A stretch of DNA of 64,000 nucleotides from Sedimentisphaerales bacterium. Lineage in GTDB: Bacteria > Planctomycetota > Phycisphaerae > Sedimentisphaerales > SM23-30. Numbering within the stretch: position 1 is the stretch's first letter; the number at the start of each line of letters is the position of its first letter. This document shows, piece after piece, positions 1-64,000 of this stretch. Position numbers and translations under genes: made by a program. The notes beneath the pieces were generated by a model. That model was not told the DNA's origin, ran no database searches, and saw only the letters and a list, made by a program, of their open reading frames with translations. The stretch covers positions 186,001 through 250,000 of the forward strand of contig JANQJS010000019.1 of NCBI GenBank assembly GCA_028281535.1, read 5' to 3'.

Positions 1-663
1 TATTTCTATATTATGTAATGGCAAGCTTGCATTTTTATAGATCGCTCCAAAAAAGGCAATAAAGGTAATCGTTGTTGCTGAGTTCGCAATGGCTTTTTTT
101 AAAGGGATTCGTAATACCAGCTGTTGAGCTGGAACACAAAAGACACCACCGCCAACACCTAATAATCCTGCCATGAGTCCCATCGTTAGGCCAACAGCAA
201 TAATGCCAATAAGTGAATACTCCCTATTGGGCGAGTCCTCTTCAGACTCATCCTTTTTTTTCTTTATAAGTTGGTAAAAATTATAGGTAGCGACATAGAT
301 TAGAAACAACGAGAAAAATGCTGCCAGATACACGCCTTTCTCTCGAGCTAGCAAGGTACTGTTGCTTAAGAAAACACCTAGAAGAATGCCTGCAATCGCA
401 GAGGGGATCAGTTTAATGATGATGGGTTTAATAATCGCTTTGGCTTTTTTATGTGTAATTAAAGCCGTGAGGGATACGAAAAAATTACAAATCATTGCGG
501 AGGCTTGTAGAAGATGTTGTGTTTCACCGCCATAGCTATTTTTTAAATGGCTAAAATAAACGATCAAACATGGGATAATAACAATGGAGCCGCCAATACC
601 AAGGAGTCCTCCGGCAAATCCTGCAAATAATCCAATGATTGATTGTATGATGATGTCTGTCAT
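1..663 (-). CDS. TauE/SafE family membrane permease (3' part cut by window edge)
   Basis: My translation of the minus strand from the ATG at 663 stays open to the window edge, so at least 221 residues are present and the C-terminus is missing. The N-terminus reads as a hydrophobic segment followed by GGLLGIGGS, and a second copy, GLLGVGGGVFCVP, lies in the second half. This inverted-repeat glycine signature is typical of the sulfite/sulfonate exporter family TauE/SafE, which moves small organic or sulfur-containing anions across the inner membrane. A Lys/Glu-rich cytoplasmic loop (KKKKDESEEDS) separates the halves. The start codon overlaps the stop of the rhomboid gene as ATGA, so the two are probably co-translated. 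The substrate cannot be told from sequence. Confidence 0.85.
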   Translation of the reverse strand, partial: MTDIIIQSIIGLFAGFAGGLLGIGGSIVIIPCLIVYFSHLKNSYGGETQHLLQASAMICNFFVSLTALITHKKAKAIIKPIIIKLIPSAIAGILLGVFLSNSTLLAREKGVYLAAFFSLFLIYVATYNFYQLIKKKKDESEEDSPNREYSLIGIIAVGLTMGLMAGLLGVGGGVFCVPAQQLVLRIPLKKAIANSATTITFIAFFGAIYKNASLPLHNIEI

Positions 664-1532
664 AGTTCTACGGCGTTAGGGATTCGTATTAGGCTGGAAC
701 AGTCTGGGCATTTCGTCATTTTGCCTGCATGCTCTAATTCAAAGCGAAGTTTTTTTCCGCATTGACAATAGATAACAATCTGGTCAACCTTGGATTTTTT
801 CTTTTTGCCAAACAATGGTTTTTTATCAGGTTGTGTATCGTTTGTGGATATTTCATCTGATGAGGATTGTCGGTGTTCAATAGGTATTCCCAGAATATCC
901 AAGAGTGAACTTTCATATCTTGTCATGGTAACATGTCCTGATTTTAACAGAAAAACAGCGATGCCAAAGCCAGTGATAAATCCTGTTAGGTGAGCCATGT
1001 AAGCAATTCCCTGGCCATCGCTGATGATCCCGTAAAGATCAAAACAAACAAAAACAATAATGACCCAGAAACTATCTACAGAAATACTTTTTAGAATAAA
1101 AAGTACCCAAACAAAACAGGAAATTTCATTCAACGCAAACCAAACAACATACATGCCCACGATACCATTGATCACACCGCTGGCGCCGATAACGGGGCTG
1201 CCATCGATCAGCATATATACTGTTCCTGCGATGATACAAATAGCAATGTATATGATCGGGTAAATGATATTGCCTAGTTTGGCGCAGACCGCATTTCCAA
1301 AAACTAAAAGAAAAATCATATTGCCAAGCAAGTGAAGTAAATCAGCATGTAACCAGCAACTGCCAATCATTTTGGTGATCGAAAATGAGTTGAGCACAAA
1401 AGGTTCAAGTAATTGCTTGGGATTACTCCAGCTGACAAAAAACATGATAATACAAGATGCGATAATCAGGTAGTTGGCAATTGGGAACCGTTCTTGCGGC
1501 ACATCAACTCGATATGGAATAATGGCAAGCAT
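660..1532 (-). CDS. rhomboid-family intramembrane serine protease with C-terminal zinc-ribbon-like tail
   Basis: This 290-residue protein carries the rhomboid catalytic dyad: Ser118 in GASG (116-119) and His181 in AHLTGF, with the N-terminal HADLLHLLGNM motif at 62-72. Around six hydrophobic helices fill residues 20-195. Rhomboids cleave transmembrane substrates inside the membrane. After a charged Lys-rich linker (about 205-252) the tail holds CQC (256/258) and CPDC (275/278), a four-cysteine pattern like small zinc ribbons, so a cytoplasmic metal-binding tail is inferred. The stop overlaps the ATG of the downstream permease gene. The substrate is unknown. A terminator for the upstream aminotransferase gene sits just before the start codon, so this gene probably has its own promoter or relies on read-through. 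Confidence 0.88.
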   Translation of the reverse strand: MLAIIPYRVDVPQERFPIANYLIIASCIIMFFVSWSNPKQLLEPFVLNSFSITKMIGSCWLHADLLHLLGNMIFLLVFGNAVCAKLGNIIYPIIYIAICIIAGTVYMLIDGSPVIGASGVINGIVGMYVVWFALNEISCFVWVLFILKSISVDSFWVIIVFVCFDLYGIISDGQGIAYMAHLTGFITGFGIAVFLLKSGHVTMTRYESSLLDILGIPIEHRQSSSDEISTNDTQPDKKPLFGKKKKSKVDQIVIYCQCGKKLRFELEHAGKMTKCPDCSSLIRIPNAVEL

Positions 1533-1534
1533 GA

Positions 1535-1568
1535 TAAAAAAATGGCTATGATATTAACTCATAGCCAT
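1535..1568 (-). terminator. rho-independent terminator of the aminotransferase gene
   Basis: ATGGCTATGA (1542-1551) pairs perfectly with TCATAGCCAT (1559-1568) over a 7-nt loop. Read on the minus strand the hairpin is followed by seven T residues. It lies 30 bases after the stop of the minus-strand aminotransferase gene and right before the rhomboid start. Confidence 0.85.
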
Positions 1569-1598
1569 GATGTATCCTGATATTGATTGGTTTTACAA

Positions 1599-2792
1599 TT
1601 ATTCAAGAACCTCTTTAATGGCATTACAGAGTCGGGGCATATTACTTGATGTCATACCAGCAACATTAATTCTACCTGACCGAACGACATAAATCGAATG
1701 TTTTTCTCTTAGCTGTTGAACTTGATTGTCGGTCAGACCAGAAAAAGAAAACATGCCTTTTTGATCTTTTATGAAAGAGAAATCTTGTTGAACACCCAAG
1801 TCTTTGAGTGTTTCGACAAAAAGTTCTCTCAAATGTTGGATACGTTCTCTCATTTTAGCTAATTCAGCTTCCCAGTCAGTGCGAAGTTTTTCGTCGTTCA
1901 TGATGGTTGCAATAATTAATCCGCCATGAGCTGGCGGGTTTGAATAACATTGACGAACGGTTGTTTTTAATTGGCTTAAGACTTTTTGGGTGACCTCAGG
2001 GGTTTCGCAAACAAGTGTCAAAGCACCAGCTCGTTCACAATATAAACCAAAATTCTTTGAAAAAGAACTCGCAACGAAAACGGTATCACATAATTTGGCG
2101 ATTTCTCGCAACCCAATAGCATCTTCTTCAATTCCTACAGCAAGGCCTTGGTAAGCAAAGTCAACAAGTGGTAGTAATTTACTATCAGATATTGCCTGGG
2201 CAATGGCATTCCATTGCTCAGGTGTAGGGTCAACTCCGGTAGGATTATGGCAGCAGCCATGTAATAAGACAATATCGCCCTCGGGAATTTTTTCAATTGC
2301 AGCTATCATTGCTTCAAAATCAAAGCCTTTGGTCTTTTCATCATAGTATGGATATGTTTTTATGTTCAGACCTGCTGCTGAAAAGATACCCTTGTGGTTT
2401 GCCCAGGTTGGATCGCTAACCCATAGGGTTGATTTTGGCGAGATCTTGTGGAGTAATTCACCGGCCATACGCAGGGCGCCTGTTCCACCTGGAGCGTGAA
2501 TGGTGGCGGCACGTTGAGAAAATATAATGCTGCTATCTGCCCCAAATAAAAACTGTTGAACCGCAATTGAGTAATCATCGGTGCCTGCTATGGGAAGATA
2601 GCCTTTCGTTTCTTCACGTTGAAATAATTTTTCTTCGGCAAATTTGACAGCCTCCATGATGGGGGTGATGCCATGCTCATCTTTATAAATGCCAACACCG
2701 AGGTTAATTTTTTTGTCATTGGGATCTTTTTTAAAGGCTTCTGTTAAACCTAAGATGGGATCCGCAGGTGCCATTTCAACATGTTCAAACAT
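1599..2792 (-). CDS. aspC: aspartate/aromatic aminotransferase (class I, AspC-like)
   Basis: PLP enzyme that moves the amino group between aspartate (or aromatic amino acids) and 2-oxoglutarate. The 397-residue length matches the AspC/TyrB family. The N-terminus (APADPILGL then KINLGVGIYKDE) is close to AspC. HNPTG at 182-186 and the Schiff-base lysine Lys246 in SSFSKNFGLY are present, as is the RAGAL stretch that follows. The start is fixed by the family N-terminus and by AGGG/AGA-rich sequence just upstream. carB lies 32 bases upstream on the same strand, so both may share a transcript; a strong terminator follows. AspC versus TyrB specificity is inferred from overall resemblance only. Confidence 0.92.
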   Translation of the reverse strand: MFEHVEMAPADPILGLTEAFKKDPNDKKINLGVGIYKDEHGITPIMEAVKFAEEKLFQREETKGYLPIAGTDDYSIAVQQFLFGADSSIIFSQRAATIHAPGGTGALRMAGELLHKISPKSTLWVSDPTWANHKGIFSAAGLNIKTYPYYDEKTKGFDFEAMIAAIEKIPEGDIVLLHGCCHNPTGVDPTPEQWNAIAQAISDSKLLPLVDFAYQGLAVGIEEDAIGLREIAKLCDTVFVASSFSKNFGLYCERAGALTLVCETPEVTQKVLSQLKTTVRQCYSNPPAHGGLIIATIMNDEKLRTDWEAELAKMRERIQHLRELFVETLKDLGVQQDFSFIKDQKGMFSFSGLTDNQVQQLREKHSIYVVRSGRINVAGMTSSNMPRLCNAIKEVLE

Positions 2793-2824
2793 TATCTGTC
2801 CCTTATCTTTCTTTTAAGGCTTGA

Positions 2825-5800
2825 TTAATAATAATCCTGTAAAGCTTTGACGCCCCAGCTTGATTGTTTCAATGCACGAATCGCGTTGATCATAGCTGCA
2901 GCACCAGTGATGGTTGTGATCATGGGGATTTGATGCATCGTGCTACTGGCACGAATTTTTCCTTCATCCGTTGCTCGCCCTTTCCGTGTCGGAGTGTTAA
3001 TCACCATCGCGACATCATTATCAGTTATATAATCAAGAATGTTAGGGCGGCCTTCCGTTATTTTCTTCATGATTTTATTAGGGACGTTATGTTCTTCAAG
3101 GTAACGTCCTGTTCCGCTGCTACAAAGCAGTTGAAATCCTTCTTCGACAAATTTTCGTGCCGTTTCCACGATGGCGGGTTTGTCTTCGCGTTTGACAGAT
3201 AAAAAGACATTGCCCTTAGTCGGTATATCCATTCCTGCTGCCATTTGTGCTTTGGCAAACGCTAATGGGAAGCTTTCGTCGATTCCCATGACTTCGCCAG
3301 TACTACGCATTTCAGGGCCCAATATCACATCAACACCGGGGAATTTTGTAAATGGAAATACACTTTCCTTAACGGATGTGTGTTTCGGTATGTCGATCTC
3401 TGGAATGTCTAGTTCCTGGATTGATTTTCCTGCCATCACTTTTGCCGCTAGTTTTGCCCAGGGAATACCTGTGGATTTGCTGACAAAAGGTACGGTTCGG
3501 GATGCTCTTGGGTTAACTTCCAGTACAAATATTTCATTATCTTTAATTGCATATTGAACATTCATCAAACCGCGTACATTTAGACCTTTGGCTAGCTTTA
3601 TGCTATGTTCGCGAATCTGATCAATAATCGCATCATCCAGAGAATATGGTGGCAACGCACAAGCGGAGTCACCACTGTGAATCCCAGCTTGCTCGATATG
3701 TTCCATGATGCCACAGACAACCACATCGTTGCCATCAGATAATGCATCTGTATCGACTTCAATGGCATCATCTAAAAATTTATCAATCAGAACTGGATGA
3801 TCTTCACCAATGGTCGAAGCATCCACGGCTTGCGCCATGTAGCGATCCAGTTGATCTTCACTGCTAACAATTTCCATCGCACGGCCACCCAAAACATAAC
3901 TGGGACGAACCAAAACAGGGTACCCAATTCGTTCTGCAATTTCGCGAGCTTTTTCTATGGTGGTTGCAGTGCCATTCTCAGGTTGTCGCAATCCTAATTC
4001 TTGAAGTAGTTTTTGGAATTGTTCACGATCTTCTGCCAAGTCAATACTTTTGACACTGGTTCCAATGATGGGGACACCAGCTTCTTCCAGTGCCTTGGCA
4101 AGATTCAATGGTGTTTGGCCACCAAACTGAACAATAACGCCATGAAGCGACTTGCCTAATTTTTGACAGATATTTAAAACATCTTCATGCGTGAGCGGCT
4201 CGAAAAAGAGCATGTCAGAGGTGTCGTAATCTGTGCTGACTGTTTCCGGATTGGAATTGACCATAATAGCTTCAAAGCCAAGTTCTCTTGCAGCGAATGC
4301 GGCATGCACACAGCAGTAGTCAAATTCGATTCCCTGGCCAATGCGATTAGGTCCACCACCCAGAATCATAATTTTTTTCTTATCGGTAACTCGGATCTCA
4401 TCATCAAACACTATTTCAGCTTCATCTTTGTCGTTGATCACGGTGATGGGATTCTCATGCGTTGAATAATAATAGGGGGTATAAGCTTCAAATTCAGCCG
4501 CACAGGTATCAACCAGTTTATAACTGACCTGAAGATGTAGTTCTTTTAAGTAGTCACGAATATCAGATTCTTTGCACTGATAGAGGTGGGCAAGTTGATA
4601 ATCGCTGTAGCCAAGTTGTTTTGCTTTCGCAATCGTTTCTTTTGGAACATTTTTAAGCGATTCATGGGAAACCAGTTCATCTTCAAAGTCAATGAGTTCT
4701 TTTATGTTGGCTAAAAACCAAGGATCAATGAGTGTCATTTGATGAACTTTTTCAACGGTCCATCCCATTTTAAGGGCATAACGGATGTAATAAAGTCTGC
4801 CTTGTGAAGGCTCAGACAATTTTCGTGACAATTTATCAAAAGGAATAGGGTATGGCGTATCTAATGGTGCTTGATCACTATTACCGACCGCCAGGTCAGA
4901 TTCATTTAATCCTTTTTGGTGATTGAGCCATTTGTCATTATGATCCAGTCCCAGGCCGAAGCGTTTTACCTCCATGGATCGGATTCCTTTTTGGAGGGAT
5001 TCTTTAAATGTGCGTCCGATACTCATGGCCTCACCCACACTTTTCATTTGGGTGGTCAAGATTTCATTCGCTTCCGGAAATTTTTCAAACGTCCATCTTG
5101 GTATCTTAGTGACACAATAGTCAATTGTTGGTTCAAAGCAGGCGGGGGTTTCTCGGGTAATATCATTAGAAATTTCATCCAGCGTATAGCCGCAGGCTAA
5201 TTTGGCCGCAATTTTAGCGATGGGAAACCCCGTTGCCTTACTGGCTAAAGCCGAACTTCTGGAGACGCGGGGGTTCATTTCGACCACCACCATATCACCA
5301 TTTTCTGGATTGATGGCATATTGGATATTACTTCCACCCGTTTCCACGCCAATTTCACTCATGATTTTGATCGAGGCATCCCGCATCAGCTGATATTCTT
5401 TGTCAGAAAGCGTCTGAGCGGGCGCCACAGTGATTGAATCACCTGTATGGACGCCCATAGGGTCAAAATTTTCGATAGAGCAGACGATCACTACGTTGTC
5501 ATTCTTGTCCCGCATGACCTCAAGCTCATATTCCTTCCACCCAATCACCGATTGCTCGATGAGGATTTCATTGATCATGGAGTACTCCAGGCCCCTAGAG
5601 CAGATCTCTTCGAATTCTTTTTTGTTGTAGGCAATTCCCCCGCCGGTGCCACCCAACGTAAACGCTGGACGAATAATTGCTGGTAAGCCGACAAAATCCA
5701 AGGCATCCATGGCGTCGTCCATATTATATGCCAGCTTGGAGGCAGGCATTTTTAGGCCGATTTTGACCATAGCATCAGAAAATAGTTTACGGTCTTCAGC

Positions 5801-6175
5801 TTTATGGATGACTTCCCTATCGGCGCCAATCATTTCGACGTTATATTTTTCAAATACACCTGCGTCAGCTAGTTGAACCGCTGTATTCAGGCCGGTTTGC
5901 CCGCCAAGGGTTGGCAAGACGGCGTCGGGTCTTTCCTGAGCGATAATTTTCTCAACTGCTTGTGGGGTAATAGGTTCGATGTATGTACGATCAGCAAATT
6001 GCGGGTCCGTCATAATCGTGGCAGGGTTTGAGTTTACCAGGATAATTTTATATCCTTCTTCACGCAGTGCTTTACAGGCCTGCGTACCAGAATAGTCAAA
6101 TTCGCACCCTTGTCCAATAACGATTGGCCCAGAGCCAATTATCAGTATCTTCTTGATATCACTACGTTTAGGCAT
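2825..6175 (-). CDS. carB: carbamoyl-phosphate synthase large subunit
   Basis: This synthesises carbamoyl phosphate from glutamine-derived ammonia, bicarbonate and 2 ATP for pyrimidine and arginine synthesis. The 1116-residue protein shows both duplicated ATP-grasp halves: [20 protein letters not shown] near residue 12, and [18 protein letters not shown] near 610. [18 protein letters not shown] and [18 protein letters not shown] mark the two synthetase domains. The C-terminal MGS-like allosteric domain ([13 protein letters not shown]) is intact. It is about 40 residues longer than the E. coli enzyme; the extra length appears to sit in the linker near residues 410-440 and just before the second half. 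AAGGAAT lies 4 bases before the ATG. The small subunit carA is not in the window. Downstream partner is the aminotransferase gene. Confidence 0.97.
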
Positions 6176-6752
6176 TTATTCCTTCGAGTCTAACTAGAGG
6201 TTTCTTCTCGCTACAAAATTGCTAAAGAGTAACAAGTTGACCCATGTTTTGCAATACTAGACCGGCGTTTTTCGTAAAGAAATCTCGATTTATCGGGAAA
6301 TTGCAGATGTTTTTGATCTGTAGAAAATTGGCGGTCCCAGGGGACTAAGTCTGGAAACCGCCATGAGCGAATTGATGGTAAAAAATGTATCTAAGGACAG
6401 AGATGAATTTACAATAGAATAGTTAAGTCGTTTATTGACATAGTGTCCGGAGAAAGCCAGGCATTCTCCAGAACACTATATCACAGGCAAAAGTTTAGCC
6501 ATGTGAATGCGTTGGTTCATTTTGAGGGGGTTTGAATTCTTTAGCCAGAGTAATGAGGTTTGTTCCCAACCGTTAAGTCACCCGACCTGATTCTTAATTC
6601 CCAACCCAAAACCCCAAATTAATCAATTTTCCCTACGCACCTAATACTTAATGTTTTTATTGTCTCGTTCACTAGACATTTTTATCGGTAGGGCTGCCAG
6701 CGGACTCTATCAGAATTTCCCTAAATATGAGATGGGAATATTGGGTAGGGGT
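6176..6752. other. 577-bp gene-free region with one strong hairpin
   Basis: No convincing reading frame. It holds the upstream region of carB and the 3' side of the response regulator gene. The only clear structure is an inverted repeat at 6440-6479: ATAGTGTCCGGAGAA against TTCTCCAGAACACTAT, about 15 pairs with a one-base bulge and a short loop, with no T-run on either side. It could be an RNA stability hairpin or the relic of a small palindromic repeat. A C-rich stretch around 6585-6650 (repeated CCCAAC/CCCC runs) has no clear meaning. Confidence 0.5.
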
Positions 6753-7415
6753 TTAGAGTTTGGAAATACCTTCGCGGATGGCAAACTTGGTTAACTCGGC
6801 AATGTTATTGATTTTGAGTTTTTGCATGATCTGCCGTCGGTTTGCTTCAATAGTTTTGACGCTCACGTGAAGTGTGGAGGCGATATGTTTACTTGAAAAC
6901 CCTTCGGAAAGCATTTGGAGAATATGTCTTTCTCGGGAATTTAAAAAATCATTGGCTGACTTTTCATCTTCTTTAAGTTGCTTGACATAGTCTTTGACCA
7001 GAATGCCTGTGATCTTACTGCTTAAATATATTTCATCTCGATTAATGGTTTGCAGGGCATTAATCAGATTGTCAAACATATCTTCTTTGAGCACATATCC
7101 CTTTGCTCCCGCTTTGAGCATATCAGAAATAATCTGCCGTTTGGAATGCATTGATAGACCAAGCACTTTTACATGAGGGAAGTCTCTGCATATTTGACTG
7201 GTAGCATCAATTCCATTCAGGTCTGGCATGGTTACATCCATGATGATGATATCAGGATGAAGTTGCTGTGTCATGTCAATAGCCATGCGGCCGCTGTGTG
7301 CCTGGCCGACAACACGAAATTGGTCTACATTATTGATGAGTATCGCCAGGCCGTTATTTAGCATAGCGTGATCATCCACTAACAATACTTTGGAAATAGT
7401 AGTTTCTGTTTTCAA
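6753..7415 (-). CDS. NarL/FixJ-type response regulator
   Basis: This 220-residue protein has an N-terminal receiver domain (residues 8-125): acidic pair DD at 14-15, phospho-acceptor Asp60 in IIIMDVTMPDLNG, the switch Ser in LGLSMHS and Lys110 in GAKGYVLKED. A LuxR-type helix-turn-helix follows (about 155-215; LNSREREILQ-like LNSRERHILQMLSEGFSSKHIA). It should bind DNA as a phosphorylation-driven dimer. It is transcribed with, and lies 25 bases downstream of, the histidine kinase gene, its obvious partner. Targets are unknown; there is no hint in the immediate neighbours. Confidence 0.93.
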   Translation of the reverse strand: MKTETTISKVLLVDDHAMLNNGLAILINNVDQFRVVGQAHSGRMAIDMTQQLHPDIIIMDVTMPDLNGIDATSQICRDFPHVKVLGLSMHSKRQIISDMLKAGAKGYVLKEDMFDNLINALQTINRDEIYLSSKITGILVKDYVKQLKEDEKSANDFLNSRERHILQMLSEGFSSKHIASTLHVSVKTIEANRRQIMQKLKINNIAELTKFAIREGISKL

Positions 7416-7440
7416 ATGGAACCCTACATCTTTTTAATTT

Positions 7441-8499
7441 TCAAACTACATCGAGAGGGGCAATCAGAGTGACTTTTGTTCCATGCTGTTGATCAGACTG
7501 AATGTCTAATTGGCCATGGGCATACGTTAACCTTTGCTGGATGCTGTATAGCCCAAATCCTCCCTCGGTTGTTGGAATAAGTTTATAATTCTTTACATCA
7601 AAGCCCTGCCCATTGTCTTCTACTGTGATTTTTACATCGTCCGTTTCCCTAACGATGTTTACTTTGATTTCACTGGCATTGGCATGTTTAATACAGTTAA
7701 GTATCAGCTCTTGCACAGATTGATAAAGTAAATTCAGCATACCCTTTTCTAAAGGGATTGGCAAACCATTATCAGAAATTTTAAACGATATTTTTTGATA
7801 GTCGCAGAGTTTTTCTTTGAGAAATTGATCCAATGCTGTTTTGAGATCGATCTGATCCAGTTCTGCAATGCGCATATCATAAGTTAAAGCTTTCACTTCA
7901 TCAATCGCATCGTTTAATACATTGGATATATTTGCTAACAATTTTTCGCTATTTTCCCGTTGAGGTGAACATGTCAGTGCTTCAATGTTGAGTTTTGCCA
8001 GCATCAGGTTTTGACCGATACCATCATGAAGAAGCGAAGCCAGCCGTTGTCGTTCATGGATTTCAACATTCGTTAATTCAAAAACTAAATCATGTAGCGA
8101 TGATTCATAGTCAATATGTCCTTGCTTGACAATTTGATTCGATGGATTTTTGATGGTTGAGCTTGTGTTATGTTTTTGAAAATAGAAAGGCTGTCGTTTT
8201 AAGATGAAACAGATGAACCAGACAATTGCAATCATCGCTAAGCGGTTAGGTGTTGCCCAACCATGAACAGGTGACATGGATCCGGCGGCAATGATGAAAC
8301 CGCTCGAGAGTAATGCATAGGTGACTGGAAGTTTTTTGTTTCTGGAGCAATAAGAAACCGCAATGACTAATGGGTAGAAATAAAAGCAGGCGATCTCGGT
8401 GTTCAGAAAAAGATCGCACAGAAAAATAGCGCATGCCAAACTCGGTAAGACCGGCTTAGTCCAATCGAAATCCGTGCCCCTGTTTTTTAAGGTTGCCAT
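7441..8499 (-). CDS. sensor histidine kinase, NarX/DesK-like (HisKA_3)
   Basis: This 352-residue kinase has an N-terminal membrane part (hydrophobic stretches about 18-50 and 60-100) with no large periplasmic loop, so it probably senses something in or near the membrane. The HisKA_3 motif ERQRLASLLHDGIGQ places the phospho-histidine at His158. The ATPase domain follows, with VEDNGQGF and the GGFGLYSIQQR lid typical of NarL-partner kinases. The N-terminal region resembles the short 4-helix modules seen in MASE-like sensors, but I cannot name the family. It is directly upstream of the response regulator on the same strand. Confidence 0.92.
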   Translation of the reverse strand: MATLKNRGTDFDWTKPVLPSLACAIFLCDLFLNTEIACFYFYPLVIAVSYCSRNKKLPVTYALLSSGFIIAAGSMSPVHGWATPNRLAMIAIVWFICFILKRQPFYFQKHNTSSTIKNPSNQIVKQGHIDYESSLHDLVFELTNVEIHERQRLASLLHDGIGQNLMLAKLNIEALTCSPQRENSEKLLANISNVLNDAIDEVKALTYDMRIAELDQIDLKTALDQFLKEKLCDYQKISFKISDNGLPIPLEKGMLNLLYQSVQELILNCIKHANASEIKVNIVRETDDVKITVEDNGQGFDVKNYKLIPTTEGGFGLYSIQQRLTYAHGQLDIQSDQQHGTKVTLIAPLDVV

Positions 8500-8722
8500 C
8501 CTGAGTGCCTTAAAAACATTTCGTAATTGTAAAATTAAAATTCTGAAAGCCTGGGTAATGTAAGTCTAGGGAGAATTAATATATGCCATAGTCAAAACTT
8601 GTGACAATAAAAAAGTATGTTACTACAACAAAAAAGTATAAAATACCTAAATTAACTTTTCATAAGTCAAGCAATAGTAATACAAAGGAGAAAAACTTGG
8701 AAGGGAAATGCCTAGAAAAATA

Positions 8723-9487
8723 TTAGAATTGTTTATCTTTCAAAACAGGGAACTTTTGTCGAGCTTCAATTAAGGTGTTTTTTTCGATTTGGGCTTGGAG
8801 TATCGCTTCGTTATTTTCCAGGCTCACAATGCATTCACCCTTGGGATTAAAGAGAATTGAGTGGCCATCGTAGGCATGATATTCATCGGTGCCAATACGG
8901 TTAAGGCCTAGCACATAGGCTTGGTTTTCTATGGCGCGCGCTTTGAGCAGGCTAAGCCAATGGTCTTTTCGCTTGGCCGGCCATGAGGCAATGACGGTAA
9001 AAAAATCAGTCGGGACATTCATGGCCATGCGAAAGATTTCAGGAAATCTCAGGTCATAGCAAACAAAGGGGCAAATGGTGAAATCATTTATTTGATATGG
9101 GCTTACGGTACGTCCTTGCTCAAAGCAATCGGTTTCGCCGCCAGGTGTGAAGGTGTGAATCTTTGTATAGCGATGAATGATTTCCCCTTGAGGATTGATT
9201 GTCACTGCTTGGTTTTGGCATTGACCCTGCTCAGGTCTATAGGTCAGCCCTGCATGAATATAAATAGACTTTTGTTGGGCAAGATCTTTGAGAAACACAT
9301 GTGAAGGCCCATCGTTGGATTCTGCGGTATTGCCTGTATTGAAACTAAATCCTGTATCAAACATTTCCGGTAAGATCAAAAGGCTGCCGGGATTGATTGG
9401 ATTCGCCGCAACTAATTCTTGAACCTTTTGGTGGTTGGCTTGTTTATCTTCCCAAGCGACATCGTACTGTAATGCAATAATATCCAT
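8723..9487 (-). CDS. carbon-nitrogen hydrolase, omega-amidase (YafV/Nit2) type
   Basis: Nitrilase-superfamily amidase of 254 residues with the Glu-Lys-Cys catalytic triad visible: Glu41 in LPEMF, Lys109 in RYTKIHTF and Cys143 in FVCYDLRFPE. The compact length and the FPE, WPAKR and LLKARAIENQ motifs match the YafV/Nit2 omega-amidase group. This group hydrolyses the toxic side products alpha-ketoglutaramate and alpha-ketosuccinamate to 2-oxo acids. The N-terminus (MDIIALQYDVAWEDKQANH) fits the family start. It stands alone on the minus strand between the two-component pair and the dockerin protein gene. Substrate is inferred from family resemblance. Confidence 0.9.
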   Translation of the reverse strand: MDIIALQYDVAWEDKQANHQKVQELVAANPINPGSLLILPEMFDTGFSFNTGNTAESNDGPSHVFLKDLAQQKSIYIHAGLTYRPEQGQCQNQAVTINPQGEIIHRYTKIHTFTPGGETDCFEQGRTVSPYQINDFTICPFVCYDLRFPEIFRMAMNVPTDFFTVIASWPAKRKDHWLSLLKARAIENQAYVLGLNRIGTDEYHAYDGHSILFNPKGECIVSLENNEAILQAQIEKNTLIEARQKFPVLKDKQF

Positions 9488-9535
9488 GCATCAATTATAT
9501 CGCTTGGTAGGCTGGTATAACAGCCTTAAATGCGG

Positions 9536-10318
9536 TTATTGATCGTTACCGTTAAGGCTGCAGTCCTCAGGTGTATCTAGCCATTTGTGGGCCAACCAGA
9601 AAAGATCTCCAGTGCTTACTTGGCCATCTTGGTTGATATCAGCACCTTGGCACCAATCTGGCAAGACGCATCCTGTTTGGTCCCATTGTGCTCCTAGAGC
9701 GGCTAAGTCATGCATATCGACTATATTATCATGGTTGATGTCCGCAAGCATATATTCGTCATTGGTAAAAACAATTGTAAATGGCTCGGAATCTGAATAG
9801 GAACCGGAGTCCGTTAGTTTGAACGTTACTTCCACGCGACCCACCCAGTCAGGATCGACAGAATAGATCCAGGTGTTGTTGTTTTCATCATTATTGATGA
9901 AAAAGATAGGGTGGATGTGAAGATTGCTCGATCCCAATTCGATAGAGTTGCCTGGTTCATCTGCAATATCAAAAGTTACATTATTCAAAGCATGAAATCC
10001 TTGAAAGTTATCGCCATTGACAAAATTTGTAAGGCTAACAATTTCAAGGCGGATGTCATGGCTGCCTGACATTGGGTATATCTCACCGGTACTGTTGGGG
10101 TCATATGTAACGATATGATCAAACCCTGGAATATTGTTTGTCCAGCCAGGAAAAATCGTGCTTCCTGAGTCAGTCAATAATATTTCGCATTCTGGTACGA
10201 AGGTCACTTTCAGTTGGTCACTATCGGTGATGCCAACCCAGATGTCTCCAATGTGTTGGGCGTGGCTTACATTAACACAAAAGCAAAGTACGATAAGTGT
10301 CTGAAGAGTGATTTTCAT
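9536..10318 (-). CDS. secreted protein with PEP-CTERM-like ectodomain and C-terminal dockerin type I repeats
   Basis: An upstream in-frame ATG exists at 10351, but the start at 10318 is better: AAGGAG lies 5-6 bases before it and the protein then opens with a Sec signal peptide (MKITLQTLIVLCFCVNVSHA). The mature protein has a beta-rich domain of about 170 residues, then two dockerin-type calcium loops: DINHDNIVDMHDLAALGAQW and DINQDGQVSTGDLFWLAHKW. Dockerins in planctomycetes are exported and may bind cohesins or act as surface anchors. The ectodomain is related to that of the neighbouring PEP-CTERM protein (shared GDIxVGxT, FPGxxxxxPGF, GxSIxLGxxN). A strong hairpin separates the two genes. 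Confidence 0.85.
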   Translation of the reverse strand: MKITLQTLIVLCFCVNVSHAQHIGDIWVGITDSDQLKVTFVPECEILLTDSGSTIFPGWTNNIPGFDHIVTYDPNSTGEIYPMSGSHDIRLEIVSLTNFVNGDNFQGFHALNNVTFDIADEPGNSIELGSSNLHIHPIFFINNDENNNTWIYSVDPDWVGRVEVTFKLTDSGSYSDSEPFTIVFTNDEYMLADINHDNIVDMHDLAALGAQWDQTGCVLPDWCQGADINQDGQVSTGDLFWLAHKWLDTPEDCSLNGNDQ

Positions 10319-10340
10319 TGCTGTCTCCTTGTATTTTAAA

Positions 10341-10373
10341 GCATAGGGCAAATAGCGTTTATTTGCCCTATGC
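10341..10373 (-). terminator. long perfect hairpin between the PEP-CTERM and dockerin genes
   Basis: GCATAGGGCAAATA (10341-10354) pairs with TATTTGCCCTATGC (10360-10373), 14 perfect pairs over a 5-nt loop. On the minus strand it is followed by TTTAAAAT, a poor T-run, so it may be a partial terminator or an mRNA-stabilising hairpin of the upstream PEP-CTERM transcript. A 12-bp palindrome AAAACCGGTTTT lies next to it at 10382-10393. Confidence 0.6.
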
Positions 10374-10398
10374 GTGCTATCAAAACCGGTTTTATAAA

Positions 10399-11004
10399 TT
10401 AACCAATATTGGCTTTTTTTCTACGAATTAAAGCCATGCTACCACAACCCAATAAGAGCATCGTGGCAGGTTCTGGTACAAATGTCATGGTAAATTGACC
10501 TGAATCACCTAAGCCGCTGGCACCAAGATCTTTTAGGAAGAAGGTGGCAGATAAAACTTCGCCATCATAAGCAGGCACAAGGGTGGTATCGATATGGAAC
10601 AAACCATGTTCATCGAAGTTTGGAGTACCAAGTTGGATACTTTGTCCTGGATTAATGGCGTTTCCAAGTTCGTCTCTAATGACTAAGCCAAAGTCTGTGC
10701 TGACAAGTTGAAGATAAATGTCAGAATTGACTGGCAACGTGTAAAAATCTTCAAGAGGTTCATCTGCATCAAGATTTGTGAAACCAGGAGCGTCATCAAG
10801 GTAGCCAGGGAAGAAAGGGTTCGATGATGAGGGTAAAACAATATCTTCATCGAAGTCACCTTCGAAAGCAAGAGCACCACCTGATGTTTGCCCAACGATA
10901 ATATCGCCTTCATGGCCGTGTCCGGCGCTAGCAAAGGTAATAGTAGATAATGATAAAATAAGTGCTGTAACAATAACTAAGTGTTTAAATTTTGATAATA
11001 ACAT
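10399..11004 (-). CDS. PEP-CTERM sorting domain protein
   Basis: This 201-residue exported protein has a Sec signal peptide (hydrophobic 8-22, cleavage near FASA), a beta-rich ectodomain starting GHGHEGDIIVGQT, and a C-terminal PEP-CTERM tail: VPEPATMLLLGCGSMALIRRKK, i.e. the PEP motif, one membrane helix and a basic end. Exosortase would process it and link it to the surface or extracellular matrix; no exosortase gene is in the window. AAAAGGAGAA precedes the ATG at good spacing. The ectodomain recalls the all3515-type (Zur-repressed) PEP-CTERM family of cyanobacteria, a resemblance I give from memory. It lies 30 bases downstream of the prepilin-like gene and probably shares its transcript. 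Confidence 0.9.
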   Translation of the reverse strand: MLLSKFKHLVIVTALILSLSTITFASAGHGHEGDIIVGQTSGGALAFEGDFDEDIVLPSSSNPFFPGYLDDAPGFTNLDADEPLEDFYTLPVNSDIYLQLVSTDFGLVIRDELGNAINPGQSIQLGTPNFDEHGLFHIDTTLVPAYDGEVLSATFFLKDLGASGLGDSGQFTMTFVPEPATMLLLGCGSMALIRRKKANIG

Positions 11005-11033
11005 TTTTTCTCCTTTTGAATTATTTAATTCAA

Positions 11034-11807
11034 CTATTTGGATTTCTCCGGGTCATATTTATTGGCAATATACTTAATGTTGCCAAAGGAACTTCTGTCC
11101 CATGCGACATCATACGTTTTAAGGAATTCCAGTTTTTCAGCATGGCCATCGATAAAAAGGTAATTTGATTTACCTTGATGGCGTTGATATGCTAATTGCT
11201 TTGCAGCATTGAGATAAGGCATTTCCTTGTCTTTATCGTAGCTAGCATACCAGCCTTCTGGATGAACATGATCCAGAACAGAGTATTCACCCTCTTCTGC
11301 AAGTTCAACGACAAAAATGGTGGTAAGATGCTGTCCGGTTTTGATAGCTTTTCGGTTGTTGAAGTCCAGACCTATTGATTCTGAAAGATAAAAATTAAGA
11401 CCATAGCTACTGTTACGTTGGGCTAATATACTCGTTTCATTATTGATACGAGGGGTCGTAAAATGTGGGCTATTATCACCTGGACAGCGATATAGCAATT
11501 CATCTTCAGCATAAGGTGTTAACTGGCCAATCCATTTACCCTGGGATAGAATCGGTTGATTCGTATTCGTTTGGGTTTGGGTTTGGCTAAAGTTAAATTG
11601 GCCTGTGGCTGTTGGTAGATATTCATCATTATCTTCAGCGTACATCACTAGGGCATAGCCCATCGATCGCAAGTTGGCTAAGCAAACAATTGCATGAGCC
11701 TGCTTGCGGGCTTTTCCAAGTGCCGGCAATAGGACACTGACTAATATGGCTATAATAGAAATAACAACCAATAGTTCTACGAGCGTAAACGCTTTTTTGT
11801 GTCGCAT
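11034..11807 (-). CDS. type II secretion/pseudopilin-like protein (planctomycete prepilin with H-X9-DG-like C-terminus)
   Basis: The start is set at 11807, where the protein begins MRHKKAFTLVELLVVISIIA: a short basic leader, then the type IV pilin class III cleavage site and hydrophobic N-methylation helix. The longer in-frame ATG at 11864 would run through a 12-bp palindrome and puts 19 residues before the leader. The remaining body (about 225 residues) ends with a YLFIDGHAEKL segment, close to the H-X9-DG/DUF1559 pattern that is hugely amplified in planctomycetes. These proteins are thought to be assembled by type II secretion or pilus-like systems on the cell surface. No pilus machinery is nearby. 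First gene of a likely prepilin/PEP-CTERM transcript. Confidence 0.85.
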   Translation of the reverse strand: MRHKKAFTLVELLVVISIIAILVSVLLPALGKARKQAHAIVCLANLRSMGYALVMYAEDNDEYLPTATGQFNFSQTQTQTNTNQPILSQGKWIGQLTPYAEDELLYRCPGDNSPHFTTPRINNETSILAQRNSSYGLNFYLSESIGLDFNNRKAIKTGQHLTTIFVVELAEEGEYSVLDHVHPEGWYASYDKDKEMPYLNAAKQLAYQRHQGKSNYLFIDGHAEKLEFLKTYDVAWDRSSFGNIKYIANKYDPEKSK

Positions 11808-11859
11808 GTCATCTTCACTTTCATAGAAGTAAGATGGAATTATAATATAATCAACAATG

Positions 11860-11871
11860 CACAATATTGTG
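11860..11871. promoter_or_regulatory. 12-bp perfect palindrome upstream of the prepilin gene
   Basis: CACAATATTGTG lies 53 bases before the chosen prepilin start, in the region where a promoter is expected. It is a plausible dimeric repressor or activator site; the cognate regulator is unknown. Confidence 0.35.
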
Positions 11872-11929
11872 AACTAAATGTTCTCATGAATATTTCTGCA
11901 GTGTTGGAACAAAAATAAAAAAGAAAGGC

Positions 11930-12313
11930 TTAAGAAAGGGTATTTTGCGGGGGGCCGCGATTTGTGTGCTTTAAAAGATAGTGATTAACTGGGTGGCTTG
12001 ACTCAAACAAATCAAGCTTATAAATTTCCACATCATCACAATGAATGGATAATGCAATTGGATTGGTTGTTTGGATCGTATAGATGGATAAACAAACCGA
12101 GCAGTCGTCGCTTTGCGACGGTTGTGGGTTTTCTTTTTCATGCTGGTCTCTATGGTTAAACTTTGCCTGATGAGCATGTCCGTGGCTGCAATGGTTTGCT
12201 TGGTTTTTTTCACAGTGACCGGTGCAGTCATGGCTATATTTGAACGTACCACTGGCTAGTAACGCGATTGCGAGAATAAGGCTGTAAACCATTGTTTTGA
12301 GAGATTTTATCAT
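11930..12313 (-). CDS. small exported His/Cys-rich protein, DUF2946-like
   Basis: This 127-residue protein has a signal peptide or N-terminal helix (MIKSLKTMVYSLILAIALLASG), then a histidine-rich segment (HDCTGHC, HCSHGHAHQ, HRDQHE) suited to metal binding. A CSVC pair is near residue 80, and an NRGPP motif lies at the C-terminal end. The layout of signal peptide, His-rich linker, CxxC and terminal RGPP/RAPP resembles DUF2946 and CopL-like periplasmic metal-binding proteins linked to copper or zinc handling. That function is inferred; the target metal is not visible. It is divergent from the methyltransferase gene, with a symmetrical operator-like site between them. Confidence 0.65.
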   Translation of the reverse strand: MIKSLKTMVYSLILAIALLASGTFKYSHDCTGHCEKNQANHCSHGHAHQAKFNHRDQHEKENPQPSQSDDCSVCLSIYTIQTTNPIALSIHCDDVEIYKLDLFESSHPVNHYLLKHTNRGPPQNTLS

Positions 12314-12393
12314 TTTGCCTGGCTGCTTGTGGTCTGATAAATAGCGCTATTACGTTCAATTACGCCACATTATACCAAATGGTTCGTCCGTAA

Positions 12394-12409
12394 TGCAAAT
12401 AAATTTGCA
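12394..12409. promoter_or_regulatory. palindromic operator-like site in the divergent intergenic region
   Basis: TGCAAAT-AA-ATTTGCA is a perfect 7-2-7 dyad. It sits 81 bases before the His-rich protein gene (minus) and 57 bases before the methyltransferase start (plus). The size and AT-rich core are compatible with a Fur/Zur-type site, which would suit a metal-binding His-rich protein, but no experimental motif is matched here. Confidence 0.4.
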
Positions 12410-12431
12410 ATAAATAAGTGCGAGTTGATTT

Positions 12432-12459
12432 TTGACAGTGAGGCTTATTTACGTAAAAT
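12432..12459 (+). promoter_or_regulatory. sigma-70-type promoter for a probably leaderless methyltransferase mRNA
   Basis: TTGACA (12432-12437), a 16-base spacer and TAAAAT (12454-12459) form a strong promoter. Transcription should start about 7 bases after the -10, at or within a base or two of the ATG at 12466, leaving no room for a ribosome binding site. Confidence 0.6.
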
Positions 12460-12465
12460 GATGGT

Positions 12466-13287
12466 ATGGAAGAAGTAAATACAATAAAGCATGGCGATTG
12501 TATTAAGGTTTTAAACCAATATTTATCAGATAATCAGAATGATCCCTTTGTGGACCTGATTTTTGCCGATCCGCCATTTAATATTGGCTATGATTACGAT
12601 AAGTATGATGACAAAGTCGACTATGATGCCTACGTTGCGTGGACGCATGATTGGATGAAGGCGTGCTGTGATGTATTGCTTTCGCATGGGTCTTTTTGGA
12701 TTGCGATCGGTGATGATTATGCCGCGGAAGTGAAAATGACTGCACGTCAATTAGGTCTGACGATGCGTAACTGGATCATTTGGTACTATACCTTTGGTCA
12801 GAATACCAAAAAGAAATTTTCGCGTTCGCATACCCACATCTTTTATTTTGTCAAAGATCCCAAGAATTTTACATTCAATGATGATGTCATCCGCGTGCCT
12901 TCGGCGCGTCAAACGACTTACAACGACAAACGTGCCGACGCTCGGGGCAAGGTGCCCGACGATACCTGGATTTTACGTCCACAAGAAATTGAAGACGCCG
13001 GTGCCTTCGAAGCAGGTGAAGATACCTGGCATATTCCGCGAGTGTGCGGTACCTTCAAAGAACGTCGCGGGTTTCATGGTTGCCAGATGCCGGAAAAACT
13101 TTTGGAAAGAATCATTCTGACCGCCAGTGATCCGGGCCAGTTTGTCCTCGATCCTTTCAGCGGCAGCGGAACGACAGTCGCAGTTGCTGCGAAAAATGGT
13201 CGAAAATTTTTGGGGATCGATTTATCCGAAAACTATGTCGAGCAAGGTCTGCAGCGACTTGAGCAGCAGCCTGAAACGTTATTTTAG
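12466..13287 (+). CDS. orphan DNA adenine/cytosine-N4 methyltransferase, beta-class
   Basis: S-adenosylmethionine-dependent amino-methyltransferase of 273 residues. The catalytic motif IV DPPF is at 35-38 ([17 protein letters not shown]) and the SAM-binding motif I region DPFSGSGTT at 229-237. This catalytic-before-SAM order defines the beta class, which includes CcrM, HinfI and MboII-type enzymes. A target recognition region lies between (about 90-200). No restriction endonuclease is adjacent, so a solitary methylase with a regulatory or epigenetic role is possible; the recognition sequence cannot be read off. The promoter position suggests a leaderless transcript. Confidence 0.9.
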
Positions 13288-13307
13288 AAGGATAATGACA
13301 AATTCAG

Positions 13308-14513
13308 ATGTCAAACCTTTCACTAAAATATTTTTCCATTATTGTATTGTTGTTTACACAGCAACTTCAATCAACACAAGAGGGGCACTATTTCCAACCT
13401 GCTGCGAAAATGCATGCCGCGCTCGCGGCCCATACTGCGACGGTATTGCAGGATGGAAATGTATTGGTGGTGGGGGGGCTCGGTAAACTCTTTTTTTTGC
13501 CTGTTGCGGTGAACCAAGCTCAAATCTACGATGTCAAAACTAATCAATGGCGGGTGGTGAAGGGGAAATTAAATCGAGGGCGTTTAAATCATGCATCGAT
13601 TTTATTGCCCGATGGTAAAGTGCTGGTAGTAGGAGGCATTGCACAAGATCGTAGCTCATTAAGCTCAGTCGAGTTGTTTGATCCGAAAACGGAAACCTTT
13701 GAACTCATTGGCAATATGGTTGGAAAACGCAACAAGCCTTGTTTAAACCTTCTGGCCAATGGCTCCGTATTTATTTCAGGTGATATGCGTGATTGTGAAA
13801 TCTTTGAGAAAACCGACGGTGGTTATCAATTACGCCGAATTAAAAGTACGACTTATTCGTTTCATAAAGATCATGCAACGGTGACCTTGAAAGATGGGGC
13901 TGTCTTGTTAATTGGTGGTCGCACGACGCGAATGGAACGATTTGATCCTGTGACAGAAACGTTTTCACGATGCGATGCGCGATGTGATTCGGTGATTGAT
14001 GATCAAGCCGCGGTGTTGTTATATGATGGTCGCGTATTTATTGCCGGAGGGCAAATGGTCTATACGATGGCGAGCGTCAATCGTACCTGGCTCTATGATC
14101 CAACGCATGATGCTCTTTTGCCAGGACCAGATTTGACGATTCAGCAGGGAGATCGAGCCATTCCTGGAGCAGCGGATATTGTCGCTGTTGATTTGTTTGA
14201 ATCTCATCCTCAACATCAAGGTAAATATATTTTATTATGTGGTGGTGAGTATGACCCTGGGAAATCAAGTCAGCCAAATACGAAAAAAGAAAAAGATACG
14301 AATCTGAAATTTGCCAAAGTTTATGATGCCGTTGAAAACAAATTTTATGATGTGGGCCCTATGCTGAAGGTGCGAGATGAATTTCAAGCGGTCTTATTAC
14401 CGCCAGAGAAAAATCAGTCGCGTGTTTTCATTATGGGAGGTAGTGGCCAAACGGATAATCTGCAATCCACCTGCGAGATCTTTTCCTGGAAACCGAACTT
14501 TTCTTTCGATTAA
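13308..14513 (+). CDS. exported kelch-repeat beta-propeller protein
   Basis: This 401-residue protein has a signal peptide (YFSIIVLLFTQQLQST) followed by about six kelch/galactose-oxidase-like blades. The repeated signature is LxDGxVLVxGG plus a following aromatic-Asp segment, e.g. LQDGNVLVVGG, LPDGKVLVVGG, LKDGAVLLIGG, LYDGRVFIAGG and a final VFIMGG. Such propellers bind ligands or proteins at the cell surface; no radical-copper site of galactose oxidase (Cys-Tyr pair) was identified, so no enzymatic role is claimed. It is 20 bases downstream of the methyltransferase and converges on the HD-GYP gene with a 4-base overlap of the 3' ends. An alternative ATG at 13302 is out of frame. Confidence 0.8.
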   Translation: MSNLSLKYFSIIVLLFTQQLQSTQEGHYFQPAAKMHAALAAHTATVLQDGNVLVVGGLGKLFFLPVAVNQAQIYDVKTNQWRVVKGKLNRGRLNHASILLPDGKVLVVGGIAQDRSSLSSVELFDPKTETFELIGNMVGKRNKPCLNLLANGSVFISGDMRDCEIFEKTDGGYQLRRIKSTTYSFHKDHATVTLKDGAVLLIGGRTTRMERFDPVTETFSRCDARCDSVIDDQAAVLLYDGRVFIAGGQMVYTMASVNRTWLYDPTHDALLPGPDLTIQQGDRAIPGAADIVAVDLFESHPQHQGKYILLCGGEYDPGKSSQPNTKKEKDTNLKFAKVYDAVENKFYDVGPMLKVRDEFQAVLLPPEKNQSRVFIMGGSGQTDNLQSTCEIFSWKPNFSFD

Positions 14514-15934
14514 CCAGAAACGCTAAATTCTTCAGTGATTAACGTGACCGTTCGGATATGTTTGATCAGATCCGGATCCTGGGTTTTGTGAAATTTCGCA
14601 CCCAGTGAATACCAGCCATCGCCATGATTCTTGGCACGCACAACCATGCCAATGAGCGGCTCAAGTTGTTTGTCGTCGAGCTGTTTGATGGTGATATAAA
14701 TATTCTGCCCCACATCAATTTTGCGTGGCGATAAAAAGCAAATCCCCGAACGGGAAATATTATGGGCAATGATGTTTTCAACTTTTCCCAGTTTGTATTT
14801 TTGATCGATGTGGTAAATAGGTCGCGTTTGCATCGGCATGCGAAACGTAAAGCGTGGCATGCGTTCGGTGGGAATATCAGCTGATTTGCAATATTCCATT
14901 AATGCTTCAGCGTTCCAATTGCGTTCGATGTTGAGTTGCTCTTTCATCATTTTTTGAAATTGGCCTAAAATTGCTTCATCGTATTTCTTTGGTGCTTCCA
15001 GCGATAACATTTTCATCACATCATGGATCGAATAGGATTTGATTCGATAAGGTCGAACCGACGTCATCGCTTCGTAGGTGTCTACAATGCCAATCATGCG
15101 GCCAAATACTGAAATTTCTTTACTTGCAAGCTCGTTAGGATAGCCACTGCCATCCAGGCGTTCATGATGTTCTTTGACGATTTGTATTGAGGTAGAAGAG
15201 ACAAGCTCTTTTTCTTCTAGAAATTCAACACCAAGCGTGACATGTTTTTGCAAAATCTTCATTTCTTCTTTGGTTAGTTTGTCATCTTTATTTAAGATTT
15301 CGCTCGGAATGAAGATTTTTCCAATATCATGCAGCAGTGCACCTGTACCAATGTCTTCCAGAGTCTCGCGATCAAACTCAAGTTTGATTCCCAGAGCAAT
15401 CATCGAAATACAAACGTTGACGACATGCGTGGCGTTATAGTAATCATGGTTTGATATTTCAAACAAATGCTTAAAGGCATTTTTGTTTTGCAAAATAAGT
15501 TGGACCAATGCTTTGGAAACGTTCTGTACACGTTTGATGGCTTTGTCTTTTGGTGGTTTGTTATAGACCTGGTCAATCAAAGCGATGCTGGTCGAGTATA
15601 AAATTTCAGCTTTGCGTTCCGTTGGTAATTCTGGATCTGAAACAATATTGGTCAGACAACTTTCCAATGTGGAATAATATTTCAGGTGATCTTTAACAGG
15701 GACATAGGCAAATTGCACTTTTGATCGAATGAGCTGTTCGACATCTTCCTGGGTGATTTCGAGTTCTTTGTCACGATAGAGCGTAAAGTTGCCATTATTG
15801 AGTAAATATAAGTTCAACTTTTTCAGAATCGTAAAGGGGATGTCCCGCAAAGGCACCGGAAGGTAACCGGCCTGTTTTCCCATGGGGTTATCGACAAGGT
15901 AATTGACTAATGAATCCAGTTGTTTATCGGACAT
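14510..15934 (-). CDS. HD-GYP phosphodiesterase with C-terminal PilZ-like domain
   Basis: Likely hydrolyses cyclic di-GMP. After an N-terminal region of about 155 residues, the HD-GYP domain spans about 160-330, with HD at 202-203 (LLHDIGK), the second-sphere H231, HHE at 256-258 and GYP at 264-266, all intact. A PilZ-like domain follows (about 360-455), with NISRSGICF at 393-401 and downstream strands LIGMVVRAK and LGAKFH. The canonical RxxxR loop is not clean (basic residues Arg366 and Arg372), so c-di-GMP binding by the PilZ part is inferred. One polypeptide would thus sense and degrade the second messenger. Its 3' end overlaps the kelch gene by 4 bases. Confidence 0.92.
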   Translation of the reverse strand: MSDKQLDSLVNYLVDNPMGKQAGYLPVPLRDIPFTILKKLNLYLLNNGNFTLYRDKELEITQEDVEQLIRSKVQFAYVPVKDHLKYYSTLESCLTNIVSDPELPTERKAEILYSTSIALIDQVYNKPPKDKAIKRVQNVSKALVQLILQNKNAFKHLFEISNHDYYNATHVVNVCISMIALGIKLEFDRETLEDIGTGALLHDIGKIFIPSEILNKDDKLTKEEMKILQKHVTLGVEFLEEKELVSSTSIQIVKEHHERLDGSGYPNELASKEISVFGRMIGIVDTYEAMTSVRPYRIKSYSIHDVMKMLSLEAPKKYDEAILGQFQKMMKEQLNIERNWNAEALMEYCKSADIPTERMPRFTFRMPMQTRPIYHIDQKYKLGKVENIIAHNISRSGICFLSPRKIDVGQNIYITIKQLDDKQLEPLIGMVVRAKNHGDGWYSLGAKFHKTQDPDLIKHIRTVTLITEEFSVSG

Positions 15935-16188
15935 CTATTATTTCCATTCCTGCTAAAATTAAACCATATCACCAAACTATTTATCGACGTAACATCATGG
16001 CGATTCTAGCGCAATGGATCTTTTAAATAAGAGTTTTCCGGCTTTTTATCAATGCATTGTAAGCCTGATCAGTTTGTAACGATTGTGAGTAGGGTGTTTG
16101 TGAAATGAGATGACAAAACAAGCGATATTATCGGAATGTTTTAGCGAGAGGGGGACCGCATTATGATATTGTAATTATTGATAGGCAT
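15935..16188. other. intergenic region upstream of the HD-GYP gene
   Basis: With the following terminator this makes a gap of about 310 bases. No reading frame or RNA gene is supported. It should contain the minus-strand promoter of the HD-GYP gene; AGCAGGAATGG lies close to its start codon as a weak ribosome binding site. Confidence 0.4.
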
Positions 16189-16218
16189 AAAAAAAGGCGG
16201 GTCGCTAGCAACCCGCCT
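16189..16218 (-). terminator. rho-independent terminator of the Ser-rich protein gene
   Basis: AGGCGGGT (16195-16202) pairs with ACCCGCCT (16211-16218) over an 8-nt loop that itself contains GCTAGC. On the minus strand it is followed by seven T residues. It lies 30 bases after the stop of the Ser-rich gene, so that gene is a real monocistronic unit. Confidence 0.88.
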
Positions 16219-16247
16219 CGCCTTGTTGATATACTCCGATACTTCCT

Positions 16248-16739
16248 TTAGGCACTCACATTAACTGTGCCTGCTCCACTACCACCTGCTGCCATCTGAC
16301 CGCCTGCACCGCCAGAGGCATCTCCACTACCACCCATCATCGCTGTTTGATTGTAGCTGCCGTTGGCAGAATTTTGTGAAATCATTTCGTTTGAGTTTGA
16401 AACCGTTTCACTACTGCTGATTTCGACACTGCTACTTGAAGAACTCATAAAACTAAATGAGCTAGAACTGCTTGAGCTACTTTGGTTGTTGCCCGTCAAA
16501 AGTTCTAAAAGTTTTTTAATCATTTCTAAAATGTCATCGTTATGACTGCTCATGCTAAATGAGCTAGAATGACTTGAAATGCTTGTTTGGCTAGAAATAC
16601 TGGTATTCTGGCTTGATGAACTTGATGCGCTCATGGCATTCATTTCGCCGCTGCTTTGACCACTGCTTTGGGCTGCACCGCCTGCGGCCATTGACATACT
16701 TGCACCAGAACCTGCTGATAGACTCGATACTTCACTCAT
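16248..16739 (-). CDS. Ser/Gly/Ala-rich low-complexity protein with one central amphipathic helix
   Basis: I do not recognise a family. The 163 residues are dominated by Ser (long S-runs at about 37-60 and 87-105), with Gly/Ala/Met-rich ends and no cysteine. The only ordinary segment is a central helix, DDILEMIKKLLELL, around residues 68-81. There is no Sec signal peptide. Despite its odd composition the gene has excellent signals: AAAAGGAGAAAC before the ATG and a strong terminator. An AT-only hairpin (AAAAATATT/AATATTTTT, 16772-16794) lies in the 5' leader. Candidates are a secreted or flagellar-type exported filament/matrix protein, or a phase-separating scaffold around the helix; all are inference. 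Confidence 0.75.
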   Translation of the reverse strand: MSEVSSLSAGSGASMSMAAGGAAQSSGQSSGEMNAMSASSSSSQNTSISSQTSISSHSSSFSMSSHNDDILEMIKKLLELLTGNNQSSSSSSSSFSFMSSSSSSVEISSSETVSNSNEMISQNSANGSYNQTAMMGGSGDASGGAGGQMAAGGSGAGTVNVSA

Positions 16740-17183
16740 AAGTTTCTCCTTTTCCTCTTAAGTTTGGAGTTAAAAATATTGAATGAATATTTTTGTATTT
16801 TTTGAGATCTCTGATTCAGGCCCGAACGATTTCTTCCCAAACCAGATGTCTATTCCCGTATTGTTTTATCTCTGCTGTATACTATTCAAACCGCGTGCCA
16901 GAAATGATCAAAGAAGTCTCAGAAAATAGTTGACTGTAATTAGCCAATAATTAAGAGGTTAAGAATTCACCGTCCTATAATGATTTTGTCGTCAGTTGTA
17001 ACGGTTACGGTAGGCTGTTTAAATAAAACAACATCTCTGATAATAAAAATCGAAGGTAAAATTCTTAAGTAGCTTTAGGATAAGGTGCTAGCGTTGTGTT
17101 GCTTGGTAGGTGTTCCGATAACCGTATTGGTTAAGGTTTGTTGCAAAAGAGTCCAAGGCTAGCCATGATGTGGAATGAGTATG
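16740..17183. other. 444-bp intergenic region with leader hairpin and weak sigma-54-like site
   Basis: It contains the 5' leader of the Ser-rich gene. On the minus strand, 16900 to 16885 reads TGGCACGCGGTTTGAA: a perfect -24 box (TGGCAC) with correct spacing but TTGA instead of TTGC at -12, so only a weak sigma-54 candidate. The rest (16920-17183) shows no reading frame or structure I can support. Confidence 0.35.
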
Positions 17184-17627
17184 TTACTTTGGAATAAGGA
17201 AGCTCAGATGTAATCCGCTATGTATCAAGTGAATTTGAATCCAGGTGTCGCGATCCATTTTTCCCATGAGTGGGGATGGATGAAATGTTTTGCATTGGCG
17301 CACTTCTTCAACAATATTTTTGAACCATTGAATGGTTTCATCTTCGGATTTGTCTGTGCGAGGCTCTAAGGCAGGAAATGTTTTAAAACCTGACGGGATG
17401 GTATTTGTTTTTAAAGCTTTTTTGCGAAAATAGGGGCCAAATAATTTTAAAAAGAAAGGAACTTTAAAATCAAACCCATGTACGGATCGAGTCATAAATT
17501 TTCCCAGATGGTCTAAGCATTGAGCCAAATCCCATTGTCCTGCTTTATCATAACCATGTTCATGTAATTGATTGACTTCGTGAATGAGTTCGTCGAGGGT
17601 TTTCAAGTTAAGCTTGCGAGCTTTCAT
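17184..17627 (-). CDS. DUF1569 family protein (DinB-like fold)
   Basis: This 147-residue protein matches the DUF1569 pattern as I know it: WDLAQCLDHLGKFMTRSVHGF in the first third, the central FPALEPRTDKSEDETI stretch, and a late HPSPLMGKMDRDTWIQIHLIHSGLHLSFL. The conserved histidines (CLDHL, HPS, HLIHSGLH) are in positions that form a metal site in DinB/YfiT-like four-helix bundles. Biochemical function is unknown; a thiol- or metal-dependent transferase role is only suggested by fold. GGAGAG precedes the ATG. Monocistronic by context, divergent from glycerate kinase, with an inverted repeat just upstream. Confidence 0.85.
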   Translation of the reverse strand: MKARKLNLKTLDELIHEVNQLHEHGYDKAGQWDLAQCLDHLGKFMTRSVHGFDFKVPFFLKLFGPYFRKKALKTNTIPSGFKTFPALEPRTDKSEDETIQWFKNIVEEVRQCKTFHPSPLMGKMDRDTWIQIHLIHSGLHLSFLIPK

Positions 17628-17644
17628 TTATGTCTCTCCAAATG

Positions 17645-17665
17645 GTAATACCATATCAGTATTAC
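17645..17665. promoter_or_regulatory. inverted repeat between DUF1569 and glycerate kinase genes
   Basis: GTAATAC-N7-GTATTAC has 7-bp perfect arms and lies 18 bases before the DUF1569 start, overlapping where its promoter or leader must be. A smaller palindrome ATGGTA-A-TACCAT overlaps its left side. Likely an operator; the regulator is unknown. Confidence 0.35.
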
Positions 17666-17759
17666 GTTGATGTCGTGATATTCGTTCATCCTATAATGTG
17701 TTTGATGTCATTGAAAATAAGAAATAATTGCGAATATAATGTTTTTCTAGTCTCAAAAT

Positions 17760-17787
17760 TTGCTTTTTCCCTAATGCGGTTTATAAT
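17760..17787 (+). promoter_or_regulatory. promoter of glycerate kinase, probably leaderless
   Basis: A perfect -10 TATAAT at 17782-17787 ends only 8 bases before the ATG at 17796. The -35 (TTGCTT, 16-bp spacing) is weak. The predicted transcription start nearly coincides with the start codon, and no ribosome binding site is visible. Confidence 0.5.
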
Positions 17788-17795
17788 TAAATGTC

Positions 17796-18947
17796 ATGAA
17801 AATCATTGTCGCGCCCGATTCGTTCAAGGGTTCCATATCTTCTATCAATGCTTGTCAGGCCATAACGCGTGGGATTCAGCGTGTCATGCCCGAAGCCTAT
17901 ATCATTCAAATTCCCATGGCCGATGGTGGTGAAGGTACTGTTGAAGCACTCGTCAACGCGACCAAAGGGGAATATCGCAAGATTAAGGTTTGTGGACCTT
18001 TGAGTGATAAAGTCGATGCGCAATATGGGATCCTAACCAAAAATGGGAACATGGCCGTTATTGAAATAGCGCAAGCCGCCGGGCTTCCTCTGGTGCCTGA
18101 GCATAAGCGCAATCCACTTAATACGACAACGTATGGTTTAGGTGAAATCATTCTTGATGCTGTGAGCATCGGGCTTAAGCGGTTTATCATTGGATTAGGT
18201 GGCTCTGCTACCAACGATTGCGGTTGCGGCATGGCACAATCACTCGGTGTCGTTTTTCAGGATCATGAATGGAAACCAATTCATAGTTTAATGAATGGCC
18301 GCACCATGGGCAATGTCTCACTCGTCGATGCGAGTGGACTGAATCATGGTTTAAAGCAATGTGAATTCATTGTGGCTTGTGATGTAAAAAATCCGTTGCT
18401 GGGTTCCAACGGTGCAACATATACCTATGGCCCGCAAAAAGGCGCCAGCGATGCCGATCTAACCGAACTTGAAGCTAACATGTCACATGTCATTGGACAT
18501 ATCGAACATGCGACCCAACGACAAGTTCGTGACATTGAAGGTGCTGGTGCTGCTGGTGGTCTGGGAGCTGGGCTCATGGCATTTTTAGATGCCAAGCTTA
18601 AGCGAGGGATTGATATTGTTCTTGAGCATAGCGGCTTCGAAGAAAAAATCAAAGATGCCGATTTGGTCATTACCGGTGAAGGAAAAGTGGATCATACCAC
18701 CGTACAAGGAAAAACCCTCAGCGGTATCGCCGCCTGCGCCAAACAGCATCATGTTCCAGTCATCGCACTAGCAGGAAGTGTTGGCTCAGGTACAGAAGAT
18801 TTGTATGACATAGGCATCAATGCCGTCCTTCCTATTTGCAACGAGCCGATGGCGTTAGAAACCGCTATGGCCAACGCCGAAGAATTAATTGAAGCTGCAT
18901 CCATGCGTGCTTTGCAAATTCTGAAGTCGGTTATCAATTCTGCATAA
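17796..18947 (+). CDS. glxK: glycerate kinase
   Basis: Phosphorylates D-glycerate with ATP in glyoxylate/serine-type carbon metabolism. At 383 residues it has the length of the GarK/GlxK family. The N-terminus KIIVAPDSFKGSISS is the family hallmark, followed by PMADGGEGTVEAL, the GLGGSATNDCGCGMA glycine-rich loop (about residues 130-145), GAAGGLGAGLMAF and DLVITGEGKVDHTT. All are intact. It stands alone between divergent DUF1569 and a shared bidirectional terminator with the SOD gene. Whether the product is 2- or 3-phosphoglycerate is not visible from sequence. Confidence 0.95.
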   Translation: MKIIVAPDSFKGSISSINACQAITRGIQRVMPEAYIIQIPMADGGEGTVEALVNATKGEYRKIKVCGPLSDKVDAQYGILTKNGNMAVIEIAQAAGLPLVPEHKRNPLNTTTYGLGEIILDAVSIGLKRFIIGLGGSATNDCGCGMAQSLGVVFQDHEWKPIHSLMNGRTMGNVSLVDASGLNHGLKQCEFIVACDVKNPLLGSNGATYTYGPQKGASDADLTELEANMSHVIGHIEHATQRQVRDIEGAGAAGGLGAGLMAFLDAKLKRGIDIVLEHSGFEEKIKDADLVITGEGKVDHTTVQGKTLSGIAACAKQHHVPVIALAGSVGSGTEDLYDIGINAVLPICNEPMALETAMANAEELIEAASMRALQILKSVINSA

Positions 18948-18979
18948 AAAAACCTGCATCCAGACATGAATGCAGGTTT
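18946..18979. terminator. bidirectional terminator between glycerate kinase and SOD genes
   Basis: AAACCTGCAT (18950-18959) pairs with ATGCAGGTTT (18970-18979) over a 10-nt loop. On the minus strand a run of seven T residues follows, strong for the SOD gene; on the plus strand only TTTC follows, weaker for the kinase. Confidence 0.85.
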
Positions 18980-19003
18980 CAAATGTTCTATTATTACGAT
19001 TAA

Positions 19004-19612
19004 TTAGCTTTTGGCTTTATCGTAATTTTCTGAAACTTTATCCCAGTTAACCACATTCCAGAAAGCGGCGATGTAATCGGGACGACGATTCTGGTAGTTT
19101 AAGTAGTACGCATGCTCCCAAACATCCAAGCCAAGGATCGGGGTATGGCCACTCATATAAGGGCTATCTTGGTTGCCGGTAGAGCCAACATGCAATTTGC
19201 CATCAGCATCTAAACCTAACCAGGCCCAACCTGAGCCAAAGCGTGTTGCCGCAGCATTGCCAAACGCTTCTTTGAAAGCGTCGAAGCTACCAAAGGTCGC
19301 GTTGATGTCATCGGCTAAAGCACCAGAAGGTGCTCCGCCTTTGCCTGGGCCAATCACTTCCCAGAATAATGAGTGGTTAGCGTGGCCACCGCCATTGTTG
19401 ATGACGGCTTGGCGTTTTTCTTCGGGAATGATGCTCAAATCTTTCACCAGTTCGATAATGCAGTCTGGTACATCAATACCAGCAATAGCATCATTCAATT
19501 TGGTCACATAAGCATTATGGTGTTTGGTATGATGTATTTCCATCGTCTTCGCATCGATGTGCGGTTCGAGGGCATCATAGCTATAGGGTAAATCGGGAAG
19601 TGTAAAAGACAT
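19004..19612 (-). CDS. sodA: superoxide dismutase, Fe/Mn type (Mn-like signature)
   Basis: Converts superoxide to oxygen and hydrogen peroxide. The start at 19612 ([20 protein letters not shown]) is preferred over an in-frame ATG 7 codons upstream because AAGGAG sits at ideal spacing and it matches the family N-terminus. The ligand motifs are intact: [20 protein letters not shown], and DVWEHAYY near the C-terminus. The GGHANH and later sequence favours Mn over Fe, although cambialistic use cannot be excluded. There is no signal peptide, so it is cytoplasmic. A dyad AATATCC-N6-GGATATT lies about 95 bases upstream and could regulate it. Confidence 0.95.
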
Positions 19613-20211
19613 TGAATATCTCCTTTGTGTCAAAATGATTCGAAATTATAGTTTTCTGCGTTTGGCTGGAGCTTTTCTTTGTTTTTAAGTAAAAAAGCCA
19701 TAATAAAATATCCAAAACGGGATATTATGCTCCTGGCATGGGTTTGTCAAGAATTGTCAAAGGCTAGAAAGATTTTTGTCGAAAGAAGAGCATTTAATCG
19801 ATTTTGCTTAACGTTAAAAAAAACTGTAAGTACTTATTACTCCATTTATAGAATGAAGTTATCACAAAAAGTTTCTGAGAAGATTCAGAAATGTTGTTTG
19901 CAATTATCAGGAAAATTACTATGATAGGTTGTGCAAGGAACGAATAATTAGAGGGATTTAGGGAGAGTAGGGTTTGTTTCCCAAAAAACTAGTTGTATGT
20001 GTATAATAAAGTTAAGATTGACGTCATAAAATTTCTCATTTGGGTGATGACATGGATATCAAACCTGTAAAATGACGAAATATAGATGTGGGGATGACAA
20101 ACTGGCCTTGAATTAACACCCGCCAATGTGTTATTTCTTCAAAAAAATAGAAAAGTGACTATCGAGTTTCGTCTATATACTTATGATATAGATGTGTAAG
20201 GCTTAAGATTT
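19613..20211. other. 599-bp intergenic region with one operator-like dyad
   Basis: It separates divergent SOD and GH10-like genes. AATATCC (19707-19713) and GGATATT (19720-19726) form a dyad spaced by 6, embedded in AATAAAAT/ATTATG-like flanks. This is a candidate stress- or metal-responsive operator for SOD. A short reading frame at 19679-19924 has no ribosome binding site or recognisable content and is not called. Confidence 0.4.
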
Positions 20212-21729
20212 ATGGCGAATGGTTTATTAATAACATTCAAAATATTTAAAGATGGGAAATTGTGCGAGCAATTACCCCAGACTGGGTTTCATCTTTTTGG
20301 TCCAGATGACATTCCTGTGCGCAGTGAGTTTCAGTTGAACCCAGGTGAAATCATTGGTATCCGCCGCAATGAAGGCGCGGTTGGTCTTTCAACCATGTGG
20401 CAGGTCGAAGGATTTGGCAAATGTGCTTTGCAGACAACTCGGCTCCCTGTTCGTGAGAAATTTTATAATCTCAATGTTGAAATTGCCCGCTCGCGTTTGC
20501 TACGAATCAGTCAAAAGCGTGAAGAGTGGGGCTTGACTGATTTGACCTTGACAGAAAATCAACACGATTTAATTGATCAATCTATGGAGCATTTTATTTC
20601 AGCCTTGTGTCATTTACCCGATCCAGAAAAAGCATCGCAATTTGCTGATGCGTCTTTGAACCTTTCCATGAAAATGGGTGAATCGTTGGCAATGTCACAT
20701 GCTGAGATGTTTTTGAAGCGTCGCGTTGAAACACAAAGTGTCAAACGTCATAATTTTGGATGTGTGTTTGATACAACGCGAATCAATGATAAAGATTATC
20801 TAAGAATCATTAAGGATAATTTTCATTTTGTGACCATTCCTGTTACTTGGAAGCAAATAGAGCCTAAGGAGCAGGAATTGAATTTTGATGAATTGGATGC
20901 CTGCATTAGCTGGTTGGCAAAAAATCGCATCGCTGTTCGTGTGGGTCCTCTACTGAGTTTTGCTCCGGAGCATGTCCCTGATTGGCTGTTTATCTGGGAA
21001 AATGATTTTGAGCAAGTTCGAGAAATGGCCTATGAATATATTAGCACGATCGTCACTCGCTATGAAGGAAAAGTGCAAGCCTGGGATGTGGTCAGCGGCC
21101 TGAATGCAAACAATTGTTTTAAGTTCAGTTTTGAGCAAATTGTTGAGATGACTCGCAGTGCAACCCTTGCCGCTAAGCGGGCTTCAGCGAGATCGCTAAT
21201 TCTTGTGGGTCTTACGGAATTGTGGGGTGAATATTATTCCAGAAATCAACGTGCGGTCCCACCGATGATTTATGCAGACGCTGTTTATCAGAGTGGTATT
21301 CATTTTGATGGGTATAGCATCCATCTGAGTTTTGGTGCTAACAAGCAGGGTATGCAAACCAGAGATTTGCTTGAACTGTCGATTATGATGGATCGCTTTG
21401 CTCATTTTGGTAAACCTTTGCACGTATCAAGTATTAAGGTGCCAAGTCAGCCTGTGACATCTGCTGAAGCTAGTAATGGCGTGACCGATGGTGGTTTTTG
21501 GCATGGCTCCTGGACGCCAGAGATTCAAAAGCAGTGGCTCAGTGCTTTTTACCAAATTGCCCTAAGTAAACCATTTGTTGAAACTGTTTCCTGGGATAAT
21601 TTAATTGATCAAAGTAATGGTGCGGTTCATCATGGTGGTCTGCTGGCTCCGGATTTGACCCGGAAACCTGCTTTCGATCAACTTTGTAATCTTAAGAAAA
21701 CGCTCATTTCAAATGGAAGTTCTTCCTAA
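20212..21729 (+). CDS. GH10-like TIM-barrel protein lacking both canonical catalytic glutamates
   Basis: This 505-residue protein has an N-terminal domain of about 180 residues of the type seen on planctomycete GH10-like proteins, then a GH10-like barrel. Landmarks are FGCVFDTTRINDKDYLRII, FHFVTIPVTWKQIEPKE, RVGPLLSFAPEHVPDWLF, and KVQAWDVVSG at 288-296. In true xylanases this last motif is WDVVNE with the acid/base Glu; here Ser295-Gly296 replace Asn-Glu. The nucleophile strand ITELD is replaced by HVSSIKV (404-410). It is therefore unlikely to hydrolyse xylan by the retaining mechanism and may be a carbohydrate-binding or scaffolding protein. No signal peptide is seen. Confidence 0.75.
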   Translation: MANGLLITFKIFKDGKLCEQLPQTGFHLFGPDDIPVRSEFQLNPGEIIGIRRNEGAVGLSTMWQVEGFGKCALQTTRLPVREKFYNLNVEIARSRLLRISQKREEWGLTDLTLTENQHDLIDQSMEHFISALCHLPDPEKASQFADASLNLSMKMGESLAMSHAEMFLKRRVETQSVKRHNFGCVFDTTRINDKDYLRIIKDNFHFVTIPVTWKQIEPKEQELNFDELDACISWLAKNRIAVRVGPLLSFAPEHVPDWLFIWENDFEQVREMAYEYISTIVTRYEGKVQAWDVVSGLNANNCFKFSFEQIVEMTRSATLAAKRASARSLILVGLTELWGEYYSRNQRAVPPMIYADAVYQSGIHFDGYSIHLSFGANKQGMQTRDLLELSIMMDRFAHFGKPLHVSSIKVPSQPVTSAEASNGVTDGGFWHGSWTPEIQKQWLSAFYQIALSKPFVETVSWDNLIDQSNGAVHHGGLLAPDLTRKPAFDQLCNLKKTLISNGSSS

Positions 21730-21781
21730 TCATTTATTTGCAAGTCATTCTTATGAATTAGCTTATAGGATGAATGCTCCA

Positions 21782-21810
21782 TTGACACTTTTTCCCATAC
21801 CGCATATGAT
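21782..21810 (+). promoter_or_regulatory. strong sigma-70-type promoter for tmk, probably leaderless
   Basis: TTGACA (21782-21787), 17-base spacer, TATGAT (21805-21810). The predicted start of transcription, about 7 bases further, is the A of the tmk ATG at 21817. Confidence 0.65.
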
Positions 21811-21816
21811 ACCTCT

Positions 21817-22446
21817 ATGTCATTTGAGAAATTAGCTGGTAAATTTATTGTTTTGGATGGTCCCGATGGTGCTGGTAAAAGTACGCAGGTCCAGAAACTG
21901 GCTGATCAATTAAATGCTCAATCCATCAAAGCTGTTATAGTGCGCGATCCTGGCGGAACCAATATTGGTGATCAAATCAGAAACATATTATTAAGCCATG
22001 ATAGTGAGGGGATGCATGCAACTTGTGAAGCACTGCTCTACATGGCTAGTCGAGCACAACTCTGGCAGGAAAAAATTGAACCGGCGTTAGCTCAAGGTGC
22101 TTGTGTGATTTCGGATCGCTGGATTTCCAGTACCATCGCGTATCAGGCTGTTGCTGGACGCATTGGTGTGGAGAAAATTTTACAAATTGCTAATGCATCC
22201 ATGGAACGCGTTTGGCCAGATGTCACCATTATTGTTGATTTACCGAGCGACCATGGTTTGCAACGCGCTGGCGAGCAATTGGATCGTATGGAGAGTAAAG
22301 GTGCCGAGTACCATCAAAAAGTTCGCCAAGCCTATTTGGATTTGGCGAAAGTTCAGCCCGGTTTTTCGGTGATCAATGGCAGTGGCACCATTGATCAGGT
22401 TCATGATAAAGTTTGTGAGGTGGTTAATGGTTATGTCACTGCTTGA
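21817..22446 (+). CDS. tmk: thymidylate kinase
   Basis: Phosphorylates dTMP to dTDP for DNA synthesis. The 209-residue protein has the P-loop LDGPDGAGKSTQ (residues 13-24), the DR[YW]-like motif SDRWISSTIAYQ, and the typical RDPGGTNIGDQIR stretch for thymidylate binding. ATG placement follows the family N-terminus (KFIVLDGPDGAGK). It heads a tmk-holB-ricT run: holB starts inside its last codons (14-base overlap), so the two are translationally coupled. The strong upstream promoter leaves essentially no 5' leader. Confidence 0.95.
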   Translation: MSFEKLAGKFIVLDGPDGAGKSTQVQKLADQLNAQSIKAVIVRDPGGTNIGDQIRNILLSHDSEGMHATCEALLYMASRAQLWQEKIEPALAQGACVISDRWISSTIAYQAVAGRIGVEKILQIANASMERVWPDVTIIVDLPSDHGLQRAGEQLDRMESKGAEYHQKVRQAYLDLAKVQPGFSVINGSGTIDQVHDKVCEVVNGYVTA

Positions 22447-23593
22447 TATTCATGGACATGACCAGGTTTTGTTGCAACTACAGCGGCAAGTTCGCAATGA
22501 TCGTGTACCTCATGGATTAATTTTTCATGGCCCGCAGGGCATTGGAAAAAAATCACTTGCACGCATGTGGGCTAAATCACTCCTTTGTGAGAATCCGATT
22601 GAAAAACCCTGGCAGCCTCAATTGAATCAAACAACGGGTGAAACATTGCCTGAGTCAATTATCGATAGTTGTGGCCAGTGTCATCAATGTCAGATGTTTG
22701 AAAGTGCCAGTCATCCAGATCTTCACATGGTTGATAAATCACTTATTCAATACGCCAGTCAGGGACGCGAACGGCAAATGATTTCGCTGCCGATTGATGT
22801 GATTCGAGAATTCGTTATTCAACCTGCAGGCAGTAAACCAACGCATGGTCGTGCGAGAATATTTATTATCGATGGTGCTCATGAAATGCGTTTTGAAGCA
22901 CAAAATGCATTTTTAAAAACCTTGGAAGAGCCTCCTGAAAAGACATTTATTATTTTAGTCACGCCACAGCTGGATCGATTGCTGACGACCGTGTTGTCCC
23001 GATGTCAGAAGTTTCGATTTAATGGTTTGGATAAAGCCTTCATATTGGAAAAAATGAGTCAGTCAGGCGTTGATACCAATCAGCAAAACTATTGGGCTGA
23101 TTTTTGCCAGGGGCAATTAGGTTGGGGCTTGTCACTCATTCAGCTGGATTTGTATGAAACGAAATGCAATATTTTATCTCAATTGGTAGATCTACGAGCA
23201 GAGAGTGTGCTCGACTTTGCCAAATGGTTGGTCGATCAAGCTAAAGACTTTGGCAAGAACTATGTCGATCAGAAACTAGGTGCCTCAGCCAGCAGTGCCA
23301 ACAGGCAAGGGATGAGTTTGTTTTTAGCTATCATGGCACATGGCCTCAATCAGGCATTGCGACTGCTCGCACATCAAGGGGCTCAAGTTGAATTGCAATT
23401 CGATCAGGCTGATGTGCTGGATAGGCTTGCCAGAAAATTCGGAATTTATGGTTGCAACGAAGCGATCTGGGCGATTCATGAGGCAGAAAAGATGCTTGAG
23501 GCCAATGTGAATCCAACTTTGCTTTTCGAGAAATTATTGTTACAATGCGTAGAATGCGTGCGTCGATCTGGTGAAAAAGGATTGACCGCCTGA
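22433..23593 (+). CDS. holB: DNA polymerase III delta' subunit-like clamp-loader ATPase
   Basis: AAA+ subunit of the clamp loader that places the sliding clamp on DNA. The start at 22433 (MSLLDIHGHDQVL) is chosen because GAGGTGG lies about 9 bases upstream; in-frame codons from 22376 lie inside tmk. It has a Walker A (GPQGIGKKS), a zinc-module cysteine set (LCEN then CGQCHQC), the sensor/DEAD-like region IIDGAHEMRFEAQNAFLKTLEEPP, and the SRC motif LLTTVLSRCQKFRF. The C-terminal collar region is divergent, as usual for delta'. Gene order tmk-holB-ricT is conserved in many bacteria, which supports the assignment. Confidence 0.88.
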   Translation: MSLLDIHGHDQVLLQLQRQVRNDRVPHGLIFHGPQGIGKKSLARMWAKSLLCENPIEKPWQPQLNQTTGETLPESIIDSCGQCHQCQMFESASHPDLHMVDKSLIQYASQGRERQMISLPIDVIREFVIQPAGSKPTHGRARIFIIDGAHEMRFEAQNAFLKTLEEPPEKTFIILVTPQLDRLLTTVLSRCQKFRFNGLDKAFILEKMSQSGVDTNQQNYWADFCQGQLGWGLSLIQLDLYETKCNILSQLVDLRAESVLDFAKWLVDQAKDFGKNYVDQKLGASASSANRQGMSLFLAIMAHGLNQALRLLAHQGAQVELQFDQADVLDRLARKFGIYGCNEAIWAIHEAEKMLEANVNPTLLFEKLLLQCVECVRRSGEKGLTA

Positions 23594-23657
23594 GAATAAG
23601 TGATATTTTCCAGCGGGTCTTGATGATTAGGCTTGCGGTTGTAAAAGGTAAATATAT

Positions 23658-25022
23658 ATGATTCAAGAGCTTAACGATAGTCAGCCTGAAGAGCAAAAGC
23701 CTGAGGTTGGCCAGGAGCCCTCTGAAAAAAACTTGGAACCTGAGAATCAGGTGGCCGAGCAATCTGTCGAAAAAGACAAAGAAAAAGAGGATTTGCCCAA
23801 GCGAACCGTTCTTGTGCGGTATGGCAAGGTCGGTTTAATAGGGCAGTTTCGCCATAATGAAAGAACGATTCCCAGCATCAAAACGCATGTTGTTGTACAG
23901 ACAGATCGCGGCCTGGAAATGGGTGAAGTCATCTCGCCTTCGGGTGCCCACCGTGGTTGCACATGTGTTATTCCCAAGGAAAATATAGATAAATACATCA
24001 AAGACAGTGGACCGGATTACCCTTTTTCTCGTAATGGAAAAGTCGTGCGTTTAGCCACCGTTCAGGATCTGAATGAATATCGCCATATAGAAGAAAACGC
24101 TATCAATGAAGGTAAGCGTTGCAAAGAGCTGATTAAAAAGCTCAATCTTGAAATGAAAATTGTTGAGATCGAACATCTTTTTGGTGGCGATCGCATCATT
24201 TATTATTTCATGGCAGAAGGTCGAATTGATTTTCGTGAATTGGTCAAACAGCTTGCTAAGGAATTTAATACCCGCATCGAGATGCGTCAGGTTGGCGCTC
24301 GTGATGAAGCGATGCTGGTGGGGGACTATGATACCTGTGGGCAAGAACTTTGCTGTAAACGCTTTTTAAAGGTCTTGCAGCCCGTTTCTATGCGTATGGC
24401 CAAAGTACAGAGAACAACCCTGGATCCGGCAAAAATCTCCGGTCGTTGTGGTCGTTTAAAATGCTGTCTGCGATATGAAAATGTTGGCTATGAAGAATTG
24501 CAAAAGCGTTTGCCTAAAAATAATACCATGGTGCTTAGTGAATTAGGACATGGTCGTGTCGTTGATTCCATGGTGCTAACGCAACTGGTTAAGATACGCC
24601 TGGAAGAAACAGGGCGTATGGTTGCTGTGAATGTTGAAGAGCTGTTGGATCGAAATTACAAGCCTACTGAGGAAGAACTCAAACGTCAAAAAGAGATTCA
24701 GGCGAAAAAAGAAGCCAAGCAGCAGCAACGCGAACGTAAACAGCAGCAGGCTGATGAAAAAGCCGATCAACGCAAAAATGCTCGTGATAACCAAGGCAGA
24801 AAGGATCAGCGACAAAAAGATCCACGCCAGCGAGATCAAAAAAATAAAGATAACGAGCAAAAAAAGGATGATCAATCCTCTCCCCAAGCTCAACAGGGGC
24901 AAGAAGGCCAGGAAGGCGCTCCAAAGAAGAAACGCCGTCGTCGCCGTCGTCGTCGCAAAAAAACTGATGGCGGAGGTGAAAATAGTGGCGGATCAGATAA
25001 TCCCTCGCCACCTTCTGAGTAG
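23658..25022 (+). CDS. ricT: PSP1-domain protein, RicT/YaaT type, with long basic C-terminal tail
   Basis: The core (about residues 45-310) carries the PSP1 C-terminal domain and the cysteine pattern of RicT: TCGQELCCKRFL and GRCGRLKCCLRYE, which bind an iron-sulfur cluster in the Bacillus RicTFA complex. That complex affects RNA processing and developmental decisions. Here the protein has an extra acidic/glutamine N-terminal stretch (1-45) and a highly charged tail (about 325-454) of Lys/Gln/Asp repeats ending in an arginine run and a GGG-rich end, likely disordered and nucleic-acid binding. It follows holB as in other bacteria. RicA/RicF partners are not in the window. Confidence 0.88.
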   Translation: MIQELNDSQPEEQKPEVGQEPSEKNLEPENQVAEQSVEKDKEKEDLPKRTVLVRYGKVGLIGQFRHNERTIPSIKTHVVVQTDRGLEMGEVISPSGAHRGCTCVIPKENIDKYIKDSGPDYPFSRNGKVVRLATVQDLNEYRHIEENAINEGKRCKELIKKLNLEMKIVEIEHLFGGDRIIYYFMAEGRIDFRELVKQLAKEFNTRIEMRQVGARDEAMLVGDYDTCGQELCCKRFLKVLQPVSMRMAKVQRTTLDPAKISGRCGRLKCCLRYENVGYEELQKRLPKNNTMVLSELGHGRVVDSMVLTQLVKIRLEETGRMVAVNVEELLDRNYKPTEEELKRQKEIQAKKEAKQQQRERKQQQADEKADQRKNARDNQGRKDQRQKDPRQRDQKNKDNEQKKDDQSSPQAQQGQEGQEGAPKKKRRRRRRRRKKTDGGGENSGGSDNPSPPSE

Positions 25023-25094
25023 TAAGTCTTAACTCATTTAATATTAATAAGATATAATTGTTGTTTTCTTTTGGGAATTATACTTGACCCAAAG

Positions 25095-25134
25095 TGTTAC
25101 ATTTGTAACAATAATTAGTGTTACGAGTGTAACA
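25095..25134. promoter_or_regulatory. double operator for the BlaI-type repressor
   Basis: Two identical-arm dyads, TGTTAC-N4-GTAACA, lie at 25095-25110 and 25119-25134, 24 bp centre to centre (just over two helical turns). They end 14 bases before the BlaI start codon. BlaI/MecI proteins bind TACA/TGTA-type dyads of similar size, so autoregulation is likely. Half-sites GTAACA and GTAAC recur just after the gene (25533-25550), ahead of the ECF sigma gene. Confidence 0.75.
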
Positions 25135-25148
25135 TTAGGAGAGCACTG

Positions 25149-25529
25149 ATGGCGAAAAAGCCAAATATATCTGAAGCAGAGTGGAAAGTCATGGAACTGC
25201 TGTGGGCAAGTTCGCCTCAAACGGTCAGTGACATGGTTCAGGCTTTATCGCAAAGCAGCGAATGGAAGCCAGAAACCATTCGTACACTTATCAATCGGTT
25301 AACTAAGAAAAATATTATTGGGTTTGAGAAAAAGGGTAAGCGGCACTACTACGTTCCTTTGTTGACGAAAGATGAGTGCGTAAAAGCTCAAACCGAATCT
25401 TTTTTATCGCGAGCTGGCGGTCATTTTTTTAAACCTTTTCTCTTGAATTTCATAGAAGAAGAGCGGTTTTCTCAAAAGGAAATTGAGCAACTTCAGGATA
25501 TTATCAATAAAAAGAAAAGACCAGACTGA
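25149..25529 (+). CDS. BlaI/MecI/CopY-family transcriptional repressor
   Basis: This 126-residue winged-helix regulator starts KPNISEAEWKVMELLWASSPQTVSDMV, followed by the recognition helix region ETIRTLINRLTKKNIIGFEKKGKRHYYVPLL. This matches the family, in which the C-terminal half dimerises. AGGAGAG precedes the ATG. In classical systems a BlaR1/MecR1 membrane protease inactivates the repressor; none is encoded next door, so signal input must be different. Downstream come an ECF sigma factor (73-base gap) and a lipoprotein. The double dyad in front of the gene is almost certainly its own operator. Confidence 0.93.
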   Translation: MAKKPNISEAEWKVMELLWASSPQTVSDMVQALSQSSEWKPETIRTLINRLTKKNIIGFEKKGKRHYYVPLLTKDECVKAQTESFLSRAGGHFFKPFLLNFIEEERFSQKEIEQLQDIINKKKRPD

Positions 25530-25602
25530 TCTCGTAACAATTCTGTAACGTTGTTCAATATAATTTGGGCTTTACAATACCATTTTGAATAGGGAATAGG
25601 AT

Positions 25603-26184
25603 ATGATGTTTAAAGATAAACTATTAGAGCAGATTGTGATAAATGCAAAGGCTGGTGACGAGATCGCATTGAACGAACTAGCTACGTTGGCCGATAAACG
25701 ACTTTCGATTTATTTTCAACGTAAGTGCAACAATAAGCAAGATGCCGAAGATCTTACCCAGGAAACGTTATTGAAAATGTATCGGTGCCTGGAAGGGTTG
25801 TGCCAAGTGTCGCGATTTTGGTCTTGGCTTTTTACCATCGCAGCCAATATCAAAAATAGTTATTACCGTAAGGTATGCCGCCAGGGACCTAGTCAGTCGA
25901 TTGATTTTATTGATGAAAGTTCGGATGTTGTAAAGGCGTCTAAACAGCAATCAAGCCTTGAAGAAATGGTTTCAAAAGAAAAGAGTCTTTTGATTACAGA
26001 AGCCATTGACCAATTAAAGGAACGATCAAAATTTGCTATAACGAATCGTTATTTTTTGCGACAGGGCTATGATAAAATTAGTTCTGACATCGGTTGCAGT
26101 GAAACTATTGCACGAAGCATTGTTCATCGTGCTCGACAGAAACTAAAAATTCAATTTCAAAAACAAGACCTCCTGTCTGCTTAG
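25603..26184 (+). CDS. ECF-type RNA polymerase sigma factor
   Basis: This 193-residue sigma-70-family protein has region 2 (NNKQDAEDLTQETLLKMYRCLEG, then FWSWLFTIAANIKNSYYR) and region 4 (AIDQLKERSKFAITNRYFLRQGYDKISSDIGCSETIARSIVHRARQ is the helix-turn-helix area, about 130-180). No anti-sigma factor gene follows; the next gene encodes a small lipoprotein 14 bases downstream. Start: AGGGA sits 7 bases before the ATG at 25603, with a second ATG one codon on. Possibly controlled by the upstream BlaI repressor through GTAAC half-sites in the 73-base gap, which is inference. Confidence 0.88.
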   Translation: MMFKDKLLEQIVINAKAGDEIALNELATLADKRLSIYFQRKCNNKQDAEDLTQETLLKMYRCLEGLCQVSRFWSWLFTIAANIKNSYYRKVCRQGPSQSIDFIDESSDVVKASKQQSSLEEMVSKEKSLLITEAIDQLKERSKFAITNRYFLRQGYDKISSDIGCSETIARSIVHRARQKLKIQFQKQDLLSA

Positions 26185-26198
26185 GAAATCAATTTATT

Positions 26199-26657
26199 AT
26201 GAAAATGCGATGGGTGTCTACGTTATTGGTATTGATTTCTTTTGGCTTATTTTCTTGCTCTAGCCAAAAGATTCCTTTAGAGGATTCTATTGTTCATACA
26301 AAATTGGCTGGAAATAAGTATTTTTTGAAGTTAGAAAATTCCCAGTCTTACTCCTTTGAAGAAAAGTGTCGGCATCTCTATTTGCGCGCTGCTCAGCTCA
26401 CTGTTCAGGGCGGATTCAACTATTTCTTGGTTTTAGACGACGGTGTAGAGCAGGTTATCTATCAAGATCAATTTTATTTTGATGAAGGCTATAGCAAAGA
26501 GCCTCCGACTAAACCTGAGTTTCGTTATTATACTAAGAATAATCCAAAAATGAATATTCAATGCTTTAATGAAAGACCTTTGCGAGATGATCTGTGGGCA
26601 ATTTCTACGGGAGATTTTGTCCATGCTGATTCATATTTACAAAATAATGAGAACTAG
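26199..26657 (+). CDS. small lipoprotein of unknown function
   Basis: This 152-residue protein has a lipoprotein signal peptide with lipobox LFSC (Cys20) followed by SS, favouring outer-membrane sorting. The mature domain reads CRHLYLRAAQLTVQGGFNYFLVLDDGVEQ, a pattern (Ala-rich helix, then GFxYF-strand) reminiscent of the CC0125/CC1285-type lipoproteins, but I do not claim membership. Last gene of the BlaI-ECF-lipoprotein unit, ended by a terminator. It might act as an envelope target or sensor of that regulon. Confidence 0.75.
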   Translation: MKMRWVSTLLVLISFGLFSCSSQKIPLEDSIVHTKLAGNKYFLKLENSQSYSFEEKCRHLYLRAAQLTVQGGFNYFLVLDDGVEQVIYQDQFYFDEGYSKEPPTKPEFRYYTKNNPKMNIQCFNERPLRDDLWAISTGDFVHADSYLQNNEN

Positions 26658-26662
26658 CCTTC

Positions 26663-26688
26663 CTGCCTTTTAAGGCAGTTTTTATTTT
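26663..26688 (+). terminator. rho-independent terminator after the lipoprotein gene
   Basis: CTGCCTT (26663-26669) and AAGGCAG (26672-26678) form a tight hairpin followed by TTTTTATTTT. Confidence 0.9.
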
Positions 26689-26747
26689 GAACAAACTAAT
26701 ATTTGCATTCACTTTTTAATCCTTTAACGATATACTCTAGCTTGGTT

Positions 26748-26776
26748 TTGACACCAGAGTAGTTTACCTCTATCTT
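26748..26776 (+). promoter_or_regulatory. metG promoter
   Basis: TTGACA (26748-26753), 17-base spacer, TATCTT (26771-26776). Transcription should start about 20 bases before the metG ATG; CAAGGAG lies within this short leader. Confidence 0.6.
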
Positions 26777-26802
26777 GTTATTATCAAGGAGTTTGTGACT
26801 TT

Positions 26803-28821
26803 ATGGCTCGAAGGATTTTAGTGACGGCGGCTTTGCCCTATGCCAATGGTTCGATTCACATCGGGCACTTGGTGGAATATGTGCAAACCGATATCTGGGT
26901 GCGATTCCAGAAATTACGCGGCAACGACTGTATTTACTGTTGTGCCGACGATACCCATGGCACGCCGATCATGTTGCGGGCCCGCCGCGAGGGCGTCAAA
27001 CCTGAAGAGTTAATCGCCGGAATGCATGAAGAACATGTACGCGATTTTGCTGGTTTTGATGTTGCTTTCGATAGTTACTATAGTACGCACTCTGAAGAAA
27101 ATAAAAAACTGGCCGAAACGATTTACCTTCGACTGAAAGAAGGAGGGCATATTGACACGCGAGATATCGAGCAGGCTTACTGTGAATCGTGCGCCATGTT
27201 TTTACCCGATCGTTTCATTCGTGGCACTTGTCCCAAGTGTAAAGCCCCTGATCAGTATGGCGACCATTGTGAAATATGCAATGCAACCTATTCTCCTATC
27301 GAGCTCATTAAACCTAAGTGTGCTCAATGTCAAGATACGCCCATCCAGAAAAAGAGCCAACACTTGTTTTTCAAGCTGGGAGATTTTACCGATCAGCTAA
27401 AAGAGTGGATCGGTGGTGGACATGTCCACGAACAAGTTCAAAATAAACTTCAGGAATGGTTTGATGACGGCCTTAAAGATTGGGACATTTCTCGTGATGC
27501 TCCCTATTTTGGTTTTGAAATTCCCGGTGAGAAAGATAAATACTTTTACGTCTGGTTAGATGCCCCAATTGGCTATATGGCCAGTACGCAGAATTACTGT
27601 AATCTAAATAATAAAAATTTCGATGATTACTGGCATAATCCTGAAACAGAGATTTATCATTTTATTGGAAAAGATATTACATATTTTCACGCTCTTTTCT
27701 GGCCTGCCATGTTGATGGGGTCCGGGTTCAATACTCCCAAACAATTAGCGATCCATGGGTTTCTAACAGTCAATGGTGAAAAAATGAGTAAGTCTCGCGG
27801 CACGTTTATTAACGCCTCAACCTATCTCAATCATTTGGATCCGCAATTCCTTCGTTACTATTATGCCTGCAAGTTAGGGCCTGGCACCGAAGACATTGAC
27901 TTAAATACTGAAGACTTTGTTTTACGTGTTAATAGTGATCTTGTGGGTAAAGTCGCGAACCTGGTATCACGCAGTGCATCCATGCTCAATAAAAACTTGG
28001 AAGGGCAACTTTCCGTGTTGGGTGATGAAGGGGCGGCCTTAATCAAGAAGCTTCAAGATGAATCCGAATCGGTTGCTGAAGATTTCGAAGAACGTCGATA
28101 CAACGCGGCCGTACGGAAAATCTGCGGATTGGCTGATGAAGTAAATCGTTATTTTGACCAACGCAAGCCTTGGGTCGAAATTAAAGAAGATAAAGCCGCT
28201 GCACAAGAAACGCTTACCGTGGCATTGAATGCCTCAAGAATTCTAGCTATTTATTTAAAACCTGTTTTACCAGCTTATACTGAAAAGGTTGAAAGAATTT
28301 TAAATATCGATTCATTGGTATGGTCTGACGCTCAGGCGATTTTAGAAAATCATACCATTGGAAGTTTTGAAAGATTAATTGAACGGGTCGATCCCGAGAA
28401 AGTGAATGCAATGATAGAGGAAAGTAAAGAAGAGCAGCAAGAGCATCAGCGAGCCGAATCTGAGCCAAGTGAACTCGATAAAGAACCCATCGCTGAGCAG
28501 ATCACCTTTGATGATTTTATGAAGGTTGATTTGCGTGTGGCCGAAGTGGTAAAGGCTGAACTTGTTGAAGGTGCAGATAAGTTGCTCCGTTTGGAATTAA
28601 GCTTAGGTAGCGAAACGCGAACCGTGTTAGCTGGCTTGCGACTCGCGTATGAGCCAGAACAACTTGTCGGTAAGCAAATGGTTATGTGTGCTAACCTTGC
28701 TCCACGTAAAATGAAATTCGGTACTAGCGAAGGTATGATCCTCGCCGCCGGTCCTGGTAAAAACGAAGTTTTCGCTTTACGCGTTGACGAAGGCGCACAA
28801 CCCGGCCAACGCGTCCATTAA
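26803..28821 (+). CDS. metG: methionyl-tRNA synthetase
   Basis: Charges tRNA-Met. The 672-residue protein is of the long, E. coli-like form. HIGH-type motif in ANGSIHIGHLVEY (14-26), zinc-knuckle cysteines in the CP insertion (YCESCAMF, CPKC, CEIC, CAQC; two pairs as in the four-Cys forms), and KMSKS at 327-331. A C-terminal tRNA-binding domain (about 560-672) opens FDDFMKVDLRVAEVVKAE, so it acts as a homodimer. CAAGGAG lies at good distance from the ATG. Followed by a member of a covarying hairpin repeat family before the next gene. Confidence 0.97.
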   Translation: MARRILVTAALPYANGSIHIGHLVEYVQTDIWVRFQKLRGNDCIYCCADDTHGTPIMLRARREGVKPEELIAGMHEEHVRDFAGFDVAFDSYYSTHSEENKKLAETIYLRLKEGGHIDTRDIEQAYCESCAMFLPDRFIRGTCPKCKAPDQYGDHCEICNATYSPIELIKPKCAQCQDTPIQKKSQHLFFKLGDFTDQLKEWIGGGHVHEQVQNKLQEWFDDGLKDWDISRDAPYFGFEIPGEKDKYFYVWLDAPIGYMASTQNYCNLNNKNFDDYWHNPETEIYHFIGKDITYFHALFWPAMLMGSGFNTPKQLAIHGFLTVNGEKMSKSRGTFINASTYLNHLDPQFLRYYYACKLGPGTEDIDLNTEDFVLRVNSDLVGKVANLVSRSASMLNKNLEGQLSVLGDEGAALIKKLQDESESVAEDFEERRYNAAVRKICGLADEVNRYFDQRKPWVEIKEDKAAAQETLTVALNASRILAIYLKPVLPAYTEKVERILNIDSLVWSDAQAILENHTIGSFERLIERVDPEKVNAMIEESKEEQQEHQRAESEPSELDKEPIAEQITFDDFMKVDLRVAEVVKAELVEGADKLLRLELSLGSETRTVLAGLRLAYEPEQLVGKQMVMCANLAPRKMKFGTSEGMILAAGPGKNEVFALRVDEGAQPGQRVH

Positions 28822-28832
28822 GGTTAAGCTTG

Positions 28833-28871
28833 TGTGGCAGCCTCATCTCGATGACATCGAGATGGGGGAGG
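28833..28871. repeat. covarying hairpin repeat, copy 1
   Basis: Conserved flank GTGGCAGCCTCA, then a 16-nt variable core (hairpin 28844-28864, CATCTCGATG-A-CATCGAGATG) and ATGGGG. The copy at 54007 has the same flanks and the same 16-nt core length but a wholly different, again self-complementary core. Here it lies just after metG and could also act as its 3' hairpin. Confidence 0.6.
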
Positions 28872-28920
28872 GTGTTTTTAACAAAACGTCACAAATGAAT
28901 GAAACATTCTGGAGAATAAA

Positions 28921-29307
28921 ATGCATCATCAACCTGACAAAAGTATCGAAGAAATTATTCTGGAAGATGGCCGTTATCCACTCGAAGCAGTGCAGTTTGT
29001 TCGTGAAGGATTAAATCATACCATCCAGATGTTTCATCCAGAAAAAGAACCGGGCCAGCGTCAACATGTCGGGGGTGATCAACTTTGTGAAGGCATGAAG
29101 CATCTGGCAATGAAACGATGGGGGTTCATGGCGCGTAGCGTTCTTAAAGGCTGGAACATCACATCCACTCGCGATTTTGGCGAAATCGTCTTTCTGCTCG
29201 TCGATAGCGGCTGGATGATGAAAGAGAGCCAGGATTGCATTGAAGATTTCGATAACGTCTTTGATTTCCAGGAAGTTTTGGAACGTGATTACGAGATAGA
29301 AATTTAA
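28921..29307 (+). CDS. Minf_1886 / TIGR04138 family protein
   Basis: This 128-residue protein of unknown function belongs to the conserved Planctomycetes/Verrucomicrobia family I know as TIGR04138 or Minf_1886. Recognisable segments are ILEDGRYPLEAVQFVREGLNH near the N-terminus, HVGGDQLCEGMKHLAMKRWG in the middle and FGEIVFLLVDSGWMMK, with FDNVFDFQEVLERDY at the end. It is soluble, without a signal peptide or membrane segment. GGAGAAT lies upstream of the ATG. It is 100 bases downstream of metG and on the same strand, possibly co-transcribed. No function has been inferred for the family that I can support. Confidence 0.85.
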   Translation: MHHQPDKSIEEIILEDGRYPLEAVQFVREGLNHTIQMFHPEKEPGQRQHVGGDQLCEGMKHLAMKRWGFMARSVLKGWNITSTRDFGEIVFLLVDSGWMMKESQDCIEDFDNVFDFQEVLERDYEIEI

Positions 29308-29661
29308 TTTTGCCTTCCAAAATCTATATCATATACTGAAGATTCAATCAGCTATTGGGGCGGGTAACTGGGTCCTATAATTTATTCTTTTGTACTATTT
29401 CTATTATTAAACATCGGTTAATCGGATATTAGCTACTGTTAAGGTGCTGAGAAGCAGCATTTTGCGGAAATCGTTCAATCGAATCAGCCATTTCGCCGAA
29501 TGATAAAGTATGCAAATCTCGCGATTTAGCAGAGTTTAATATGGAACGTAGGTGTCGACAGTATTGCGAGCCTGTCGACAAGGTTGACTCAATGGGAACA
29601 ATTCTCCAAAAGTCAAAAAAAAGGATAATGGAATTATCTAACTTTTAGGAATCACTCAGGC
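29308..29661. other. 354-bp intergenic region upstream of the HDOD-GGDEF gene
   Basis: No reading frame or RNA gene is supported. It carries the paired TGTCGACA palindromes described separately and probably the promoter of the HDOD-GGDEF gene. Confidence 0.4.
29553..29580. promoter_or_regulatory. paired TGTCGACA palindromes, likely operator
   Basis: Two copies of the self-palindrome TGTCGACA (29553-29560 and 29573-29580), 20 bp centre to centre, i.e. on the same DNA face. Together with one flanking base each they also form a 9-bp inverted repeat. Located about 80-130 bases before the HDOD-GGDEF start. Fits cooperative binding by two dimers; the regulator is unknown. Confidence 0.5.
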
Positions 29662-31284
29662 TTGAGTGGCGTGGGAAAAAGTATGACTGAAAAAAATGAA
29701 AAAGCGTCGGGTTCTTCGAAGCTACATAAATTGTTAGAAAAGGCCAATGTGCCTTCATTGCCAGCTGTAGCTAGGAAACTCATTCAGCTATGCCAAAATG
29801 ATTTTGCCAATTTCGGTGACTTTGCCAAAGTCATCGAAGCCGATCCTGGCCTATCCTCACGTTTATTGCGCATGAGCAATTCGGCCTATTATGGCCTTCG
29901 TGAAAAAGTTACCAGTGTCGAACGAGCGATTTCAGCATTAGGATTAAAACATGTCAAGAGCGTTTGTTTAGGTTTTCACTTAACCTCGGCGTTAAGTCAA
30001 AACAACCCAGATGGTTTTGATATGGGGAAATTCTGGCAGCAAAGTCTATTGCGAGGTTGTCTGGCACGCCAGTTAGCCGACCGCTATTGCCCAGCCAAAC
30101 GCGAAGAAGCATTTCTGATCGGTTTGTTGCAAGATTGCGGCACGCCATTCTTGGTGCAAGCATTGGGTAAAGATTATATCAACGTCTGGCAGGATACTCA
30201 TGTGTCACAGGCGGCCTTTTATAAATTGGAAGAAAAACTATTTGATTTTACACACATTACGGCTGCAGAAGCCATCACGGAAAAATGGGAATTGCCTGAA
30301 GAACTTTCTATTCCGATTGTGATGCACCATCAACGTGATATTTCAGAGCCAAGCGAAGATGATATGCAGCGACTAAGCCAGATTTCTTATTTCGTCGCAA
30401 CATTATCTTTTCATAATCCAGAAAAGGTCTGTGAAGATGACCTGCAATTATTGGAATACAGCCAGAATGTTTTTGGCATCGACGAAAAAGAATTGCAAAA
30501 AGTGCTCAACGAAGCTCGAACTGAATTTAATAAAACCACCGATATGTTTTCTAACGTATTGGATGATGAAACGGATATTAGCGAATTACTCAGCGAAGCT
30601 CGTGATATGATTCTTGATCTGGAAACCCAGAAAGCTCGGGAGCTCATGAACCTTGAAGCCGAACTGAAACAGTTGCAGGATGTATGCGATGTTCTAAATG
30701 AAGCCGTAGAGCAGAGCCAACAGCAAGCCAATACTGATGAACTTACCGGCCTTTATGTCCGGGGAGTACTGAAAGATTATGTCGATACTGCTTGCAAAAA
30801 AGTCCAGCATGGTGAAGAGTCACTCACGTTGCTCTTTATCGATATTGATAACTTTAAACGGTTTAATGATGACTTCTGCCATGCGGTAGGAGATCGAGCT
30901 ATTCAATGTGTCTCAGGGCTTCTTAAGGCCATTATTCCAAGCGATAGCTGTATCAGTCGATTTGGTGGTGATGAATTTGTCATCGCCAATGTCGGTCTTC
31001 AGCCTAAAGAAGCGATTGACACGACCAAAAAACTTCTGGAAGAATTTCGTAAAATGCGAGTCCCTATTCGCGAGGAGCCCAAAGGGCTTGATATCACTTG
31101 CAGTGTGGGGATGGTCTATTGTGAACCAGGTTCACATCCAGCGAATCTTGAACAGATTCAGGAGATTGCTGATCATAAAATGTATGAAGCCAAGCGGGGC
31201 GGTAAGAACGCATTCTGCTATGATATCATGGTAGCAAAATCAGCGTTAGAAAAACAGCATGTTGAGACAGATGCCTTAAGCTAA
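29662..31284 (+). CDS. HDOD-GGDEF signalling protein (putative diguanylate cyclase)
   Basis: The N-terminal HDOD domain (about residues 25-240) reads VPSLPAVARKLIQLC, LRMSNSAYYGLREKVTSVERAISALGLKHVK, a degenerate HD-like fold used as a signalling module. A coiled-coil linker rich in Glu/Leu follows (300-360), then a GGDEF domain (about 365-525) with SRFGGDEFVIAN intact, so c-di-GMP synthesis is likely. The allosteric RxxD inhibitory site is absent: the equivalent position reads IPSD. The start is uncertain: TTG at 29662 (AGGA 12 bases upstream) or ATG at 29683. Followed by a strong terminator. It belongs with the two HD-GYP proteins of this window in c-di-GMP control. Confidence 0.9.
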   Translation: MSGVGKSMTEKNEKASGSSKLHKLLEKANVPSLPAVARKLIQLCQNDFANFGDFAKVIEADPGLSSRLLRMSNSAYYGLREKVTSVERAISALGLKHVKSVCLGFHLTSALSQNNPDGFDMGKFWQQSLLRGCLARQLADRYCPAKREEAFLIGLLQDCGTPFLVQALGKDYINVWQDTHVSQAAFYKLEEKLFDFTHITAAEAITEKWELPEELSIPIVMHHQRDISEPSEDDMQRLSQISYFVATLSFHNPEKVCEDDLQLLEYSQNVFGIDEKELQKVLNEARTEFNKTTDMFSNVLDDETDISELLSEARDMILDLETQKARELMNLEAELKQLQDVCDVLNEAVEQSQQQANTDELTGLYVRGVLKDYVDTACKKVQHGEESLTLLFIDIDNFKRFNDDFCHAVGDRAIQCVSGLLKAIIPSDSCISRFGGDEFVIANVGLQPKEAIDTTKKLLEEFRKMRVPIREEPKGLDITCSVGMVYCEPGSHPANLEQIQEIADHKMYEAKRGGKNAFCYDIMVAKSALEKQHVETDALS

Positions 31285-31315
31285 CTGATATAACAGCCCA
31301 ATAATCAAAAAAAGT

Positions 31316-31349
31316 AGCACCTCTTGCTTAATCTTGAGGTGCTTTTTTT
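31316..31349 (+). terminator. rho-independent terminator of the HDOD-GGDEF gene
   Basis: AGCACCTC (31316-31323) pairs with GAGGTGCT (31336-31343), followed by a run of T residues to 31349. Confidence 0.9.
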
Positions 31350-31394
31350 CTGCTTAGAATCATTGATTTATTTGCGGTATAGGTAAATCAATCG

Positions 31395-33413
31395 TTACGA
31401 ATGTGTTTTGTTGGTCGCCCATTTTACAAGAGCGTTTCTGATTTCTTTGTGCTTAACAGGTTTTGTTAGAAAATCATTCATGCCAGCTTCCATACATTTT
31501 TCTCGATCACTTTCAAATGCATTGGCCGTCAGGGCAATGATGGGTAATTGATCATAGCCTGCATCACGTATGGCTCTGGTTGCTTCCAGCCCATTCATGT
31601 TTGGCATTTGCATATCCATCAGTATAAGATCGTAATTGTGATCTGTTGTTGTGATTTTATCGACAGCGATCTTACCATCGTCAGCAATGTCTATAGTATG
31701 ATTCATTTTTGTGAGGAGTTTTTCGATCAGTTTTTGATTAATTTTGTTATCTTCAACGACCAGGATGTTTAAAGCAGGTACCTCAGGTTGTTTCTCTTCT
31801 GTCATGTGTAACTCTGACACAAATTGGCTCGGTCCTTCAATGACAGGCAGTCGAACAGAAAAGAAGAAAGTGCTACCTTTACCTTCCTCGCTGATAAGAT
31901 CCAGTTGGCCACTCATTAAGCCAACAATACGTCTAGAAATAGCGAGTCCTAATCCTGTGCCTCCATATTTTCGCGAAGTACTGCTGTCGGCTTGTTCAAA
32001 CTCTTCGAAAATACTTTTTTGATGATCTTTCGAAATACCAATTCCGGTATCAATTACTGAGAACTTAATGATGGCTTCGTGTTCGTCTGTTCTAATGCTT
32101 TCGATGTGCAATTCTATAGAACCTTTAGGTGTAAACTTAACAGCATTGCCTAATAGATTCATCAAAACTTGACGCAATCGTCCTGGATCACCGATGAGTC
32201 GAACCGGAACATATCCTTCAACATTAAGCGATAGTGAAACATCCGGGCTTAATTTAGATTGAATAATCGCACAAACATCTTCACCAATTTCAGCTAGATT
32301 AAATGGAATAGATTCTAAACTCAGCTTACCTGCTTCTACCTTGGAAAAATCAAGAATATCATTTAGAATCATCATCAATGAATTCCCACTACGTGAAATG
32401 ATTTCAACGTTTTCACGAACTTGATCATCTAATTCCATTCCAAGAATCATATCTGAGAAACCCAAGATGCCATTCATGGGGGTTCGAATTTCATGGCTCA
32501 TATTTGCCAGGAATTCGCTTTTGGCCACCACGGCAGCCTGGGCAGCTTCTTTGGCTTTGAGTAGTTCTCCAGTTCGCTGTGCGATCATGATTTCCACATT
32601 ATTGCATTGATCTTCTAACGCTTCTTCACGATATTGTATCTGCATACTCAAATAATCAAATGCATGGCTAAGATCGGTAAATTCATCGCCACTGGCTTCT
32701 TGTAATGTAATTTCGCCCATGTCATCAGCAGGATAGGTTTCTACAAGCGAATCAACATGTTGCATTAATCTTTTCAGTCGTTTTACTAAATAGCGGCAAA
32801 CGACATAAGCCACCATTGCACCTATGAGCAAGCTAATACAGGTGCTAATTAGCAGGATGGATTCCATTTTAGATATAACTGTCGTGATGGACTGTGATTT
32901 TTTAGTATAAAGTGAATGCCCGTAATCATGATACTGAATAAGTTTTACATAGAATTCATCTCCCATTGCAATGCATGAATTAATTTTTGGATGATGAATA
33001 TATGTTAGATAGGATTCTTCTTCTTCAGAAGTAATTACTTCGAGCCATGTTGTTGAATATGATATCCATTTTTTCTTTAGATCTACCAATTGGTCATCAT
33101 GCGGATTGAGCTTATTAAGTTTAGTAAAATGTTCGTTAATTTCATAGATAAGATGTTTAGATTTATTTATGTCGTCTAAATCGTGATAATAATAAGCTGA
33201 GTGAACAGACTCTTTGAGTTCGTTAAACGTGATGGTGATGATACTTGAGGTCTCAATCGAAGGATATAATTTTTGACTTAAATACTTAATTTTATCTTGG
33301 CTAATCTGGCTATGTTTAACTTCCCAGATGGATGTCAAGACCGGGACCATCAGTACGATAAAAATCGCTATCGCTATTTTCCATTTCAATGATATTTTGA
33401 GCTTACTTAACAT
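31395..33413 (-). CDS. hybrid sensor histidine kinase/response regulator
   Basis: This 672-residue membrane kinase has TM1 at about 11-28, a periplasmic helical sensor of about 150 residues, TM2 at about 185-206, a HAMP-like region (207-260), then a coiled coil. The dimerisation domain holds His307 in [15 protein letters not shown]. The ATPase domain contains the N-box [16 protein letters not shown] (455-460) and GTGLGLAIS (485-493). A C-terminal receiver (about 548-665) has Asp600 in [13 protein letters not shown] and the [12 protein letters not shown] start. A phosphotransfer partner and output are needed downstream; none is adjacent. Signal unknown. Confidence 0.94.
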
Positions 33414-33809
33414 TATATCCTAGAATAAGAATGCTGTTTTTTCATAACGCGTTTAGATGATTCCTACCCTTTTTCTAGATCCCTGCTACTGTTATATTTA
33501 TCGGTAAATAACAGGGGGTAATTCATACAAATGCTATATGTACAAATAGTTTAACAAAAGTGGGCAGGCCCAAATTTTAGATTGAAAAAATTATACGGAC
33601 CTGAGAATTAATTTAATGCATGATTACTGATAAGTAGCGGGCTTTGTTAGATAGTTGCGTCAATTAAATTGTTGTTGATATAAGGTCTTATAAGTGGACT
33701 TAAACAATATTGCCATAATATTAAATTGTAACTGTTTTTGGATAAGGGGATTACCGATAAGTGAAGTACGGAATATTTTGAAAGCATAACTCATAATCAG
33801 GGTGGATTT
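33414..33809. other. 396-bp divergent intergenic region with hairpin
   Basis: Between the divergent hybrid kinase and the HD-GYP-like gene. It holds an AT-rich hairpin at 33490-33513 (TGTTATATTTA, TCGG loop, TAAATAACA; one bulge) about 77 bases from the kinase start, and the 12-mer CATAATCAGGGT at 33792-33803, also found before the biosynthetic operon. No gene is supported. Confidence 0.4.
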
Positions 33810-35132
33810 GTGCCGCAATATATCACTGCGAGTGAATTAGTTCCGGGCATGACTTTAGCAAGCAATGTCATGAACAAATATAGTGTGATCTTGCAAAAGG
33901 GCAGTTGTATGACCCAGGAAGGCATCGATGCGCTCATAAAACATTATCCCGATATCAAAGTCCATGTTTGTGATCCTAACCTTGATGAGTTTGCTGATTT
34001 TGAAGATGATACCCATAGTCAAGCCGTAGCTAATAATGTTTGTAATAATATTAGTAATCTAGCAAGTAAAGTGACATTTGCGTTGCGGGATAAAACATTA
34101 TTGGATGCGAATAGTATCCGTGGTATAAAGTCAACCGTTGATGACATGGCCGACTATATGGCTGAAAACAAAGTGACAAAAGCTATTATCAACAATGTTT
34201 CCAGCACGGACGACTATTTCCAGGAACACAGCTCGAATGTTTTTTATCTTAGCATGATGCTGGGATCGATTTTGCAAGGCTATATTAAAAGTGAACGCAA
34301 GCGATTGAGTGCTGCTAAAACTATTCAGGAAGATCTCGATTTGCGTCCCTTAGCGATGGCTGCCATGTTATGTGATATTGGTATGATTCCTTTAAAGCAA
34401 ATTCGCACATCTAAAGAGCCATTGTCGATCGAAGAAGTGAAATTGATTCGCATGCACCCACAAGCTAGTGTTGATATGTTACCAGAAGATGTGGATCAGA
34501 TGACCAAAATTGCGATTCTACAGCATCATGAAACGATGACTGGCAACGGATATCCAGATCAACTTAAGGCAGATCAAATCAATGTCTTTGCCAGAATCAT
34601 TCGTGTGGCAGATGCCTATAGTTCTGCAACATCCGAATCAATCTATGCCGATGCAAAAAGTCCCGTTCGTGTGTTGTATGAAATGCTTACCGAGCCCAAC
34701 CGAAATACATATGATCTGGTGGTTTTAAAAATCTTTTCAGGGATTATGCAGCCTTTACCAATTGGCGGTGTCGTCAAGTTAGAGGATGGGCGTACAGCTG
34801 TGGTCGTGAGGCACCAAAAAGGTAAACCTTTTGATCCGATTATCATACCATCACTCGATAAAGATGGCGAAGTTATCAAGCAGGATAATTTGCAAACCCC
34901 ATTTGCGGTCAGTCAAGATCCTGATGTGAAATTGGCATTCTACGAAGATGAAGATATTCGTTATCTCAATGATGCCGTGATTGATTTCTCATTCAATGAG
35001 TCAGATAGTTTGGTCGCTTTAGCGCAAACCCAAGTACTTCCCGAAGAACCAGAAGAAGACCTGCCTAGTTTCATGCCCACACGTCAGCCAAAGCTGACCT
35101 CTACGACAATATTGAATCTCCTTTACCCATAA
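33810..35132 (+). CDS. HD-GYP-like protein with degenerate HD motif
   Basis: This 440-residue protein is built like an HD-GYP phosphodiesterase, with an N-terminal DUF3391-like segment (ITASELVPGMTLASNVMNK) and the GYP motif NGYPDQL (246-252). The HD pair of MLCDIGM (188-189) is Cys-Asp instead of His-Asp, and the following GK is GM. Other histidines (216, 239-240) and Glu241 are retained. Loss of the metal-ligating His suggests a sensor or partner role rather than c-di-GMP hydrolysis. Start is GTG at 33810, AGGGTGG 4-5 bases upstream. The C-terminus (330-440) is acidic and has no domain I know. Confidence 0.82.
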   Translation: MPQYITASELVPGMTLASNVMNKYSVILQKGSCMTQEGIDALIKHYPDIKVHVCDPNLDEFADFEDDTHSQAVANNVCNNISNLASKVTFALRDKTLLDANSIRGIKSTVDDMADYMAENKVTKAIINNVSSTDDYFQEHSSNVFYLSMMLGSILQGYIKSERKRLSAAKTIQEDLDLRPLAMAAMLCDIGMIPLKQIRTSKEPLSIEEVKLIRMHPQASVDMLPEDVDQMTKIAILQHHETMTGNGYPDQLKADQINVFARIIRVADAYSSATSESIYADAKSPVRVLYEMLTEPNRNTYDLVVLKIFSGIMQPLPIGGVVKLEDGRTAVVVRHQKGKPFDPIIIPSLDKDGEVIKQDNLQTPFAVSQDPDVKLAFYEDEDIRYLNDAVIDFSFNESDSLVALAQTQVLPEEPEEDLPSFMPTRQPKLTSTTILNLLYP

Positions 35133-35240
35133 TATTCGTTGGCTGTTTACTCTTAATTTTCTACAAATTATTAAAATTTTTAGAACTAATATCAGTTCCA
35201 GGCATATAATCATCGTGAGATCTTTTTGCGAGGCTGATGA

Positions 35241-35612
35241 ATGACGATTGTTCAATATAAACAGCAGGCTTTTCAACTCTGGATTGCATACAAGTGGCTT
35301 ATCATCGTGTTTGTAATTGCTGCCATGTGCGACGCAGCTAGCACAGTGCATTTTATGCTCTATGATACCTTTTTTGAAGAATCTCATCCAGTCATCCGTG
35401 CGTTTGCGAATTTCTTCGGCCCTGTTGCAGGCCCGATTTTAGGTGTAGGTGTGAAAGCAATTTGTGGTATTCTCGTCGCGGCATTTATCTGGCCCTATAT
35501 GCAGAACCTACCAGCCTTTATTTTTATTACCGGCTCAATTCTCTCGTTTTTTGCCGCTTGGTACAACGTCTGGGGTTACCACTATCTTGGAACTTGTTTA
35601 CTACAGTTTTGA
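35241..35612 (+). CDS. small integral membrane protein, DUF5658-like
   Basis: This 123-residue protein has three hydrophobic helices (about 18-36, 60-85, 92-112). The CDAASTVHFML motif in the first helix and the SHPVIRAFANFFGP loop recall DUF5658-type membrane proteins. GAGGCTGATGA precedes the ATG. Function unknown. It converges with the DUF4870 gene, with only 14 bases between the stops. Confidence 0.6.
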   Translation: MTIVQYKQQAFQLWIAYKWLIIVFVIAAMCDAASTVHFMLYDTFFEESHPVIRAFANFFGPVAGPILGVGVKAICGILVAAFIWPYMQNLPAFIFITGSILSFFAAWYNVWGYHYLGTCLLQF

Positions 35613-35626
35613 AATGACCCAATAAT

Positions 35627-36049
35627 CTATTTGATAAAAGTGAATGATAATGGGTATTTAAATAGTTCTCCGTTAGCCGCCTTTATCGATCCAATTATAA
35701 TACAGACCAAATTAAAAACCAACAGAAGGGGTAATAGAAAAGCACCAATTACGACAAAGACGAGTATGGTGCAGCAGATAGCGTAGATGAGCATTGAGAT
35801 CTGGAAGTTCAATACCACCTTTCCATGTTCATCGACGGCTGGATAGATATCTTTTTTCATCAACCAAATGACCAATGGTGCAATTAGGCCAGCAAATGGG
35901 ATCGACAGGTAAGTCGCTAATGCCGCCAGATGACAAAACATTGCCCAGTTCTTTTCCTCATGATTTCTAGGTTCGTTTACCGAACTGACAGTTTCAATCG
36001 GGTTTTCGTCATTTTCTTTCTGATAATGATGTTGTTCTGAATTATCCAT
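35627..36049 (-). CDS. DUF4870 (Tic20-like) membrane protein
   Basis: This 140-residue protein has a hydrophilic N-terminus (1-33) then WAMFCHLAALATYLSIPFAG, IAPLVIWLMKKD, DEHGKVVLNFQISMLIYA and a final long hydrophobic pair: the DUF4870 fold related to Tic20/HOTT proteins. The GKVVLNFQ[I/L]S segment is the hallmark. The biochemical role is not established. No clear ribosome binding site (AGATAAAAAT before ATG). Confidence 0.88.
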   Translation of the reverse strand: MDNSEQHHYQKENDENPIETVSSVNEPRNHEEKNWAMFCHLAALATYLSIPFAGLIAPLVIWLMKKDIYPAVDEHGKVVLNFQISMLIYAICCTILVFVVIGAFLLPLLLVFNLVCIIIGSIKAANGELFKYPLSFTFIK

Positions 36050-36168
36050 ATTTTTATCTCGATGTGTTAGTAAGTCTTTTAGTCGATAGACGCAATCTCG
36101 TGGACCAAATTACAATCTAATAATAGATTTTCTCTCGGTCAACAATAAATATGGTCCTTTTTAATGGT

Positions 36169-37497
36169 TTAGTCGTTTTGCTTTACGACCAAATCATATT
36201 CATCTGTATCGATTACGTTAGCCTCGATATAATCGCCCAACTGTCCCTCAAAGTTTTCGATTAAGCAAACCGAGTCAATTTCCGGGGCCTGACCAAAAAA
36301 GCGTCCCGTGGCAAAGCCCGGCTCTCCGATATCATCGATGATGCATTCCAGTGATTGGCCGACACGTTTCCTGGCATTCTCAAAAGCGATTTCCTGCTGA
36401 AGCAGCATTAATCGTTCCCGCCGCTCATGTTTAACTTCTTCTGGGACTTGTTGATCCATATCATAGGCGGGTGTGCCTGGTTCATGTTGGTAGGTAAAAC
36501 AACCTAACGCATCAAACTGTGCCCATTTCACAAACTCAAGCAATTGTTCAAAATGTTCATCCGTTTCACCGGGAAAGCCTACAATACATGTCGTTCGTAA
36601 TGTCATATCTGGCATTGCTGCGCGAAATTTTTCAATGACTTGCGTGGTACGTTTCTGAGTATCACTGCGACGCATCGAGCGAAGTAGTGTATCGTTGATA
36701 TGTTGAATCGGCATGTCGACATAATTGACGATCTTTTCACTATCTGCAACGCAACTTATAAATTCATCATCGATACTTGCCGGATATAGATACATCACGC
36801 GAATCCAATCCAGTCCATCAATCTTTTCCAGTTCTTTCAACAGCTTTACTAGCCCATGCTTCATGCCCTGATCGATGCCATAGAAGATACTATCTTGAGC
36901 AATCAGCACTAATTCACGTGTGCCATACTCAACCAGTTCCCGAGCTTCATCCAGTAGCGTATTCATCGGACGACTAACAAATGATCCGCGAATGGATGGT
37001 ATCGTGCAGAAGGTACAATTTCGATTGCAGCCTTCACTAATACGCAAGTAGGCGTAATGCCCAGGCGTAATCAATAGACGACCTCGGTCATCATGCACAT
37101 TCACTTTTGGTTGATTCATATAAAGATATTGAGAATTATCTTTGGTGACTTCTTTTACAATTTTGGCAATATTATCCCGATCCCCTAATCCCATAATCGC
37201 ATCAATTCCAGCAACTTCTTTGCCTAGATCTGCCCCCATTCGCTGAGCTAAACATCCCGCGGCGATGACCTTCTTGACCTGTCCTTTTTCTTTCAGATCC
37301 ACTGCATAACGAATGGTCTCAATGGCTTCCTGTTTGGCTGATTCAATAAACCCACAGGTATTGATCACTACTACGTCGGCATTGTCCGTATCTGCACTAA
37401 TAAGCAGGCCTTCCTGGCCCATCAACGCAAGCATCCGCTCGCTATCCACCGTATTCTTCGGACACCCCAAAGAAACAAAACCAACAGAAACAGGCAT
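36169..37497 (-). CDS. rimO: ribosomal protein S12 methylthiotransferase RimO
   Basis: Radical SAM/iron-sulfur enzyme that adds a methylthio group to the conserved aspartate of ribosomal protein S12. The start is set at 37497 (MPVSVGFVSLGCPKNTVDSE), where CTGGAG gives a binding site and the family N-terminus begins; a 24-codon extension upstream is unsupported. The protein shows the N-terminal UPF0004 cysteines (GCPKN, NTCGFI, GCLAQR), the radical SAM cluster C-x3-C-x2-C in GCNRNCTFC, RMPL-like PMQHIND, and a C-terminal TRAM domain (about 375-440). Its upstream region shares the interval with the candidate small RNA. Confidence 0.95.
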   Translation of the reverse strand: MPVSVGFVSLGCPKNTVDSERMLALMGQEGLLISADTDNADVVVINTCGFIESAKQEAIETIRYAVDLKEKGQVKKVIAAGCLAQRMGADLGKEVAGIDAIMGLGDRDNIAKIVKEVTKDNSQYLYMNQPKVNVHDDRGRLLITPGHYAYLRISEGCNRNCTFCTIPSIRGSFVSRPMNTLLDEARELVEYGTRELVLIAQDSIFYGIDQGMKHGLVKLLKELEKIDGLDWIRVMYLYPASIDDEFISCVADSEKIVNYVDMPIQHINDTLLRSMRRSDTQKRTTQVIEKFRAAMPDMTLRTTCIVGFPGETDEHFEQLLEFVKWAQFDALGCFTYQHEPGTPAYDMDQQVPEEVKHERRERLMLLQQEIAFENARKRVGQSLECIIDDIGEPGFATGRFFGQAPEIDSVCLIENFEGQLGDYIEANVIDTDEYDLVVKQND

Positions 37498-37766
37498 ATA
37501 GAACTCCAGAATAACGCAAAAATTTACTAATTTAACAAACGAAGCATTATACCAAAAACCTATACCCAAAACAGCCTTTTTCTATAATCCTGATAGACCA
37601 GTAAACTCATTTCATAAAAGGTGATATGGAAAGGAGGGAGATGAAAAATCCTCAAATAATATAGATACTGTACGCCTCGTTTTGTAAAAAAATAATTTCC
37701 TGTCCTGAAAGAAACCGCTGAGGTGAAATCTAAAATCTATATCATTTGATTTTTTCAGCAACCCTA

Positions 37767-37795
37767 TTGACAAAAGAAAAGTTACTGATTATCTT
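37767..37795 (+). promoter_or_regulatory. sigma-70-type promoter of the candidate small RNA
   Basis: TTGACA (37767-37772), 17-base spacer, TATCTT (37790-37795): the same boxes and spacing as the metG promoter. Transcription should start near 37802. Confidence 0.6.
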
Positions 37796-37801
37796 AAATG
37801 T

Positions 37802-37877
37802 AGGAATGGGATAATTTCCCCACAGAAATTTAACCAGCTAGAGAGAGATTGTGGCTCTTTTTCTAGCTGGTTTTTTT
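37802..37877 (+). ncRNA. candidate small RNA of about 75 nt
   Basis: A promoter, a short interval, and a strong intrinsic terminator enclose about 75 bases with no start codon followed by a sensible frame. The terminator stem is AACCAGCTAGA (37832-37842) with TCTAGCTGGTT (37862-37872), 11 perfect pairs, extended by AGAG/CTCT inside, then seven T residues. A smaller 5' hairpin, GGGA-TAATT-TCCC, starts near 37808. No plus-strand gene lies upstream for this terminator to serve. Alternatively it is an attenuator in the leader of the PEP-CTERM gene at 37983. Confidence 0.6.
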
Positions 37878-37982
37878 ATGCCTAGATTTTATCTATTTTG
37901 ACAAAATAAGAAATTAGAGTGGTTCTGAATTGTGTGATCAGCTAATACCTCTCATCATCAAATTTTTTTCGAGGAGTCTAAA

Positions 37983-38534
37983 ATGAAAAAAGTCTTTATT
38001 TTAATGGTCGTTGTTTGTTTATCAAATCCAGCTTTTGCTCTTGTTGATATTTCCGTTAACAATAATCCCTATGTAGGACAAAGTGTCTTGCCAGGGGATT
38101 TTGTTGATATCTTATGGGCAGTTGATCCTGCAAATCAATTTTTATTTGGAGGCTATCAGGGAATTCAAGGGACCGTTTCTAATGTTACCAATATTGTCTT
38201 CCAGCCTAATATACCTGGTTATTTTATTAATAGTTGGTCTGGAGCTCCGGATGGTAACGGTGGATTTGCATTTTATGGAGATGCCATTTCTTTTCCAAAT
38301 CCGCCTGCTGGTACAGAGATTGTGTCATTCCAATTTCCGATTCCAAATTTACCCGTCAATACGCCAATTGTCTTTGATATCACTGCTGGAAATTTAGGTC
38401 AGTTAGGTTTTGCGTCAACAGGCCCTGGTGATAACGCACCTTACGCCGAATTTAATGTCATCCCCGAACCCATGACCATGAGCTTGCTAGGCTTAGGCGG
38501 TATGGTTGCAATGCGAAGAAGACACCTCTCTTGA
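37983..38534 (+). CDS. PEP-CTERM sorting domain protein (tandem copy 1)
   Basis: This 183-residue exported protein has a signal peptide (KVFILMVVVCLSNPAFA), an ectodomain opening DISVNNNPYVGQSVLPGDFVDI, and a PEP-CTERM end VIPEPMTMSLLGLGGMVAMRRR. The ectodomain resembles cohesin-like beta-sandwich folds (PGDFVDILW, FDITAGNLGQLGF), which is inference. GAGGAG lies 9-10 bases before the ATG. The next gene is a close paralogue 60 bases on. Exosortase would anchor it at the surface; the gene for it is elsewhere. Confidence 0.9.
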   Translation: MKKVFILMVVVCLSNPAFALVDISVNNNPYVGQSVLPGDFVDILWAVDPANQFLFGGYQGIQGTVSNVTNIVFQPNIPGYFINSWSGAPDGNGGFAFYGDAISFPNPPAGTEIVSFQFPIPNLPVNTPIVFDITAGNLGQLGFASTGPGDNAPYAEFNVIPEPMTMSLLGLGGMVAMRRRHLS

Positions 38535-38594
38535 TAAGATCGATAAACCTTTGCTTAAAAAATAATCAAAATCCATTTTCTAAGGAGTTAAATA

Positions 38595-39173
38595 ATGTCT
38601 AAACAATTATCTTTAATCGCTATTTTAGTATTAACATCTATCGCTTCAGCGGTACCACCACCCACGGCACTCTATGATGTGTCTGTGAATAATAATCCAT
38701 ATCAGGGACAAGATGTTATACCAGGTGATTTCGTTGAAATTACGTGGCGAGTGGATGAAGCCAACGAATTTACTTTTGGGCCCGCCTATCAAGGGGTTTA
38801 TGGAACGATATCAAATGTGACGAATGCTATCGTTCAACCTCATTATCCAGGACTAATTTTTACTGATTGGACTGGTGCACCTGATGGCAATGGTGGGTTT
38901 GAGTTTTTTGGTAATTCTGTTGCATTTCCATTACCGGCCGCTGGAACAGAAATAGTAACTATACAATTTCCGATTCCGATTTTGCCCGTTAATACGCCCA
39001 TTGTTTTTGATGTGGCATCCGGGAATTTAGGTCAATTGGGTTTTGCGTCAACTGGTCCTGGTGATAATGCACCTTACGCAGAATTCAATGTCATACCAGA
39101 ACCCATGACAATGAGTCTCTTAGGCTTGGGTGGTATCGCAATTATTCGTCGAAAAAACTATTGTAAAGTGTAG
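38595..39173 (+). CDS. PEP-CTERM sorting domain protein (tandem copy 2)
   Basis: This 192-residue paralogue of the preceding gene shares DVSVNNNPYQGQDVIPGDFVEI, the QGVYGTISNVTNAIVQP stretch and a virtually identical C-terminal 45 residues (FASTGPGDNAPYAEFNVIPEPMTMSLLGLGG). A recent tandem duplication is likely, with the N-terminal half diverging faster. It has a signal peptide and the same PEP-CTERM anchor. AAGGAG is 8 bases before the ATG. No terminator is seen before the biosynthetic operon. Confidence 0.9.
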   Translation: MSKQLSLIAILVLTSIASAVPPPTALYDVSVNNNPYQGQDVIPGDFVEITWRVDEANEFTFGPAYQGVYGTISNVTNAIVQPHYPGLIFTDWTGAPDGNGGFEFFGNSVAFPLPAAGTEIVTIQFPIPILPVNTPIVFDVASGNLGQLGFASTGPGDNAPYAEFNVIPEPMTMSLLGLGGIAIIRRKNYCKV

Positions 39174-39383
39174 AGCTAGTCAAAAACTGCGGATGGTGGA
39201 TTGCTCCAGCACTAACTAACCATCAAAGATCTGATTATCAGACTAAAATAATAGAATTTTACATGCATGAAATGTACATACCTATACATTCTATGAAGAC
39301 ATTAGAAGATGCCTCCATATAGTAACTGATTGTAATATATTGTAAGTCTTTTTATTAAGAAAGCTTAGGGTTTCTTCTTACCT

Positions 39384-39412
39384 TTGGCATTCTAGTTGCT
39401 ATAGTGTAAAAT
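39384..39412 (+). promoter_or_regulatory. overlapping sigma-54-like and sigma-70-like promoters of the biosynthetic operon
   Basis: TGGCAT (39385-39390), 5 bases, TTGCT (39396-39400): a -24/-12 element with exact GG-to-GC spacing and one mismatch. The same stretch also offers TTGGCA (39384-39389), 17 bases, TAAAAT (39407-39412). A hairpin AAGAAAGC/GGTTTCTT lies just upstream. Transcription would start near 39410 (sigma-54) or 39419 (sigma-70). Confidence 0.55.
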
Positions 39413-39451
39413 AATGAATAAATTTTGGTCATAATCAGGGTAATTAGTAAA

Positions 39452-41137
39452 ATGCGTTTTCATTGGCTCTTAAATACACTGTTCAAACGGTCATGTTTAC
39501 CGAAAGCACGCCAATTTGATCGGGCACTAAAAAACATTGAAGTGACACAATCGAAGATCCTTCTAAACATGATCAAAAGTAATTGTGGCACTGAATTTGG
39601 CGCGAAACATAAGTTTGCTTCGATCAATTCATATCAAGATTTTCAGAACAATGTACCTCTTATGAGCTATGAGGACTACGGTCCTATGATCGATAACATC
39701 ATGGCGGGAACGCAAAATGTCTTAACCTGTCAACCGATTCATATGCTGGAACCCACAAGTGGTTCGACTGCCTCAACCAAATATATTCCCTATACAACGA
39801 CACTCAAACAGGAATTCCAAAAGGGGATCATGCCCTGGCTGTATGAGATGTATTCAAATTACCCGAAAATTTTGTCGGGAACGAGCTATTGGTCGATCAC
39901 GCCAATCTATAAACCTGAATCGGAACCATCCAGCCAAGTGCCAATTGGATTTGGTAATGATGGCAGTTATTTTAATCGAGGGCAGCGGTACTGTATTCAA
40001 AAATTATCTCCCGTGCCTTTTGACGTTTGTCGAATAACTGATATCGAATCGTTTCGATATATCACACTGCTATTTCTGGTCAAAGATAAACATCTCACCT
40101 TTCTCTCTATTTGGAACCCAACATTTTTAAATTTACTATTGGAGCCATTAAAATACTGGATGCCTCAAATCATAGATGATATTGAATTTGGCACAATAAC
40201 ACCACCTGGGCAGTGTGACGATCAGCTCATGACAATGATCAATAGCTATCATAGAAAAGATATAAAACGTGCCAATGAGTTAAGAGTGTTGAATAAGCAT
40301 GGCATTATATACGAAACCATTTGGCCAAAACTATCCTACATTAGTTGCTGGGCAGATGGTCATGCAAAAGAATATCTCAAAGATATTGCTAAACTTTTTC
40401 CAAAGTGCCAAATACTTCCCAAAGGACTCATTGCTACGGAATGTTTTGTGACGTTTCCGTTATCACAAAAAGGCAATCAACATATATTAGCAATAAATTC
40501 ACACTTTTATGAATTTTTGGAATATCCACAGGGTGAAAACATCAAGCTCGCACATCAATTGGAAGCAGGCAAACACTATACGATCATTGTGACCACAAGT
40601 GGCGGATTGTACAGGTATAAGATGGATGATATTGTCGAGGTCATAGGCTTTTATAAGAAAGCGCCATTATTGAAGTTTCTGGGTCGCTCAGAAAAAGTGT
40701 CCGATTGGTTTGGTGAAAAACTCAACGAAAAACATGTCGATCAAATTTTGACCCATGTCTTTGAATTGCATGCCATCATCCCTGAATTTTATATGCTCTC
40801 GCCAGAAAGAGAGTCAGATAGGGTTGGCTACGTGCTTTATTTGCAATGTTCGCAAGAGCATAACACCACTGATCAAGCTGATATTCAAAAATGTGTCATT
40901 GAGATTGAAAATCAACTTTGTAGTAACTATCATTATAGATATTGTCGAGAACTCGGTCAGTTAGCACCATTAAGATTATTTCTTATTGATGAAAATAAAA
41001 TGCCCGCCAGCGCGACAACGGTTTATTTGCAAGCCTGTCAGGGCCATGGCCACAAACTGGGCGACATTAAACCATCGGTGCTCAATAGTCATGATGGTTG
41101 GGCAAAAAAATTTAAAGGATCATTTGTAACCCATTAG
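39452..41137 (+). CDS. GH3-family acyl-amide synthetase
   Basis: The GH3 (auxin-responsive) fold belongs to the adenylate-forming ligases, which activate a carboxylic acid with ATP and join it to an amine, usually an amino acid. About 560 residues. Landmarks: the P-loop-like LEPTSGSTASTKYIPYT (about 100-116), the LEAGKHYTIIVTTSGGLYRYKMDDIVEV region (about 365-395), GRSEKVSDWFGEKLNE, all in family order. The start at 39452 (MRFHWLLN) is preferred over an in-frame TTG 9 codons upstream; AGGGTAA precedes it. First gene of the operon, 12 bases before the first radical SAM gene. Acid and amine substrates are unknown; a fatty acyl substrate is inferred from the desaturase downstream. Confidence 0.85.
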   Translation: MRFHWLLNTLFKRSCLPKARQFDRALKNIEVTQSKILLNMIKSNCGTEFGAKHKFASINSYQDFQNNVPLMSYEDYGPMIDNIMAGTQNVLTCQPIHMLEPTSGSTASTKYIPYTTTLKQEFQKGIMPWLYEMYSNYPKILSGTSYWSITPIYKPESEPSSQVPIGFGNDGSYFNRGQRYCIQKLSPVPFDVCRITDIESFRYITLLFLVKDKHLTFLSIWNPTFLNLLLEPLKYWMPQIIDDIEFGTITPPGQCDDQLMTMINSYHRKDIKRANELRVLNKHGIIYETIWPKLSYISCWADGHAKEYLKDIAKLFPKCQILPKGLIATECFVTFPLSQKGNQHILAINSHFYEFLEYPQGENIKLAHQLEAGKHYTIIVTTSGGLYRYKMDDIVEVIGFYKKAPLLKFLGRSEKVSDWFGEKLNEKHVDQILTHVFELHAIIPEFYMLSPERESDRVGYVLYLQCSQEHNTTDQADIQKCVIEIENQLCSNYHYRYCRELGQLAPLRLFLIDENKMPASATTVYLQACQGHGHKLGDIKPSVLNSHDGWAKKFKGSFVTH

Positions 41138-41149
41138 GAACTTGGTTCA

Positions 41150-42544
41150 ATGAAAATAGTACTTATCTCTCCCAGCGGCATTATGTATCGTAAAAAAGAT
41201 GGTATCTTTCCGCGGGCCCTGCGGTATGCCCCATTAACCTTAACCACATTGGCATCCTTAGTGCCTCAAGAGCTCAATGCGCAGATAACCTTAATTGATG
41301 AAGGTGTAGAACATTTCGATCCAAATATCGAAGCTAATCTTGTGGGGATTTCTGCCATAACCGGCACTTCAAACCGTGCCTATGCCATCGCTCGTCATTT
41401 TCGACATAGAGGTATTCCAGTGGTTATGGGTGGCGTACATACCACGCTGATGCCTCAGGAAGCGAAGCTGTATGCTGATTCTGTTGTTACCGGGCTCGCC
41501 TACGAATCCTGGCCTCGCTGTCTCAATGATTTCAATCAGGGAAATTTACAACCCTTCTATTCGCAGCAGCCCAATATCTCTCTTGAAGGATTACCCTTTC
41601 CAAGAAAAGATCTCTTAAAGAAATTTTCCTATTTATCTAATGGCTCAACCCAGGCCACTTTTGGTTGTCCCTATCGTTGTGATTTTTGCGCTGTCGTCGC
41701 GACCCAGAAATCATACCTTCGCAGACCTGCTCATGAGATGATCGATGAGATCCGTCGCATCAAAAGTAAATTCATTGTTTTCGTTGACCCAAGCCCGATG
41801 GAAGATCGTGATTATGCCATGCAACTCTACCGTGAAATGATCCCCCTTAAAAAACAATGGGGTGGTCTTTCAACGGTTAAGGCCGCCGATGATGATGAGC
41901 TTATGGACCTGGTGGCCAAAAGTGGTTGTAAAGGTTTATTGCTGGGCTTTGAATCGGTTACTCAGGAAAGTGCCAATCAAATCAACAAGCGTTTTAATAA
42001 AGTAGAGATCTATAAAGACGTTGTCAGAAGGCTTCATGATCGGGGCATCGCTATCAATGGCACGTTTATGTTTGGCATGGACAGCGATACCGAAGATTCA
42101 TTCAAACAAACCGTCGATTTTGTCAATGAGGCAAAAATCGATCTGCCGCGTTATGCGATTTATACGCCTTTTCCCGGAACGCCCATTTATCAACGGCTCG
42201 AAAAAGAGGGACGCATTCTAACCAAAAACTGGACGCTTTATGATGGCCAGCATGTCGTTTACCAGCCCAAATGCATGACCGCTGAGCGACTCCGCGAAGG
42301 CCATCTATGGGCTTGGAAAAATACTTATGCCGTCAAATCGATTCTTAATCGTATTTCAGATGTCAGTGGGTTCCCAATGATTCCCTTTATCACCAACTTA
42401 GGCTATCGTTACTATGCCAATCGGTTAAAAAATTTCCCTGACGACATCATGGTGCAACTTAACACGCAATGGAATGATTCTTTAAATCATTCAAGCGATC
42501 TTAATTTGGCAAAGCATCAAAGTACAATCGGAGCATGCGGGTAA
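41150..42544 (+). CDS. B12-binding-type radical SAM enzyme (paralogue 1)
   Basis: This 464-residue protein has an N-terminal cobalamin-binding-like Rossmann domain (about 1-140; LVGISAITGTSNRAYAIARHF, VVMGGVHTTLMP). The radical SAM domain carries Cys173, Cys177 and Cys180 in FGCPYRCDFC, the GLLLGFESV strand and FMFGMDSDTEDSF. Enzymes of this class methylate unactivated carbons or rearrange lipid and natural-product skeletons. The C-terminus (PKCMTAERLREGHLWAWKNTYAVKSI) recalls the tail of many such proteins. It lacks a DxHxxG motif, as usual for the class. Followed by two further paralogues with 1-base overlap; the three may act in sequence. Confidence 0.88.
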   Translation: MKIVLISPSGIMYRKKDGIFPRALRYAPLTLTTLASLVPQELNAQITLIDEGVEHFDPNIEANLVGISAITGTSNRAYAIARHFRHRGIPVVMGGVHTTLMPQEAKLYADSVVTGLAYESWPRCLNDFNQGNLQPFYSQQPNISLEGLPFPRKDLLKKFSYLSNGSTQATFGCPYRCDFCAVVATQKSYLRRPAHEMIDEIRRIKSKFIVFVDPSPMEDRDYAMQLYREMIPLKKQWGGLSTVKAADDDELMDLVAKSGCKGLLLGFESVTQESANQINKRFNKVEIYKDVVRRLHDRGIAINGTFMFGMDSDTEDSFKQTVDFVNEAKIDLPRYAIYTPFPGTPIYQRLEKEGRILTKNWTLYDGQHVVYQPKCMTAERLREGHLWAWKNTYAVKSILNRISDVSGFPMIPFITNLGYRYYANRLKNFPDDIMVQLNTQWNDSLNHSSDLNLAKHQSTIGACG

Positions 42545-43917
42545 TGAAAGTCTTATTAATACAACCTGCGATGGGGCATCTGAAGGGAAAAAAACTCAAA
42601 CGGCCCTGGACATTAGAACCGCTGGCAATCGCCACTCTGGCAGGATTAACACCGCCTGATGTTCAGCTGGAATTTTATGATGATCGCATTGAAGAGATCC
42701 AATATGATCCCTCCGTGGATTTAGTCGGTATTAGTGTTGAAACATCAACCGCACTGCGTTCTTACGAAATCGCCAAAAAATTCAGACAATTAAATATCCC
42801 TGTTGTCATGGGAGGTGTGCATCCAACGCTCATGCCGGATGAAGTGTCAAATCATGCCGATGCTATCGTTATGGGGCAGGCCGAACAAGTCTGGGAGACG
42901 ATTTTAGAAGATGCCGCGAAGAAAAAATTAAAAAAAAAATATCAGAAGCAAAATCCCTCTCTCGATAAAATTAAAATCGACCGAGCCATCTTTGAAGGGA
43001 AAAAATATCTTCCCGTACAGCTCATTGAATTTGGCCGAGGTTGTCCCTATCGATGCGAATTTTGTGATATTCCCGTTTATTACGATGGACGATATGACAT
43101 TCGTCCCATTGACCATATCGTTTCCGAAATCAAACAATCCAACCGACAATTTTTCTTAATCGTGGATGATAATCTAGGCGTTAATCCGAAGAGATTAGAA
43201 GAGTTTTGCCATGCGATTAAGCCTTTAAATATCAGCTGGGTCAGCCAGACAAGCATCCATCTGGCTAAAAATAAGCGATTGCTTGAGTTAGTCTCACAAA
43301 GTGGATGCAAGGGCTTTCTGATAGGGTTTGAATCCATTTCGCCTGAAAACTTATCGCAGATGAATAAGACCTTTAACCTGACATTTTCATTCGAAGAGGC
43401 CTTGAAACGATTCAATGATCACAATCTAAGAATTTTAGCCTCCTTTATTGTCGGATACGATCATGATACCCCCGAATCGATTGAGCAACTGGTCAATTTT
43501 GCCATTAAAAACAAAGTGTTCCTGGCCAACTTTAATCCACTGATTCCTGTTCCCAATACGCAATTATACAATCGCCTGAAACAGGAAAATAGACTCGTTA
43601 ACGACAAATGGTGGTTAGATTATAATTACACCTATAGTGATTATGTCTATACCCCCAAACAGTTAACTGCCCAGCAAATGGCTGACGAATGCATAAGGGC
43701 CAAAGAAAAATTTTATCAGGTGAATTCTATTGTTCGTCGAGCGATGGGATCAAAAACGAATATGAGAAATTTGAAGTCCTTCATGATGTATTTGTTTTTC
43801 AATTTTATGTCACGCAAGGAGATTAAATTAAAAATTCACTCTTCATTGGGCTTAAAAAAATCAATGAATGTCGTCAATCAACATCTCTCAGGAGAGATGC
43901 GGTTACAAGAAAGCTAA
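42544..43917 (+). CDS. B12-binding-type radical SAM enzyme (paralogue 2)
   Basis: Start at 42544, in a TAATG overlap with the previous stop; an upstream in-frame ATG (42535) would overlap by 10. The 457-residue protein has the same layout: LVGISVETSTALRSYEIAKKF and VVMGGVHPTLMPDEV in the B12-like domain, radical SAM cysteines 167, 171 and 174 in GRGCPYRCEFC, FLIVDDNLG, FLIGFESISP and FIVGYDHDTPES. It is closer to paralogue 3 than to 1 (shared YDDRIEEIxYD, DKWWLxY). Its tail is long (about 60 residues, basic). Substrate unknown. Confidence 0.88.
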   Translation: MKVLLIQPAMGHLKGKKLKRPWTLEPLAIATLAGLTPPDVQLEFYDDRIEEIQYDPSVDLVGISVETSTALRSYEIAKKFRQLNIPVVMGGVHPTLMPDEVSNHADAIVMGQAEQVWETILEDAAKKKLKKKYQKQNPSLDKIKIDRAIFEGKKYLPVQLIEFGRGCPYRCEFCDIPVYYDGRYDIRPIDHIVSEIKQSNRQFFLIVDDNLGVNPKRLEEFCHAIKPLNISWVSQTSIHLAKNKRLLELVSQSGCKGFLIGFESISPENLSQMNKTFNLTFSFEEALKRFNDHNLRILASFIVGYDHDTPESIEQLVNFAIKNKVFLANFNPLIPVPNTQLYNRLKQENRLVNDKWWLDYNYTYSDYVYTPKQLTAQQMADECIRAKEKFYQVNSIVRRAMGSKTNMRNLKSFMMYLFFNFMSRKEIKLKIHSSLGLKKSMNVVNQHLSGEMRLQES

Positions 43918-43918
43918 G

Positions 43919-45265
43919 ATGAATATGAAACTGACACTGATTTATCCCAGCATGGGTAAAATTCTAAATGAAAAATATGTCAAATCCTGGCAAATGCAGC
44001 CATTAAGTATTGCAGTCATCGCCGGGCTCACTCCTAATGACATAGATATCACCTTCTATGATGATCGACTCGATGAGATTCCTTACGATGATCCGACCGA
44101 TCTGGTAGCGATCAGTGTAGAAACCTACACGGCTAAGCGGGCCTATACCATCGCCGATGAATATCGCAAACGCGGTATTCCGGTGGTCATGGGGGGGATG
44201 CAGGCGTCATTAATTCCCGAAGAAGTTTCACAACATGCCGATGCCACCGTAGTGGGCGATGCGGAACCTGTTTGGCAAGATGTCCTGGAGGATGCCAAAA
44301 ACAATCAGCTGCAAACCTATTACCGAACACCTCGTAAAAATGGCCTGCTAACCCATACAAGACCAGATCGAACGATTTATCAAGATAAAAACTACTTATC
44401 GCTCGAATTAATCGAAGCAGGAAGAGGCTGTCCATTTGCATGTGATTTTTGTGCGATTGCCGGTTCCTACCATCAATCGTATCGAATGAAAACCATCGAT
44501 GATATCGTTAATGAAGTAGGGCGGGTTGATGGCAAAAATTTATTTTTTGTCGATGATAATTTTATCTCCAAAAGTCGCCAGACCAAAGAACTCTGCCATG
44601 CGATTGCCCCTTTAAATAAAAAATGGTTTAGTCACGGTTCCATTAATATGACCAATGACGATGAATTGCTCGATTGCTTAGCGAAAAGTGGTTGTGCCAA
44701 TATCCTCATCGGATTTGAATCCTTAAATCCAAAAGTCCTGCAGGCCATGGGCAAAAGCTGGAATATCGCCAAACGAGATTATTCCGAAGCGATTCAAAAA
44801 TTGCGTGATAGAGGTATTACTATTTATGCGACCTTTGTATTTGGCTATGACGATGATACCGAAGATGATATCAAACGCACCTTTGAGTTTGCCGTCGAGC
44901 AAAAGTTTTGCATGGCAGCGTTCAATCATTTGGTGCCATTTCCTGGAACGCCCCTCTATGATCGATTAAAAAAGGATGATCGCTTGATTAACGACAAATG
45001 GTGGCTCACCTCAGGACAAACGTTTGGCGATGTCTTTTTCAAACCGACCAAGATGTCAGCAGAAACATTAGCGCAGCGATGTTACGAATGCCGCCAGGAA
45101 TATTACAGTTATCATTCAATTTTCAAACGTTCATTGGATTTTAAGGCCAATTGCAATGGTTGGTATCAAAGCTTGATCTATTTCATTACCAATCATGTCT
45201 CTCGTAAAGGCATATTGCAACGCCAGGGTTGGCCCATTGGCGATTTGATAGGATCCGTAGGATGA
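43919..45265 (+). CDS. B12-binding-type radical SAM enzyme (paralogue 3)
   Basis: Start placed at 43919, one base after the previous stop; the frame also runs back to 43868 inside the previous gene. The 448-residue protein has a B12-like domain (FYDDRLDEIPYDDPTDLVAISV, VVMGGMQASLIPEEV, with Gln-Ala for the usual His-Pro), radical SAM cysteines 171, 175 and 178 in GRGCPFACDFC, NLFFVDDNFISK, ILIGFESLNP, FVFGYDDDTEDD. The stop overlaps the next start as ATGA. The replaced residues in the B12 domain could change cobalamin handling. Together with paralogues 1 and 2 this suggests several radical steps on one scaffold. Confidence 0.88.
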   Translation: MNMKLTLIYPSMGKILNEKYVKSWQMQPLSIAVIAGLTPNDIDITFYDDRLDEIPYDDPTDLVAISVETYTAKRAYTIADEYRKRGIPVVMGGMQASLIPEEVSQHADATVVGDAEPVWQDVLEDAKNNQLQTYYRTPRKNGLLTHTRPDRTIYQDKNYLSLELIEAGRGCPFACDFCAIAGSYHQSYRMKTIDDIVNEVGRVDGKNLFFVDDNFISKSRQTKELCHAIAPLNKKWFSHGSINMTNDDELLDCLAKSGCANILIGFESLNPKVLQAMGKSWNIAKRDYSEAIQKLRDRGITIYATFVFGYDDDTEDDIKRTFEFAVEQKFCMAAFNHLVPFPGTPLYDRLKKDDRLINDKWWLTSGQTFGDVFFKPTKMSAETLAQRCYECRQEYYSYHSIFKRSLDFKANCNGWYQSLIYFITNHVSRKGILQRQGWPIGDLIGSVG

Positions 45266-46350
45266 AAGTGACTTTCGACATAGCAACCAGTCAGGATGAT
45301 GCGCTCTTGCGGTATTGCCTAAAAGAAAATACCATGGAGGGTTCAATTTCCTTGGCATTTGAAGCGGAACCAAGCTTCTTTAAGGCCGTGTCGGTTCAAG
45401 GAAAAGAATCGCAGGTCTTGGTCGCGAGAACACAAAATCATTCACAAATCGCCGGGCTGGGTTTGCGCTCCATTAAACCCCTGCATGTTAATAATGAGAT
45501 TAAAAATATTGGCTATTTAAGCGGGCTTAGATTATCGCCGGGCTATCGCCATAGCATTCACTTGGCTAGAGGCTATCAGTTTTTAAAACAACTGGACGCT
45601 GATCAAAAAGTTCCTTTCTATCTGACAACCATTTTAGAAGAGAACGAAAAGGTCATTAAATTGCTCGAAAGCAATCGAGCGGATTTACCTACCTACCATT
45701 ATTTGAGCCGTTACAATACTTATTACATGAAGGCCATTCCAGAAGTCTCATCAAAAAACTATACTATTCGTCAGGCAACGCAGAAAGATTTGAGTAACCT
45801 ATTGGCATTTCTAAATCGAGAAGGAAAGAGAAAAACTTTTTTCCCCTATTTAGAAATAAATGATTTTCAATCAACCTATTTAATGGGATTACAGGTCAGC
45901 GACTTTTATCTCGCCTACGATCAAAACGAGTGCGTAGGCGTCTTGGCCAAATGGGATCAGTCCTCATTTAAACAGACGCGTGTTATGAATTACAGTCAGG
46001 GCATCAAAGTCGCTCGTCCCTTGGCCAATATGGTATCCTCCTGGACGCGTTTACCCAAACTCCCCAAAGTCGGTAGCCTGTTACGATATTACTATCTGAG
46101 CTTTGTGGCTATAAAGAAGGATAATCCTGATATTTTAACTCAACTCATCGCATATATCTCAAGCCAAAACAATGGCTATGATCTCTTTACCCTGGGGCTT
46201 TGCGAAAATGACCCTTTAACAAAAGCATTTGAGAATATAAAAGCCAAAGTATTAAAATCAAACATTTATCTCGTCTCATTTGACAAACAGTTTAAGATGC
46301 CAAATGCCATTAAAGAAAAAACACTTTATTTGGAGCTAGCAACACTATGA
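45262..46350 (+). CDS. GNAT-like acyltransferase with two GNAT-type halves
   Basis: Start at 45262 gives ATGA overlap with the previous stop. The 362-residue protein reads as two GNAT-like halves: the first with IAGLGLRSIKPLHV, NIGYLSGLRLSPGYRHSIHLARGYQFLK (a V/G-x-x-P-x-x-R-x-x-G/H-like acyl-CoA loop, about 92-112), the second beginning NYTIRQATQKDLSNLLAFLN with YLAYDQNECVGVLAKWDQ. It resembles the double-GNAT proteins that modify lipids or peptides, but I recognise no specific family. The acyl or aminoacyl donor is unknown. Coupled to the next gene by another ATGA overlap, so both proteins may work together. Confidence 0.65.
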   Translation: MKVTFDIATSQDDALLRYCLKENTMEGSISLAFEAEPSFFKAVSVQGKESQVLVARTQNHSQIAGLGLRSIKPLHVNNEIKNIGYLSGLRLSPGYRHSIHLARGYQFLKQLDADQKVPFYLTTILEENEKVIKLLESNRADLPTYHYLSRYNTYYMKAIPEVSSKNYTIRQATQKDLSNLLAFLNREGKRKTFFPYLEINDFQSTYLMGLQVSDFYLAYDQNECVGVLAKWDQSSFKQTRVMNYSQGIKVARPLANMVSSWTRLPKLPKVGSLLRYYYLSFVAIKKDNPDILTQLIAYISSQNNGYDLFTLGLCENDPLTKAFENIKAKVLKSNIYLVSFDKQFKMPNAIKEKTLYLELATL

Positions 46351-47078
46351 GTCAGGTATTAAGTGAAAAGAAATTAGTCGGCAGCATGGAAAGAGTCTCC
46401 AATGTCCCTGATGCTGATATGGTTGAAATGTATCAGTTAATGACACGCTACTATGATGGAATGCAGCTCGATCGTTTTGAAAAAGATTTTCGGGAAAAAG
46501 ATTATATTATACTTCTAAAAGAGTCATCAAACCATGACATCATCGGATTTTCGACCTTTCAAATGATTAACAAAAACATCGATGGCATCGCTCATAGTGT
46601 TCTCTTTTCTGGTGATACCATCGTTGATGAGAATTTCTGGGGCCAGCTTGAATTACCTCGAATTTGGTTGGAGTTTGTGGTATCTTACCAACAGGAAAAT
46701 CCACAGGTTCAATTATATTGGTTTCTTATTTGCAAGGGATATAAAACCTATCGGTTCTTACCAACTTATTTTTATGACTTTTACCCTTGTTACAAAAATC
46801 CAGAATTAAGGGCCGAGAAAAAAGTGTTGGACACATTTGCGAAAATAAAATTTGGTGATGATTATAACCCGCAAACCAATATTATTCATTATCGTCATCA
46901 GAAAGATCGCCTCAAGCCGGGTATAGCCGATATTGATTCAGGCCGGCTTAGAAATCCACACGTACGATATTTTTCTAAAAAAAATCCGAATTGGTCACGT
47001 GGTGATGAATTAGCTTGTATTGTAAAAATCGAACCGAAAAATTTTAAATCGTTCGTTCATAAATTAATCAAAAAATAA
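46347..47078 (+). CDS. GNAT-like protein of unknown function
   Basis: This 243-residue protein has ATGA coupling to the previous gene. A GNAT-like core is suggested by DADMVEMYQLMTRYYDGM, IIGFSTFQMINK, AHSVLFSGDTIVDENFW, and WFLICKGYKTYRFLPTYFYDFYP, a pattern seen in uncharacterised proteins beside radical SAM or lipid genes. The canonical acetyl-CoA loop is not obvious, so it could be a structural partner of the upstream double-GNAT protein. No membrane segment or signal peptide. Function unassigned. Confidence 0.55.
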   Translation: MSQVLSEKKLVGSMERVSNVPDADMVEMYQLMTRYYDGMQLDRFEKDFREKDYIILLKESSNHDIIGFSTFQMINKNIDGIAHSVLFSGDTIVDENFWGQLELPRIWLEFVVSYQQENPQVQLYWFLICKGYKTYRFLPTYFYDFYPCYKNPELRAEKKVLDTFAKIKFGDDYNPQTNIIHYRHQKDRLKPGIADIDSGRLRNPHVRYFSKKNPNWSRGDELACIVKIEPKNFKSFVHKLIKK

Positions 47079-47096
47079 TGAGTAAAGGAGTCTACA

Positions 47097-47699
47097 ATGA
47101 GTCATAAATGCGTGAGTGTGATGTTGTTTTTATCATGTTGCCTTCCTCTGCATGCTAATAATACTATCGCAAGCTCAAATGAAAAAGAGCATGTTGCCTT
47201 AAGAGCTCTATTAGAAAAAGCCCAAACGGCGTTAAATAATAAAGATCCCAAAGCCCTGCGAGAGTGTCTCGCAAACGAATTTGCCTTTACGGCGATTGAT
47301 CAAACGTTAATAACAACTGCCCAAGAGCTGCAGGATTGTTATGATAAAATGTTCAATGCGTCAGACGCTCCACTCTTGGATATGAAATCTGAGCCCAAAG
47401 CCGCTGTGCCATCCATTTTTCTATCAGACAATATCGCTTATTGTTACGGGACCTCTTTTGATACCTATACCTTAAAAGATGGCCGAAAAAATTCATTTAA
47501 TGCCCGCTGGACCGTAACCTGTATTAAGGAAAATGATCAATGGAAAGCCGCAACGGTTCATATCGGAACAAATTTTCTAGACAACGCGATACTAACTTCA
47601 GTGGTAGATAGTGGAAAGAAAATGATGCTGGGAACCTTTGTTCTAGGTCTGCTCATAGGATTTATCTTTGCCAAACTGATTCGGAAGAAAACAAATTAA
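47097..47699 (+). CDS. NTF2-like/DUF4440-type protein with signal peptide and C-terminal membrane anchor
   Basis: This 200-residue protein has a Sec signal (MSHKCVSVMLFLSCCLPLHA), a SnoaL/NTF2-like cone domain (about 30-165; LRALLEKAQTALNNKDPKALRECLANEF, then NARWTVTCIKENDQWKAATVHIG, the typical DUF4440 ending), and a C-terminal helix (LGTFVLGLLIGFIFAKLIRKK). The cone faces the periplasm and is held to the membrane. AAAGGAG lies 7 bases before the ATG. Such folds bind small hydrophobic ligands or serve as scaffolds; here it may hold the lipid intermediate, which is inference. Confidence 0.75.
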   Translation: MSHKCVSVMLFLSCCLPLHANNTIASSNEKEHVALRALLEKAQTALNNKDPKALRECLANEFAFTAIDQTLITTAQELQDCYDKMFNASDAPLLDMKSEPKAAVPSIFLSDNIAYCYGTSFDTYTLKDGRKNSFNARWTVTCIKENDQWKAATVHIGTNFLDNAILTSVVDSGKKMMLGTFVLGLLIGFIFAKLIRKKTN

Positions 47700-47706
47700 T
47701 TTAAAA

Positions 47707-48612
47707 ATGCTTTGGACGCGGCAGCCAATGATCATCGATAAAACAAAATTCTTTATACCAGAAAAGTTTACGCCCTTATATTATACACCAATATACGAGC
47801 ATTTAGAATGTAAACATAAACTGCGATACAATCAACTCAACGCACTTTTATTTAATGAGCAATTTATTTTCTTTGAATCCACCACATGCCAGACCGTTGC
47901 CAATGCGATTTTAAAAAAGCCTGAATTAGAATGGTCTCATGATGATGTAAAAACCTTTCAGAGTGAAGAAGAAACGCATTGGAAATGGTTTCATGCCTTG
48001 AACGTGAATGCAGAGTCCACGTTTTACAAGGAGTCCCCGTTTCATTTTATTGAAGTCTCACCCAAGCAACTCAAAACATGGAATGCGTTGACTCGCCGTA
48101 TAGATTACTTCCCATTGTTTCTATGGATAATATATATGCAGGAGGAGCGAGCCCTATATTATGCCAATACCATGATTCAAGACTCGCAGGATTTGGAACC
48201 CAATTATGTCAGTGTGCAAAAAAAACATCTGGATGATGAAGAAAGTCACAGTGATATTATTTCGAAATTACTAGAGATTTTGTGGTACAAAAAAAATAAA
48301 CTCATTCGAACGGTTAATGCCAAGCTATTTTCATGGATTATCCTGGAGTTTTTCTTATTGCCTAAGAGATCCGGTATGAAAATAATCGATCAATGGCTTG
48401 CAGAATTCACAGAACTCAAGTACTTAAGGTCTGATATTTTATGTCATTTTAAAAAACTCAGTGCTAATATGGATTTTGTGGCATCGCTCTATGGCAAAGA
48501 CGTTATCCCAAACACCTGGGACCGATTTTGTCAATTACCTGAGTTTAAACCCTTTTTAAATAAACTAACAGAACATGACTATGAGCTCTCAAAAGTATCC
48601 TATTCCAGCTAA
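47707..48612 (+). CDS. AurF-type diiron oxygenase
   Basis: This 301-residue helical protein shows the diiron ligand set of the AurF/CmlI N-oxygenase family: Glu51 or Glu57, Glu88-x2-His91 (EETH), Glu146/147 (MQEER), and the His174-x3-Glu178-x2-His181 signature (HLDDEESH). AurF-family enzymes oxidise amines to hydroxylamines, nitroso or nitro groups with oxygen; some members catalyse other oxygenations. It needs an electron donor not encoded here. The start could be ATG 47707 or 47728. It overlaps the desaturase gene by 38 bases. In this operon an amine made by GH3/GNAT steps would be a fitting substrate. Confidence 0.75.
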   Translation: MLWTRQPMIIDKTKFFIPEKFTPLYYTPIYEHLECKHKLRYNQLNALLFNEQFIFFESTTCQTVANAILKKPELEWSHDDVKTFQSEEETHWKWFHALNVNAESTFYKESPFHFIEVSPKQLKTWNALTRRIDYFPLFLWIIYMQEERALYYANTMIQDSQDLEPNYVSVQKKHLDDEESHSDIISKLLEILWYKKNKLIRTVNAKLFSWIILEFFLLPKRSGMKIIDQWLAEFTELKYLRSDILCHFKKLSANMDFVASLYGKDVIPNTWDRFCQLPEFKPFLNKLTEHDYELSKVSYSS

Positions 48613-49513
48613 GTTGAATATCACCATTGCAATTTTTCAGGTGGTAATCTTATCTGGCCTACTAATATTAACATCATACACAGATAATATCTGGCAAGTC
48701 ATTGGTATAGCATTTTTATATGGCATTGCAATGAATTCCGGTTATGCCATGCTGCACGAAGCAGAACACAATCTATTGCACACCAATAAAAAAGTGAATA
48801 CCACGGCAGGTGTGGTTTTGGCTTTATTCTTTCCCGCACCATTTCATCTTATTCGCCAGGGGCATATCGGCCATCATTTAAGAAATCGATCCGACGACGA
48901 AGCCTTTGATTTCTATTTCGAGGGAGAAAACCCTATTTGGAAGTTCTTACAACTGTATGGCACACTCACAGGCTTTTTCTGGATCGTTATTGTCCTCAGT
49001 AATCTCCTGGCAATCATTTGTCCCTGGATATTCAAAGCGAAAAATTCTAAAATTGCCTCACTCGATCGTCCCTCTGAAGCTTTCTTTGAAACTTTGAACG
49101 AAAAATTTATACCTTATATCATCATGGAAGCAATCGCCGTTTTACTCCTTCATGGATTAATCATTACGATTTTTAATATCCCGATTTGGAAATATCTCAT
49201 CGTTCTTTTTGGTTTTGGACTCATGTGGTCTGCCATGCAATATGTGCATCATTTCGGAACCGATCGCGATGTACAAAAAGGGGCACTCAATCTAAAAACA
49301 TTTTATTTACTCGATCTGATTTGGCTAAATCATAACTGGCATTTATATCACCACATGGATCCGACCATTCCTTGGATATACCTGCCCACTCAGCATAAAG
49401 ATAAAAAAGATGATAGAGGGAATCTAATAAAGTATTATTTTCGCATGTGGCGTGGACCACGAAAAACAAACAACCGAGTTCAAAACAGATATGCAGGAAA
49501 AATTATCCGATAA
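48575..49513 (+). CDS. membrane fatty-acid desaturase
   Basis: This 312-residue enzyme of the diiron membrane desaturase/hydroxylase superfamily has three His boxes: HEAEH (61-65), HIGHH (97-101) and HNWHLYHH near residue 252, between about four membrane helices. It would introduce a double bond or hydroxyl into a lipid acyl chain, using oxygen and reduced ferredoxin or cytochrome. Start ATG 48575 with ATG 48581 as alternative. Overlaps both neighbours, so it is clearly part of the operon. The acyl position cannot be predicted. Confidence 0.9.
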   Translation: MTMSSQKYPIPAKLNITIAIFQVVILSGLLILTSYTDNIWQVIGIAFLYGIAMNSGYAMLHEAEHNLLHTNKKVNTTAGVVLALFFPAPFHLIRQGHIGHHLRNRSDDEAFDFYFEGENPIWKFLQLYGTLTGFFWIVIVLSNLLAIICPWIFKAKNSKIASLDRPSEAFFETLNEKFIPYIIMEAIAVLLLHGLIITIFNIPIWKYLIVLFGFGLMWSAMQYVHHFGTDRDVQKGALNLKTFYLLDLIWLNHNWHLYHHMDPTIPWIYLPTQHKDKKDDRGNLIKYYFRMWRGPRKTNNRVQNRYAGKIIR

Positions 49514-50222
49514 TCAAACCATTGAGCATGTGGAATCTTCAAAATCGTTTGACGCAGCCGGTTTAACCACGCTGCAGCGATTACTATTGCTTGCCATAAA
49601 TGTCCTGGGATTGATTCATATCATCGGGACATTCGCAGTTTACTTTATCCCAACCCTGTCAATCGAACTTAGAATATCTGCAGCCCTCTTGGTCTTATAC
49701 CTTGTCCCGCCCATCATCGCACGATGTTTATTAATCTTAGCTCCCATAAAACAGCATCGTATCAAACCTGGCTCCAAGCCTTATTTTGTCTGGTGGACTC
49801 TATTCAATTTACAATCTGTTTATAGCAGACTTCCATTTTTAGAAGAATTATTACGATTGATTCCCGGAATCTATTCGATCTGGTTGCGTCTCTGGGGCTC
49901 CAAAATAGGGCGACTAACCTACTGGACGTCAGGAACGACGATTCTGGACCGAAGTTTTTTACAGATTGGAGACGATGTGATCTTTGGTGCAGGCTCGCGA
50001 CTGAATCCGCATGTACTCATTCGCAATGACTCCGGCGAACTTGAACTTTTGCTAGCCCCTGTTATCGTTGGCAACCAGGCGATTATTGGAGGCTATTCTT
50101 TATTAACTTCAGGCACGCAGGTTGCTGACAATGAAGTGACCAGAGCCTTTACGATTTCACCCCCATTCACTCGATGGGAAAATGGCAAAAGAACCAAGCT
50201 GGACACTACCGCGGCCAAATGA
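49491..50222 (+). CDS. left-handed beta-helix (hexapeptide) acyltransferase-like membrane protein
   Basis: After an N-terminal hydrophilic stretch, two membrane helices (LLLLAINVLGLIHIIGTFAVYF and LLVLYLVPPIIARCLLIL) lead into a hexapeptide-repeat domain with the repeating [LIV]-G-x(4) turns: LRLWGSKIGRLTYWTSGTTI, LQIGDDVIFGAGSRLNPH and VIVGNQAIIGGYSLLTSGTQVADN. It is a putative membrane-bound O- or N-acyltransferase; the catalytic His typical of some members is not evident. Start chosen as ATG 49491; an in-frame GTG at 49452 would give 13 more residues. The stop overlaps the next start as ATGA. Confidence 0.7.
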   Translation: MQEKLSDNQTIEHVESSKSFDAAGLTTLQRLLLLAINVLGLIHIIGTFAVYFIPTLSIELRISAALLVLYLVPPIIARCLLILAPIKQHRIKPGSKPYFVWWTLFNLQSVYSRLPFLEELLRLIPGIYSIWLRLWGSKIGRLTYWTSGTTILDRSFLQIGDDVIFGAGSRLNPHVLIRNDSGELELLLAPVIVGNQAIIGGYSLLTSGTQVADNEVTRAFTISPPFTRWENGKRTKLDTTAAK

Positions 50223-50845
50223 AACAAGAAAATCTTCATATCGAACTCCTTTCTGCCTTAAAAGCACACTGGAAATACAAAGTTGCAATCGGCCTGGTAT
50301 TATATGCCCTTATCTGCGTACCTTATTTTGCCACCTCGCGACTCATCATTTTTCCCATCAAAGAAATTCAACCCACATGGCTGGATAACATGATTGGCTT
50401 TTACGATATCACCGTGATTGGCTATCTTTCCATCTACCTGCTATTAGCCGTTCCACCCTATACGATGACATCAAAACCTGACTTAAACAAATACGCCCTG
50501 GGAATCCTCATCGTCGGCTGGACCGGCAGCCTCATCCATTTTTTCTGGCCAACCCATGTCCCAAGACCGGACCCAACCAACACCTTTTTTCTTTATCAAT
50601 TTTTAGTCTCAATAGAACAACCTTACAATTGTATTCCATCCCTACATGCCGCCTTTTCAATTTACACCGCATTGACATTAAATAAATGCGCCCTCATCCA
50701 TCTATACCCAAAAGCTTCAAAAAGTATTGTTTGGATCTGGTGCCTGATCATACTCATCTCAACACTCACCACCAAACAACACATGATTATCGACCTGATC
50801 CCAGGCATCGTTTTAGCCATCATCGCCTACAAAATTACATTTTGA
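50219..50845 (+). CDS. PAP2-type membrane phosphatase or inositolphosphotransferase-like protein
   Basis: Start at 50219 (ATGA overlap with the previous stop). The 208-residue protein has about five membrane helices and PAP2-family motifs: PSLHAAFSIYTALTL (about 145-160) and TKQHMIIDLIPG (about 180-192), i.e. the P-S-x-H and H-x3-D motifs. It resembles the PAP2_3/inositolphosphotransferase branch that removes or transfers phosphate headgroups of lipids. As last gene of the operon it may finish or release a lipid product. A REP-like hairpin begins one base after the stop codon region. Confidence 0.8.
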   Translation: MKQENLHIELLSALKAHWKYKVAIGLVLYALICVPYFATSRLIIFPIKEIQPTWLDNMIGFYDITVIGYLSIYLLLAVPPYTMTSKPDLNKYALGILIVGWTGSLIHFFWPTHVPRPDPTNTFFLYQFLVSIEQPYNCIPSLHAAFSIYTALTLNKCALIHLYPKASKSIVWIWCLIILISTLTTKQHMIIDLIPGIVLAIIAYKITF

Positions 50846-50846
50846 A

Positions 50847-50871
50847 GTAGGCCAGGCAGCTTCAGTCTGGC
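50847..50871. repeat. REP-like GTAG hairpin, copy a
   Basis: GTAG followed by the imperfect palindrome GCCAGGC-AGCTTCA-GTCTGGC (7 pairs, one G-U). The head tetranucleotide plus palindrome is the layout of RAYT-associated REP elements. It lies directly at the end of the biosynthetic operon; a related copy is at 54090-54114. Confidence 0.55.
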
Positions 50872-50913
50872 AATTTAATTACAATAATAATCTACTTGAA
50901 AGTAAAACCACAG

Positions 50914-51075
50914 AATGCCTCAAAACACCTATTTCCATGCCATATAATGCATTTAGAAGTTATAGAAAAATGTGATTTTTGTCACTTTTTTCATTGATAA
51001 ATTTTACGTTTCAGATACAATGTTTACATAGTCAGGGTTGAAACGACTCACGTCCCTCCGAAGCCCCCTTTAAAT
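50914..51075 (+). repeat. promoter-plus-leader repeat module, copy 1
   Basis: 162 bp matching 53449-53610 with many substitutions. It includes TTGATA (50994-50999), 16 bases, TACAAT (51016-51021), then CATAGTCAGGGT and a conserved structured start: AGGG, GAC-TCAC-GTC hairpin, CCTCCGAAGCCCC. The loop base differs between copies (TCAC/TCAT) while the stem is kept. It likely drives the beta-helix/dockerin gene 240 bases downstream. Confidence 0.7.
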
Positions 51076-51315
51076 TTCAAATATATATGAAAGTGATGTA
51101 CAAAAATCATTTTTTGTTGTGGTATATGTATTCGAAAGTGTTGAGATCCAGAACAAGGGGTTCTGGGTATAGTTTGGTCTGAAAGATTATTAAGGTTGGG
51201 TTCTCCAAAATTACAAAAGCATGGATTGATGTCTATTGCTATATTTCTCAATAGAACGCCGCCTGAACTTCGATCAGAACATATTCAAATCGTTTTATAA
51301 TAGAAAGGGAAAATT

Positions 51316-53133
51316 ATGTTTAAAACGAAAATGTTAATGATCCTAACAATGTTCTTGTCCAGCCTTTGCTTAAATCTACAAGCGCAAACCATTCGCTATG
51401 TCAGTAAAAATGGAAACAATACTGATGGTTTATCTTGGACGACAGCGTACAATGATTTGCAAAATGCTTTGGATGATGCCGTTAGCGGTAATGAAATTTG
51501 GGTAGCCGCTGGGACCTATTATCCCACATCAGATGACGGGTTGGGTATTGGCCTCAGAGGAAATCATTTTCAATTAAAAAATGGTGTTTCAATTTATGGA
51601 GGCTTCAGTGGCAGTGAAACCAATTTATCTCAAAGAAATATCATTTGTAATGAAACGATCTTATCTGGTGATATTGATCAAGATGATCATAATCTTCAAG
51701 AAGGAGAATTTGATAGCGACAATAGTGTTCATGTTATTTACTTGCCAGAAAATCTTAATTTAGATAATACGGCTGTATTAGATGGTTTTACGATTTCAGG
51801 TGGGAATGCGAACAACACACCAAATTCTGTATATGGAAAAAGAGGTGGTGGATATTTTAGTTATGATTCTTCACCATTGATCAGACAATGTTATTTCAAA
51901 AATAATCACGCGATAAATGGTGGGGCAGTTAGTATTACTGTTATGGAAAATACAACAGAACCGACCAATCCAAAACCACAAGATACAACACCCGTATTTG
52001 AAAATTGTATTTTTGATTCTAACTATGCTAGTTTAGGTGGTGCAGCTTATAATATTGTTGAAACCACCCCAGAGATTATTGGAAATATTGAGGAACATTT
52101 CATACTTAATCCTGCATTTAATAACTGTTTGTTCTTAGACAATGTTGCTCACCAAGGGGCAGGTGCCTACAATATTTCATATATGAATGGCTCTGGCAAT
52201 AGTAATAGAGACCTATATTCAGTACAATGTTTGCCTGAATTTAATAATTGCACTTTTTTCGGCAACCAATCTCCTGGAATCAAAGGGTACGGTGCTGCAA
52301 TATATTCAATGGCTAAAGCTACTTGCAATAGTTTTCCAGACCAATGCCAATCTGTTTGCGATGTTAAAGTAAATAATTCATTGTTTTCAGAAAACTATGC
52401 GAATAATACCAGTACTGTATTTTCCCCTGGCCATGATCTCTATTTGGCCAGAACTGGTTATCATGACGAACATGCAAAATTAATAATAAACAACTCGATG
52501 TTTAATTTTATTCCAGTAGATCCTATGACACCTTGGAAAGATAACATTGCTTTAGCAGACAATTTTGATACCAGTATGAATGAGCCACATGGTGAATATG
52601 ATTGGGAATCAGATTTATGTGAAGATTTAGAGTCGACCCAGGATTATTCAATCGAAATATGCCCATTCGATATGAATATCGGAGATCCATTATTTAGCGT
52701 ACCTTCAAATCCAGCGGGTGCGGATACAAAATTTGGCACAGCAGATGATGGATTGACTCTTGATACACTTAGTCCTGCCAAAGATGCGGGTAATAACATG
52801 TATGCGAATTCAGCTACAGACTTAAAAGGTAGTACTAGAATTCAAGGGTTTTCTGTAGATTTAGGAGCTTATGAATTTGGTGGTCAGGCAAATAATAGTT
52901 GTTGCCCTTGCCTCGGGGATGGAGATGGTGATGGTGACGTTGATACGATTGATTTAGGTGATTTCATCGCATTGCTTCCTTCATCACCACCATATATTCT
53001 TTCTCCAGTACCCAGTGGAGAAGAATGCTATGATATTGATGGTGATGGAGATTTAGATACCATTGACTTAAGCGCGGTCATAGCGCATATAAATTCAGTG
53101 GATGAACCATATATAGCGCCCTGTATGAATTAA
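51316..53133 (+). CDS. exported right-handed beta-helix protein with C-terminal dockerin-like repeats
   Basis: This 605-residue protein has a signal peptide (LMILTMFLSSLCLNLQAQ), then TIRYVSKNGNNTDGLSWTTAY, the start of a pectin-lyase-like parallel beta-helix seen in many surface proteins of this phylum. About 10 rungs follow with repeated N-x-x-F/FxxNxA patterns. A choice-of-anchor Q-like segment (LSPAKDAGNNMYA, VDLGAYEFGG) precedes two dockerin-type calcium loops: DGDGDGDVDTIDLGDFI and DIDGDGDLDTIDLSAVI. It is probably surface displayed or assembled by cohesin-dockerin contacts. No catalytic residues of pectate lyases are apparent. It is flanked by two copies of a promoter-leader module and followed by a terminator. 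Confidence 0.85.
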   Translation: MFKTKMLMILTMFLSSLCLNLQAQTIRYVSKNGNNTDGLSWTTAYNDLQNALDDAVSGNEIWVAAGTYYPTSDDGLGIGLRGNHFQLKNGVSIYGGFSGSETNLSQRNIICNETILSGDIDQDDHNLQEGEFDSDNSVHVIYLPENLNLDNTAVLDGFTISGGNANNTPNSVYGKRGGGYFSYDSSPLIRQCYFKNNHAINGGAVSITVMENTTEPTNPKPQDTTPVFENCIFDSNYASLGGAAYNIVETTPEIIGNIEEHFILNPAFNNCLFLDNVAHQGAGAYNISYMNGSGNSNRDLYSVQCLPEFNNCTFFGNQSPGIKGYGAAIYSMAKATCNSFPDQCQSVCDVKVNNSLFSENYANNTSTVFSPGHDLYLARTGYHDEHAKLIINNSMFNFIPVDPMTPWKDNIALADNFDTSMNEPHGEYDWESDLCEDLESTQDYSIEICPFDMNIGDPLFSVPSNPAGADTKFGTADDGLTLDTLSPAKDAGNNMYANSATDLKGSTRIQGFSVDLGAYEFGGQANNSCCPCLGDGDGDGDVDTIDLGDFIALLPSSPPYILSPVPSGEECYDIDGDGDLDTIDLSAVIAHINSVDEPYIAPCMN

Positions 53134-53149
53134 TTAGATTGGTTTGATC

Positions 53150-53177
53150 AGAAGGGTCGCATTTTTGCGGCCCTTCT
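53150..53177 (+). terminator. terminator of the beta-helix gene
   Basis: GAAGGGTCGC (53151-53160) pairs with GCGGCCCTTC (53167-53176), ten pairs including one G-U, over a 6-nt loop; TTGATTTCTT follows. Moderate T-run. Confidence 0.7.
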
Positions 53178-53448
53178 TGATTTCTTATAGCGATGATATG
53201 ATGAAAATAAAGAAGAATTAAACTGGGGCAGAACCAATGTGTCGATATTAATTTTATTACACTTGGAAATTTATATGTAAAAGTAGCCTTGTTCTATATT
53301 TTTAAAAAATACTTTTCCACTAATCTCGCTTTTTTAACCTTATTTACCCTTCTCGTATTTCATACCTTTTTTACCTTTCAAACTAAATTTCAAACATAAT
53401 TATGATTCCCCAAATAACATCAAAGAACCATTCATTCTAAAAATCATA

Positions 53449-53610
53449 AAATGCATTAAAACACCTATTTTAATGCCATATAATGCATTTAAAAGTTTTT
53501 AAAAAATGCCATTTTTCTTACTTTTTTAATTGACAGTTTTTACCTTTCTGATACAATGTTTTCATAGTCAGGGTTGAAACGACTCATGTCCCTCCGAAGC
53601 CCCTTTAAAT
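53449..53610 (+). repeat. promoter-plus-leader repeat module, copy 2
   Basis: Matches 50914-51075. TTGACA (53530-53535), 16 bases, extended -10 TGATACAAT (TACAAT at 53552-53557), then CATAGTCAGGGT and the same AGGG/GAC-TCAT-GTC/CCTCCGAAGCCCC leader. It is followed by an interrupted frame rather than an intact gene. Confidence 0.7.
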
Positions 53611-53673
53611 GTTTTACTAAGCAAAACCTAATTTATTTCTATGACCTTTTTGGTAATTCAAAGGAGAGCCATC

Positions 53674-53919
53674 ATGCAAAGAACTTCCACGATAACGTAA
53701 AATTCCATCAAACAATTTCGCATTTGGATCTTTGATTCTCTACGAAATGCGAGTGAATCAACCGAGGAATCTGCGCGCCGATTTGCCAAAGCAATATACC
53801 AACTTATCAAGGCTGGTCGAGATCAACTTTAGCTACCCGGCCCGGCAGAAACAATCCAACTTCTTTGGCGGATGGTGGAATGGGAAAATCGAGGAATAGG
53901 CCACCATCCCCAAAGATAA
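53674..53919 (+). pseudogene. stop-interrupted reading frame after promoter-leader copy 2
   Basis: AAGGAG lies about 7 bases before an ATG that reads MQRTSTIT, then TAA (53698-53700), then 43 further codons in the same frame (NSIKQFRIWIFDSLRNA..., a charged helical sequence ending KAGRDQL), then TAG (53830-53832), then 28 more codons (LPGPAETIQLLWRMVEWENR...) to TAA at 53919. No family recognised. The one-frame continuity across two stops suggests a decayed small gene; stop read-through is the less likely alternative. Confidence 0.45.
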
Positions 53920-54006
53920 TAAGCTTCGGTAGGTTCGGCAACTCCATTACCGACGCGTCTCTCAAAGATCCAAGAGGTGAAATCATCCTAAATAAAACAA
54001 TAACCG

Positions 54007-54046
54007 GGTGGCAGCCTCAGTTCACCTAAGGTGAAATGGGGATGGG
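54007..54046. repeat. covarying hairpin repeat, copy 2
   Basis: Flank GTGGCAGCCTCA, 16-nt core containing TTCACCT-A-AGGTGAA (54021-54035), then ATGGGG-AT-GGGG. Same architecture as 28833-28871 with a different, again self-complementary core. Confidence 0.6.
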
Positions 54047-54089
54047 GAATATATAAAACCAAAATTATGGAGTATCAATGAACATCAAG

Positions 54090-54114
54090 GTAGGCCGGGC
54101 AGCCTCTGCCCAGC
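54090..54114. repeat. REP-like GTAG hairpin, copy b
   Basis: GTAG then GCCGGGCAG-CCT-CTGCCCAGC: nine-base arms with one C/A mismatch. Shares GTAGGCC-R-GGCAGC-Y-TC with copy a at 50847. Confidence 0.6.
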
Positions 54115-54374
54115 ATTATTTAAGGCCCAACAATCAAACAATAACAATAAGGAGCAAATGATGGAAAAACTAACCCAAAAATCGGCAATAATTGCCGTCG
54201 GCAAGATCCGCGCTAGCGCATGATCTGCGCCGATAAAGGCCAACTGGCATACAACATATTGCGCATGCCAGAAAAAAAGTCCCATAATCAAAAAATCGTA
54301 ACATGCTGTAAATAAAGGAATAAAAACATGAGCGTCTTGTGAGTATAAAAAAATTATCGGGCTAAAAATCCATT

Positions 54375-54390
54375 TGGCACCGCCGTTGCA
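54375..54390 (+). promoter_or_regulatory. sigma-54 promoter of the flagellar operon
   Basis: TGGCAC (54375-54380), 5 bases, TTGCA (54386-54390): a full match to the -24/-12 core with exact GG-to-GC spacing of 12. Transcription should start near 54400, about 70 bases before the first gene of the operon. Sigma-54 control of middle flagellar genes is known in many bacteria and needs an AAA+ activator, not seen in this window. Confidence 0.8.
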
Positions 54391-54472
54391 ATTAGGAAGT
54401 TGTGGACTAATTTGTAATGACGTCGCAACGGGCCAGGATGGCCAGGCGACTTTAACTTTTGGGTTTATAGAC

Positions 54473-54691
54473 ATGTATTCAAAAACAGAGCAACAGACAG
54501 AAAAGAGCGTTAACACAGAAGGCAGGGTCACGGATGACCTGGCCAGGTTGGAAACACTGCTAGACGCTTTAGATAACGGCCAACTCAATGAATGGATCAA
54601 CGAGCTGGCTCAAATGGCTGTTGCTGAACACATGAAACAAATGGCTCAAGAGATTCAGTCCACCATCGAGGCGGAGGACTCGAATCTATGA
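54473..54691 (+). CDS. small acidic protein of unknown function, first in flagellar operon
   Basis: The frame is open from 54374, but that lies on the sigma-54 promoter; the start at 54473 (MYSKTEQQTEKSVN) fits the predicted transcript. The 72 residues are acidic and helical: DDLARLETLLDALDNGQLNEWINEL and AEHMKQMAQEIQSTIEAED. No family recognised. It ends 16 bases before flgF. The position suggests a flagellar assembly helper, e.g. a chaperone or FlgM-like regulator, but no anti-sigma motif is visible. The ribosome binding site is poor. Confidence 0.55.
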   Translation: MYSKTEQQTEKSVNTEGRVTDDLARLETLLDALDNGQLNEWINELAQMAVAEHMKQMAQEIQSTIEAEDSNL

Positions 54692-54706
54692 GCTTAAGGA
54701 TGAGCT

Positions 54707-55459
54707 ATGATTTATGGAATGTATGTATCTGCTGGAGGCGCACTAGCTAATTCGTACCGACAGGATGTCATTGCGAATAATATAGCTAACGTCGACACCG
54801 TTGGGTTCAAACAGGATCTAGCGATGTACACTGCGCGACCCACTGAAAGCCAGGAGAATGGTCAGCGAAGGTATACCACTGCCCTGTTGGAGGGACTAGG
54901 TGGTGGTACTTTTTCTTTACCAACCTACACTGACCACACTCAAGCAAACCTGGAACCTACTGGAAGAAACTATGACCTCGCTTTAGAAGGCAATGGTTTC
55001 TTCCAGGTCAAGCAGGGTGACCAGGTTCTATACACGCGCGACGGTCGTTTCACTCACAACACGCAAAATCAACTCGTCATGGTTGAATCTCAGCTTCCCG
55101 TTCTTGACATTGCCGGTAACCCCATCGAAGTTAATCCTACACTCGATTTTGTTGTCAACGAAAATGGCACGGTCAGCCAGAACGGCCAAGCAATTGCAAA
55201 TCTCTCGATCGTCGAATTTAACGATACCAACAAATTAACCAAGCAGGGCGGAAACCTCTACATCAATGATGAGCAGGCGCAACAGGCCCAGCCCTCAAAC
55301 TCAATTATTAAACAAGGCTATCTGGAAGGCTCAGGCGTTGTTGCGGCCGACCAGCTAGTGCAAATGATGAAAACGCAACGAATGTTTGAAGCAAACATGA
55401 ATATGGTACGAATGCAGAATCAAACTATGGGCAGATTGATTCAGCATTTCGGACAATAA
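54707..55459 (+). CDS. flgF: flagellar basal-body rod protein FlgF
   Basis: Proximal rod component, exported by the flagellar type III apparatus. The 250-residue protein has the rod/hook N-terminal motif (MIYGMYVSAGGALANSYRQDVIANNIANVDTVGFK split around NNIANVDT, residues about 20-30), a central FlgF/FlgG-type domain (NYDLALEGNGFFQVKQGDQVLYTRDGRF), and the C-terminal VQMMKTQRMFEANMNMVRMQNQTMGRLIQ coiled coil. FlgF rather than FlgG because the flgG gene, better conserved, follows 18 bases on. AAGGATGAG precedes the ATG. Confidence 0.92.
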   Translation: MIYGMYVSAGGALANSYRQDVIANNIANVDTVGFKQDLAMYTARPTESQENGQRRYTTALLEGLGGGTFSLPTYTDHTQANLEPTGRNYDLALEGNGFFQVKQGDQVLYTRDGRFTHNTQNQLVMVESQLPVLDIAGNPIEVNPTLDFVVNENGTVSQNGQAIANLSIVEFNDTNKLTKQGGNLYINDEQAQQAQPSNSIIKQGYLEGSGVVAADQLVQMMKTQRMFEANMNMVRMQNQTMGRLIQHFGQ

Positions 55460-55477
55460 ACTTAGAAAGGACGTTTA

Positions 55478-56284
55478 ATGGCTATTAGTGCAATGTCATC
55501 AGCAGCATCGGGTATGAAATCAATGGATACCCAATTGGATGTCATCGGTAATAACCTGGCAAATAGCGGCACACATGGCTTTAAAGCTTCACGTGTCAAT
55601 TTTGAAGACCTCTATTATGAAGAGCGTCGCCAGCCAGGTGCCTTAAACAATTTAGGACAAGCCACCAGTACCGGCTTATTTGTTGGATTGGGATCGAAAG
55701 TCTCCAATACACAATTAGATTTTAGTACAGGGGCATTTGAAACTACCGAGCAACCCTTAGATATGGCCATTGCTGGTAAAGGCTTTTTCAAAGTCACAAC
55801 CTTTGATGGCATCGGACAAGGGATCGCTTATACGCGTGCCGGTAATTTTACCGTAAATAATGTCGGCCAACTTGTATTAGGCACATCCAATGGGCCAATA
55901 CTCGATCCTCCCATTAACATCCCTAACAATGCTGATATTGAAAGTATTACCATTTTAGGAGACGGACGAGTGACCGCACAAGTCGATGGCACAGAAACAG
56001 AAGTCGGGCAAATTCAATTAACACGTTTTCCAAATCCTCATGGCCTACGACTCGAAGGTGGAAACCTTTATACGGAAACCGAAGCAAGTGGTGCTCCGAT
56101 CGACGGAAACCCAACAGATGATGGTTTGGGTGAAATTAAACAACGTGTTCTCGAATCCAGTAATGTCGATTCAGTTCGTGAATTGATCAAAATGATTCGG
56201 ACTCAACGTCATTTTGAATTGAATTCACAAGTGATTAGAGCGGCTGATAGTACGATGCAAACCATCGGGCAGCTGGCAAGATAA
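55478..56284 (+). CDS. flgG: flagellar distal rod protein FlgG
   Basis: Distal rod subunit, 268 residues: a typical FlgG length. N-terminus has AISAMSSAASGMKSMDTQLDVIGNNLANSGTHGFKASR, with the FlgG-specific insertion FEDLYYEERRQPGA (about 45-58) that controls rod stiffness. The centre has PLDMAIAGKGFFKV, and the C-terminus VRELIKMIRTQRHFELNSQVIRAADSTMQTIGQLAR is intact. AAAGGACG lies before the ATG. Part of the operon, 24 bases before flgA. Confidence 0.96.
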   Translation: MAISAMSSAASGMKSMDTQLDVIGNNLANSGTHGFKASRVNFEDLYYEERRQPGALNNLGQATSTGLFVGLGSKVSNTQLDFSTGAFETTEQPLDMAIAGKGFFKVTTFDGIGQGIAYTRAGNFTVNNVGQLVLGTSNGPILDPPINIPNNADIESITILGDGRVTAQVDGTETEVGQIQLTRFPNPHGLRLEGGNLYTETEASGAPIDGNPTDDGLGEIKQRVLESSNVDSVRELIKMIRTQRHFELNSQVIRAADSTMQTIGQLAR

Positions 56285-56308
56285 TAAAAGGATTTAAGTA
56301 TTAATCAA

Positions 56309-57421
56309 ATGAAACGAAATGCCTTTAAAATTTTAGTCATCAGCCTTATTTTGATCATGGCTGGACAAGTCTCTGCTCAAAGAGGCCAGGTGCGTGTCGC
56401 TCAAGAGGCCAAACTTCAGCCAGGACCAGTCAGTTTGTCAATGATTGCTGATATTACATCCAATGATCCAGAGCTTAAAGAAAGACTGGAGCAATTGGTC
56501 ATTGGCCATTTCTCTGAAGATGGTAGCGTCACGAGCCTGGGACGTTTCGAAGTCACGCGAGCATTAGCTCAAGCCAATATTGTGCCCGCAAGTTTAGATA
56601 TCTATGGTAGCAAGCAGTGCCTTTTAGTCGTGCAATCTAACCAAGAAATGATTGTAGAAAAAATTGAACAAGAACTGCCAATAGAGCCCTCTGAACCTAA
56701 AGAAATCGATGAAAAATTAACTCTTCGTTATCATGTCAATAATATGATCGCCAAACAAAGTGGCATCGAGCGAGCTCGTTTGAAAATTGAATGGCATGGA
56801 GAGCGTTTCGAAAAATTACTCAAACAAGCTTATGATAAAAAACGGTTTCATGTTTCTCCTAAATCAATCATGGGCCCTGGTCGTGTAGCTGTAGAAGTAT
56901 TTGATCGTCAGGCTGAGAAAAATAACCAACGTCGAATTCGTCTCACAGCAAAAGTGCTCTACTTGTGTGATTCCATCGTCACTACACGCATGCTCAAAGC
57001 CGGTGAAGTCATTCAGGAAGATGATGTAAAAATCATTCAGCGTCGTGTAGATAGCATGCGAGATATCGGCTTGGCAGAATTGAAATATATCGTTGGCCAG
57101 GAAGTCGCTCGTGCCATGCCGGTAAATACCGTTATTCAGCCTAAAATGATCAGAAAAATCACCATGGTAAAACGAGGTGATGTTGTCAATGTTAGCTACA
57201 ACGATGGCCGTATCTCACTGAGATTACGAGCCAAAGCTAATCAAAATGGCAGCTTGGGAGATCGCATTAAAGTGGTGGATGTCTACCACAAACAAGAATT
57301 TCAAGCCGTCATTACTGGAAAAGGCGAAGTGTTGGTCAAACCAAATAGCGACCAAACCAATTCCGTCACGACAAATGATGTAAATAAAGATCACTCAACG
57401 ACGAAAGGCTCACTCGGATGA
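56309..57421 (+). CDS. flgA: flagellar P-ring chaperone FlgA (long form)
   Basis: Periplasmic chaperone for P-ring assembly. The 370-residue protein has a signal peptide (FKILVISLILIMAGQVSAQ), an N-terminal extension of about 200 residues (longer than the E. coli protein of 219), and a SAF-like domain followed by the FlgA C-terminal domain: TRMLKAGEVIQEDDVKIIQRRVDS and VKRGDVVNVSYNDGRISLRLRAKA. AAGGA is 19 bases before ATG, which is far; no other start is better. Stop overlaps flgH start as ATGA. Confidence 0.9.
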   Translation: MKRNAFKILVISLILIMAGQVSAQRGQVRVAQEAKLQPGPVSLSMIADITSNDPELKERLEQLVIGHFSEDGSVTSLGRFEVTRALAQANIVPASLDIYGSKQCLLVVQSNQEMIVEKIEQELPIEPSEPKEIDEKLTLRYHVNNMIAKQSGIERARLKIEWHGERFEKLLKQAYDKKRFHVSPKSIMGPGRVAVEVFDRQAEKNNQRRIRLTAKVLYLCDSIVTTRMLKAGEVIQEDDVKIIQRRVDSMRDIGLAELKYIVGQEVARAMPVNTVIQPKMIRKITMVKRGDVVNVSYNDGRISLRLRAKANQNGSLGDRIKVVDVYHKQEFQAVITGKGEVLVKPNSDQTNSVTTNDVNKDHSTTKGSLG

Positions 57422-58176
57422 AATCTTATAAAATATCAAGGTTAAGTTTCCTATTTGTTTTTGTCGTCCTCTCAGTGACGACTGTGGCTTATGCTGGTGA
57501 AAACAACAGCATTTTTCTCAACGCTTATCAGGAGCAGGTAGCATCGACAAATCGTGGGAAATTGTCAACCGACATAAAAGGCAATAATCTAAAAGATGCC
57601 ACACTGAGCGGTAAAGATGGTGTCAAAGCCATTCACGCCTCATGGATTACAGTTGATATACCGCATCCTAAAGATTATCGCGTTCATGATTTGATTACCA
57701 TTATCGTCAATGAAGCTAGCAAACATGCAACCAAAGCAGATGCAAAAACAGAACGCGAAAATACTATCGATGCCATTTTAAGTGATTGGATTCAATTTCA
57801 AGGTGGTGGGCTAAAGCCAGCATTACAACGTGCGGGCGACCCAAAAATTTCCGCCAGTGTCGAACGTGAGTTTGAAGGCAAAGGTGAAAACAAACGTTCA
57901 GATACCTTAACGTTGCGTATCACGGCAGAAATTGTTGATGTACTGCCAAATGGTACGCTGGTCCTTGAAGCCAGTAAAAAAGTCGTCACTGACGAAGATA
58001 TTACGTTTATGACTTTAACGGGTATTTGTCGCAGTACAGACATTGCACCAGATAATTCAATTGTGTCATCCAAAGTGGCTCGTTTGGAAATTGCCAAAAC
58101 CCACAAAGGAATGTCGCGAGATGCTGTAAAACGTAATGGATTCCATAAATTCTGGGATACTTTTATTCCATTTTAA
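57418..58176 (+). CDS. flgH: flagellar L-ring protein FlgH without a lipobox
   Basis: Forms the ring in the outer membrane around the rod. The 252-residue protein contains the FlgH core HDLITIIVNEASKHATKADAKTER, then DTLTLRITAEIVDVLPNGTLVLEASKKVVTDED and ITFMTLTGICRSTDIAPDNSIVSSKVARLEI. Its signal peptide ends VAYAGENNS with no cysteine, so unlike the E. coli protein it is not a lipoprotein and must reach the outer membrane another way. Overlaps flgA by ATGA. Its presence with FlgI implies a true outer membrane. Confidence 0.92.
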   Translation: MKSYKISRLSFLFVFVVLSVTTVAYAGENNSIFLNAYQEQVASTNRGKLSTDIKGNNLKDATLSGKDGVKAIHASWITVDIPHPKDYRVHDLITIIVNEASKHATKADAKTERENTIDAILSDWIQFQGGGLKPALQRAGDPKISASVEREFEGKGENKRSDTLTLRITAEIVDVLPNGTLVLEASKKVVTDEDITFMTLTGICRSTDIAPDNSIVSSKVARLEIAKTHKGMSRDAVKRNGFHKFWDTFIPF

Positions 58177-58231
58177 TGTTGGTTTCTGCCATGAGTAACA
58201 TAAATAAATAACCACCATCTTTGGAAAAAAT

Positions 58232-59347
58232 ATGAAACATAGAAACACTGAAAATCAAATATCAAAACCGATTCTTGGCTTAATCGCAGGTGTGATCATG
58301 CTATTGACGGCCTTGCCAGTGAATGCAATCACGCGGGTTCGCGATGTAGCACGCCCACTTGGTGAACGTACCAACGCTCTATTAGGTTATGGCTTGGTCT
58401 TTGGTCTAAATGGCACAGGTGACGGTGGCGATTCTTTAGTGACGATGCGACCTTTGATCGCCATGCTAGGCGAAATGGGAAATCCTGTTTCAGTTCAAGA
58501 TCTGGGTAGTGGTAAAAATGTTGCTTATGTCATGTTGACCGCAGAAATTGGTCGTAACGGTGTTCGTAGTGGTGATCAACTTGATGTTCAGGTTCACAGC
58601 GTTTACAACGCAAAAAGCCTTGCGGGTGGAACGGTCATCGGAATATTAGGCGGTGGCGGTAAGTTTGATAAAAATTTCTATGGCATGGTCAACGGTAACA
58701 TCGAATTGCCCGACGCGAATATTCCTACCAATGGTGTTATTAAAAATGGTGCCACCATGGAGCGTGACGTGATCTATGAATTTTGGAATGAAGATTTTAA
58801 AACCGGAGAAGCTAGCTTTACGTTGGTTCTGGATGATCGTCATGCCAATTTTCAAATGGCCAAGCGTGTCCAAATGGAAATTAATGAAGAGTTTGCACCT
58901 ACGGGGGCAGGACTGAACGCCGGACAGCAGCAAGCTACGACACATGCAAGCATCATCGGGCCAAAAAATATTCATATCACCATTCCTGCCAAGCAGGCTA
59001 AGCAGGTGCCTATGGTGATTGCACGTATTCTAGATCTACCGATGGAATTTCCTGATCCGGATGCCTTGGTGGTCATTAATAAGCGAACAAAATCTGTTGT
59101 TATTACTGGCAATGTCGAACTGTCGCCAGTGAGCGTTTTAGTAGATGGCATAACTGTGCAAGTTCCTGCGCCAGGCGACAATGGTAATGACCCACAACAG
59201 CTGGCAGGGCAGGAAGATACTCCGATTTATTTGTCAGATTTGATTGCGGCATTGGATGCACTGAATGCACCCTTTGATAGTAAAGTAAATGCAATTCATG
59301 AAATCAATAATGCAAATTGCTTACGAGCAAGATTGAAAATTCAATAG
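58232..59347 (+). CDS. flgI: flagellar P-ring protein FlgI
   Basis: Forms the periplasmic P-ring. The 371-residue protein has a signal peptide (LGLIAGVIMLLTALPVNA) followed by ITRVRDVARPLGERTNALLGYGLVFGLNGTGDGGD, the family N-terminus, then NVAYVMLTAEIGRNGVRSGDQLDVQVH and KNIHITIPAKQAKQVPMVIARI. The last 80 residues (DLIAALDALNAPFDSKVNAIHEINNANCLRARLKIQ) complete it. Intergenic gap from flgH is 55 bases; TTGGAAAAAAT precedes the ATG. No oddity seen. Confidence 0.96.
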   Translation: MKHRNTENQISKPILGLIAGVIMLLTALPVNAITRVRDVARPLGERTNALLGYGLVFGLNGTGDGGDSLVTMRPLIAMLGEMGNPVSVQDLGSGKNVAYVMLTAEIGRNGVRSGDQLDVQVHSVYNAKSLAGGTVIGILGGGGKFDKNFYGMVNGNIELPDANIPTNGVIKNGATMERDVIYEFWNEDFKTGEASFTLVLDDRHANFQMAKRVQMEINEEFAPTGAGLNAGQQQATTHASIIGPKNIHITIPAKQAKQVPMVIARILDLPMEFPDPDALVVINKRTKSVVITGNVELSPVSVLVDGITVQVPAPGDNGNDPQQLAGQEDTPIYLSDLIAALDALNAPFDSKVNAIHEINNANCLRARLKIQ

Positions 59348-59353
59348 GATCAT

Positions 59354-59692
59354 GTGATGGCAAAAATAGTTAACACACAATTGGCTCAGGCGGCAAATGA
59401 ATTTGTCAATCAGGTCTTTTATGGCCCGATGATGAAATCATTTCGTGAGTCACAAAATAATCCTTACTTTGGTAATGGGCCAGGTGGCAAGACGTTTGTC
59501 AATCAGCTTGATATGGAACTACTAAGTCGTATGAGTGCAGGTAAGCCAACACCGATCGCACAAGCATTGATTGATCAGTTGGAAAAAAATATGAGTACTC
59601 AACAGACGATGCAGAAAATATTAAACGATCAGAAAGTAAAAACCAATCAACAAGGACTTGATGATGGCAGGAATATTGGACTCACTGATTAG
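59354..59692 (+). CDS. flgJ: rod-binding protein (FlgJ N-terminal domain)
   Basis: This 112-residue protein corresponds to the rod-capping N-terminal half of FlgJ (AANEFVNQVFYGPMMKSFRES, FVNQLDMELLSRMSAG); the muramidase half of the enterobacterial FlgJ is absent, as in many non-gamma-proteobacteria. It helps rod assembly in the periplasm. It follows flgI by 6 bases and overlaps the flgN gene. A separate enzyme must cut peptidoglycan. Confidence 0.8.
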   Translation: MMAKIVNTQLAQAANEFVNQVFYGPMMKSFRESQNNPYFGNGPGGKTFVNQLDMELLSRMSAGKPTPIAQALIDQLEKNMSTQQTMQKILNDQKVKTNQQGLDDGRNIGLTD

Positions 59693-60170
59693 TGCCTTGC
59701 AAGCTGAACTGCAGGTACAACAGAGACTGGCAGAAGTGCTGGATGGCAAATTAGACGCCATGAAGCATCGTGATCTTTCACGCCTGGATGCTCTGAACAA
59801 GAGTGAGCAACAATTAGTCCTGGAATTGCGGCAGGCTGGAATGAAACGTGACTCGGCAATTCGAATTGCCAGTCAAAATTTATTTCCAAATGAGAGAAAT
59901 CGCTTAATGACAGCAACAGAGTTTATCAATATTTCTACCGAACCCACAAAGGGTCATCTAAAAACGCTTGTTGAAATGCTAAAACAAGCCGCAGAGCGTG
60001 TGCAGCGGCTCAATAATATAAATGCCATGGCCATGAGAAAAATGCTAGGGCACTTTGATGATATTTTTAAATTTATTGCCCAATGCGGTACTGACATTGG
60101 TCTTTATGGCAGGGCAGGTAAAAAAACGGTGGCAACAGAACAACGGCGATTAGTCGATACTATCGCTTAA
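59661..60170 (+). CDS. flgN: FlgN-like flagellar export chaperone
   Basis: Probable cytoplasmic chaperone for the hook-filament junction proteins FlgK and FlgL. About 170 residues, all helical: LISALQAELQVQQRLAEVLDGKLDAMKHRDLSRLDALNKSEQQLVLELRQAG is the FlgN family core, split here around residues 8-60. AAGGA precedes overlapping ATG codons at 59661 and 59664. Position right before flgK supports the call. It overlaps the flgJ gene by about 30 bases, a sign of translational coupling. Confidence 0.85.
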   Translation: MMAGILDSLISALQAELQVQQRLAEVLDGKLDAMKHRDLSRLDALNKSEQQLVLELRQAGMKRDSAIRIASQNLFPNERNRLMTATEFINISTEPTKGHLKTLVEMLKQAAERVQRLNNINAMAMRKMLGHFDDIFKFIAQCGTDIGLYGRAGKKTVATEQRRLVDTIA

Positions 60171-60185
60171 TAAGGATTAAATCGT

Positions 60186-61913
60186 ATGCCTTTAATTAAT
60201 GGATCAATTCAAATCGGCCGCAGCGGAATCTTAACCGCACAGGCCGGACTCTCTGTTGTTGGTAACAATATGGCCAACGCAGCGAGCCCGAATTATTCCA
60301 GACAGCGTGCTGATTTAGTACCTACGCAATTTACTGAAGTCATTCCTGGTAAATTTACAGGAACAGGTGTTGCGATTGAAGATATCGTTCGCTTGGCAGA
60401 TGATGCCCTGAATGGTCGATTACGTACTGCTATCGGAGATGCCGCATCGTTTGAAGTCAAGCAACAAGCACTGGTTCGGGCAGAAGCAACATTCAATGAG
60501 TTGACCACGGCCGACCTTTCTACACGTATGAGTAAATTCTTTGGTTCATTTGCCAGCTTGGAAACAGAACCTAATAATTCAACCATTCGTAGTAGCGTAT
60601 TGATTGAAGGGGGAAGTCTAACGAATTTTATTCGTGAAATGAGAGCAGAGTTAGGTCAAATACAATCCGATATGGACGACCAGATTCGGTTTCATGCCGG
60701 TGAAGCAAATCTGTTAGCCTCTCAAATTGCTGATCTTAATCGCTTGGTCGTTTCCAGTGAAGCCGGAAAACCTGGTTCCTCTGGTATGCTTCGCGATCAA
60801 CGTGAAGGGCTATTAAAAGAATTGAGTAAACTCATTGGCATCACAACGAAAGAAGCCAATGGTGGAGCCGTCAATGTCTTTATTGGTAGTGAACCTCTGA
60901 TTCAATATGCAGAGAGTCGAGGACTAAAATTTATCGAAAAACAAAATACGGCTGGTGTTGTGGAAGCACAAGTTGTTTTTTCAGATAATGAGCAAACCAT
61001 TGAGCTTACGAATGGTCGGATTCATGGTTTATTGAGTGCTCGCGATGATGATATCGGTGGGACATTAGACAATTTGGATGAATGGGTTTCATCTTTGATT
61101 TTGGAAGTGAATCAACTGCATAGCTTAGGACAAGGACAGCAAGGTTACAGCGCTGTAACAAGTTTACAAACACTACTCGATCCAACTGCAGAATTGTCAG
61201 ATACCACGGCAGCAGGTGTCAATTGGCCAGTGACCAATGGTGTCTTCAATATGCATGTTTATGACAGCAATGGCGTGATTATTCGTACAGAACAAATCAA
61301 AGTTCAAGTTGGTATTGATGCCGTTGATACGTCATTGAATGATGTGATTGCTGCCATTAATGCACAAGTACCTGAAGTAACTGCCAGTTTAACCTCAGCT
61401 AGTCAATTAAATATTCAGTCCTCAAGTTCATCGTTTACTTTTGGATTTTCAGGTCCGGAAAATGCTAGCGATGCAACCAATTTCCTGGCCGTAATGGGAA
61501 TTAATACCTTTTTCCAAGGTAAAAACGGAGCAGATATTAAAGTGCGAGCTGGATTAAATGAGGCAACGATCGTTGCGGGTTCTGATGGGAACCCGACCAA
61601 TGGTGATGTCGCCGGGGCATTAGCAAAGTTAGCGGACACTGGCGTAGATTCGTTGAATGGATTGAGTTTGCCTGATCACTTTATTTCAATGATAGGTGAT
61701 TTAGCTGCGGATACTAAATCTGCACAAGATAATTATACCGCTTCTGATGTTGTCGTGCAGACACTGCAAGCCGAGCGTGATAGTGTGAGCGGTGTTTCCA
61801 TCGATGAAGAAGCGATTAGCATGATCACCTTTCAACGTATGTTGCAAGGGTCTTCACGTTTTGTCAGTATTATCAATCAAATGATGGATGAAGTATTATC
61901 CATAGGACGGTAA
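60186..61913 (+). CDS. flgK: flagellar hook-associated protein FlgK (HAP1)
   Basis: First junction protein between hook and filament. The 575-residue protein has the N-terminal D0 motif SGILTAQAGLSVVGNNMANAASPNYSRQRADL, the FlgK helix FGSFASLETEPNNSTIRSSVLIEGGSLTNFI, and C-terminal VSGVSIDEEAISMITFQRMLQGSSRFVSIINQMMDEVLSIGR. A variable beta-rich insertion lies between about residues 340 and 470. AATAAGGATTAA gives a ribosome binding site. Spacing from flgN is 15 bases. Confidence 0.96.
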   Translation: MPLINGSIQIGRSGILTAQAGLSVVGNNMANAASPNYSRQRADLVPTQFTEVIPGKFTGTGVAIEDIVRLADDALNGRLRTAIGDAASFEVKQQALVRAEATFNELTTADLSTRMSKFFGSFASLETEPNNSTIRSSVLIEGGSLTNFIREMRAELGQIQSDMDDQIRFHAGEANLLASQIADLNRLVVSSEAGKPGSSGMLRDQREGLLKELSKLIGITTKEANGGAVNVFIGSEPLIQYAESRGLKFIEKQNTAGVVEAQVVFSDNEQTIELTNGRIHGLLSARDDDIGGTLDNLDEWVSSLILEVNQLHSLGQGQQGYSAVTSLQTLLDPTAELSDTTAAGVNWPVTNGVFNMHVYDSNGVIIRTEQIKVQVGIDAVDTSLNDVIAAINAQVPEVTASLTSASQLNIQSSSSSFTFGFSGPENASDATNFLAVMGINTFFQGKNGADIKVRAGLNEATIVAGSDGNPTNGDVAGALAKLADTGVDSLNGLSLPDHFISMIGDLAADTKSAQDNYTASDVVVQTLQAERDSVSGVSIDEEAISMITFQRMLQGSSRFVSIINQMMDEVLSIGR

Positions 61914-61967
61914 TTGTAAGGATTAATCATTATGAATCATTCGATGAAAAATTGTAAGGAATAAGTT

Positions 61968-63896
61968 ATGCCATCAGCATTACGACCTAGTAATTATTCG
62001 CGTATCTCTATGAATATGCAATCGAATTTGATTTTAAATAACATTCGAGGCAATTCAAATGATTTACTGCAGGCACAAGATCGATTGACCAGCGGTTATC
62101 GTATTGGACGCCCAAGTGATTCACCTGGTGAAGCCACAACGATTATGAATCTGGATAATAAAATCGAACGTTTCGATCAGTTTATCAAAAATATGGCGTT
62201 TGCGAATGATATTATTTCCAGTACAGATCATGCGATTGGTCAGTCTGTTAATTTAATCAGCGAAGCGGCAGCACTGGCTTTGGAAGATGCCGATGACGCT
62301 GGTTTGGAAGCCAACTCAGTGATTATTGATAGTATTTTAGATCAATTGGTGTCAGTGGGTAATACCCAAACACGCGGGCAATTTATCTTTGGCGGCCAAA
62401 ATGGAACGGTTGATCCATTTGAGCCTGTGGGTAATGGTGTTTTGTATCATGGCAGTCGCAGCGAAATGAAAACACAAGTTTCGTTTGAGAATGATTTGCT
62501 ATTTACCACCGATGGCAGTGAGCTGTTTGGAGCAACCAGCAGTCAAGTCATTGGCATAGCAGATTTAAATCCTGATATCACAACGGATACACTATTGAGT
62601 GATTTGGATGGCGCGTTGAATGAAGGTATTCGTTTATCCAGTATTGTGATTAATGATGGTGCCAATCCTGCAACGACTATCGACTTAAGTGGCGCGGTAA
62701 CGATTGGTGATGTTGTTCAAAAAATAAATACTGAAGCACCACTTCTGTCAGCATTTGTAAATGCTGCTGGAAACGGTATTCAGATTACAGGTGGGGTGAA
62801 TTTTACGATTTCAGAGGTGGGAAATGGATTCACGGCACGTGACCTTGGTATCGAGGTTACTGGCGGGGGTCCTACTGTGATTGGCCAGGACGTTGATGCC
62901 CGCCTTTCGCTGACAACGCCGGTAACGGCATTGGCTGGCGGGGCGGGCATTGACACAGCATCTGGTTTGCTCATTACCAATAGTGCCATCTCTGGTACGG
63001 GGCCACTGGATATTTCAACTGCCAATACGTTGGAAGATATTATCAATGTCATGAATACCTCTAGTTTGTCTATTCGTGCTGAAATCAACGCGAGTGGTGA
63101 TGGCATCAATGTTTATAATTTACTGAGTGGTTCTGAATTATCCATTGGTGAAAATGGCGGAACCACTGCGACAGATCTTGGTATTCGTTCGTTTGTCGGC
63201 ACAACAAATTTATCTGAATTTAATAATGGCAAAGGTGTACATGTTACTGGCCAGGATGGTAAGGCCGGTGTGATCCGGGTAACAGATCGAACTGGTGCTG
63301 TACATGATATTGATTTAAGTACAGCAACGACGGTTCAGGATGTGCTGAATTTAATTAATGCTGGAACTGGCGGAGCAGTGACAGCAGCATTGAATTCAAC
63401 AGGGAATGGTATTTTATTAACCAATACGGCTGGACCTGTCACTTCGAATCTCAGTGTTGCGACTATAAGTACCAATGGCTATGACGTAGCGGCTGAGCTA
63501 GGGATTGCTCAGTCCGTTTCTGCAAATACGATCAATGGCACAGATACTAATCAAATTGAACCTGAAGGTGTCTTTTCGCACTTGATTGCCTTGCGTGATG
63601 CAATGCTTGCCGCGGATCGTGTGGAAATCGCACGTATTACCAAAAAATTGAAAGAAGATGAGACACGGTTTATTAAATTTCATGGTGAGGTGGGCGCACA
63701 ACACAAGGCACTGGAAGATCGTGAAATTCGCATGCAGGATAATATTATTGCTTTGCAGGAGTTGCGTAGTGACATTCGTGACATTGATTTTGCAGAAGCA
63801 GTCACTCGGTACCAAAATATTTTTACTGCCTTGCAGGCCAATATGAGTTCTGCTGGTCAAATTAACAGTACGACGTTACTGGACTTTTTAAGATAG
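61968..63896 (+). CDS. flgL: flagellar hook-associated protein FlgL (HAP3) with large hook-IN-type insertion
   Basis: Second junction protein, unusually long: 642 residues against about 320 in E. coli. The N-terminus (RISMNMQSNLILNNIRGNSNDLLQAQDRLTSGYRIGRPSDSPGEA in family order) and the C-terminus (DFAEAVTRYQNIFTALQANMSSAGQINSTTLLDFL) are typical flagellin-like D0/D1. Between them lie three tandem flagellin hook IN-like units (about 218-270, 315-375 and 425-490), e.g. TTIDLSGAVTIGDVVQKIN, VQDVLNLINAGT. They should form a surface-exposed knob. GTAAGGAATAAG precedes the ATG. Confidence 0.94.
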   Translation: MPSALRPSNYSRISMNMQSNLILNNIRGNSNDLLQAQDRLTSGYRIGRPSDSPGEATTIMNLDNKIERFDQFIKNMAFANDIISSTDHAIGQSVNLISEAAALALEDADDAGLEANSVIIDSILDQLVSVGNTQTRGQFIFGGQNGTVDPFEPVGNGVLYHGSRSEMKTQVSFENDLLFTTDGSELFGATSSQVIGIADLNPDITTDTLLSDLDGALNEGIRLSSIVINDGANPATTIDLSGAVTIGDVVQKINTEAPLLSAFVNAAGNGIQITGGVNFTISEVGNGFTARDLGIEVTGGGPTVIGQDVDARLSLTTPVTALAGGAGIDTASGLLITNSAISGTGPLDISTANTLEDIINVMNTSSLSIRAEINASGDGINVYNLLSGSELSIGENGGTTATDLGIRSFVGTTNLSEFNNGKGVHVTGQDGKAGVIRVTDRTGAVHDIDLSTATTVQDVLNLINAGTGGAVTAALNSTGNGILLTNTAGPVTSNLSVATISTNGYDVAAELGIAQSVSANTINGTDTNQIEPEGVFSHLIALRDAMLAADRVEIARITKKLKEDETRFIKFHGEVGAQHKALEDREIRMQDNIIALQELRSDIRDIDFAEAVTRYQNIFTALQANMSSAGQINSTTLLDFLR

Positions 63897-63902
63897 AAAT
63901 CG

Positions 63903-63985
63903 AAATGCAAATAAAAGATTGCATTTAATATTTAGAAACACTGCCGGAGGATTCGGCATAAAAAGTAAAGTTGGAGTTACTTTTT
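63903..63985 (+). promoter_or_regulatory. three consecutive hairpins after flgL, two with GGA in the loop
   Basis: Hairpin 1: AAATGCAA/TTGCATTT (63903-63926). Hairpin 2: TGCCG-GAGGATT-CGGCA (63942-63958), loop with AGGA. Hairpin 3: AAAAAGTAA-AGTTGGAG-TTACTTTTT (63960-63985), loop with GGA. GGA in a hairpin loop is the CsrA recognition pattern. Hairpin 1 lacks a T-run. The next gene lies beyond the window. Confidence 0.5.
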
Positions 63986-64000
63986 GAAGTATTAACCAGG

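Follow-up and report, generated by a model that had tools for sequence, protein, structure and literature searches.

A recurrent GH3 and paired GNAT gene cluster, usually joined by radical SAM genes, as a candidate source of amide-linked, lipid-like molecules in bacteria

We found an apparently undescribed gene cluster built on a GH3-type ligase gene and the genes of two GNAT-fold proteins; it occurs in eleven or more bacterial phyla, and some of its carriers are cultured strains. The copy analyzed here lies in a 64,000-nucleotide stretch of a Sedimentisphaerales genome (referred to as the window; all positions are window positions). We estimate at about 0.55 the probability that this copy encodes the biosynthesis of an amide-linked, lipid-like molecule, in which the GH3 and GNAT proteins would form amides and further enzymes would tailor the product at the membrane. 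The copy consists of eleven open reading frames (ORFs), all on the + strand and arranged head to tail, that span 39425 to 50845. They belong to the families named in the original prediction, with active-site motifs intact where checked:

39425..41137, + strand: GH3-type acyl-amido synthetase; ORF from TTG, likely start ATG 39452; PF03321, PF23571 and PF23572 above cut-off, adenylation-type motifs, cluster-specific GH3 clade
41150..42544, + strand: rS1, radical SAM protein with a degenerate B12-binding-like domain, cluster orthologue; PF04055, CxxxCxxC; orthologues 41-54% identical
42535..43917, + strand: rS2, additional radical SAM paralogue; likely start ATG 42544; PF04055, PF02310; 43% identical to rS3
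43868..45265, + strand: rS3, radical SAM protein, cluster orthologue; likely start ATG 43919 or 43925; PF04055; orthologue adjoins rS1 in most loci
45229..46350, + strand: GNAT1, tandem-GNAT protein of N-myristoyltransferase (NMT)-like fold; likely start ATG 45262; confident model with Foldseek matches; kept beside GNAT2
46347..47078, + strand: GNAT2, GNAT-fold protein with an invariant SGDT motif; confident model with Foldseek matches
47097..47699, + strand: NTF2-like (DUF4440) protein with a C-terminal membrane anchor; PF14534; hydrophobic segment 173-196
47707..48612, + strand: AurF-type diiron protein; PF11583; candidate ligands invariant in 8 sequences
48575..49513, + strand: DES, membrane protein of the fatty-acid-desaturase superfamily; PF00487; His boxes in 39/39 of the family; membrane segments
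49452..50222, + strand: HEX, putative hexapeptide acyltransferase (left-handed beta-helix); membrane segments at the N-terminus; ORF from GTG, with a later start likely; sub-threshold PF00132; orthologues in cluster loci
50174..50845, + strand: PAP2-family membrane phosphatase/phosphotransferase; likely start ATG 50219; PF01569/PF14378; PSxH in 25/26 of the family

Overlaps of 1 to 4 bases had been described at many junctions. When junction lengths were derived from the ORF coordinates, with the more likely internal ATG starts assumed, such overlaps were seen at four of them, namely 1 base at rS1/rS2 and 4 bases each at rS3/GNAT1, GNAT1/GNAT2 and HEX/PAP2; the other junctions have either a short gap or a longer overlap. 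A candidate promoter at 39384-39412 scored no better than shuffled sequence, and a promoter and terminator scan gave no excess over shuffles. An Rfam search of the window returned no matches, and thus no riboswitch at the operon; the host genome (4.4 Mb, 99.4% complete), which has a single GH3 gene, contains two cobalamin riboswitches, neither of them at the operon. The reported absence of polyketide synthase (PKS), nonribosomal peptide synthetase (NRPS) and carrier genes was confirmed for the window operon, in which Pfam detected no KS, condensation/adenylation-thiolation or carrier domain.

Conservation of GH3 beside B12-type radical SAM genes in other genomes was the check proposed with the original prediction, and its outcome was positive. 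When 84,980 species, each represented by one genome, were scanned with an rS1 alignment, 204 relatives were obtained, the best 80 of which come from about 15 phyla. Most loci belong to metagenome-assembled genomes, so that individual phylum labels may reflect contamination. In 47 of the 80 named loci (the best 80 of 204), rS1-(rS)n-GNAT1-GNAT2-GH3 was kept as a strict order on one strand, and all five genes were present in 52 of the 65 loci that are complete or at least 8 kb long. A phylum-wide GH3 search likewise returned homologues flanked by GNAT2 and GNAT1, some of them also by AurF, HEX, PAP2, DES and NTF2 genes. The wider regions of homologues showed the same gene set in rearranged form; locus L034 reads AurF-DES-HEX-PAP2-NTF2-rS1-Rieske-rS3-GNAT1-GNAT2-GH3. 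This recurrence in many phyla confirmed that the arrangement is far more than chance.

The accessory genes also followed a pattern. NTF2, Rieske, hydrolase-like, desaturase and PAP2 genes co-occurred: among 19 named loci with NTF2, the Rieske gene (family f4), the hydrolase-like gene (family f7) and the desaturase gene were each found in 18. Across the family, the Rieske ligands and the histidine boxes of the desaturase are preserved, and the hydrolase-like protein of the related loci had no Pfam match. AurF and hexapeptide genes were rarer than the other accessories (e.g., L034, L044, L046, L050, L100 and L125), the number of radical SAM genes varied among loci, and MMPL transporters and a fatty-acid hydroxylase adjoined the core in some. 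No PKS, NRPS or carrier family was found among the 25 most-matched families of 74 further same-strand neighbors. The automatic families f1-f3, f6 and f9 proved to be shadow ORFs and were discarded. The single fixed eleven-gene pathway originally envisaged did not hold. Instead, the unit is a GNAT1-GNAT2-GH3 core, usually after two radical SAM genes, plus an optional oxidative and membrane module of NTF2-like, PAP2, desaturase, AurF and hexapeptide genes, to which a Rieske oxygenase and the hydrolase-like protein are often added; AurF is a minority member and rS2 is an extra.

Versions of the cluster occur in cultured bacteria, making it testable in culturable organisms. Aeoliella straminimaris (L064; strain ICT_H6.2) is an isolate that carries it, in a version that includes AurF. 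A mobilizable IncFIB/IncFII plasmid of Citrobacter portucalensis (NZ_CP134684.1) holds a near-complete copy in the order GNAT2-GH3-rS1-rS3-GNAT1-rS-rS-PAP2-NTF2, with a further radical SAM gene and a desaturase gene on the opposite strand. In Burkholderia arboris (NZ_CP101525.1), GNAT2, GNAT1 and GH3 are accompanied by desaturases, a Rieske protein and a protein of family PF10118 that matches AurF weakly. In Acinetobacter baumannii (NZ_CP104448.1) we observed HlyD-MFS-GNAT2-GH3-OEP-GNAT1, in which the transporter pair may be EmrAB. No radical SAM gene was found near the Burkholderia locus or the Acinetobacter locus. Since GNAT1-GNAT2-GH3 persists in both, the trio is separable; it appears to be the actual core and probably builds the amide scaffold, with the radical SAM and oxidative enzymes in a likely tailoring role.

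Neither GNAT1 (373 amino acids) nor GNAT2 (243 amino acids) gave a Pfam match above cut-off or any NCBIfam match. Their AlphaFold models were confident (pLDDT of 92.5 and 94.3, respectively) and Foldseek matched both to the GNAT fold with a probability of 1.00, bearing out their description as GNAT-like. GNAT1 adopts a tandem-GNAT/NMT-like fold and matched the mycobacterial tandem GNAT MAB_4324 and N-myristoyltransferases (7q3a, 1iyl) with a TM score of about 0.6. It shares the two-domain fold with these enzymes but only ~9-14% identity, and nothing points to a protein substrate for GNAT1. The SGDT motif was invariant in the GNAT2 family (37/37 sequences). The canonical R/QxxGxG/A acyl-CoA loop is missing in both GNAT families, with alignment columns showing a degenerate loop, which makes the catalysis or the acyl donor of the two proteins uncertain.

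The N-terminal, central and C-terminal Pfam domains of the window GH3 scored 185 (PF03321), 72 and 30 bits, respectively, against a cut-off of 23.6. The protein carries the motifs TSGSTASTK and YRYKMDD, and motif I matched a loose pattern in only 53 of 64 family proteins. Its best solved relatives by sequence are the plant GH3 acyl-acid-amido synthetases (4b2g, 4epm), with which it shares domain order and adenylation-type motifs; they are nevertheless remote (about 80 bits) and conjugate hormones and benzoates.

The assignments of the anchored NTF2-like protein, the AurF-type protein, the desaturase and the PAP2 protein all stood, with scores above the Pfam cut-offs (for AurF, PF11583 at 40.8 bits against 29.6). 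The candidate AurF ligands E57/E51, E88, H91, E147, H174, E178 and H181 were invariant in 8 sequences, giving a seven-ligand site that includes an extra histidine, and the H-x3-E-x2-H spacing of the window protein agrees with that of AurF. The p-aminobenzoate N-oxygenase AurF (3chh) was the best solved match, with the family in common and matching ligand spacing; it is remote, however (E value of 5e-4 with a profile), and the window operon is without a polyketide pathway. The hexapeptide acyltransferase was upheld in part: the PF00132 match lies below cut-off (22.5 versus 27 bits), but HEX orthologues recur in the same cluster setting. For the radical SAM and AurF-type proteins, "B12 methylase" and "N-oxidation," respectively, are putative roles.

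In the mechanism that we propose, GH3 would couple an amine to an adenylated carboxylic acid that is probably a fatty acid, and the NMT-like GNAT1 and the single-domain GNAT2 would acylate amines. Neither NRPS, PKS nor a dedicated carrier protein would be needed for the scaffold. Unactivated carbons may be altered by the two or three radical SAM proteins of B12 type, and the desaturase, the hexapeptide acyltransferase, the PAP2 protein, the anchored NTF2-like protein and the AurF-type enzyme would desaturate, acylate, dephosphorylate and oxidize at the membrane. Exporters of the MMPL or MFS/HlyD/outer-membrane-channel kind occur in related clusters, which makes transport of the product into or across the envelope probable. 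The broad idea of amide formation and acyl tailoring without PKS, NRPS or carrier genes thus fits, with "lipid" as its presumptive part. We favor a lipid because of the desaturase, PAP2, the membrane segments, the fatty-acid hydroxylase and MMPL neighbors, the NMT-like fold and the precedent of OlsH. Several observations count against the proposed explanation: the wide separation of the cluster GH3 clade from OlsH, which means that its acid and amine could differ much; the degenerate acyl-CoA loops of both GNAT proteins; the soluble compounds whose amines AurF relatives oxidize; the incomplete conservation of GH3 motif I; and the exporter of MFS type beside the Acinetobacter trio, whose cargo may be something other than a lipid.

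Rather unlikely, although it deserves serious weighing, is a soluble secreted amide such as a signal, an antibiotic or a metallophore, in which GH3 and the GNAT proteins would join amines to a radical SAM-altered amino or aromatic acid and the AurF enzyme, or a Rieske enzyme in other loci, would oxidize an amine. AurF relatives oxidize amines of soluble compounds, and the AurF-type ligand set is kept in a protein whose best solved match is AurF itself. Moreover, plant GH3s conjugate small acids, HlyD, MFS and outer-membrane efflux genes lie around the Acinetobacter trio, and a patchy distribution with a plasmid copy is typical of secondary metabolism. However, the desaturase, PAP2, the fatty-acid hydroxylase and MMPL neighbors and the several membrane proteins point to a lipid.

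For a variant of the ornithine (amino acid) lipid pathway OlsH/OlsI, we see only a slim chance. OlsH is a characterized bacterial GH3 that makes N-acyl ornithine (PMC12493201). The pathway, described in Singulisphaera acidiphila, resembles the cluster in having a bacterial GH3 presumed to link an acid to an amine as an amide, is known in planctomycetes and combines GH3 with acyl transfer (PMC12493201); OlsH is also the nearest NCBIfam model. The window GH3, however, scored 67.9 bits with that model (NF052613) against a cut-off of 620. In a "quick" maximum-likelihood tree built without bootstrap, the cluster-linked GH3s of 11 phyla formed one clade (SH-aLRT of 100), separate from GH3s without the GNAT pair and from the OlsH-like proteins, these being the best NF052613 hits, themselves below cut-off, in a clade of their own with a support of 100. 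The GH3s of the Citrobacter, Burkholderia and Acinetobacter loci all fell inside the cluster clade. Context labels required 2 changes on the tree, the minimum possible, versus 16.2 with shuffled labels, two labels having been revised after the first tree (L047, without a GNAT pair and outside the clade, was relabeled noncluster; L028 is the same sequence as L049). Finally, no OlsI-like alpha/beta-hydrolase gene was found in the window operon (39425-50845), and the cluster, which lacks OlsI and OlsG, adds two GNAT proteins, radical SAM proteins, AurF, a desaturase, a hexapeptide protein and PAP2.

All three radical SAM proteins have B12-binding-like and DUF4070 regions, with B12-binding above the Pfam cut-off in rS2 only. 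The CxxxCxxC motif was kept in 88/88 rS1-type, 12/12 rS2-type and 97/97 rS3-type sequences. The proteins thus share the core, this motif and a B12-binding-like N-terminal region with the B12-type enzymes BchE, HpnJ, PhpK, AprD4 and TIGR04072, but they form their own groups and all NCBIfam scores were far under the cut-offs. AprD4-like members need no B12, so methylation by the rS proteins is not implied. Scores with the hopanoid-modifying models were 77-93 bits for HpnJ (TIGR03471; cut-off of 577.6) and 55-57 bits for HpnR (TIGR04367; cut-off of 650). A ladderane-like or membrane-spanning lipid system, with the radical SAM proteins joining or cyclizing acyl chains, appeared marginally less probable still than the ornithine lipid variant. 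The rS proteins did match the ladderane-associated B12 radical SAM model TIGR04072, at 58, 68 and 72 bits, but the cut-off is 360, far higher, and the BchE, HpnJ and PhpK models scored at least as well. Moreover, the operon has no fatty-acid synthase genes, and the core persists without radical SAM genes. By all these tests, the cluster falls outside the OlsH, ladderane, hopanoid and NRPS/PKS systems.

The claim that no characterized pathway matches this gene set agreed with our family tests and with the open-access literature, the part to which our search was confined and in which we found no description of the set beyond OlsH. Cluster finders based on core enzymes would probably overlook it, PKS and NRPS being absent. 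More tentatively, at slightly under even odds, the clusters may make a new class of bacterial amide lipids or lipid-like metabolites in many phyla, in which the GH3-GNAT-GNAT trio replaces NRPS chemistry and the product is usually remodeled by radical SAM proteins. If true, this would add a widespread amide lipid or signal family, new acyl- and amide-forming enzyme families and a set of uncharacterized radical SAM enzymes.

Within the order to which the window belongs, AurF was found in 1 of 161 genomes, and the bare core was seen in one other genome (G096, locus L145); chance adjacency of unrelated genes in this genome, to which such rarity might point, is refuted by a gene order that is kept in many phyla and by the single GH3 clade, and we regard it as negligible. 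The order also contains further radical SAM relatives of 35-40% identity, and those examined (L146-L153) had unrelated contexts. Other plasmid records and Escherichia coli genomes gave no high-identity match to the Citrobacter cluster, and a plasmid search with the AurF protein gave no match. Azospirillum plasmids yielded a distant GNAT2-like protein, with no other cluster gene near it in the one examined. The GC content of the operon, ~0.39-0.41, is similar to that of the rest of the window, and composition thus shows no sign of transfer. Rarity in its own order, together with the wide phylum spread and the plasmid copy, suggests that the cluster may have moved by horizontal transfer.

We observed that the copy number of radical SAM genes in the cluster differs widely among lineages, since the Chloroflexota loci (L105, L126, L060, L079 and similar ones) hold at least three, interleaved with the GNAT1-GNAT2-GH3 core. 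A near-complete cluster was also found at 13247-25342 of NZ_CP134684.1, a mobilizable IncF plasmid of Citrobacter portucalensis from a gull isolate, and this copy contains five radical SAM genes. No high-identity copy of it was found in another of the plasmid records searched.

Two further loci carry the core with other genes:

7788-19230, Burkholderia arboris NZ_CP101525.1 (L155): GNAT2, GNAT1 and GH3 with accessory genes
10911-18272, Acinetobacter baumannii NZ_CP104448.1 (L159): GNAT2-GH3-OEP-GNAT1, with HlyD and MFS genes ahead

No radical SAM gene was found within the L155 interval, whose accessory set comprises three regions of the desaturase superfamily together with PAP2 and a Rieske oxygenase; a further member, assigned to PF10118, shows a weak match to AurF. 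L159, with a transposase upstream, is a core variant that lacks radical SAM and has its own tripartite-type exporter.

In the window, two neighbouring proteins (37983-39173) lie immediately upstream of the operon, and the C-terminal part of each weakly matches a PEP-CTERM motif. Immediately downstream (51316-53133) is a repeat protein in which a dockerin type I domain was identified, and which also weakly matches the polymorphic-membrane-protein repeat. A flagellar gene cluster was also observed:

54707-63896: rod/hook proteins, FlgA, FlgH, FlgI, FlgK and flagellin-like proteins
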